Source of the DNA: Ruminiclostridium sp.
GTDB taxonomy: Bacteria; Bacillota; Clostridia; Oscillospirales; Ruminococcaceae
Direction of reading: 5' to 3'
Assembly: GCA_016282095.1 (NCBI GenBank)
Contig: JAEEJW010000083.1
Span: 1 to 39,039 of the forward strand
DNA: 39,039 bases
The notes under the pieces were generated by a model, which was given only the letters and a program-made list of their open reading frames with translations, was not told where the DNA came from and made no database searches. This document shows, one piece after another, positions 1-39,039 of this stretch (position 1 is the first letter of the stretch; every line of letters begins with the position of its first letter). The position numbers and the translations under genes are program-made.

Positions 1-2
1 AG

Positions 3-191
3 GAACTCGCTTCGATCTCACAGCGCCTTGTGGTCGCCAAGTACCTCACCGAGGACAAGGTGTATGCGGACATCGTTGAGATAACCAGCGCCAGCACCGC
101 TACGATAAGCCGTGTCAACCGTACTCTCCAGACAGGCAAGGACGGTTACAGCAAGGTATTCGAGCGCCTCAAGGAACAGGGCGATATGTAA
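3..191 (+). CDS. YerC/YecD-family TrpR-related protein, C-terminal part (5' truncated by window edge)
   Basis: Open frame from base 3 to TAA 189-191, translating ELASISQRLVVAKYLTEDKVYADIVEITSASTATISRVNRTLQTGKDGYSKVFERLKEQGDM; TrpR-like helix-turn-helix with the 'STATISRVNR' motif. Confidence 0.8.
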   Translation, partial: ELASISQRLVVAKYLTEDKVYADIVEITSASTATISRVNRTLQTGKDGYSKVFERLKEQGDM

Positions 192-952
192 TGAGTTACG
201 ACGCTTTCGCAAAATACTATGACGTACTTACAGAGAATATAGACTATGATGAGCTTGCCGCGTATTACGACAAGCTCAATCTGCGGTATGGCGGAAAACG
301 CGGCATACTGCTGGACCTCGCCTGCGGCACAGGCAGTATGTCGGTACGCTTCGCGGAAATGGGCTACGACGTTATAGGCACCGACGCTTCCCCGGAGATG
401 CTGGACATAGCTCTGTCCAAACAGCACGAAGGCATACAGTATCTCTGCCAGGATATGACGGAGCTGGATATGTTCGGCACCTTAGACACCGTGGTATGCG
501 CTCTCGACAGTCTCAACCATCTTGCGGACGCCGACGAACTGCGCACCGTGATAGAACGTGTATCGCTTTTCTGCGACAAAGGCGCCGTGTTCATCTTCGA
601 TGTGAACACACCGTACAAACACGAACATATACTTGCGGACAGTACCTTCGTCTATGAGACCGACGACGTTTTCTGTGTATGGGAGAACGAATACCTGGGC
701 AGCGGTGTCACAGATATTACCCTTGATTTCTTTGAGCGCGACGGCGATCTGTACAGACGCAGCTCCGACAGCTTCACGGAGACCGCCTTTCCGCGCGGAC
801 TGATAGAAGAAATGCTCACAGACGCAGGCTTCGAGCTCTGCGCCGTGCTGGAATACCCGACGGAGAACGAGCCCTCGGAGATCTGCGAGAAGCTTACCTT
901 CGTGGCAAGAATGAACGAACCGAAAAACAGGATATTTGAAGGAGATAATTGA
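191..952 (+). CDS. class I SAM-dependent methyltransferase
   Basis: ORF track 253 aa; motif I LLDLACGTGSMSVRFAEMGYDVIGTDASPEML; ATG overlaps preceding stop by 1 nt. Confidence 0.88.
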   Translation: MSYDAFAKYYDVLTENIDYDELAAYYDKLNLRYGGKRGILLDLACGTGSMSVRFAEMGYDVIGTDASPEMLDIALSKQHEGIQYLCQDMTELDMFGTLDTVVCALDSLNHLADADELRTVIERVSLFCDKGAVFIFDVNTPYKHEHILADSTFVYETDDVFCVWENEYLGSGVTDITLDFFERDGDLYRRSSDSFTETAFPRGLIEEMLTDAGFELCAVLEYPTENEPSEICEKLTFVARMNEPKNRIFEGDN

Positions 953-1837
953 TTGGGAAAGATAGTACGCGCGTTATCTGCGGACGGCAGCGTCCTCTGC
1001 TCTGCCATTGATTCCACGGATATCGCGAATGAGATATTCAGACTTCACAAGACCACACCGGTCGCGACTGCGGCACTCGGAAGACTCGCAACAGCCGGCT
1101 CGATCATGGGCGCTATGCTCAAAGCCGAGGATGACCGCCTCACCCTGCGCATGAACGGGAACGGCCCCGCCGGCAACATAGTCGTAGCGGCTGATTACAT
1201 GGGAAATGTCAAATGCTATGCAGACAATGTGAACGTTGACCTGCCGCTCAAACCTAACGGCAAGCTCGATGTGTCGGGCTACGTCGGAACGGACGGCTTC
1301 CTCGGCGTAATCAAGGATCTCGGCCTGAAAGAGCCCTATGCAACGCAGGTTCCGATAGTCTCCGGTGAGATAGCAGAAGACATAACCAGCTACTACGCCA
1401 TAAGCGAGCAGATACCCACAGTATGCGCACTTGGTGTGCTTGTTGACAGGGACTGGTCTGTAAAGCACGCGGGCGGATACCTGATACAGCTTGTTCCGCC
1501 GATCAACGAAAAGGCGATAGATTTCATCGAGAACAACATAAAAAATATGCAGAGCATGACCGAGATGCTTGCCGCCGGAAAAACTCCGGAGGAGATCGCG
1601 CTCATGGGGCTTGAAGGGCTCAACGGCGAAATTCTCGACTCCTGGGAATGTCAGTATTACTGCAATTGCAGCCGTGAGCGCACCGAACAGATACTTATGA
1701 GCCTCGGCCGCGATGAGCTGGCAAGACTCGCTGACGAGCAGGAAGAAACAGAGGTCTGCTGCCACTTCTGTGACAAGAAGTACAGTTTCACGCGTGACGA
1801 GCTGAAGAAACTGCTGATCGAGGGAGACAAAGAATGA
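953..1837 (+). CDS. hslO: Hsp33 family redox-regulated molecular chaperone
   Basis: 294 aa, TTG start after AAGGAG; C-terminal redox-switch cysteines (CQYYCNCS ... CCHFC) typical of Hsp33. Confidence 0.93.
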   Translation: MGKIVRALSADGSVLCSAIDSTDIANEIFRLHKTTPVATAALGRLATAGSIMGAMLKAEDDRLTLRMNGNGPAGNIVVAADYMGNVKCYADNVNVDLPLKPNGKLDVSGYVGTDGFLGVIKDLGLKEPYATQVPIVSGEIAEDITSYYAISEQIPTVCALGVLVDRDWSVKHAGGYLIQLVPPINEKAIDFIENNIKNMQSMTEMLAAGKTPEEIALMGLEGLNGEILDSWECQYYCNCSRERTEQILMSLGRDELARLADEQEETEVCCHFCDKKYSFTRDELKKLLIEGDKE

Positions 1838-2648
1838 AGCTGTTCAGGAATATTATTAAAAATGATATCCGTCTGCCGCTTGTTATCATCACGGCTATGT
1901 TTGTCGGCATTGCAGCGCATGGACAGGCACTTTTCAACAAATTTTCCTTTCAGGACGATATAAGCGCTTTCAATTCACTGGGCTCGACGTACGAATCCGG
2001 GCGCTGGTTCCTCGGTGTACTCGATACCGCCGTGAATATCCTTTTCGGTATGCGTCCTTACAGTCTGCCCTGCTTCTGCCGGTAGCCTGTAACCTTATCT
2101 GCATAATGGCTGACCGCCCCGAAACCCGTATGCTTTACGGTCAGCTCATGGTTTTCGTACCTGCCGCATATTTTACAGACAGAGCCGTTCTGTCAGAGTC
2201 AAAGCAAAATGAGATCATTACCCGTACCGGCGCAGTCCTGGCCGCGGTATTCATTATTACAGGAATAAGATATGACAATATCTGCTATTTAAAAGCACTG
2301 ACCGTACAGCAGTCCTTTATCTCCTACTGCAATGCTCTGATCGCGGGCATAAAGAACACGGAAGGATACAGGGACGAAATGCCGGTCGTTTATATAAACA
2401 GCCAATTCAAGCGGGACAATACCGTCCCGACACTGTATGACGATCTGTGGACCGGTCCGTATATGGAACTCAATGATATGATAAACACCAATTCATGGGA
2501 AGGTTTTATGAAAAGATGGTGCGGCTTTGCCCCCAAACGCGGTGACAATGCAGCGTTTGCCGAGCGTGCCGAAGTACTTGAGATGCCTTATTACCCGGAC
2601 TACGGTTCCATAAAGGTGATCGACGGCACTCTCATAGTAAGGTTCTGA
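1834..2648 (+). pseudogene. Remnant of a GtrII-like glucosyltransferase-domain membrane protein (N-terminal and C-terminal pieces in separate ORFs)
   Basis: ORF 1834-2085 (MKLFRNIIKNDIRLPLVIITAMFVGIAAHGQALFNKFSFQDDISAFNSLGSTYESGRWFLGVL) resembles the N-terminus and ORF 2106-2648 the C-terminus of GtrII-like proteins; the central transmembrane region is missing and a stop separates the pieces. Confidence 0.65.
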
Positions 2649-2662
2649 CAGGAGGCACAGGA

Positions 2663-3013
2663 ATGATATTTACCGGCATCGGCAGGACCTTCTCCACTGT
2701 CGGAGAAAAGCAGTATGAAACGATAGGCGCATTCTGGGACGAACTTGCCGCGAAGTATGGCAGAGCAGAACTGCGCGGCCTCGGCTGGGGCTGGACGGAC
2801 ACGGAGATACGGTATGCCATTGGCTTGAAAAGCGGCACGATACCCGGCGCGGATACGGAAATAACGCTCCCGGACGAAGGCTGGGTCACCGTGACCGGCA
2901 GAACAGAGGATCTCGGCGGGATATACCGCGGGATCTATATGACCGGCAGGCTGAGATACGAGATCGAAATGTTCGATGACAACGGGAACTGCCGTGTGAT
3001 GTATATAAGGTGA
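2663..3013 (+). CDS. GyrI-like/AraC effector-binding-domain-like small protein
   Basis: 116 aa; 'ETIGAFWDELAAKYGRAELRGLGWGW' and 'IRYAIGLK' resemble GyrI-like effector-binding domains; preceded by AGGAGG. Confidence 0.55.
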   Translation: MIFTGIGRTFSTVGEKQYETIGAFWDELAAKYGRAELRGLGWGWTDTEIRYAIGLKSGTIPGADTEITLPDEGWVTVTGRTEDLGGIYRGIYMTGRLRYEIEMFDDNGNCRVMYIR

Positions 3014-3015
3014 AT

Positions 3016-4050
3016 ATGGAAAAAGCAATACTGAAAAGTGATTTTTACTACGACCTTCCGCAGGAGCTGATAGCGCAGACTCCGCTGGAGCCGCGCGACA
3101 GTTCGCGGCTTATGAAGATAGACCGTGAAAGCGGAACAGTTACTCACGCTCATTTCTATGAACTCGCGGAGTACCTGCGCCCGGGCGATCTGCTGGTAAT
3201 GAACGACTCCAAAGTCTTCCCCGCCCGCATTATCGGTGTAAAGGAAGAGACAGGAGTTATATGTGAGTTCCTGCTGCTGGAACAGCACAGCAGCGATACG
3301 TGGGAGGCTATAGTCCGCCCCGGACGCCGCTTGAAAAGCGGAGCACGGGTGAAATTCTCGGACGAACTCACCGGTGAGGTGCGGGAAGTGCTTCCCGACG
3401 GCAATCGTATCGTGAAGTTTGAGTACGACGGGGTGTTCTTCGATATCCTCGACCGCATAGGCCAGATGCCGCTGCCGCCCTACATCACGGAAAAGCTGAA
3501 AAACAAGGACAGATACAACACGATATACTGCCGCGAGACAGGTTCTGCGGCGGCTCCGACGGCAGGACTGCATTTCACGGACAGGGTGTTTGAGTCTGTA
3601 CGCGCTAAAGGCGCAGATACTGCATTCGTGACGCTGCACGTCGGGCTCGGAACGTTTCGTCCTGTCAAGGAAGAAAACATCCTCGATCACAAGATGCATG
3701 TTGAACACTTCACAATACCGCAGATCACCGCAGACAAGATCGCGGAGCACAGGAAGAACGGCGGACGGGTGATAGCGGTAGGCACCACCAGCTGCCGGAC
3801 GCTGGAAGCCTGCGCGCAGAAGTACGGCGAAGTGCGCGCCTGCTCCGAGAGCACCGGAATCTTCATCTACCCCGGCTATGAGTTCAGGGTGATCGATGGG
3901 CTGATAACAAACTTCCATCTGCCGGAAAGTACGCTGATAATGCTTGTAAGCGCGTTTATGGGCAGGGAAAAGACACTGGCCGCTTATCGTGAAGCCATAA
4001 ATGAAAGATACCGCTTCTTCTCCTTCGGCGACAGTATGTTTATTTCCTGA
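3016..4050 (+). CDS. queA: S-adenosylmethionine:tRNA ribosyltransferase-isomerase
   Basis: FYYDLPQELIAQTPLEPRDSSRLM and GLHFT motifs; ORF track extends to GTG 3010 but ATG 3016 fits the AAGG ribosome-binding site better. Confidence 0.95.
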   Translation: MEKAILKSDFYYDLPQELIAQTPLEPRDSSRLMKIDRESGTVTHAHFYELAEYLRPGDLLVMNDSKVFPARIIGVKEETGVICEFLLLEQHSSDTWEAIVRPGRRLKSGARVKFSDELTGEVREVLPDGNRIVKFEYDGVFFDILDRIGQMPLPPYITEKLKNKDRYNTIYCRETGSAAAPTAGLHFTDRVFESVRAKGADTAFVTLHVGLGTFRPVKEENILDHKMHVEHFTIPQITADKIAEHRKNGGRVIAVGTTSCRTLEACAQKYGEVRACSESTGIFIYPGYEFRVIDGLITNFHLPESTLIMLVSAFMGREKTLAAYREAINERYRFFSFGDSMFIS

Positions 4051-4137
4051 AAGCCGGTACGCCGCCCGGTTATACGGTACAACCCATGAAAGAACTACGG
4101 TCTGCGGGTCAGGCCTCATAACAGAAAGATTTAAAAT

Positions 4138-4689
4138 ATGCTATATATAATGCGACACGGAAGGACCGACTGGAACGAACGCCGCAAAATGCAGGGCCGC
4201 ACCGATATCCCGCTGAACGACGAGGGAAGAAAAATGGCGGCAGAAGCGGCAGAGGAATATAAAAACGTACATTTCGATATCTGCTTCTGCTCACCGCTGA
4301 TACGCGCCGCAGAGACCGCGGAGATCTTCCTGAAAAACAGGGATATCCCCATTGTCAAAGATGACAGGCTCGTCGAAATGAGCTTCGGTGAGTACGAAGG
4401 CCTCGAAAACAGCTTCGATATCCCCGGCTGCCCGATAAATACACTGTTCCATACACCCGAGAAATATACGGATCCGCCCGGCGGCGCGGAAAGCTTCGGG
4501 GAGCTTTTTGAAAGAACGGGAGCTTTCCTGGAAGAGAAAGTATATCCGCTACTGGACGAAGGAAAAGATGTGCTGATAATAGGTCACGGCGCCATGAACT
4601 GCAGCATCGTGTGCCAGGTGAAGAACATCCCGCTGAAAGATTTCTGGAGCGCCGGTATAGATAACTGTAAATTAATGAAACTTATATGA
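4138..4689 (+). CDS. histidine phosphatase family protein (phosphoglycerate-mutase-like)
   Basis: N-terminal LYIMRHGRTDWNERRKMQGRTDIPLNDEGR and later GHGAMNC; 183 aa. Confidence 0.92.
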   Translation: MLYIMRHGRTDWNERRKMQGRTDIPLNDEGRKMAAEAAEEYKNVHFDICFCSPLIRAAETAEIFLKNRDIPIVKDDRLVEMSFGEYEGLENSFDIPGCPINTLFHTPEKYTDPPGGAESFGELFERTGAFLEEKVYPLLDEGKDVLIIGHGAMNCSIVCQVKNIPLKDFWSAGIDNCKLMKLI

Positions 4690-4704
4690 AAAGGAGACAG
4701 AACA

Positions 4705-6109
<1,405 letters not shown>

Positions 6110-6142
6110 ATATACAGACCTGCACTGTCACTTTTGTCAGAA

Positions 6143-6175
6143 ACGGGGAGGTACTTTGTGCTTCCCCGGTTTTTA
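6143..6175 (+). terminator. rho-independent terminator after tgt
   Basis: ACGGGGAGG-TACTTTGTG-CTTCCCCGGT hairpin followed by TTTTT. Confidence 0.7.
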
Positions 6176-6292
6176 ATACTGTTTTTTCTGAAAAACGTTT
6201 ATTGGTTCTCCAAAAAACGCCATATTAATTGTAACAAATTACAATTTTCGATGTTGAAATACAGCACAATTCATATTTTTTCACTAAACCTA

Positions 6293-6321
6293 TTGCAACA
6301 ATTGGCAGAATGTGCTATAAT
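6293..6321 (+). promoter_or_regulatory. sigma-70-type promoter upstream of glgB
   Basis: TTGCAA (6293-6298), 17-nt spacer, TATAAT (6316-6321). Confidence 0.6.
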
Positions 6322-6414
6322 ATTTTCATAATAATAGGTATATTAGTGAAAGTTGCTTACAACAGCCTGACTTCTCATGAGTCTGTACCTTAAAAGCGAA
6401 AGGAGTTTTTTGCC

Positions 6415-8670
6415 ATGGGATACGAATTACCTGAGGAATATAAACTTCCTCTGCACCTTTTCCATGAGGGCAACATAACGAGAGGCTATGATTTCTTCGG
6501 CTCTCATTTCACCGAGAAGGATAAGAAAAAAGGCGTCATTTTCAGAGTATGGGCGCCCCATGCAGCAAGCGTAAGCGTTGTCGGCGACTTCAATAAATGG
6601 GATCGTTATGCGAATCAGATGAACAAGCTCGGCGATGACGGCATCTGGGAACTCTTTATTCCCGGACTCAAGCAGTACGATGCCTACAAATACAGCATAG
6701 AGAGCAGCTACGGTCAGGTACGCCTGAAGGCCGATCCCTACGGCTTCCACATGGAGACCAGACCCAATACCGCCACAAAGATATACGATATCGGCGGCTA
6801 CAAATGGAAAGACCAGAAGTGGCTCGATGCCCGCGCAAACAAGAACGTCTATGAATCCCCCATGAATATCTACGAGGTTCATCTCAATTCATGGCAGCAC
6901 AAGAATTCAGAGGACGAGCTGTTCAACTACATGGAATGCGCCAAGGAGCTCGTTCCCTATGTGAAGAAGCTCGGCTACACCCACATTGAGATGATGCCGG
7001 TGGCGGAATTCCCGTTTGACGGTTCGTGGGGATATCAGGGCATAGGATATTACGCACCGACCTCGCGCTTCGGCACGCCTCACGACTTCATGCAGTTCAT
7101 CGACTACTGCCACCAGCACGATATCGGCGTTATCCTCGACTGGGTACCCGCTCACTTTCCCAAGGACGCGGCCGGGCTTTATGAGTTCGACGGCGAGTGC
7201 TGCTACGAGTATTCCGATCCGCTGAAAATGGAGCACAGGAACTGGGGCACACGAGTGTTCGACTGGGGCAAGCCCGAAGTACAGAGTTTCCTAATCTCCA
7301 ACGCGACTTACTGGTTCGACAAATACCACATCGACGGCCTGCGTGTTGACGCGGTTGCTTCGATGCTCTACCTCGACTACGACAGGAAGGAATGGAGACC
7401 CAACTGCTACGGCGGCAACGAGAACCTCGAAGCAGTGGCGTTCTTCAAGAAGCTCAATTCCTCGCTGTTCGGCGAATTCAGCAATATTCTGATGATCGCG
7501 GAGGAGTCCACGGCATGGCCTATGGTCACAAAGCCTGCGGACGTGGGAGGCCTCGGCTTCAATTTCAAGTGGAACATGGGCTGGATGAACGATATGCTCG
7601 CTTATATGTCCATGAACCCCGAATGGAGACACGACCACCACAACCTTGTGACATTCTCGTTCTATTACGCTTTCTCCGAGAACTATATCCTGCCGATCTC
7701 CCACGACGAGGTCGTTCACGGAAAGTGCTCGATGCTCGACAAGATGAGCGGTCCGCGTGACCTGCGTTTCGCGTCATTCCGCACCTTCCTCGGATATATG
7801 ATGGCTCACCCCGGCAAGAAGCTGATGTTCATGGGTCAGGAGTTCGCACAGTTCAAGGAATGGAACTACAAGACCGGCCTCGACTGGGATGTTCTGGAAT
7901 TCGACGAGCACCGGAAGATCTGGGAATATGAGCAGGCGCTCAACAAGTTCTACCTCGACAACAACGAGCTGTGGGAAGTGGACAACGACTGGACAGGCTT
8001 CAAGTGGATCGTCAGTGACGACAACGAAAACAGCGTCATCGTATTCCGCCGTTTCAACAAGAAGGGCGACGAGCTTATCTGCGTATTCAACTTCCAGCCG
8101 AAATACCACGAATGCTACAGTTTCGGTGTACCGTTCTACGGCGATTATCAGGAGGTGTTCTCCTCCGAGGATATCGGTGCTCCGACACATAACGGCACCG
8201 TAAGCTCACGCCGGGAGGATATGCACGGCGAGAAATTCGCGATCTCCATAAAGATCGCCCCGATGTCGGCCATGTTCTTCCGCTGCATCAAGAAAAAGGA
8301 CTATGAAGCCGAGCTCGCAGTGATAAAGGCCAAGGAAGAAAAAGCTGCCAAGAAGCGTGAAGCCGCCGAAAAGCGCGACGAGAAGAAGCGCATCGCAGAG
8401 GAAGCCGCAAGAGCTGCCGCTGTCGCAAAGAAAGCTGCCGAGGACGCTCTGAAGGCTGCCGAAGAGGCTGCCCGCTTCGCCGAACAGACTGCAAAAGAAG
8501 CCGAGGAAGCGGCAAAAGAGGATGCGGCTCCGAAGAAGCGCAAAACTGCGGCTCCCAGGACGGAAAAGACTGCTTCCGCAAAGAAAGCATCGGCTGAAAA
8601 AACTGCCGCGAAGAAAGAGACCGCCGCTGATGAAGCGCCGAAGAAGCGCGGCAGAAAATCCAAAGCATAA
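6415..8670 (+). CDS. glgB: 1,4-alpha-glucan branching enzyme with long Ala/Lys/Glu-rich C-terminal tail
   Basis: 751 aa; GH13 motifs (DWVPAHFPKD, GLRVDAVASMLYLDY, EEST, SHDEVVHGK); low-complexity tail after about residue 626. Confidence 0.96.
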   Translation: MGYELPEEYKLPLHLFHEGNITRGYDFFGSHFTEKDKKKGVIFRVWAPHAASVSVVGDFNKWDRYANQMNKLGDDGIWELFIPGLKQYDAYKYSIESSYGQVRLKADPYGFHMETRPNTATKIYDIGGYKWKDQKWLDARANKNVYESPMNIYEVHLNSWQHKNSEDELFNYMECAKELVPYVKKLGYTHIEMMPVAEFPFDGSWGYQGIGYYAPTSRFGTPHDFMQFIDYCHQHDIGVILDWVPAHFPKDAAGLYEFDGECCYEYSDPLKMEHRNWGTRVFDWGKPEVQSFLISNATYWFDKYHIDGLRVDAVASMLYLDYDRKEWRPNCYGGNENLEAVAFFKKLNSSLFGEFSNILMIAEESTAWPMVTKPADVGGLGFNFKWNMGWMNDMLAYMSMNPEWRHDHHNLVTFSFYYAFSENYILPISHDEVVHGKCSMLDKMSGPRDLRFASFRTFLGYMMAHPGKKLMFMGQEFAQFKEWNYKTGLDWDVLEFDEHRKIWEYEQALNKFYLDNNELWEVDNDWTGFKWIVSDDNENSVIVFRRFNKKGDELICVFNFQPKYHECYSFGVPFYGDYQEVFSSEDIGAPTHNGTVSSRREDMHGEKFAISIKIAPMSAMFFRCIKKKDYEAELAVIKAKEEKAAKKREAAEKRDEKKRIAEEAARAAAVAKKAAEDALKAAEEAARFAEQTAKEAEEAAKEDAAPKKRKTAAPRTEKTASAKKASAEKTAAKKETAADEAPKKRGRKSKA
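8290..8667 (+). other. Low-complexity Ala/Lys/Glu-rich region encoding the GlgB C-terminal tail
   Basis: KKKDYEAELAVIKAKEEKAAKKREAAEKRDEKKRIAEEAARAAAVAKKAAEDALKAAEEAARFAEQTAKEAEEAAKEDAAPKKRKTAAPRTEKTASAKKASAEKTAAKKETAADEAPKKRGRKSKA. Confidence 0.95.
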
Positions 8671-8711
8671 TATTTAAGTATCTCAAATAAATATACCGGA
8701 GGATAAATTCT

Positions 8712-9917
8712 ATGAATCATGTAAAAAAAGAATGCGTTGCTATGCTGCTTGCGGGCGGTCAGGGCAGCAGACTGTACGCGCTGACCCAGAATATGGCAAA
8801 GCCTGCCGTTCCTTACGGCGGTAAGTACAGGATCATCGATTTCCCGCTGTCAAACTGCGTAAATTCGGGAATAGATACCGTCGGCGTTCTTACACAGTAT
8901 CAGCCGCTGGTGCTCAACGAGTACATCGGCAACGGCCACCCGTGGGGACTCGACCGCGTTCACGGCGGAGTTCATGTTCTGCCGCCCTATGAGACAGCTT
9001 CCGGAAAGTCGTGGTACACCGGTACTGCAAACGCTATCTACCAGAACATCAGCTTCATCGACAGATACAGCCCCGAGTACGTTGCAGTTCTCTCCGGCGA
9101 CCACATCTATAAGATGGACTACGCGAAGATGCTGGACTTCCACAAGAAGAAAAAGGCTGAGGCTACTATCGCAGTACTTGAGGTTCCGTGGGAAGAAGCT
9201 TCCCGCTTCGGCATCATGACCGCCGACGAGGACGGTACGATCACGGAGTTCGCGGAGAAGCCGAAAGAGCCGAAATCCAACCTCGCTTCCATGGGCGTTT
9301 ACATCTTCACATGGGCTACCCTTAAACGCCACCTCATTGCCAATGAGAACGACGAGGGCGCGACCAAGGACTTCGGAAAGAACATCATACCCGCTATGCT
9401 CGACGAAGGCAGCAAGCTCGTTGCTTACCACTTTGACGCTTACTGGAAGGATGTCGGAACTATCGACAGCCTCTGGGAAGCAAATATGGACTGCCTCGAC
9501 CCGAACGTACCGCTTGACCTCTATGATCCCAAGTGGAAGATATATTCGAGAAATCCCGTAATGCCTCCGCACTACGCAGGCCCGAACAGCAAGATCGAAA
9601 ACTCCATGGTAGCTGAAGGCTGCGACATCGAAGGCGAAACAGACTTCTCGATGCTGTTTGACGGCGTTGTGATCGAAGAAGGCGCTACGGTGCGATACAG
9701 CATCATCATGCCGAATACAGTAGTAAAGAAGGGCGCTGTCATCGAATATTCGATCGTCGGTGAGGAATGTGTGATCGGCGAAGGCGCTCATATCGGCGAA
9801 AGACCCGAAAATGTAGAAAACCGAGACGAATGGGGTGTCGCGGTAGTCGGAAACAAGATCAACATTTCCGCGAACCACGTTATCCCGCCCAAGGCTATGA
9901 TATCTCAGGATGAATGA
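8712..9917 (+). CDS. glgC: glucose-1-phosphate adenylyltransferase
   Basis: 401 aa; [42 protein letters not shown]. Confidence 0.96.
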
Positions 9918-9953
9918 GAAAACTTAATATGAACCGAAAGGAAAAATACAACA

Positions 9954-11078
9954 ATGGCTAATATGTCTAATGTACTCGGTCTTATCTTCGCCAATATGCA
10001 TGACATGACGGTGACCGACCTCACCAAGAACCGCGCTATGGCTTCGGTGCCGTTCGGCGCAAGATACAGACTCATCGACTTCCCGCTCTCGAATATGGTA
10101 AACTCCGGTATCTCGACAGTGGGCATCGTAACAAAATCCAACTATCAGTCCCTGCTCGACCATGTCGGCTCCGGCGATGAATGGGATCTCTCCCGCAAGA
10201 ACGGCGGTCTGCACTTCCTCCCTCCCTACTCCAACGAGATCACGGGGCTTTACAGAGGCAGACTTGAAGCACTCGTAGGTGTCAAGAGCTTCATTTCCAA
10301 GTCCGACGCAGACTATGTTGTAATGTCCGACTGCGACTGCATCGCCAACCTCGATTTCAAGAAGCTCGTTGATTACCACGAGGAAAAGGGCGGCGATATA
10401 ACCGTAGTTTACGGCAAGAAGGAATTCACTCCCGAACAGACTAAAATGAGGACTATCCTCAAGGTGGACGACAACAACGAAGTTTATGATGTTCTTGTAC
10501 GTCCCGAGCTCACAGGCACACTTGACGCCAGCATGAACATATTCGTTATGTCGAAGGATTTCGTCCTCGAAATAATCAACAGCGCTGCAAGCCGCAACCT
10601 GTACAGCTTCGAGGTAGATGTGCTCCAGCACCGTCTCAAGGAATTCAAGGTCATCGGTTATGAGTTCACCGGCTATTATGCACAGATAGACGGCATACGC
10701 GCTTACTATCAGGCAAATATGGAGCTGATGAACAGAGACAACCGCAAGGCTCTCTTCAACTTTGACAACCCGATCTATACAAAGGTGCGTGACGAAGCTC
10801 CCGCAAAGTACGGTCTTGACGCCGCAGTAAAGAACAGCATGATCGCTGACGGCTGCATCGTTGAGGGTACAGTTGAAAACTCGGTTCTGTTCAGAGGCGT
10901 AAAGATCGGTAAGGGCGCCGTAGTCAAGAACTGCATACTCATGCAGGATACCGAAGTCGGTGACAAGTGCGAGCTCAATTATGTGATCTCCGACAAGAAC
11001 GTTACTATCGGAAATTACAGAAGCATCGGCGGCACCATCGACTATCCCGTATTTGTGAATAAGGGTTCGACAGTTTAA
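9954..11078 (+). CDS. glgD: glucose-1-phosphate adenylyltransferase regulatory-type subunit GlgD
   Basis: 374 aa; GlgC-like but with NVLGLIFANMHDMTVTDLTKNRAMASVPFGARYRLIDFPLSN; immediately downstream of glgC. Confidence 0.93.
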   Translation: MANMSNVLGLIFANMHDMTVTDLTKNRAMASVPFGARYRLIDFPLSNMVNSGISTVGIVTKSNYQSLLDHVGSGDEWDLSRKNGGLHFLPPYSNEITGLYRGRLEALVGVKSFISKSDADYVVMSDCDCIANLDFKKLVDYHEEKGGDITVVYGKKEFTPEQTKMRTILKVDDNNEVYDVLVRPELTGTLDASMNIFVMSKDFVLEIINSAASRNLYSFEVDVLQHRLKEFKVIGYEFTGYYAQIDGIRAYYQANMELMNRDNRKALFNFDNPIYTKVRDEAPAKYGLDAAVKNSMIADGCIVEGTVENSVLFRGVKIGKGAVVKNCILMQDTEVGDKCELNYVISDKNVTIGNYRSIGGTIDYPVFVNKGSTV

Positions 11079-11155
11079 GCGGCTGAGGACAAGATTAAAA
11101 TTCCACCCGACAGCCTCCCTTTAAAATGGTTGGTTCCTGAATTAAAAAACTCATA

Positions 11156-11195
11156 AAAAACTGCTCCTTCTGGCAATCAGGAGGAGCAGTTTTTC
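11156..11195 (+). terminator. rho-independent terminator after glgD
   Basis: AAAAACTGCTCCTTCT-GGCAATC-AGGAGGAGCAGTTTTT, near-perfect stem with T tract. Confidence 0.85.
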
Positions 11196-11272
11196 GGTAT
11201 TATCAGGCACGGGACCTTATCCGCCGATGCAGCATGAGATAGTTTCATTATATATTTTGTTTTCTTCGCCCG

Positions 11273-11301
11273 TTGCTTTTTTACGCTTTATATGTTATAA
11301 T
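11273..11301 (+). promoter_or_regulatory. sigma-70-type promoter upstream of the ydcF-like gene
   Basis: TTGCTT (11273-11278), 17-nt spacer, TATAAT (11296-11301). Confidence 0.55.
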
Positions 11302-11322
11302 ATATCCGCAGGAGGTGAGAAC

Positions 11323-12375
11323 ATGGCCATAACAATCGGAACACTGGTATTTTCGTTGATATGCTGGGCGGTATTCTATCTTTCGTTCGTTATGGACAGA
11401 AGCAGATACCGTAACTGTTACCTGCTGTTCATCGCCCTTACCTCGGTGATACCGTTCATCATAAACATCACCGGCTCCTACAGTAAAGAGATCATGCTGA
11501 CACTGCTGTACCTGATAATGGCCGGACTTCTCATAACACCATTCTTCCTGATACACAACGGCATCGTGATGATAAAGAACGAGGGACGGCACCTGCCGCA
11601 GCTCCTTTCCCTGGCACTCGGCATAGTGATCCTGATCGGGGAACTTGCGGCACTGGCGAACACAATAGCGGGAGCTATGACCTATGATACCGAAGAATAT
11701 CGGGCATTCCTGCGTTCCGGCCCGTTTATCGCCGGCTCGCTGTTCAGCATAACAGTCGGTTATATCTCGATGTCATTTCTCATATTCCTGATCTATACAC
11801 TGTTTATGCAGATAATACCGTGGCACGGTGACTTCGATTATGTTATAGTACTCGGCTCAGGACTTATCGAGAGAAACAAAGTCCCGAAACTCCTTCAGGA
11901 CAGACTTGACAAAGCAATAGAAGTATACAGGAAAGCACCGGGACGCCCTAAACTGATAACCTCGGGAGGACAAGGCGACGATGAGGCTCTGCCGGAAGCA
12001 GAGGCGATGAAGAACTATCTGATAGCGAGCGGAATACCGGAAGAGGACATTATCACCGAACCTGCCTCGACCACAACGCTTGAGAATCTCCGCAATTCCA
12101 AGGAGATCATAGACAGCCGCGAAGGCGGAAAAAAGACCGCTGTAGTAAGCAGCAACTACCACGTTTACAGGGCTCTGAGGCTCTGCAAGAAGCTGGGCTT
12201 CTCCTGCACCGGAATAGGCGGTCACGTTGCGTTCTATTTCTGGCCGAGCGCCCTTATACGCGAATATATCGCGATACACGCCGAGATCAAGCATGCGGTC
12301 ATCTTCGTACTCGGGTGGGTCACCTGTATTATTCTGACGATCCTGATCTCTGTCGGCGTGATCGACCTGTTCTGA
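11323..12375 (+). CDS. YdcF/SanA/ElyC-family (DUF218) membrane protein
   Basis: Polytopic N-terminus then DYVIVLGSGLIERNKVPKLLQDRLDKAIEVYRK...LITSGGQGDDE...EPASTTTLENLRNSKEII; ATG 11323 follows AGGAGG (ORF track starts upstream at 11227). Confidence 0.88.
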   Translation: MAITIGTLVFSLICWAVFYLSFVMDRSRYRNCYLLFIALTSVIPFIINITGSYSKEIMLTLLYLIMAGLLITPFFLIHNGIVMIKNEGRHLPQLLSLALGIVILIGELAALANTIAGAMTYDTEEYRAFLRSGPFIAGSLFSITVGYISMSFLIFLIYTLFMQIIPWHGDFDYVIVLGSGLIERNKVPKLLQDRLDKAIEVYRKAPGRPKLITSGGQGDDEALPEAEAMKNYLIASGIPEEDIITEPASTTTLENLRNSKEIIDSREGGKKTAVVSSNYHVYRALRLCKKLGFSCTGIGGHVAFYFWPSALIREYIAIHAEIKHAVIFVLGWVTCIILTILISVGVIDLF

Positions 12376-12410
12376 CTCTGCCCGAGGCCGCCGCGGCGAA
12401 ATATCTGAAA

Positions 12411-12447
12411 GCGCACGGTGCATTTTCTGTCCCGTGCATTATTTTTT
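12411..12447 (+). terminator. probable rho-independent terminator
   Basis: GCACGG (12413-12418) pairs with CCGTGC (12432-12437), followed by ATTATTTTTT. Confidence 0.5.
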
Positions 12448-12521
12448 CCCGGAAAACGTTACTTTTATATCCCGGATGACGACTATATTTATAGAGAACT
12501 AAAATAACACGGGAGGTCGGA

Positions 12522-13082
12522 ATGAACGACGACAGGATCATTGAGCTGTATTTCGCCCGTTCGGAGGACGCCATAACCGAGACCGACAGGAAATACGGCG
12601 GCGCGTGCAGGAGCATGGCATATAACATTCTCGGCAGTCACGAAGATGCCGAGGAGTGTGTCAGCGATACATATATGCGGGTTTGGGAGACTATACCGCC
12701 GAAGCGCCCCTCAAAGCTCGGCGCTTTTGTGGTGGGCATAGCCCGTCATGTCGCCCTTGATCTGTACCGCGCCGCAAATCGTCTGAAAAACGGCGGGGGA
12801 TACAATTCCGTCGGCTATGACGAGATAGCGGACTGTCTGCCCGCCGCGGAGACGGTAGAAAGCACAGTTGACCGCGCCGCCGTGCTGAACGCGGTAGAGA
12901 AGTTCCTTTCGGAGCTGCCGCGGGACAAGCAGATAATGTTCGTGCGGCGTTATTACTATTGCAGTACCTGCGGCGAGATAGCCCGCGATCTGCACACGAC
13001 AGAGAGCAGCGTAAAGATGAGCCTTATGCGCCTGCGGGAGAAGCTGCGGAAATATCTTGAAAAGGAGGGCATAAGTATATGA
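12522..13082 (+). CDS. ECF-type RNA polymerase sigma factor
   Basis: 186 aa; region 2-like NILGSHEDAEECVSDTYMRVWETIPP, region 4-like FLSELPRDKQIMFVRRYYYCSTCGEIARDLHTTESSVKMSLMRLREKL. Confidence 0.92.
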   Translation: MNDDRIIELYFARSEDAITETDRKYGGACRSMAYNILGSHEDAEECVSDTYMRVWETIPPKRPSKLGAFVVGIARHVALDLYRAANRLKNGGGYNSVGYDEIADCLPAAETVESTVDRAAVLNAVEKFLSELPRDKQIMFVRRYYYCSTCGEIARDLHTTESSVKMSLMRLREKLRKYLEKEGISI

Positions 13083-16000
13083 GACGTGAAGACCTGTTCA
13101 TGGATATACTCGGCGGTCTGGACGAAAAATACGTCGCGGCGGCGATGCCCTCCGGCCGTGAAGTCTCCCCTGCCCCCGCAGATACAGAGACTCCAGCGTA
13201 CACCGAAAGCGCCGAAGTCAGCAAGCGCGATGTGCGCATATATATGGCTGTCCGCGCCCTCGGTCTGGCAGCAGCTGTCGTGCTTGTTGTCGGTGCGGCG
13301 GTGCTTCTGATAAAGAACTGGGATAAGATAGCGGTCAGAGAACCGGACAGACCGGGAGTTATAACTACCGTAAGTGAGCCGGTTGTAACTACAGCGGACA
13401 GCTCCGGCAGCAAAAACAGTATAGTGTCTTTCGATGAGATCAGAAAAATGCTCTTCTATAATGATAAAAACATTATCCTGCCTTGTACGGTCAGCGATAT
13501 ACTTGCGCTTGACAGCAGATTCACAATTGGCGAGTCAACAGAAGATGAAAACGGCAGTTTCACCTCCATAATGCTCGGAAATGAGCTTGTGTGCAGCCTG
13601 ACCGCAGCTAAGAGCGGAACAGATGTTGATATACCGGAGGGCTGTCAGCTTGTATCTCTTGCGATACGAAAAGGAGATCATTTCTCGTTGTTTGGCGGGA
13701 AGATAAAGCCCGGAACAACGATTGACGAGATAAAGAGCATACTGGGCGAACCTGTCCATAATGACGAATACCCCGACTACAGCTATAAATTTGAGAGCAG
13801 CGGCAATACGATCTCCATAAACGATCTGCGCTTCGACGATGACGGAAAGCTGATACAAATGCCTGATATCTGCTATATCGGAAAGAACCCTGCCGACCCC
13901 TTCGGACAGATAACCGACACCTCCATGCCGGAGCCGTTCGCCCCGGCAGAGACCAACTTTGGGGCGTGGAAATTCTCCGCTCAGTGGGACAGGAAATTCG
14001 GAAACCATTACTCCGCGGCGGAGATATATCTCATCGACCTTGCGGCTCCTGCGGACAGGGACAGATACAATAAGGCGGCGGAGATAACGCACGAAACGCC
14101 CTATATGCTCGACGACAGCGCCAACGACTATAATCATGCGCGGATCATGGGGCTTGAGGGCGACGCCCTTGCGGAAATGATAAAAAAGCGCAACGAGGAA
14201 TACTCCGACAACCACTGGCTTACCGAATACCGTTACAGAGACGAGGAGACCGAGCTTCTGACAAGCGGCACCCGCGCGCAGATCATCGAGCATTTCAGGA
14301 GCGACCTCGCGATCGTCGTCGGTGAGAACGTGTTCTCTCCGATGTGGCTCTACTATCACACGGACGAGGATTACAGGGCAGCGGGGATAACCGGAGTGCG
14401 GATAACGGAGATGATCCCGTACTATAAGTTCGCGTTCCGTGAAAACACGACCGGGAGCCGTATGACCGATGAGGCGTGGGAGGCGTTCTACTCGAAGCTT
14501 AGTAACTACGCGGACACCGAAACGAACACAGTCCGGGAGCAGATCGAGTACGCCGAGCTGCCCGTGCCGTGGAAATACTACCGTAACATACAGGACAACG
14601 AGCTCGACAGTCTGGTATATAATTTCCTGCTCGAAAATCAGGAGCAGATCGAATTGTTCCGGCGGCTTTATCTCTGGGGCTGTGACGCGCCGGGAACGCA
14701 GTATCTTACACGCAGATACCCCGACGCAGAGAATCCGGAGCAGGAATATCAGTACCGTATGCAGGACAGCTCCGTGCTGCCGTTCGGGACGATAGAAGAG
14801 TTCCGCGAGTGGATGCACGAATACTTCTCCGACGGTGTCTGCGAACGGTACAGCTTACAGATGTTCGACGGCTGGTATCAGGACGGGTACTATGTTCCGC
14901 CGTATTTCATCGAGGAAAACGGGAAGCTGTACAGATACTGCATGATAGGCAACCCTAAATGCGAAATGGACTACAAGACCGCAAAGGTCATAGACATGGA
15001 TATATGGAGGATAAGCGACGACGGCTGGAGAAGTATAGTTGACGGTACGCTGTTTTTCGCCTGCATAGGCCCCGAAAACAAGCTGCCCGCGCTGGAATAT
15101 ACGGCGTATTACGGAACGATAGAGATAAAGGACGGAAAACCAAAACTCGGCTTTGTACCTGGAGTCTGGCTTTTCGAGTATCACGGAGAGACCACCGGTG
15201 AAATAGAGGGCATCTGGCGCGAAAAGACCAACGAGGACATGAAGAAGAAATACGAACAGCTCGCCGGAGCCCTTATCGGACAGCAAAGAACAGAGCTGTC
15301 GCTTGTGGACAATAGCTCGGGCTTCGGTGAGGCAGGTCTGCGGATATTCGAGGACGCGTTCTACGGCGAGTGGGAGCCGGAAACCGAGCCCTATGAGAAA
15401 AATATCATGCTCACATACAAGCTGGATATGTTCAGCTTTGAGAATTTCGCCTACCCCAGCTATATCGCAGAGACCGACGAGCTGTGGGTGCTTGCGTACA
15501 TCAACGGCGGCGCGGCCGAGTGCTGTGTGGTGCGCAGGGACGATCCCGACACGCTGTACCGCGGCTGGTGGGAAAAGGCGGAGGACCCGGACGCGAATGA
15601 TACCCTTATCACCTATAATAACAGGGGGATATACAGGAAGAAAAACGACTTTATCCTCGAGCGCGGCTTCAGGGCGGGCGACACCGTGAGCCGCTTCGGG
15701 CTGTACAAGCTGATGACGCAGTACAATTCCGAAATATGGGGCAAATTCTGCGCAGAGATTGGATTCAAGTGGCCGTATGCGCTTGACCGTGCCGTATCCT
15801 TCACCGACAGCGAGGGAGAAGAATGGACGACCGCCTGTACCGCATCGCTGCCCTCGCGGGTCATGTACTATATCGGCGGCAACTACACCGACAATATCAC
15901 GCTTGCTGTGAGATTCTTCAACAAGAAGGAATACGATCTTTATGTCGGGAATAATTACAGCTCGGCGTATGAGCCGAAGGAGCACTACTTCGCGCTGACT

Positions 16001-16540
16001 CTCTCTACGGACGAGAACAATATCGCAAGCGTTGAGTACCGTCCCATGGACGAGATGTATCGTGAGTATGACAAGATGACGTTCGGCTCGGATGATGCAG
16101 GGAAGTATTCTGTTAAGCTCGTGTGTCACGACATAAAGACGGTGTTCGGTTCGTTACGGTTCGCAAGCGCCGAAATCGAGCTCCGGAGCGGTGATGAGCT
16201 CATAGCGTCCAAAAGCTTCTCAACTCCGTTCGTCGGGCTCAACGAAATGAGCTGCCTGAACAATGACGATATAAACATTCGTGTTTTCGAGGGTGGGAAA
16301 GATCATGCTCTCATAGCGGTGATGCTGCCGGAGGAGAACGATGACCGGAAATTCTATATCACCACGCTGTACTGGTATAACGGCACGGAGTTGAATGAGC
16401 TTGACAGATTCCCGGAGCTGCTTTCTCCCGACGATCTGGTTTTCGATGAAAACGAGATCCTGCGCTATACCGACATGAACGGCGAGAACCACGCCTATGC
16501 CGTGAGCGAAAGCGGAACATGGCTGATGAGAGCCGGCTGA
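13079..16540 (+). CDS. Very large (1153 aa) single-span membrane protein, candidate anti-sigma factor of the preceding ECF sigma factor
   Basis: ATGA overlap with the sigma gene; short N-terminal region, one hydrophobic segment (ALGLAAAVVLVVGAAVLLI), then about 1000 aa predicted extracytoplasmic region. Confidence 0.7.
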   Translation: MRREDLFMDILGGLDEKYVAAAMPSGREVSPAPADTETPAYTESAEVSKRDVRIYMAVRALGLAAAVVLVVGAAVLLIKNWDKIAVREPDRPGVITTVSEPVVTTADSSGSKNSIVSFDEIRKMLFYNDKNIILPCTVSDILALDSRFTIGESTEDENGSFTSIMLGNELVCSLTAAKSGTDVDIPEGCQLVSLAIRKGDHFSLFGGKIKPGTTIDEIKSILGEPVHNDEYPDYSYKFESSGNTISINDLRFDDDGKLIQMPDICYIGKNPADPFGQITDTSMPEPFAPAETNFGAWKFSAQWDRKFGNHYSAAEIYLIDLAAPADRDRYNKAAEITHETPYMLDDSANDYNHARIMGLEGDALAEMIKKRNEEYSDNHWLTEYRYRDEETELLTSGTRAQIIEHFRSDLAIVVGENVFSPMWLYYHTDEDYRAAGITGVRITEMIPYYKFAFRENTTGSRMTDEAWEAFYSKLSNYADTETNTVREQIEYAELPVPWKYYRNIQDNELDSLVYNFLLENQEQIELFRRLYLWGCDAPGTQYLTRRYPDAENPEQEYQYRMQDSSVLPFGTIEEFREWMHEYFSDGVCERYSLQMFDGWYQDGYYVPPYFIEENGKLYRYCMIGNPKCEMDYKTAKVIDMDIWRISDDGWRSIVDGTLFFACIGPENKLPALEYTAYYGTIEIKDGKPKLGFVPGVWLFEYHGETTGEIEGIWREKTNEDMKKKYEQLAGALIGQQRTELSLVDNSSGFGEAGLRIFEDAFYGEWEPETEPYEKNIMLTYKLDMFSFENFAYPSYIAETDELWVLAYINGGAAECCVVRRDDPDTLYRGWWEKAEDPDANDTLITYNNRGIYRKKNDFILERGFRAGDTVSRFGLYKLMTQYNSEIWGKFCAEIGFKWPYALDRAVSFTDSEGEEWTTACTASLPSRVMYYIGGNYTDNITLAVRFFNKKEYDLYVGNNYSSAYEPKEHYFALTLSTDENNIASVEYRPMDEMYREYDKMTFGSDDAGKYSVKLVCHDIKTVFGSLRFASAEIELRSGDELIASKSFSTPFVGLNEMSCLNNDDINIRVFEGGKDHALIAVMLPEENDDRKFYITTLYWYNGTELNELDRFPELLSPDDLVFDENEILRYTDMNGENHAYAVSESGTWLMRAG

Positions 16541-16592
16541 ACATACCGTGACGCATTGATGCCAGCTATGCAATAACCGCATAATAAAATAT

Positions 16593-16626
16593 CTGCTCCT
16601 TCTGATAGTCAGAAGGAGCAGTTTTT
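16593..16626. terminator. rho-independent terminator between convergent genes
   Basis: CTGCTCCTTCTGA-TAG-TCAGAAGGAGCAG perfect 13-bp stem followed by TTTTT on the plus strand. Confidence 0.8.
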
Positions 16627-16683
16627 GTTGTTATGCAGAGATCAGATCGTTCTGAAAAGCTGCCTGCCGGATTGGTTTACAGA

Positions 16684-17655
16684 TCACTGTTCAAAAGGAT
16701 ATTTCAGACCCCAGCCCTCGCGTATCCTGTCCATGATACCGAGCATGAATACGGATTCATCAAGGGGCATGGAACGGCTTTCGGTAAGTCCGGACTTTAT
16801 GCAGTCCATGCTTTCATATACCTCATACTCGTAACCGGTTATCTGCTTCGGGACATCGACGTGCTTTATCAGGTTATCGTTTGTATCGAACACATTTATT
16901 GCATTCGGATTGTTGATATTCTCTACCACCATGTAACCCTTGTCTCCGTAGAAGATGCCCTTGCGGTCTGAACGCGAGAAGATGCCGTGCGTGAGCACAG
17001 CGATCCTGCCGTCACGGTAGATGAGCGTTATCGACTCACGGCCGTCAACACCCGTGTCGGTCATGACCACCGAAGATTCAATGTGCTCTATGTCCTTACC
17101 GAAGTGCATAAGTGCGAAATTTATGCCGTACACTCCGAGATCGAGCAGTGCTCCGCCGGCAAGAGCCGGGTCTATGAGTCTGCGGTTTCCGCTTATGGTA
17201 TAGGACAGGTTCGCCGTCAGGGTATCTACTTTGCCGATTATACCGCTTGCGATCAGATCGTCGATCAGCTTCCTCGACGGCTGATACCGCGGCCATATGG
17301 CTTCGGTCACAAATACTCCGTTTGACCGGGCAGCCTCCGCAAGGGCTCTTGCCTGCCCCGCGTTTACTGTAAATGCCTTTTCGCACAGCACCGGTCTGCC
17401 GTTCTCCACACAGAGCATAGCGTTGGCGAAGTGCTCCGAATGCGGTGTCGCGATATACACAAGATCCACATTTTCGTCTTTCGCCAGATCTTCATAGCTG
17501 CCGTAAGCCTTCTCAAAACCGTACTTTTCAGCGAAAGCCTTTGCTTTGTCAATGTCTCTTGACGCTATGGCGTATTTCGCCGCGCCGTCCATTCCCGCGA
17601 GGGTCACTGCCATTGTGGAAGCAATCCCGCCTGCGCCTATAATGCCAATGTTCAT
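16684..17655 (-). CDS. Gfo/Idh/MocA family oxidoreductase
   Basis: MNIGIIGAGGIASTMAVTLAGMDGAAKYAIASRDIDKAKAFAEKYGFEKAYGSYEDL; VYIATPHSEH; CEKAFTVN; start chosen at the internal Met before the Rossmann motif (ORF track starts at 17676). Confidence 0.93.
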   Translation of the reverse strand: MNIGIIGAGGIASTMAVTLAGMDGAAKYAIASRDIDKAKAFAEKYGFEKAYGSYEDLAKDENVDLVYIATPHSEHFANAMLCVENGRPVLCEKAFTVNAGQARALAEAARSNGVFVTEAIWPRYQPSRKLIDDLIASGIIGKVDTLTANLSYTISGNRRLIDPALAGGALLDLGVYGINFALMHFGKDIEHIESSVVMTDTGVDGRESITLIYRDGRIAVLTHGIFSRSDRKGIFYGDKGYMVVENINNPNAINVFDTNDNLIKHVDVPKQITGYEYEVYESMDCIKSGLTESRSMPLDESVFMLGIMDRIREGWGLKYPFEQ

Positions 17656-17672
17656 TGTCCGCTCCTTTACTG

Positions 17673-19652
17673 TCACTTGCTTCCGAATACCTTGTCGATG
17701 TACTTTGTCATTTTGCCTATATTATCCGCACGCGCGGAAAGGAAATCGCGTATGCACTGTGAACTTGCGTAACCGCCGTTCAGTGCTTCTTCGCTGCTGC
17801 CAGTACCGGGATAGCGCTCAAAGAACTGGTCATACAGCGGCGAATATATGCTCTCAAATTCCGAAAGCCGCTCCAGCGCCCTGCCCTGTGCGAACAGCCC
17901 GTCTGACAGCCCGGTAAGGCGCTCCTTGAAACGTTCACGGAATCCCTCGTTCGTTATCATATACGCAAAGCACAGCACCGCCGGATTTTTTGTGTCCATA
18001 TCCAGCAGACCCTTTGGTTTGTAATTGTCCTCGCGTATCGTATTGGTCGGAGCATCTCCGGCACCGCTGACTCCGCCGAATTCCATATCATAGAACATGA
18101 ATCTCCAGCGCCCGTCGGCATAAGGATTTGTGGTGTCGATGCTGCGTGTCTTCCACATTGACCAGTTCTTGCCCGGCCAGTCCCATTTGTTATTTATCCA
18201 GCATTCCACAGCGAAGTAATCCATGACAGACTGCGGATCGACCAGTCTGCAAAGTGCCTCATAGTCCGCATCGGATACACAGTCGGTATGGGAGGCGAAG
18301 AAATCGGTCAGCGGCGCGAAGTAGTAACCTTCGTCCGTCTCACCCTTCGGAAGACTGCCCTCGTCCAGCTTATAGCCGCACTCGTACTTTTCGGCATCGC
18401 CCTTGTAAACCAGAACTTCGTCCTTGTTAACGCCGTGAACGCTCTCGAAGAAATCATCGCTGTGGTCTTCCTCAAGCACATATAATCCCCAGTATTCGCC
18501 GTTCAGATACAGCACACACGGGCGTGAGCGCTTGGTTTCACAGGCCGTGCCGCGGACGAGAGACTGCCAGTAGGTATCGTTGAATTTTGCCGTGAACGCG
18601 CAGTTTCCGCCTGCACGGAGCACCAGTTTCTTGAACTTGTCGATGGTCTTGCCGCTGTCGTCCTTGTAATCCTCGCCGAATACCGCGTATTTGAAATTCT
18701 TCTTTCCGTATTCCTTGCGCGCCTGGATACGGAAACCTTTCTGAAGGTCGGAACGGGAGTAATTGCCCTGAATACGGACACCGCAATTCTGGGTGAACAT
18801 GACATCGGTGCTGCCGTCCGCGGAGAATTCCATGAATGTGACCGCCGCCGGACGCTCCCACTCCTTGCCGCGCTGATTGTAATTCGCTTCGAGTCTGCGG
18901 GCAATATCCGGGTCGCGCACCTTTCGGTTCTCTTTCAGATACTCTTCCAGAGCTTGATCGAACAGATCACCCTTGACATAGATGCCGGTTTCGCTGTCGA
19001 AGAGATCGTCATAGTCCACGACAAGGCTTATCACCGCGAGACTGCTGCCGGCAGCCCTGCAGCTCTCCGCAAGGCCCTGTATATGTTCCTCTGCTGTGCC
19101 GATAAAATATACAGCATTCATACTTCCGGAGAACGAACCGTCCGGTAGCTTCACGGCTGCCCTGACGACAGTGCATTTGTCCACTGCGTCATCAGAAGGC
19201 GCTTCAACAGTGGTAACAAAGCCGGTACGCTCCTTGTCGATCTCGCAGAACGAACCCGCGAACAGCGCCGGATCCACTGCCGAAACCACATTCTTCTCAC
19301 CTCTGCGGTCATTTATCCTGATCGGGGCGGAGTACTTCTTTGATTCCGGGCCTGCCGGATCGCTGCCGTCCGTGGTATAGTATATCTCGCCGTCCGCCGT
19401 TTCCATTGTCAGATCGAATGCTTCGGGATAGACACCGGATCTGGCAGAAAACGTTATCACGGCTTGCGGCACATCACCGTCATTTTTTTCATCTTCGGAG
19501 ACTGTCGTTACAGGCAGCTCCGGAGCCGCAGTACTCCCTGCCGGCGCGGCTGCCTGTGCCGTGCCCTCCTGCCGGGCGGGTGCGCTGTTATTGCACCCGC
19601 TCAGTACAAACAGGGAAACTGCCAGCATTGTGCAGATGATTCTTTTCTTCAT
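17673..19652 (-). CDS. CotH kinase family lipoprotein with a chitobiase/HEX C-terminal-type domain
   Basis: 659 aa; lipobox VLSGCNN; GEIYYTTDGSDPAGPESKKYSAPI; CotH-like FKKLVLRAGGNCAFTAKFNDTYWQSLVRG...LYLNGEYWGLYVLEEDHSDDFFE. Confidence 0.88.
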   Translation of the reverse strand: MKKRIICTMLAVSLFVLSGCNNSAPARQEGTAQAAAPAGSTAAPELPVTTVSEDEKNDGDVPQAVITFSARSGVYPEAFDLTMETADGEIYYTTDGSDPAGPESKKYSAPIRINDRRGEKNVVSAVDPALFAGSFCEIDKERTGFVTTVEAPSDDAVDKCTVVRAAVKLPDGSFSGSMNAVYFIGTAEEHIQGLAESCRAAGSSLAVISLVVDYDDLFDSETGIYVKGDLFDQALEEYLKENRKVRDPDIARRLEANYNQRGKEWERPAAVTFMEFSADGSTDVMFTQNCGVRIQGNYSRSDLQKGFRIQARKEYGKKNFKYAVFGEDYKDDSGKTIDKFKKLVLRAGGNCAFTAKFNDTYWQSLVRGTACETKRSRPCVLYLNGEYWGLYVLEEDHSDDFFESVHGVNKDEVLVYKGDAEKYECGYKLDEGSLPKGETDEGYYFAPLTDFFASHTDCVSDADYEALCRLVDPQSVMDYFAVECWINNKWDWPGKNWSMWKTRSIDTTNPYADGRWRFMFYDMEFGGVSGAGDAPTNTIREDNYKPKGLLDMDTKNPAVLCFAYMITNEGFRERFKERLTGLSDGLFAQGRALERLSEFESIYSPLYDQFFERYPGTGSSEEALNGGYASSQCIRDFLSARADNIGKMTKYIDKVFGSK

Positions 19653-19695
19653 ACCGGTTTGTTCCTTTGCAAGATAGAATATTCAGATAGTTCGG

Positions 19696-21423
19696 TTACT
19701 CATTGCCTGCGGATCCGTAATATCTGAATCCGAGCATCGTAATGTCGTCGAACTGCGGTGCCTCACCGACAAATGTATCCACCGAGGCCTTCAGAGCCCG
19801 TAGCACATCTTTCTGCGGAGCATCGTATTCCACGCTGTTCAGTGCTTCGAGCATACGGTCGGTGCCGTAGAGTTCGTTATGAGCGTCCGTAGCTTCGGCA
19901 ACACCGTCGGTGTAGACAAAGAGACTGTCGCCGGGGTGAAGCTCGAACTCGTGCTCTCTGAACCTGATCCCCTCCATAGTCGCCACCGCGGGCGAGTGAC
20001 GGTACTCCACAAGCTCATATTTCCCGCCGCTGCGGCGGATCACAGGGTGCTCGTGGCCTGCGTTGGCTGCCATACCCTTACCTGTGGAAATTTCAAGTAT
20101 CCCGAGCCATACGGTCACGAAAAGTTCCGCCTTGTTGCCTTCGCAGAGCTGTTCGTTGGCCTGCATCAGCACCTTGGCAGGAGACAGTTCTCCGAGCTGT
20201 GCGTGGTTCTTTATAAGCGTCTTTGCGATAACCATGAAAAGCGCTGCCGGAACACCCTTGCCCGAAACATCCGCCATAACCAGAGCGAGGTGATCATCGT
20301 CTATGAGGAAGAAGTCATAGAAGTCGCCGCCTACTTCCTTTGCAGGCGTCATGGTAGCAAATATGTCAAATTCCTTCCTGCCGGGGAAGGGCGGGAATAT
20401 GGACGGCAGCATATCTGCCTGGATCTGTGTGGCTACATTGAGCTCCGCGCCTATACGTTCCTTTTCCGCTGTGATCTTTGTTATATTCTCGATATAGTCC
20501 TTTATGTCGATCTCCATGCGCAGGAGGCTTTCACTCAGGAGCTGTATCTCATCACGAGTCTTTATCTTTCCGAGCTTGTCGGAAATCTCCGCGTTGTGAC
20601 CGACAAATTTCTCTGCCTCTGCGGCAGCTACGATGATAGGCTTTATTATCGCCTGTACGATAGCGAAAGCGCCGATAGCCAGAAGTACTGCCATTATGAT
20701 GCCCGATACGATAAGCACTCTTACAACGAATTCGGTAATATCGCTCTCAAGAGTGAGCATCGGTATCTCTACATTTATGAAAGCAACTGCGGCGCCGCCG
20801 TAAGAGACAGGATACGAAGCGGTAAGAATATAACCGAACTGATAGTTTGTGATAATCTTGCGCTCAAAGGGCTGGCCTGTTCTCGCGGCTTCCTCGATAT
20901 CCTTCCTGTAATCGGGATATACGGGACTGCGGTCACCTATGGCGAATTGCAGTGACGGCTCATAATAGCTGTCCATTATGTAGACAATGGGCTTCCATTC
21001 CTTCGCCTCGGCTTTTTCGGGAGTGTAGGAAGTCAGCTCCTCAATATCGCACCAGCTCACGAAGATATCGTTCGCACCCATGCTGCGGCGCAGTTTGTCG
21101 ATATACTCCCATATCTCACGGTACCGGTCAGACTCCATGACCGTATCAAGTTCGGACTTGCTGATCTCGCCCGCGTCGAATTTCCTTGCAAGCTCCGCAT
21201 AATCGGTAAGCTCCTGCCGCGTGAAATATCCCTCCGCCACATGAGCAGTCTGATAAGCTACGGTATTGTAATGATCCGTTATGGATTTGGTGTAGGTATC
21301 CAAACCTACAATTATTGCTGCGACTGTTATGGCAATGATTATCAGTACAAATCCGATGATGAATTTCGGTGCAAGTCCGAATTTTATCTTTCGTGACGTA
21401 TTCCGAGCATTATTTTCTTCCAT
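19696..21423 (-). CDS. SpoIIE/RsbU-type PP2C serine phosphatase with N-terminal membrane sensor
   Basis: 575 aa; two hydrophobic segments flanking an extracytoplasmic region; phosphatase domain IQADMLPSIFPPFPGRKEFDIFATMTPAKEVGGDFYDFFLIDDDHLALVMADVSGKGVPAALFM. Confidence 0.92.
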   Translation of the reverse strand: MEENNARNTSRKIKFGLAPKFIIGFVLIIIAITVAAIIVGLDTYTKSITDHYNTVAYQTAHVAEGYFTRQELTDYAELARKFDAGEISKSELDTVMESDRYREIWEYIDKLRRSMGANDIFVSWCDIEELTSYTPEKAEAKEWKPIVYIMDSYYEPSLQFAIGDRSPVYPDYRKDIEEAARTGQPFERKIITNYQFGYILTASYPVSYGGAAVAFINVEIPMLTLESDITEFVVRVLIVSGIIMAVLLAIGAFAIVQAIIKPIIVAAAEAEKFVGHNAEISDKLGKIKTRDEIQLLSESLLRMEIDIKDYIENITKITAEKERIGAELNVATQIQADMLPSIFPPFPGRKEFDIFATMTPAKEVGGDFYDFFLIDDDHLALVMADVSGKGVPAALFMVIAKTLIKNHAQLGELSPAKVLMQANEQLCEGNKAELFVTVWLGILEISTGKGMAANAGHEHPVIRRSGGKYELVEYRHSPAVATMEGIRFREHEFELHPGDSLFVYTDGVAEATDAHNELYGTDRMLEALNSVEYDAPQKDVLRALKASVDTFVGEAPQFDDITMLGFRYYGSAGNE

Positions 21424-23000
21424 TGATCCTCAGGTACCTCCTTGGGGCAGATGTGCTTGGCTTTTCCGTGAGAGCGGTTCTGTTCCGGACCGGAAAGCCG
21501 TTCGAATCTTTCATATTCCTCCGGGCTGCAAAGTATCAGATCGGGGCGGGCTATCTGTCCTGCTTCCCGCAGCTCCTTATAGTCCGGGCTGTTAAGCATG
21601 AGCGAGCGGTCGAGAAGTTCCGCCGCCTCTTCGTCGGACACGGATGTGCCTTCCGGCACCGCCATTACCGAGAAATATTTTCCGGGCAGGTTTTCCAGCA
21701 CTGCGCCGATGCAGTATTTTTCCGCTGCGATCCCGTTTTCGCGAAGTCCGTAGACAGCCTGTTCAAGCTGACGGGAATCTATTTTCTCTCCCGCAATGTT
21801 GAGCACCTGCCCCTTCCGGAACATGAACTCGATCACCGGACTTTTTCCGATGAAGCCGTTCACTTTTATAACATCACCCATACGGTATCTGTACAGACCG
21901 GAGAAGTTGGTTATCAGCGGTTCGTAGAGCTCTCCGACCTTCAGCTCATGGGGCTGGAACGTCTCGCCGTCTTCTGCCGGGTAGGGCAGGAATTCAAAGA
22001 AACCTGTGCGCAGCACCATAACGTAGCTGTATTCATTCAGGCGCGGCGGTATCCCGATAAGGCTCTCCGAGCTGCAATAGCAGTAATACTGCTTCGGTAT
22101 GTCTCCGACATATTCCGACAAGGCAGCATCCTCTGTGAGATAGTACTTGTTGCCTATGCCGTTGAGCAGCTCCAGATGCTCCCACAGCCTGCGGGCTATG
22201 TTTTTGAAGCCCTTGCCGCACTCGTTTTCTATCTTTTTCAGCCGGGACTCGGGTACATTCAGGGAAAGCAGGTATTCACGGGTACCTTCCGGCACCGAAA
22301 GTCCCTCCGGGACTCTGTGCGCCCGCATATCGGCGACTAAACTCTGCCAGTTCTCCTTTATATATCCGAAGAAATTCAGCGTCTCATACAGGAAAGTGGA
22401 TTCCAGCACCTGTAATTCCTCACAGGCCAGCGCCGCATAAGCCTTGGCATAGATCATATCCTTCGCTTCGCAGGGTATAAAGAACAGGTCCTTGCCGCCG
22501 ACGTATCTGTCTGTCTCCATGAGACCGGCTTCATACAGATATTTGTAGAACATTTCCGATATGAGGTAAACATTCCTGTCTGCGTAAGCGGGATATGTGC
22601 GATAGGAACTGAGCATAAGACGCTTTCCCTCGAACGGGCTCAGGAACAGCTTTTTCGGATCCTCCGTCAGTGTTCCTTCCTTAGCAAGCTCCAGATCGGA
22701 TTTTGGCAGATATTTCGGCACGCCCGTGGTGCCTGAAGTGGAGCAGAATTTGTCCACATCGTAGCCCGTGAGCACGTTCTTCTCGCCGTTCATCATGCGC
22801 TCAACATATTCTTTTATAGCGTCATACCCGATAATCGGGACCCGACGCTTGTATTCTTCAACACTGTCTATATCAGCAAAGCCATACTTTCTGCCGTATT
22901 CGGTCTCCCGGCTGTCGGCGAGTATGGTCATCAGGTTTTCACGGTTGACATCATCGGCATGCACGCAGAGTTCCATGAGTTCGCCGGTTATTTTCTCCAT
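21384..23000 (-). CDS. GH3-family (auxin-responsive-promoter/acyl-acid amido synthetase-like) adenylating enzyme
   Basis: 538 aa; EYGRKYGFADIDSVEEYKRRVPIIGYDAIKEYVERMMNGEKNVLTGYDVDKFCSTSGTTGVPKYLP; YRYRMGDVIKVNGF. Confidence 0.88.
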   Translation of the reverse strand: MEKITGELMELCVHADDVNRENLMTILADSRETEYGRKYGFADIDSVEEYKRRVPIIGYDAIKEYVERMMNGEKNVLTGYDVDKFCSTSGTTGVPKYLPKSDLELAKEGTLTEDPKKLFLSPFEGKRLMLSSYRTYPAYADRNVYLISEMFYKYLYEAGLMETDRYVGGKDLFFIPCEAKDMIYAKAYAALACEELQVLESTFLYETLNFFGYIKENWQSLVADMRAHRVPEGLSVPEGTREYLLSLNVPESRLKKIENECGKGFKNIARRLWEHLELLNGIGNKYYLTEDAALSEYVGDIPKQYYCYCSSESLIGIPPRLNEYSYVMVLRTGFFEFLPYPAEDGETFQPHELKVGELYEPLITNFSGLYRYRMGDVIKVNGFIGKSPVIEFMFRKGQVLNIAGEKIDSRQLEQAVYGLRENGIAAEKYCIGAVLENLPGKYFSVMAVPEGTSVSDEEAAELLDRSLMLNSPDYKELREAGQIARPDLILCSPEEYERFERLSGPEQNRSHGKAKHICPKEVPEDQWKKIMLGIRHER

Positions 23001-23001
23001 A

Positions 23002-24774
23002 TCATTTTCCTTTCTTTTCAGTCGGCTTGCTGAACGGGAACAGTATCGTTATCAGATTCATGCCGAATATATATTTATGTGTGGTCGTATCTGCCATTTT
23101 ATGTATCAGGTTTATGCCCATGAAAAACTCGTCGTCCTCTTCCCGGGCTTTATCGCTGAACGGGTCGTAGTTCCTTCCGGCGCATTTTATCCGCACGCCT
23201 GTGCTTCCGTCGAGCGCGAAGGCACGGATATCTATGCTTCCGATGTCCGGAGTCTTTTCTATTATGACGTTCAGCAGTTCCTCTATCGCAAGGCCGAGCT
23301 TCATCGTCAGCTTCATATCCATCTGATTGGCGGAGCAGAAGTCCTTGAGTTTTTCCGCAGCATCGCAGACTTCATTCATATCAGCGGCTATGGAAAAATC
23401 AAGTATCTTATTCTCGGCCTCAAGGCGGTCATCCAGAAGAAGCACCGCCGACAGCGGCCTGTCGGTCCTGCGGCTCTGTGCCGCGCGGACAAATAACAAA
23501 ACAACTATAACGGCCGCGGAAGCCAGCGCCGACAGCGGCAGGAACAGCCACAATTCGGCTCCGGAAGGCGCAAGTATCAGCGCTGCTGCAACAGGAAGCA
23601 GGCAGCACCTCGCGCCGGAAGCGATATTCGCTTCGGCTATGAGGCCTATCGAGTTAAAATGTTTCTCCCAGATACAGCAGAGTACCGACAATATCACGTT
23701 GACTCCAAGGCATATCATCGGAACGAGCAGATCGCTGCCTACTCCGAAAAATGTGGCAACAGGCTGGTTGAGCAGGGATATCAGCACGGCGTACCCTACT
23801 GACAACAGAAGACCGATACGAACTTCCAGTGCTGTCAGTATGCGTATGGCTCCGTTCTCCCTTGCCGTGCTGAGAGCACTTATCATCGGAGCGCCCGCTC
23901 TCGGTACTCCGGTAATTATCATAAGCGACAGTTCGGAAAAAGTGTTCAGGACCGCCCAGACGGCAGCTCCATTTTCCCCAAGAGCCGCAAGTATTATCAT
24001 ATTCAATGCCAGCAGCTTCACCGCGTCAAAAAGGTTCCCAAGCGCGGCGGGCGAACCGTATCTTATCACTTCGCCGAAACGTTTTATATCCGGCCTGAAA
24101 CTGCCGATACGGTAATTTGACTCTCCGGAGCCCAGCGCCGCAAAACCGTAAACAGTCGCCGCGACCGCCGACAGGACGCTTGCTGCTGAAGCGCCGTAAA
24201 GCCCGAAGTCAAACACAAACAGGAACAGTATGTCAAACAGTATATCTGTCGTCACCATTATGATGACGGAAACGGATATGGCACGGGTCTTGCCCTCGAT
24301 CTGAAGATAACTGAATGGCAGGTACATCATCACCGAGGCTCCGGTGCCTATGAATGTCACGATGCAGTAGGAATACACCTGCTCCGTGAGAACCCCGCCT
24401 CCGGAAAGGATCTCCGACAGCGGACGGCAGAAAATGATTCCGAGTACAGTAAACAAGACCGATACCGCAGCACTCAAAGCAAACGCGCCGCGGTAATAGT
24501 CCTGTGACTTTATCATATTCTCCCTGCCCGCTTCCCGCGCGGAACAAACACTTGCTCCCCCGGCAATGAGCGAACCGACCGTACATAGTATCAGATACAC
24601 CGGCATACTGAGGTTCACTGCGGCAAGCGCGCCGCCGCCCAGTCTCTGCGATACGAATATGCTGTCGATCAGCGTATTGATCGTGGCACCGAGAACCGAG
24701 AACATCACCGGGAACAGGGTCAGCAGATATTTCGTTTTCAGCAGACGGTTATCCTGCTTTAAACCGGTATCCAT
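23002..24774 (-). CDS. MATE-family transporter fused to a C-terminal RsbW/SpoIIAB-like HATPase domain
   Basis: 590 aa; N-terminal MATE-like membrane part (LPVMFSVLGATINTLIDSIFVSQRLGGGALAAVNLSMPVYL); C-terminal LGLAIEELLNVIIEKTPDIGSIDIRAFALDGSTGVRIKCAGRNYDPFSD...FFMGINLIHKMADTTTHKYIFGMNLITILFPF, at about 23020-23420. Confidence 0.88.
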   Translation of the reverse strand: MDTGLKQDNRLLKTKYLLTLFPVMFSVLGATINTLIDSIFVSQRLGGGALAAVNLSMPVYLILCTVGSLIAGGASVCSAREAGRENMIKSQDYYRGAFALSAAVSVLFTVLGIIFCRPLSEILSGGGVLTEQVYSYCIVTFIGTGASVMMYLPFSYLQIEGKTRAISVSVIIMVTTDILFDILFLFVFDFGLYGASAASVLSAVAATVYGFAALGSGESNYRIGSFRPDIKRFGEVIRYGSPAALGNLFDAVKLLALNMIILAALGENGAAVWAVLNTFSELSLMIITGVPRAGAPMISALSTARENGAIRILTALEVRIGLLLSVGYAVLISLLNQPVATFFGVGSDLLVPMICLGVNVILSVLCCIWEKHFNSIGLIAEANIASGARCCLLPVAAALILAPSGAELWLFLPLSALASAAVIVVLLFVRAAQSRRTDRPLSAVLLLDDRLEAENKILDFSIAADMNEVCDAAEKLKDFCSANQMDMKLTMKLGLAIEELLNVIIEKTPDIGSIDIRAFALDGSTGVRIKCAGRNYDPFSDKAREEDDEFFMGINLIHKMADTTTHKYIFGMNLITILFPFSKPTEKKGK

Positions 24775-25070
24775 TATTTAATGTTCAGCAGATCAACAAA
24801 TCCTGTTACATCAAATATTTCCATGATCGCCTCGTTTGCGCCGGTCACGGTCATATCGCCCTGTTTGTTCATCATCTTCTGTGCCGAGAGGAGCACGCGA
24901 AGTCCCGCAGAAGATATGTACTCAAGTCCGGAGATATCGAAGATCAGCGACTTTACTCCCTCGGCGGAGCTCTTCACTTCAGCCTCAAGCTGGGGGGATG
25001 TGGTCGTATCAAGTCTGCCCTCAAGCGCGAGAGTGAGTGTTGAACCTTCCGTTTTCTTTGTGATGTTCAT
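24774..25070 (-). CDS. STAS-domain anti-anti-sigma factor-like protein (RsbV/SpoIIAA type)
   Basis: 98 aa; GRLDTTTSPQLEAEV...LIFDISGLEYISSAGLRVLLSAQK with conserved serine. Confidence 0.93.
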   Translation of the reverse strand: MNITKKTEGSTLTLALEGRLDTTTSPQLEAEVKSSAEGVKSLIFDISGLEYISSAGLRVLLSAQKMMNKQGDMTVTGANEAIMEIFDVTGFVDLLNIK

Positions 25071-25158
25071 AATGTATTCTTCCTTTCATGGTTTTATGAT
25101 ATGTCATGGGATCACGCAGGCACAAAGCCGCTTCTCCACGAACATTCATTGTCTTTTT

Positions 25159-25425
25159 TCATTTTACTGTCTTACCGGGCTTGATATCGAGATTGCAGGT
25201 CCTGCATTTTATTCTTCCGCCGGCAGCATCGAAATAGACAGTATGCTTCGAAGCGAAGGCGGTACCGGGGCAGAGCTGCTCCTTAAGCCATTCTATATGC
25301 TCCATGATGCCGCTCATGCTGCCGGCCGCTGAACTTATATTTTCATTACCGAGCTCGTAGCCGCCCGTTACAACTCTGAGATCTTTTTTGTCTATCATTA
25401 CGCTTTTCTCGTCCGAATCGGTCAT
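25159..25425 (-). CDS. Small GG-motif, Cys/His-motif protein (paralog 3)
   Basis: 88 aa; DLRVVTGG and EWLKEQLCPGTAFASKHTVYFDAAGGRIKCRTCNL; shares C-X8-H-X12-C-X2-C with two neighbouring paralogs. Confidence 0.8.
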   Translation of the reverse strand: MTDSDEKSVMIDKKDLRVVTGGYELGNENISSAAGSMSGIMEHIEWLKEQLCPGTAFASKHTVYFDAAGGRIKCRTCNLDIKPGKTVK

Positions 25426-25450
25426 AGTGCTTTCTCCTTATGATTGTCTT

Positions 25451-25702
25451 TCACTTTTTTGTCCCGGTATCCGAACCCGCCTTGACAAAATAGGAGCAGT
25501 TGCAGCACCGCATAATGCCTGCGGACGTATCGAGATACATGATATGCTTTCCTTGGAAATTCAGTCCGGGACATGGTTTATCGCTCAGCTTGTCAATAAA
25601 CTCTATAACTCCGCTGTTCTGTATCTGATCGCTTCCTCCGTTCACGGACTCCAGAGCACCGATGCCGAGTTCAACATTGACATAATCTCTTGTTTTCATC
25701 AT
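25451..25702 (-). CDS. Small GG-motif, Cys/His-motif protein (paralog 2)
   Basis: 83 aa; ALESVNGG and FIDKLSDKPCPGLNFQGKHIMYLDTSAGIMRCCNC; same motif spacing. Confidence 0.8.
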   Translation of the reverse strand: MMKTRDYVNVELGIGALESVNGGSDQIQNSGVIEFIDKLSDKPCPGLNFQGKHIMYLDTSAGIMRCCNCSYFVKAGSDTGTKK

Positions 25703-25742
25703 AGTAACATCCCCCTATCTGCAAGAACGCTGTCCGTGCTCT

Positions 25743-26027
25743 TCAGCTGATAGGATAATAAAGATTACAGGTTTTGCAGCCTATAGCACTTCCGCCATTT
25801 TTCACTACTATAATATGTTTGGCCGTCATCGCGGTTCCGGGACAAAGCTGTTCACTGAGCCATTTAATAATAGTTGAACTTTTTTCATGCACGTTTCTGT
25901 CTGTGTCGTTATTTGTCTGCGATCCGTCTCCCCCGGAATGGGGACCTTTTTCGCCGTTACCGCCTGCCACAGCCCGCAGGCTTTCATACCCGATCAGAAT
26001 GTTTTCATTTTTCTCTTCTGTACTCAT
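25743..26027 (-). CDS. Small GG-motif, Cys/His-motif protein (paralog 1)
   Basis: 94 aa; SLRAVAGG and KWLSEQLCPGTAMTAKHIIVVKNGGSAIGCKTCNL; same motif spacing; downstream of strong minus-strand promoters. Confidence 0.8.
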   Translation of the reverse strand: MSTEEKNENILIGYESLRAVAGGNGEKGPHSGGDGSQTNNDTDRNVHEKSSTIIKWLSEQLCPGTAMTAKHIIVVKNGGSAIGCKTCNLYYPIS

Positions 26028-26080
26028 AGCCCGACCTCCTTATCAAAGCAGTTTCCTGAAGCTGCCCGGCTCCTGTTATC

Positions 26081-26109
26081 ATTATACCTGTAAGCACCGG
26101 CTTTGTCAA
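26081..26109 (-). promoter_or_regulatory. Consensus sigma-70 promoter for the small-peptide operon
   Basis: On the minus strand: TTGACA (26109-26104), 17-nt spacer, TATAAT (26086-26081); about 55 nt upstream of ATG 26027. Confidence 0.75.
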
Positions 26110-26174
26110 TACCCCGGGAGCTTCGCCGGACAAACTATATGTCTTTCGGCGCGCAGCCTGAACTTTACTTTTCT

Positions 26175-26203
26175 ATTATAACATTATTTTTTATATTTGT
26201 AAA
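26175..26203 (-). promoter_or_regulatory. Second, upstream sigma-70-like promoter for the small-peptide operon
   Basis: On the minus strand: TTTACA (26203-26198), 17-nt spacer, TATAAT (26180-26175). Confidence 0.5.
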
Positions 26204-26456
26204 CTGCCGGAGATAAATTTTCCGCTTTTTTTCACACTTGTCCGGCATTTTGTACAATCGTTTTTGTGCATTTAAGCCAACACAGCCGCAGTTCTTTCCT
26301 TTATTATAATATAATGAAGCTCAAATTGAACCCCGGGCAGCATGTCCAATAGTTTTTCCATTAATTTCAGGCTACAATTACTGCCTTTTCTGTAAATTAA
26401 TTTACACTCTGTCCCCGAATTGATGATTAAACTACATTCTGAGCCTTATCTGAATA

Positions 26457-26485
26457 TTGAATAAGGCCTTGAAATGTGATATTAT
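26457..26485 (+). promoter_or_regulatory. sigma-70-type promoter upstream of the surface protein gene
   Basis: TTGAAT (26457-26462), 17-nt spacer, TATTAT (26480-26485). Confidence 0.55.
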
Positions 26486-26565
26486 GTAATCACAGCAAAG
26501 GAAAAAACAAAAAACACGGTCAATGACCGGAAAACAAAATTTTAACTATTAAGGAGAAAAAAACC

Positions 26566-27222
26566 ATGAAAGCAAGAAAGTTTGTAGCAGTATTAGCAGC
26601 AGCAATGACAATGATGAGCGTAGGCGCCTTCGCAGCAAGCGCAGAGAGCACCGCTCCCGCAAGCCTGATAGCAACGGTAGAAGCAGAATCCGATTCGTAC
26701 ATCATCGAGGGCGACGATTTCAGAGCAGCTTACAGCGAAACAGGTGAAAACACAAAGTCGTATGTAACATTCAAAGAGCTCGGCAGCTATGAACTCCAGT
26801 ATAACTTCAGACTCAACAGCGGCATCACAAAGACATACACAGCTTTTTCGCCGAAGATGAAGGGAATCACGGCGTACATCCCGATGCAGGATATGCTCGA
26901 CAAGCTTCACATCACAGCCGCAGATGTAAACGAGATCGTGATAAACGGACCTTCCTTCAGCAACGTAGAAAGAATTTCCTTCCGTCTTGATATTGCGACA
27001 CCGGTAACAAAGACCACAGCGACGCCCCAGAACGTAACGACGACAACGACAGTCAGCTACAACGGCGACATCATCAGCCCCTCCACTGATGTACAGCAGC
27101 CCGCTTCCGGCGAGGAGAACCCCTCCACAGGCGTTGCCGACGTTACACTGCCGCTCGCAGCGGCAGCTGTATGCGGAACTATCGCACTGATAGCGATCAC
27201 GACCCGCAGACGCACCAAGTAA
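26566..27222 (+). CDS. Secreted, putatively sortase-anchored surface protein (NPSTG motif)
   Basis: 218 aa; N-terminal signal peptide MKARKFVAVLAAAMTMMSVGAFAASA; C-terminal EENPSTGVADVTLPLAAAAVCGTIALIAITTRRRTK. Confidence 0.82.
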   Translation: MKARKFVAVLAAAMTMMSVGAFAASAESTAPASLIATVEAESDSYIIEGDDFRAAYSETGENTKSYVTFKELGSYELQYNFRLNSGITKTYTAFSPKMKGITAYIPMQDMLDKLHITAADVNEIVINGPSFSNVERISFRLDIATPVTKTTATPQNVTTTTTVSYNGDIISPSTDVQQPASGEENPSTGVADVTLPLAAAAVCGTIALIAITTRRRTK

Positions 27223-27254
27223 ACTGCCGGAAGGCCGGATCGAAAAGCAAAGAC

Positions 27255-27296
27255 AAAAATCCCGGATAACGCATGGACGCGGTATCCGGGATTTTT
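27255..27296. terminator. bidirectional rho-independent terminator between convergent genes
   Basis: AAAAATCCCGGATAACGC ... GCGGTATCCGGGATTTTT near-perfect inverted repeat with T tracts on both strands. Confidence 0.85.
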
Positions 27297-27297
27297 A

Positions 27298-29001
27298 TCA
27301 TTTCTGTCCGCTGCTGAAGTCCACTTCCCTGTCGCATATATCGAGGACTGCCGGACGGTGCGTCACTATAATGACCGTCTTGTCCGTCAGCTCACGAAGA
27401 TTATGGAGCAGGCGCTTTTCCGTCGCTTCATCGAGCGCACTGGTAGCTTCGTCCAGCATCATTATCGGCGCGTCCGAGAAGATGGCGCGCGCGATGGCGA
27501 TACGCTGCATCTGCCCTTCCGAAAGTCCTGTTCCACGCTCGCCGAGTACGGTATCTATGCCGTTGTCCAGCTCGGATATGAAACTGTCGGCGCAGGCAAT
27601 TTTCAGCGCTTCGTTTATCTTTTCGTCATTGTGGGACTGTGTTCTGTCCGCGAAGCTCACCACATCACGCACTGTGCCGCTCATCAGCTTGTTGCCCTGC
27701 GGTACATAAGCGAACAGCCTGTGCCATTTCGGTGACAGGGGCTCCGAGCTGCCGTCGGTTTCCGTGATGAACCGCTCGCCGCTGTCCGGTCTGTACACTC
27801 CCATCAGAAGCATCAGAGCCGTGGATTTGCCGCAGCCGGAATGCCCTGTGAATGCCACATATTCTCCCTTTTTTATCTCCACATTCAACCCGTGGACCGC
27901 AATCGGCATATTGCGCTTTGTAAGGCTCTCAACTTTGTCGGACGCGGGATAGTAGGTGTAGGACACATCCTGCAATCCGATGCTTTTCAGCCTGTCACGG
28001 TAAAAATCATGCACGATCTCCTTGTCGAGCGGCGTTTCGGTAAGATCGTCATCGAAGCTCTCTATCTCCATAAGACGCTCGGCACTTGCCAACATGGCGT
28101 ACCAGCGCGGCAGATAGCCGGTAATATTCGCAAAGGGCGCCTGTATCTGCGTAATGAGCTGTGTTATAGCCGTCAGCATACCGTAGGTCAGCGTGCCGTT
28201 CAGTATCCCGTAGCCGCAGTAGATAACGCCGAACAGATACATACCGTTCATTGCTCCGCCAAATCCGAAGCTGCAGAAATTTGAAAATCTGTTCTTCTTC
28301 ATGCGGGCGGCTTTGTGAGCATCGGCTTTTTCGTGGGTCTCGGCATCGGTCTCTCCCTCCGCAGCGAAGGCCCGTATCACGGTAAGACTGTTTATACGCT
28401 CCTGTAAGAATATGCGCAGTGCGCCGTCCTTTTCCTGTACCTGCTTATGCAGAAGTTTCATATTTTTGCGGAAACCGAATGTCATTATGCCGAGCACCGC
28501 CCCGAGCGGTATCATTATCAGAGCGAACCGCATATCGAGTACCATTATCATGATAAGCGCGGACAGCATCTTGACAGCCATTCCTACAAATCCGGGTATT
28601 ATGTCTGTAACGCTGTTGGCCACCACCATCGTATCGCTGGTCAGACGGTTCAGCCATTCGCCGGAGTGCATCGCGCTGACACGACCGAAATCCTTGCGGA
28701 GAATATTGTTCATCAGCCGTTCTTTGAAGATATTTTCAAAATTCGCCCTTGTCAGCTCCGCCAGCCAGCGTATGACGGCGCTCAGTGTAAGCTGTGTCAG
28801 GACCAGCGCGATTATAAGCACAGTGTTCAGCCAGAACCCGCCGCTGTTGTTTTCCACCGCGCTGTCTACTATCCCGCGGAGAAAAAGAGCATACAAAACA
28901 CCGCTCGCGCCGTTCAATGCCTGAACGACAGTCAGCGCGAGTATCTGTCCTTTCTTTTTTCCGGGAACAGCCCAGAGCCACTTTGATGCGTTTTTCTTCA
29001 T
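27298..29001 (-). CDS. ABC transporter, exporter type (fused transmembrane and ATPase domains), no C39 peptidase domain
   Basis: 567 aa; Walker A GHSGCGKSTALMLL, signature LSEGQMQRIAIARAI, Walker B IMMLDEATSALDE. Confidence 0.94.
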   Translation of the reverse strand: MKKNASKWLWAVPGKKKGQILALTVVQALNGASGVLYALFLRGIVDSAVENNSGGFWLNTVLIIALVLTQLTLSAVIRWLAELTRANFENIFKERLMNNILRKDFGRVSAMHSGEWLNRLTSDTMVVANSVTDIIPGFVGMAVKMLSALIMIMVLDMRFALIMIPLGAVLGIMTFGFRKNMKLLHKQVQEKDGALRIFLQERINSLTVIRAFAAEGETDAETHEKADAHKAARMKKNRFSNFCSFGFGGAMNGMYLFGVIYCGYGILNGTLTYGMLTAITQLITQIQAPFANITGYLPRWYAMLASAERLMEIESFDDDLTETPLDKEIVHDFYRDRLKSIGLQDVSYTYYPASDKVESLTKRNMPIAVHGLNVEIKKGEYVAFTGHSGCGKSTALMLLMGVYRPDSGERFITETDGSSEPLSPKWHRLFAYVPQGNKLMSGTVRDVVSFADRTQSHNDEKINEALKIACADSFISELDNGIDTVLGERGTGLSEGQMQRIAIARAIFSDAPIMMLDEATSALDEATEKRLLHNLRELTDKTVIIVTHRPAVLDICDREVDFSSGQK

Positions 29002-29083
29002 TTTCCAGAAATTATTTTCGTACTTTGTTTTATTGTCGGGACGTACGCGGGATCAGGAAACGATCCGCGCGGAAAAGCAGCAT

Positions 29084-29113
29084 AAAAAGCGTACCGCACC
29101 CGCAGTACGCTTT
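29084..29113 (-). terminator. probable rho-independent terminator upstream of the ABC transporter
   Basis: AAAGCGTAC-CGCACCCGCA-GTACGCTTT inverted repeat; minus-strand 3' side ends in TTTTTAT. Confidence 0.6.
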
Positions 29114-29121
29114 ATGCCATA

Positions 29122-29730
29122 TCAGAAGCTCTTCTTGATAACTATTTCGACCTTGCCGCCAAGGATACTTACGGTAACATCGTCGGCGATCTTGGCTATG
29201 ATGGACCTTTCAAGCTCGTCCCACGCGCTGTCGTCCTGCTTTACGTTATCCCTGTAAGCTGTCAGCGACCACTCGTCGATATCAGCGACAGGATCACGGT
29301 ACATACCCATATTATAGTATGCGTAGTGCGAATCCGGGAAAGTCATTCCCGCTGTACCCGCAGAGTGTGCGTAATTGGACATCATGATCTCGGCCGCGAT
29401 CTTGATCTTGTTCATGATGCCGACTGCCGCAGCATTCTTTCCTGTGGTGGAGACCTTGAGGATATCCTCTCTGTCTGTGCTGGAAAGAAGATCGTCAGCC
29501 TCGACTACCGAGTGTATCTCGAATTTCTTGTCCTTGGTCTCGATCCAGAATTCACCCTTGCCGTAAAGCAGCAGATTGGGGAGCATTTCGATAAGCTCCT
29601 CACACAGCAGCATGAGCTTCAGCTTCTGCTTCTCGTCAAGTCCGCTGTATGCCGCAGCCTTATCCGCGATCTCATTGATGCCTTCAAGCTCGGTCACGGC
29701 TCTTTCAAATCTGTAAATGTCAGTTTTCAT
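29122..29730 (-). CDS. Divergent/degenerate RsbW-like ATPase-fold protein (tentative)
   Basis: 202 aa; LKLMLLCEELIEMLPNLLLYGKGEFWIETKDKKFEIHSVVEAD resembles the N-box strand/helix region of HATPase regulators, but clear G1/G2 glycine motifs are absent. Confidence 0.45.
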   Translation of the reverse strand: MKTDIYRFERAVTELEGINEIADKAAAYSGLDEKQKLKLMLLCEELIEMLPNLLLYGKGEFWIETKDKKFEIHSVVEADDLLSSTDREDILKVSTTGKNAAAVGIMNKIKIAAEIMMSNYAHSAGTAGMTFPDSHYAYYNMGMYRDPVADIDEWSLTAYRDNVKQDDSAWDELERSIIAKIADDVTVSILGGKVEIVIKKSF

Positions 29731-29826
29731 AGTATTGATTCCTCACTTTTTATTTTGTGCCGGTCATCATGACACCGGCTCATTTCCTTATTCGTCGGCT
29801 ATTGAGTATCTGCCGCTTTCCCGGGT

Positions 29827-31059
29827 TCATTCCTTCTTCTGCCGTATACTGTCAGCACAGTCCCGCAGCTCCCTCTCGGACACGGAGCTGGTAATGTTGT
29901 TTGCCTTGAGCTGCTTCTTGTTTTCATACATCAGCTTGTCGGCATCGGCGTAGAGCTCATCATAATCGTATTCACCGCTGCCGTAGGCAAGTCCGCAGGC
30001 CATGGAGCAGAACAAAGTTTTGTCTTCATCGTTCAGCCTGTTGAGCGCCGCCTGCCATTTCATACGTATCTGTTCGGCTTCACCGACCGACACGTTCGCA
30101 GCTATCATTACATACTCGTCGCCGCCCATACGGAAGCCCATTACATTTTCGGAAACTACCGCCGAGATGCTTCTGGCAGCCTTGATTATCAGTGCATCAC
30201 CATATTCATGACCGTAAGTGTCATTTATGTGCTTGAGATTGTTCACATCAAAATTATAAACAGCGATAGAAGCGGGGCTGCCGAAAGATATAGTCTTAAG
30301 CATCATATACTTGCCCTTGTTGTAGAGCCCTGTCAGTTTGTCATGCTCACTGTCGTAGACTATTCTGTCACGTAGTATGCTGTTTTCTATGAACAGACTC
30401 AGCACATTGTGCACTGCCGCTATCAGCGGTTCGTATATTCCGGTGGGAGCTGTGCGTCTTACCAGCACGACACATCTGTGGCCCTGTATTACCGAGTTGA
30501 GTACGCAGAACAATCCGTCCGCGTAGGTGCCGCGCTTCATATCGAAATATCGGCTGTATTCCTGGGGCGAGACATTCCCTGTCCTCACGAGATTGCTCTC
30601 ATACCGACTTTTCGTCACGCCGTTTTCCCTTTCCATATACATAATGGATTCTTCAGCACCACAGTACTCGTTTAGCCCCAGAAGAAATGCATCATAGGGC
30701 ATGGACAGCTTATTCATTATTCCGGTCTGGAATCCGGACATATCGGCGATGCTCTTGGAATACGAAGCAACTTCCTTGACGAGAAGGGCATACTCGCTTT
30801 CATCGAACAGGCGGTAGCATCTGTATTTCCTGCCGTCTTCCGTTATAACGGAAGACTTCACGTTGAAGTAGAGCCTGTTCGCCTTGTCGAAGAATTCCTG
30901 TTCATCGAAATCGCCGGCTTTTTTTATTTTTTTCAGCACAATATCGACCGGGAAGGCGAATTTCTCGCTTTGGTAAAGCAATTCACCGGCTTCATCGAGG
31001 ATAAGGATATTGCTTGCTTCTGCTTTAAGGAATCCGGTCAGGATCGGATCTATATCCAT
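29827..31059 (-). CDS. GGDEF-domain protein (putative diguanylate cyclase)
   Basis: 410 aa; DKLTGLYNKGKYMMLK ... FRMGGDEYVMIAANVSVGEAEQIRMKWQAAL; N-terminal region of unknown sensor type. Confidence 0.88.
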   Translation of the reverse strand: MDIDPILTGFLKAEASNILILDEAGELLYQSEKFAFPVDIVLKKIKKAGDFDEQEFFDKANRLYFNVKSSVITEDGRKYRCYRLFDESEYALLVKEVASYSKSIADMSGFQTGIMNKLSMPYDAFLLGLNEYCGAEESIMYMERENGVTKSRYESNLVRTGNVSPQEYSRYFDMKRGTYADGLFCVLNSVIQGHRCVVLVRRTAPTGIYEPLIAAVHNVLSLFIENSILRDRIVYDSEHDKLTGLYNKGKYMMLKTISFGSPASIAVYNFDVNNLKHINDTYGHEYGDALIIKAARSISAVVSENVMGFRMGGDEYVMIAANVSVGEAEQIRMKWQAALNRLNDEDKTLFCSMACGLAYGSGEYDYDELYADADKLMYENKKQLKANNITSSVSERELRDCADSIRQKKE

Positions 31060-31071
31060 ATATTTTATCCT

Positions 31072-33102
31072 TTATTCATATTTCTTTACAAGATCAGACA
31101 TAGCTCCCTCAAAAAGCGACTGACCGGCAGCGTCATAAAGCCTGTACATATCGCTGTCAAAGCTTCCGAGCACGGCAAGGAACGTATTCGCGGGAAGCCG
31201 TGCGTAGTGCTGTCCGTCACCTATCATACCGAGAACGCCTGACGATACGATGAAGTATATGTCACTTTTTTCAGGTATCACCATTCTGCCGCTCAGATCC
31301 ATGAGTCCGAGCTTTTGGTTCTGTCTGCCGGTAAGGAAATAGGGCTTTCCTTCCGCGCGATAGCCGCCGAACTCATATCTCGGACACAGATGTCTCTTTC
31401 CGAACTCCGCGTTTGCGTTGGAAATGAGTCTGTCCGCCGATACGGAGAAGATGACCTCTGATGTCATGACATTCTTCAGTACAGCCTGTTCATCTCCGAA
31501 CTCGTTTTCCTCGCTGCTCAGTGAATATATGACATCATCGAATATATGTATGCCGTAAGGCGCCTGACTGCCGTAGTGCTGCTTATAATTGAACCAGTAT
31601 ATCACTTTCAGGCTGTCGTCCAGAAGCAGGCACTTGTCATATTCCTCGGTCGCCTCGTCCCTCTCCTTTATGAGAGATATATAAGTCTTGCCGAGCACCG
31701 TGAACGCGCCGTAGCAGGATACGCTCCTGCCGTCCGGGTTATGGATACGCACCACGCCGTCGGTGAAGCCGCCGCCTGTTCTCAGCTTTCCGGCACCCTT
31801 TCTTTCATAGCTGCCGTCCGGGTGCTTCTCATAGCAGAACACATTCGTTATATTGTTCGCACAGCTTACCGCGCCGCTCTCATCGGCTGTCTCCGGAGAA
31901 TAGGCGCAGATATAGAGCCTGCCGCCCGCCTCTACCAGATCGGGAAGGTGACCGATATCGTATCTGCCGAGGGCTATTACAGTACGGTCGCTGCCGTCGA
32001 TAAGCTCGAATCTGCCGGATCCGGTACCGCCCGGGTTATCGGCACTTTCCGAGATGTCAGAAAATTTCAGCAGGAACCAGCCGTCCAGGCTCTTTGCGCC
32101 GGAGACCGGTATCGCCCTGTATCTGATGCCGTTGCCGGCAGGGTATATCCTACCGGTGCCGCGGTTGAAGATGCTCCGGTATATATCCCTTTCCGAGATG
32201 CTGCGCAGCACCTCGGCGGCTAGCTTGTCATTATAGTAGAAGTATTCTACGTAATTGCCGCTGGGGTCGCCGTCATATTTAGGGGCAAAGACGTCTTCGA
32301 TCACGCAGGTGCCGCTTTCGCAGTCAACTATGTCCTGGGCAGCGGTCTTTATGTCCTCGGAAACGGCATTGTACCTCTCGCGATTCGTCATTTTGTTATA
32401 TTCGTCCGGGTCGGTGTACAGGCAGTATTTTTCGCCTATGACGCGCATCGGGAATATATCCGCGATACCTGTGATATTCTCCTGATACTGCGCGGCATAA
32501 ACAACGCCGCCGTTGCGGGAAAGCAGAATCACGACACCGGAAGTGGCATAGGGCTGCGTAATGCCTGTGAATGCCTGTAATATATTCCTGTATTCGGACT
32601 GAGCTACCATGCTGTTGCTCCTGAACAGTATGAAGCTCAGGAAACGTGTTCCGTTGCTGAAGCAGTCGCCGTTCTTCGGGATAACTCCATTGGCGAGATT
32701 CGCGCCGCACCAGTTCATATAGCAGACTGTCTCGGCACTGTTCACGCCCCTCACAAGGAACGGACGCAGTTCTCTGCCCGGAGCGCTGTCATCTATGGCA
32801 ATGGCATAGTTTCCCCGGAATTCGCTGATCCATGTGATACGCTTGGTTTCCGCAAGCTGTCTGTGTTCTGCGATCCATTTCTTATAGAAAGGCTCGCCGG
32901 TATTCGCTGCGTCAGGCGAAAACAACTTTTCCTCGCCCTTCTCCTCATCTATATGCGTGCCGCATTTAAGGCAGAAAAGGGCGCCGTTAAGCACACGGGC
33001 TCCGCACTTCGGACAGGATCTTATGATATCCTGCTTTGCTCCGCAGAAAGAACAGAATGAGGAGTTGGCCGGGAGCTCTTTGTGACAGTTACGACAAAGC
33101 AT
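31072..33102 (-). CDS. Double-zinc-ribbon protein of unknown function (676 aa)
   Basis: N-terminal CRNCHKELPANSSFCSFCGAKQDIIRSCPKCGARVLNGALFCLKCG; remainder not recognised. Confidence 0.75.
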   Translation of the reverse strand: MLCRNCHKELPANSSFCSFCGAKQDIIRSCPKCGARVLNGALFCLKCGTHIDEEKGEEKLFSPDAANTGEPFYKKWIAEHRQLAETKRITWISEFRGNYAIAIDDSAPGRELRPFLVRGVNSAETVCYMNWCGANLANGVIPKNGDCFSNGTRFLSFILFRSNSMVAQSEYRNILQAFTGITQPYATSGVVILLSRNGGVVYAAQYQENITGIADIFPMRVIGEKYCLYTDPDEYNKMTNRERYNAVSEDIKTAAQDIVDCESGTCVIEDVFAPKYDGDPSGNYVEYFYYNDKLAAEVLRSISERDIYRSIFNRGTGRIYPAGNGIRYRAIPVSGAKSLDGWFLLKFSDISESADNPGGTGSGRFELIDGSDRTVIALGRYDIGHLPDLVEAGGRLYICAYSPETADESGAVSCANNITNVFCYEKHPDGSYERKGAGKLRTGGGFTDGVVRIHNPDGRSVSCYGAFTVLGKTYISLIKERDEATEEYDKCLLLDDSLKVIYWFNYKQHYGSQAPYGIHIFDDVIYSLSSEENEFGDEQAVLKNVMTSEVIFSVSADRLISNANAEFGKRHLCPRYEFGGYRAEGKPYFLTGRQNQKLGLMDLSGRMVIPEKSDIYFIVSSGVLGMIGDGQHYARLPANTFLAVLGSFDSDMYRLYDAAGQSLFEGAMSDLVKKYE

Positions 33103-33123
33103 AATAAGATACTCCTTTCCTCA

Positions 33124-36102
33124 TCATATCTTTCTTGCGAACTCGGCACTGCTGCTGCCGCCGGCTCCGGCAGCCGTGAGCTTCTTCAGCTCTCCGACCG
33201 TCATATCCGGCTCAGCGCCGTGCTTCAGCAAAGCCTCCGCAGCTGCCTTGAACAGCGCCGCGAAGCGTTCCATGCTGGTGTCGTTGTACCGGCTCGCCGC
33301 GTAGTCTATCATCAGCTGCAATCCGTCCTCGCCGTCGAGTATCTCCATATCGAGTATGGTCTGCGAAGCCGCCTGATTCTGCCTGATATCCACAGTCTCT
33401 ATGCCGAAGCTCTTTATCTCATTCATATCGCGTATATCCTGCTGATAGAGAACGTAGGCGGATTCGGTGGCTCCGACCTGCGAAATTGTATCAACATAAG
33501 GGTAAACGCTGTGCTCAATACCGCCGCGCACCTGCTCGCGGACACTGGCAAACAGGGCGGTGACAGTCATGTCGTCCCTGAACCTGAAACCTATGGGCAG
33601 GTCACGGAACAGCAGTCCGACAGTCGTGAGCATCTGCATATCCTCACGGCCGTTGTATATCCACGACAGCCGTATATCGTCCGCGTTGTTGTAGACGGAC
33701 ACGGCAAGACCCGCGGCTGTGATGAAGAACTCGTTTCTCGATATACGCTGCGTCATCTCCAGCTCCGCCAGGACAGCGCGCGATATACCGAGGCCGCATT
33801 TCAGCTCGCCGGTCTCGTTTTCGCGGGATTCGTTATCGGGTGTCGGGTAGGTGCTCCACTCAACGTTCCCGTATTTTTCCTCAAAGTATCTGCGGCTTTC
33901 ACCGTAGAATTCGGTGCCTGCCGCTTCCTCACGCTCGCTCAGCATGAGGTAATAGTTGTCCGGCACAAGAGCCGCGCCTGTCAGCGCCCTTATGACGCTG
34001 CCGATGAACACCTTGAACGATGTTCCGTCGAACATGGTGTGATGTACGTCAAAGAACACATATCCGCAGGTCTCCGTTTCGAACACGCGGCATCTGTGCA
34101 GAAGCTCGCCTGTTATCCTGAACGGCTGCACCAGCGTATCCTTGACCGTATCCAGCTCCCAGTCGTGTATCTGCTCGACCGTGATGTTCTTCATAAGCTC
34201 CGGAGCGTATCTCTGCACGATATCGCCGTCGCCGTTGAACTCAAGCACCGTCAGCAGAGCCGGATGATTGAGTATCGCCGACTGCATGGCCGCCGCAGCT
34301 TTTTCGGGACTTATAGCGGTCTTGTCGAACCTGAACATAGTAAACAGATTGTACATCGTCGATTTCGGCGTATAGAGCTGATAATCGACCATATAGAGCT
34401 GTTCCGGCGTAAGCGGGTGAGGCATACTCATCGAACGGGCGTTCTTTACCTCGGGCGAGTCGCTGTCGGCAGCGCTGTGCAGCGCCTTGTACAGCTTCGC
34501 TATCCTCTGGGGGGTACGTCCGCGGAATATCTCCGAAGCATTGAGTCCCGGAAGTCCGCAGATAGCGATAACTCGTATGGAGCCGAGGGAATCTCCGCCC
34601 AGCTCATAGAAATCGTCCTTTGCGCCGACACGGCCTGTGCCGAGCACCGCAGCCATAGCTGCGCAGAGCTTTTCTTCAATGTCGTTCGCAGGGGCGATAT
34701 AGGTACGCCTCCTGTCCCCGGTCACCGGCAGCGGCAGAGCCTTCCTGTCCAGCTTGCCGTTGGGACGCAGCGGCACATGATCCACCTTTATGTAGTACGA
34801 CGGTATCATATAGTATGGCAGGTATTCGAGAAGTACTTCACGCAGCGGGGCGCTCTCGATCCTGATATTGTCTTTGTAATAAGCGCACAGGTATGTTTTT
34901 CCGCCGTCTTCCACACACCTTGCAGCCGCCCAGTCTATATGCAGCACCTCCATGAGCGCCGCCTCAACTTCGGCAGGCTCGATGCGGTTGCCGTTGATCT
35001 TTATCATATCGGTGCTGCGGCCGAGAAGTACCAGATCACCGTTTTCATCGACTCTTGCCAGATCCCCGGTATGGCACATACCGCCGATGAACGTCTTTTC
35101 AGTATCCTCCGGCAGTCCGATGTAGCCGCGGACGTACGGCGCCTCAAAGCACAGTTCTCCTGTCTCACCCTCGGGTACGGGATCACCTTCCTCGTCTATG
35201 AGGGAATATTTAACGCCCGGCTTCCCTATCGGGCAGTTCTTATAGGGCTTGTCTATCTCAAAAAGGCTAACTCCGAAGCCGCTTTCGCTCAGCGCATAGA
35301 CGTTTATGAGCCTTACGTCTTCGCGAAATACATTGTTCGCGGGCTCGGAGCCGACAAATACCGTCCGCAGGAACGGCCCGGCGCTGCCGCTCAGGGCGCG
35401 CACATAGGACGGTGTAAGGAAGGTCACGGATATCTGCTTCTCAATAAAGAAGTTCTGTAAAAGCACGGGATCCTTCAGCGTAGCGTAGGACACCACAAAT
35501 ATCCTGCTGCCCTTTGTATTCAGAGCAGCAAGCAGTGTTATGACCGAAGCGGCGAAATTGAGCGGCACGAGAAGCGCCAGTCTCTCGTCCTCGCCGAAGG
35601 GTACCTCGCCGTTCAGCTTTATCGAATCCACACACATATCAAGACTGCCGTATTCGTGCAGCACGCCCTTGGGTTTTCCCGAAGTGCCGGAAGTATATAT
35701 TGCATAAGCCGCGTCCCGGTCATCGGGCTCTGCGTGACCGCTCTTCGGGACGGTCTGCATTATCTCGTCCCAGACTGACGTGTTTATTACGGTCTTACAG
35801 CCGCAGTCCCGGCGGATATACTCCTTTCGCCCGGGAGCATAGTTATCCTCCACAAGAACGAAAGCCGCACCCGCGCGCCATACACCGAGCATAGCGACAA
35901 CAGGAAGTATGCCTCTCGGAAGATCTATCAGGACAAAATCCTCCCTGCCTATACCTTTAGCGCTGAGCCAGCCGTATATCCTTGATGTAAGGTCGTCAAG
36001 CTTCGAATATGTGACTCCCTGCGAATGTGCTTCGTCGAACAGTACTGCCGTATTACCGCAGTTCTGCGCATAACCGGCAAGTGTCTTTATGATCTGCGAC
36101 AT
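33124..36102 (-). CDS. Non-ribosomal peptide synthetase, adenylation-carrier-condensation (A-T-C)
   Basis: 992 aa; A domain AIYTSGTSGKPKGVLHE and GELCFEAPYVRGYIGLPEDTEKTF; carrier DDFYELGGDSLGSIRV; condensation FFDVHHTMFDGTSF (HHxxxDG); no thioesterase or reductase seen. Confidence 0.92.
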   Translation of the reverse strand: MSQIIKTLAGYAQNCGNTAVLFDEAHSQGVTYSKLDDLTSRIYGWLSAKGIGREDFVLIDLPRGILPVVAMLGVWRAGAAFVLVEDNYAPGRKEYIRRDCGCKTVINTSVWDEIMQTVPKSGHAEPDDRDAAYAIYTSGTSGKPKGVLHEYGSLDMCVDSIKLNGEVPFGEDERLALLVPLNFAASVITLLAALNTKGSRIFVVSYATLKDPVLLQNFFIEKQISVTFLTPSYVRALSGSAGPFLRTVFVGSEPANNVFREDVRLINVYALSESGFGVSLFEIDKPYKNCPIGKPGVKYSLIDEEGDPVPEGETGELCFEAPYVRGYIGLPEDTEKTFIGGMCHTGDLARVDENGDLVLLGRSTDMIKINGNRIEPAEVEAALMEVLHIDWAAARCVEDGGKTYLCAYYKDNIRIESAPLREVLLEYLPYYMIPSYYIKVDHVPLRPNGKLDRKALPLPVTGDRRRTYIAPANDIEEKLCAAMAAVLGTGRVGAKDDFYELGGDSLGSIRVIAICGLPGLNASEIFRGRTPQRIAKLYKALHSAADSDSPEVKNARSMSMPHPLTPEQLYMVDYQLYTPKSTMYNLFTMFRFDKTAISPEKAAAAMQSAILNHPALLTVLEFNGDGDIVQRYAPELMKNITVEQIHDWELDTVKDTLVQPFRITGELLHRCRVFETETCGYVFFDVHHTMFDGTSFKVFIGSVIRALTGAALVPDNYYLMLSEREEAAGTEFYGESRRYFEEKYGNVEWSTYPTPDNESRENETGELKCGLGISRAVLAELEMTQRISRNEFFITAAGLAVSVYNNADDIRLSWIYNGREDMQMLTTVGLLFRDLPIGFRFRDDMTVTALFASVREQVRGGIEHSVYPYVDTISQVGATESAYVLYQQDIRDMNEIKSFGIETVDIRQNQAASQTILDMEILDGEDGLQLMIDYAASRYNDTSMERFAALFKAAAEALLKHGAEPDMTVGELKKLTAAGAGGSSSAEFARKI

Positions 36103-36126
36103 CTGGTGCGCCTCCCCGTATGGTTT

Positions 36127-36438
36127 TTATTTTTCGATATTCAGCACATCTGCGAAGCCCGTGACATCGAATACCTCAAGCACCATTTCGGTGGGCTTTC
36201 TTATCACAAGTCTGCCCTCCTTGGCGTCCATGACCTTGTGCAGACTGAGAAGTATGCGCAGACCGGAAGAAGATATGTAGCTTACCTTTTCAAAATCAAG
36301 GATAAGCTCGGTGATGCCGTCGAGAGAGTTCTTCACCTCAGTATCGAGCTGGGGGGAAGTAGAGGTGTCGATTCTGCCGCTCGCGGTCACGATCAGCTTT
36401 TCCTGTTCATTTTTCTTTGTAATTGTAAGTTCACTCAT
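36127..36438 (-). CDS. STAS-domain anti-anti-sigma factor-like protein (second copy)
   Basis: 103 aa; GRIDTSTSPQLDTEVKNSLDGITELILDFEKVSYISSSGLRILLSLHK; clear paralog of 24774-25070. Confidence 0.93.
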   Translation of the reverse strand: MSELTITKKNEQEKLIVTASGRIDTSTSPQLDTEVKNSLDGITELILDFEKVSYISSSGLRILLSLHKVMDAKEGRLVIRKPTEMVLEVFDVTGFADVLNIEK

Positions 36439-36496
36439 TGTTTTGTACTCCTTATGTTTTATTATTGTATTCTGAGGGATTTTTCCCTGTTTACCG

Positions 36497-38656
36497 TTAT
36501 TTGTCGCTCAGCGTTATGGCGAGCATGGTAAGATCGTCGAACTTGTCGGCATCACCGACGAAAGCGTCCACAGTCTCCTGTATCTTCGGGAGGAACTGTC
36601 TCGGTCCGATGTCCTTATTGGCGTTCATCACTTCGAGCATACGCTCGGTGCCGAAGAGTACTTCCTCGGAATTCGTTGCCTCGGGAAGTCCGTCGGTGTA
36701 CAGGAACAGCATACCGCCCTTTTCGAGCTGCATCTCATATTCCTTGTACTTTATACCGCTCATACCTCCTATGACGAAGCCGTGTTTATCCTTGAACAGC
36801 TCAAAATCGCCGTTTGCCTTTCTTATGACCGGGAACTCATGTCCGGCATTGGCGGCGGTTATCTTACCCGTAGATATCTCCAGCACACCGAACCATACCG
36901 TAACGAACATTTCCTCGTCATTCTTCTTGCATACAGTGGCGTTGGTCTGTTCAAGCACCTTTGCGGGCGAGCCGCCCTGCATAGCGTAGTTGTTTATGAG
37001 GATCTTCGACATCATCATGAACAGCGCTGCGGGTATGCCCTTGCCGGACACGTCCGCTATCACCATTCCGAGATGGTTTTCATCTATCAGGAAAAAGTCG
37101 TAGAAGTCTCCGCCGACTTCCTTCGCCGGAGTCATGGTGGCGTAGATATCGAACTCGGGTCTGTCCGGGAAGGCCGGATAGATGTTCGGGAGCATATCCG
37201 CCTGTATCCTGCGGGCGAGCATCAGCTCGGTGCCTATGCGCTCCTTTTCCTTTGTGATCTCGGTTATGTCTATGATATACTGCTTTGTTTTCTTCGAGAG
37301 GTCGTCGAAAGCCTTGGCAAGCACTTCGATCTCGTCACCGGTCCTGTACTTGTCGAGCATCTCAAACAGCTTGCCTGTTCTGCCGCCTTCCTGTATATCG
37401 GCGGTCATGCTCTCTATCGGATCGACTATCCTTCCCGCGAAGAACAGAACTCCGCAGACGCTGATAACCAGCACGCACAGTATGATTATCAGAACCGCCT
37501 GTGTTGCAGATGCGCTGCCCGCCCTGAATGCCGCGGTCGCTTCCTCATTTATCTTGTCGTATTCGGCAAGCATGGCTTTCGTGGGCTTTTCGGTCAGTTC
37601 CCTGTCCACCACCATTACAGCCGTCCAGTTTATGACCCCCAGCGGAGTGGCACACATATAGTAATCCTTCTCGCCGATTCTCACCGACCGGAGCCCTGTG
37701 GCCGCGGTCAGCGCATCGGCGGCGAATGCCGCAAGTTCGCTGTTGCTGCTGTTTCTTATATCGTCTGCCGTTTCGGAGATCTCGACAGTAAATATACCGT
37801 TGTTCTCCGGTGCGAATATGACATGACCCTTATCGTTGATGATCACAATGAATCCGCCCTCGGAGGCCGACTGTTCAACATAAGCCGCCATATCGTCAAG
37901 GAATATGTCTATTCCAACGACACCGATCAGCTTTCTGTCGGCATAGACCGGCGCCGAGCAGGTAACGCACACGCTGCCGGTATAAGTGTCTGTTATAACG
38001 CCGGTGAAGTGCAGAAGCCCGCTGTCGGCGGCGCCTCTGTACCACGGTCTTTCACAGACCGGGAAAGTGATAAGATCACCGTTTTCATCGAACTTATCGG
38101 AGGACTTCTTATCCACAAGCATGATCGTTCCGTCCTCAAAGCCTATATACACGTTCGTGCTGTATTCCGCGCTGGTGTACATAGCCTTCATTGCATCCGC
38201 CATATATGAAGCTACCGGCAGATACACCGACTCCTTATAATCCACGCCCTCGGAGTAAAGCACCTGCGCGGTCAGTTCACCGTCCTTCGCGGGGTCGGGA
38301 AGCGAGACCCTGCCGGGCGTTATCTTGTCCATGCGGGCAAATAAACCTTCGGCAAGTGTCCGCAGAGTGATAACGTCATTCTTTACCGACTCGAACATCT
38401 CGTCTGCGACATACGCCTGCAAAGCGTTGATCTTGACCATTGAGCTCTCAAGAGTACGGTTCATGGTGTCTTCCGAGATCTGTACTATTGATTCCTGCTG
38501 TTCGGCCTTCGCTTTGCTGACCACATCGGAAAGAGTATAGGCCTGATAATATGACAGCACTCCGAAGATAGCTATAACGATCAGCAGATTGAGAAGTACC
38601 AGTGCCAATATCTTCTGGTGAAGTCCGCCTATGGTAATTCCGAATATCTTCTTCAT
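36497..38656 (-). CDS. Cache-type sensor SpoIIE/RsbU PP2C phosphatase
   Basis: 719 aa; extracytoplasmic Cache-like GVVGIDIFLDDMAAYVEQSASEGGFIVIINDKGHVIFAPENNGIF; phosphatase domain IQADMLPNIYPAFPDRPEFDIYATMTPAKEVGGDFYDFFLIDENHLGMVIADVSGKGIPAALFMM. Confidence 0.92.
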   Translation of the reverse strand: MKKIFGITIGGLHQKILALVLLNLLIVIAIFGVLSYYQAYTLSDVVSKAKAEQQESIVQISEDTMNRTLESSMVKINALQAYVADEMFESVKNDVITLRTLAEGLFARMDKITPGRVSLPDPAKDGELTAQVLYSEGVDYKESVYLPVASYMADAMKAMYTSAEYSTNVYIGFEDGTIMLVDKKSSDKFDENGDLITFPVCERPWYRGAADSGLLHFTGVITDTYTGSVCVTCSAPVYADRKLIGVVGIDIFLDDMAAYVEQSASEGGFIVIINDKGHVIFAPENNGIFTVEISETADDIRNSSNSELAAFAADALTAATGLRSVRIGEKDYYMCATPLGVINWTAVMVVDRELTEKPTKAMLAEYDKINEEATAAFRAGSASATQAVLIIILCVLVISVCGVLFFAGRIVDPIESMTADIQEGGRTGKLFEMLDKYRTGDEIEVLAKAFDDLSKKTKQYIIDITEITKEKERIGTELMLARRIQADMLPNIYPAFPDRPEFDIYATMTPAKEVGGDFYDFFLIDENHLGMVIADVSGKGIPAALFMMMSKILINNYAMQGGSPAKVLEQTNATVCKKNDEEMFVTVWFGVLEISTGKITAANAGHEFPVIRKANGDFELFKDKHGFVIGGMSGIKYKEYEMQLEKGGMLFLYTDGLPEATNSEEVLFGTERMLEVMNANKDIGPRQFLPKIQETVDAFVGDADKFDDLTMLAITLSDK

Positions 38657-38663
38657 CAGCCGT

Positions 38664-39039
38664 TCACCCGTTCAGTACTTTCTTCATGGTAAAGATATTC
38701 CTGCCGTCCTTGTATTCATACGAAACCTCATCCATATTCTTCTTCGTAAGGAATATGCCGAGACCGCCTATGCTGCGCTCCGATGCGTCAAGCGTGATAT
38801 CGGGATCCTCCTTTGCCAGCGGATCATACTTTACGCCGCTGTCTATGAAAGTTATCTCCACTACAGACGGCTCGCCTGACACACCGACCCTTATCAAGGC
38901 TTTTCCGGTACCGGGAGCGTAGGCATAGCTCGCGATATTGACAAATATCTCCTCTACCGACAGCTCGATCTTCATCTGTGTCTTCATCGGGCAGTCAGCC
39001 GCTTCGAGAGTCTCACCGACGAATGATATTACATTGTTC
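38664..39039 (-). CDS. RsbW-like ATP-binding regulatory protein (5' truncated at window edge)
   Basis: Frame stays open to the right edge (NNVISFVGETLEAADCPMKTQMKIELSVEEIFVNIASYAY...ITFIDSGVKYDPLAKEDPDITLDASERSIGGLGIFLTKKNMDEVSYEYKDGRNIFTMKK); N, G1 and G2 box-like motifs. Confidence 0.88.
   Translation of the reverse strand, partial: NNVISFVGETLEAADCPMKTQMKIELSVEEIFVNIASYAYAPGTGKALIRVGVSGEPSVVEITFIDSGVKYDPLAKEDPDITLDASERSIGGLGIFLTKKNMDEVSYEYKDGRNIFTMKKVLNG

Follow-up and report, generated by a model that had tools for sequence, protein, structure and literature searches.

Three paralogous double-glycine peptides with a putative zinc-ribbon-like core, encoded beside a partner-switching module in Ruminiclostridium sp.

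Introduction

What do three small neighbouring genes encode when each product begins like the precursor of an exported peptide and ends in a pattern resembling a metal site? This question is raised by a 39,039-nucleotide stretch of a Ruminiclostridium sp. genome (hereafter the window), in which an initial annotation had described three paralogous small proteins sharing an LxxVxGG motif and a C-x8-H-x12-C-x2-C core. Double-glycine peptides are usually viewed as unmodified amphipathic bacteriocins, as pheromones or as precursors for enzyme-made cross-links. We consider it on balance probable that the trio are instead secreted peptides, cleaved from their leaders, that carry a zinc-ribbon-like core, leave the cell through an exporter encoded elsewhere and are expressed together with a partner-switching module.

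Results

The trio are genuine paralogous genes

The three genes are read on the minus strand in the order peptide 1, 2 and 3 (Table 1), and their alignment (A1) confirmed the described paralogy. Peptides 2 and 3 share 26-36% identity with peptide 1. Fifteen alignment columns are invariant, including the L, V, G and G of LxxVxGG and the C, P, G, K, H, C and C of the core (CPG-x5-KH-x12-C-x2-C), in which the spacing C-x8-H-x12-C-x2-C is the same in all three peptides. Conservation is concentrated in leader and core. The linker between them varies in sequence and length, as had been noted, with 38, 20 and 29 residues separating Gly-Gly from the first Cys in peptides 1, 2 and 3, respectively. Shine-Dalgarno-like sequences precede the three ATGs (AAGGAGGT, AGGGGGA and AAGGAG), the genes of the trio are separated by 40 and 25 bp, and every pair shows identities of about 0.49-0.57, 0.53-0.68 and 0.32-0.33 at the first, second and third codon positions, respectively. 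The third positions are thus saturated and the first two conserved, which indicates a protein under constraint. Together with the ribosome-binding sites and short spacers, this codon-position pattern identifies the trio as genes and not chance frames.

Table 1. Positions of the trio, its leaders and the associated features; loci with an L number lie outside the window
Feature	Position	Strand	Properties and evidence
Peptide 1 gene	25743..26027	minus	94 aa, Gly-Gly precursor, C62-x8-H71-x12-C84-x2-C87; ORF, alignment A1, SD, codon-position conservation
Peptide 1 leader, 23 aa	25959..26027	minus	I-12, L-7, V-4, G-2 G-1; fits LahT rule
Peptide 2 gene	25451..25702	minus	83 aa, C44-x8-H53-x12-C66-x2-C69; ORF, alignment A1, SD, codon-position conservation
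Peptide 2 leader, 23 aa	25634..25702	minus	L-12, L-7, V-4, G-2 G-1; fits LahT rule
Peptide 3 gene	25159..25425	minus	88 aa, C52-x8-H61-x12-C74-x2-C77; ORF, alignment A1, SD, codon-position conservation
Peptide 3 leader, 22 aa	25360..25425	minus	I-12, L-7, V-4, G-2 G-1; fits LahT rule
Candidate promoter TTGACA-17-TATAAT	26081..26109	minus	~50 bp upstream of peptide 1; 12/12 match to sigma-70 consensus, pattern match only
STAS anti-anti-sigma protein	24774..25070	minus	PF01740 E 1.9e-16; TIGR00377 over cut-off; next gene downstream of trio
MATE transporter with C-terminal HATPase (anti-sigma type)	23002..24774	minus	MatE E 1.9e-16; HATPase_c_2 weak, 15.1 bits, below cut-off
GH3-family acyl-adenylate enzyme	21384..23000	minus	GH3 E 1.4e-46
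SpoIIE-type PP2C phosphatase with membrane sensor region	19696..21423	minus	SpoIIE E 2.6e-43
Small protein with AAGG/AAGE-like end	L027:12176-12394, L171:13736-13957, L175:9870-10142, L185:13360-13755, L061:10127-10345		

The leaders fit the C39 recognition rule

The resemblance of the GG motif to a double-glycine cleavage site, proposed in the initial annotation, is well supported. Recognition by the LahT/PCAT protease has been defined experimentally as hydrophobic residues at -12, -7 and -4 followed by Gly-Gly, and cleavage is abolished by charged residues at -4 and -7 and by most substitutions at -12 (PMC6363468). All three trio peptides conform at positions -1, -2, -4, -7 and -12. As background we took 1,484 ORFs of 50-120 aa, drawn from the window together with 40 control regions. 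Only five contained the strict motif within their first 45 residues, and three of these five were the trio itself. Leaders of class II bacteriocins (TIGR01847) are 23 aa long, against 69 aa for Nif11 precursors in the same table (PMC2887384), so the 22-23 aa of the trio are in class II style and unlike Nif11 precursors. Searches of Pfam and NCBIfam found no Nif11-like leader domain (TIGR03798 / PF07862) in the trio at E <= 1, and no curated leader or bacteriocin model from either database matched.

The short leader raises the alternative that the trio are unmodified class-II-type bacteriocins, with their cysteines in disulfides and no metal site. Like class II bacteriocins (TIGR01847, PF10439; 23-aa leaders, PMC2887384), they combine a short LxxVxGG leader with a core of tens of residues, and the presence of several peptides per locus is typical. 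We nevertheless regard this alternative as very improbable, since three core cysteines in peptides 1 and 3 would leave one unpaired, the His is invariant and the C-H-C-C core resembles a metal site. Moreover, no class II bacteriocin model matched, and no immunity gene was recognised.

The core resembles a zinc ribbon and has one probable homologue

The four Cys/His ligands, arranged in two knuckles (C-x8-H and C-x2-C), are invariant in all three trio peptides. The initial annotation was correct in assigning no named family, as Pfam and NCBIfam returned only chance-level matches at E <= 1 (Aph-1, 0.15; DMSO_dmsB, 0.035). Zinc-finger models from the two databases did not match the window peptides, a PDB sequence search gave nothing below E 0.4, and tblastn of peptide 3 against phage and plasmid sequences gave no match. 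Searching 299 family genomes with a profile of the trio, a check that the annotation had proposed, identified one credible relative, in the genome G281 from another genus; its E value is 7e-5 against a single genome and about 0.02 once all 299 are taken into account. In this peptide (GIDELDVINGG...CPGCNTSYH...CPKCNKYYAW), a probable homologue of the trio as judged from sequence, the Gly-Gly leader, CPG and CxxC are retained and the first knuckle contains an additional Cys. The G281 genome also carries a C39 exporter, on another contig. Neither a match to a characterised cytosolic family nor a homologue with unconserved Cys/His positions emerged.

The G281 peptide scores just over the cut-off of the MJ0042 zinc-finger model (TIGR02098; 21.4 vs 20.9 bits) and has weak Pfam zinc-ribbon matches as well. 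Its CPGC..H..CPKC arrangement and the C..H..CxxC cores of the trio thus resemble MJ0042-type zinc fingers and zinc ribbons (TIGR02098, PF13719). The trio differ in having C-x8-H and not CxxC as their first knuckle, in matching no zinc-finger model and in being leader-bearing peptides.

Further searches yielded no additional relatives. A profile of the trio plus the G281 peptide retrieved nothing credible from 396 genomes of the order, and none of 58 pattern matches from a scan of the genome's contigs based on alignment A1 was a relative. A degenerate DNA pattern for CPG-x5-KH..CxxC gave eight other matches in 398 family genomes, which we judged to be chance from the matched DNA. We dismissed weak matches at L005, L006, L010-L014, L016, L018 and L237 as fortuitous, as they fall in reading frames that are unrelated or longer.

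AlphaFold modelling of peptide 3 from three sequences gave a structure of low confidence (mean pLDDT 50). It contains a short leader helix, a helix at residues 34-49 and a hairpin at 63-66/71-74 (pLDDT about 60), with the second helix preceding the first Cys and the hairpin lying between the His and CxxC. Many zinc-ribbon, BIR and ribosomal zinc proteins were among the Foldseek matches in the PDB, none of them significant (E >= 0.4). We infer with moderate confidence that the trio bind zinc. The annotation had offered zinc binding or modification of the four residues. The former is supported indirectly, by the zinc-finger score of the G281 peptide and the zinc-ribbon-like cores of other Gly-Gly peptides in the genus, and the latter finds no support at this locus, as no maturase was recognised in the window.

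Competent C39 exporters are encoded elsewhere in the genome

No C39 domain or protease was found in the window or on its contig, and Pfam detected no C39 domain in the ABC transporter at 27298-29001 (567 aa). Following the suggestion to look for C39 peptidases and radical SAM partners beyond the window, we found four C39 exporters (711-743 aa, E 1.5e-32 to 2.9e-38), encoded on contigs C79, C65, C141 and C10. In all four, the catalytic motifs could be read directly and are intact: Gln/Cys (Q..ECGAA), the His of NHF and the Asp of NDP. The exporter on contig C65 exceeds the NHLM_micro_ABC1 cut-off (913 vs 853 bits) and the gene after it that of NHLM_micro_ABC2 (713 vs 709 bits), so by sequence this is a true NHLM/PCAT system. 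An exporter is usually, but not obligatorily, encoded beside its precursor. With four C39 exporters elsewhere in the genome, a suitable machine is present in trans, which the trio would use.

The C65 cluster itself encodes two Gly-Gly peptides with C-x7-H..CxxC cores (CPKSPTKYH..CIYC and CPNNYDDGH..CKHC). Directly after a Gly-Gly C-H-CxxC peptide in this cluster follows a radical SAM/SPASM protein (L026:1444-2949), a pairing paralleled in L162 and L166. The suggested radical SAM partner thus exists in this genome, beside another peptide. It raises the alternative that the trio are Gly-Gly RiPP precursors whose Cys, Ser or Thr residues are cross-linked or otherwise modified by such a maturase acting in trans, and do not bind metal. 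Nif11 precursors encoded apart from their modifying enzyme are indeed known (PMC2887384). Against this, the window holds no recognised maturase, the fixed C-x8-H-x12-C-x2-C spacing and conserved His suit a metal site and are unneeded for thioether or sactionine chemistry, and the G281 homologue scores as a zinc finger. We therefore consider modification in trans unlikely.

Gly-Gly peptides with similar cores recur across the genus

We surveyed 48 loci of the genus, 47 of them around C39 matches and one, the Nif11 array L030, found via its leader. The leader rule gathered 117 distinct Gly-Gly cores, a few of which are false. The pattern C-x(6-9)-H-x(8-45)-CxxC occurred in 18 of these, compared with 1.7 on average, and never more than 6, when the cores were shuffled 500 times; five of the 18 came from L030 and are not independent of the search, leaving 13. 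Examples include CPKSNSGKHNFVFQ..CKYCG and CNNSSSGKHHFINE..CEYC (L166). Further genus peptides combine a Nif11-like leader with CPxCG..CxxCG cores, whose Pfam matches to zinc ribbons are weak and below threshold.

The trio resemble these cores in pattern, and we do not claim homology: an HMM of the 18 cores does not single out the trio, and hhalign gave a probability of 3-14%. L030 itself encodes eight tandem Nif11-leader peptides (7121-10834, minus), most with C-H-CxxC, and its contig ends in an NHLM HlyD-like protein. Gly-Gly peptides with CPxCG..CxxCG-like cores also lie beside a C39 exporter at L158:1356-3010 and L163:1341-2998 (minus), some of them with a 21-aa leader without a Nif11 domain.

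The trio precede a partner-switching module

Downstream of the trio, in the same direction, lie genes for STAS, MATE-HATPase, GH3 and SpoIIE proteins (Table 1). A pattern scan found no minus-strand terminator-like site in the 88-bp gap between peptide 3 and the STAS gene, and the trio are probably on one transcript with this module. MATE relatives with 61-79% identity and enough upstream sequence have no such peptides beside them. This rules out the peptides as a fixed part of the MATE/GH3 module and suggests that the trio are a local addition. We retained the association because partner-switch genes are enriched at C39 loci: STAS matches occur near 22 of 48 C39 loci and in four of 40 control regions of the same genus, and any STAS, SpoIIE or HATPase match in 25 of 48 and five of 40, respectively (p about 1e-4, a rough value given the partial orthology among the loci, the shortness of some of them and the position of some hit-bearing controls on C39-carrying contigs).

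The arrangement of a Gly-Gly peptide with STAS immediately behind it, both on one strand, is found again at L027, L186, L188, L155 and L173, with a distance of 22 bp at the last two. At the C141 locus of the same genome, a Gly-Gly peptide with a 27-aa leader is followed 49 bp on by a STAS match and then by a C39 transporter, and L186 and L188 are its orthologues. One gene run (L061:4324-19961, minus) unites an NHLM transporter, Nif11/Gly-Gly Cys-rich peptides, radical SAM, an ECF sigma factor, STAS, MATE-HATPase, GH3 and SpoIIE. L183 and L193 likewise have MATE-HATPase proteins next to C39 systems. Considering the recurring peptide-STAS order and these neighbours, the order of peptides, STAS and MATE-HATPase in the window is unlikely to be accidental and may reflect a functional link.

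The adjoining signalling genes could also be taken to mean that the trio are cytosolic zinc-ribbon proteins, for example regulators acting with the STAS/MATE-HATPase module, in which LxxVxGG is internal and uncleaved. Zinc ribbons are common in cytosolic proteins and the window lacks a C39 exporter. Yet the C39 rule holds at every position in three divergent paralogues, in which a conserved leader and core flank a variable linker. The same genome and genus offer C39-linked Gly-Gly peptides whose cores are similar, as well as the peptide-then-STAS order, and the peptides are absent beside the sampled MATE relatives, unlike a core regulator. A cytosolic role is, in our view, distinctly improbable.

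Several other features of these neighbourhoods were observed. The compact STAS/MATE-HATPase/GH3/SpoIIE module (21384-25070, minus) has relatives in several rumen Clostridia (L062-L082). In L073, the region immediately upstream of a MATE-HATPase relative encodes two small precursor-like proteins (279-683 and 806-1237, plus; DNLAEGIFTACGG.. and NDLAEGVFAASGS..) as well as an ABC-type transporter. Elsewhere in the window, genes for a single-module NRPS-like protein (33124-36102; AMP-binding, PP-binding, Condensation), a zinc-ribbon protein (31072-33102) and a GGDEF protein (29827-31059) run together on the minus strand, and in G321 (L058) a single contig carries this set together with SpoIIE, GH3, MATE-HATPase and STAS. 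The product of a divergent gene (26566-27222, plus) is a secreted protein that has no Pfam match and combines a signal-like segment at its N-terminus with an NPSTG motif; its hydrophobic tail and basic C-terminal end resemble a sortase-type anchor. At C39 loci, the gene just upstream of one for an ECF sigma factor encodes a small protein with an AAGG/AAGE-like end (Table 1), possibly a leader-bearing regulator of this factor.

Discussion

We propose that the trio are precursors of small secreted peptides, each with a 22-23 aa class-II-style double-glycine leader. A C39 (PCAT) exporter encoded elsewhere would bind the leader through positions -12, -7 and -4 and cleave behind Gly-Gly, freeing a peptide of 60-71 aa. 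The calculated average masses of the unmodified cores are about 7,531, 6,562 and 7,175 Da for peptides 1, 2 and 3, respectively. In each released peptide, the variable linker would lead into a short helix and then a zinc-ribbon-like knuckle (C..H..C..C), most likely holding Zn2+. Given their shared direction and probable shared transcript with the STAS - MATE/HATPase - GH3 - SpoIIE module, production of the peptides is probably controlled by, or coordinated with, a partner-switching signal. Exported peptides of this kind usually serve competition or signalling, and our best guess is that the trio act as competitor-directed or signalling peptides.

The leader and exporter classes are known; what is new, as far as our searches show, is the core, together with the family and its regulatory setting. 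Among the closest parallels are Nif11-leader (N11P, TIGR03798 / PF07862) precursors exported via NHLM/PCAT, which occur in the same genus and share a double-glycine leader of the same type, tandem paralogues and variable linkers, and some of which carry C-H-CxxC cores beside C39 exporters, like the core pattern of the trio. The trio differ in their shorter leader without a Nif11 domain, their distance from an exporter and cores unmatched by profile. The LahT/LahA set of Lachnospiraceae C6A11, in which a sequence-tolerant C39 protease serves many cores, likewise depends on leader positions -12, -7, -4 and Gly-Gly, but LahA leaders are of the Nif11 type and encoded with LahT (PMC6363468), whereas the trio are unlinked to an exporter. 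In the library that we searched, no paper named Nif11 together with a zinc ribbon, or NHLP with anti-sigma.

More broadly, and as a tentative proposal that we hold short of an even chance, the trio may belong to an undescribed class of exported ruminococcal mini-proteins. These would combine a double-glycine leader with a zinc-stabilised ribbon core and be secreted unmodified by NHLM/PCAT, with STAS/SpoIIE partner switching governing their production; both the type of leader (short or Nif11) and the core would be swapped between loci. The cargo of the trio and of other Gly-Gly peptides in the genus looks like a ready-made metal-binding fold. If so, C39 exporters would release small metal-structured proteins needing no maturase, and such peptides would escape genome-mining rules that look for one. 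The recurrence of STAS, SpoIIE and HATPase near C39 loci further points to a rule, open to testing, for how ruminococci of the rumen and gut regulate peptide export.
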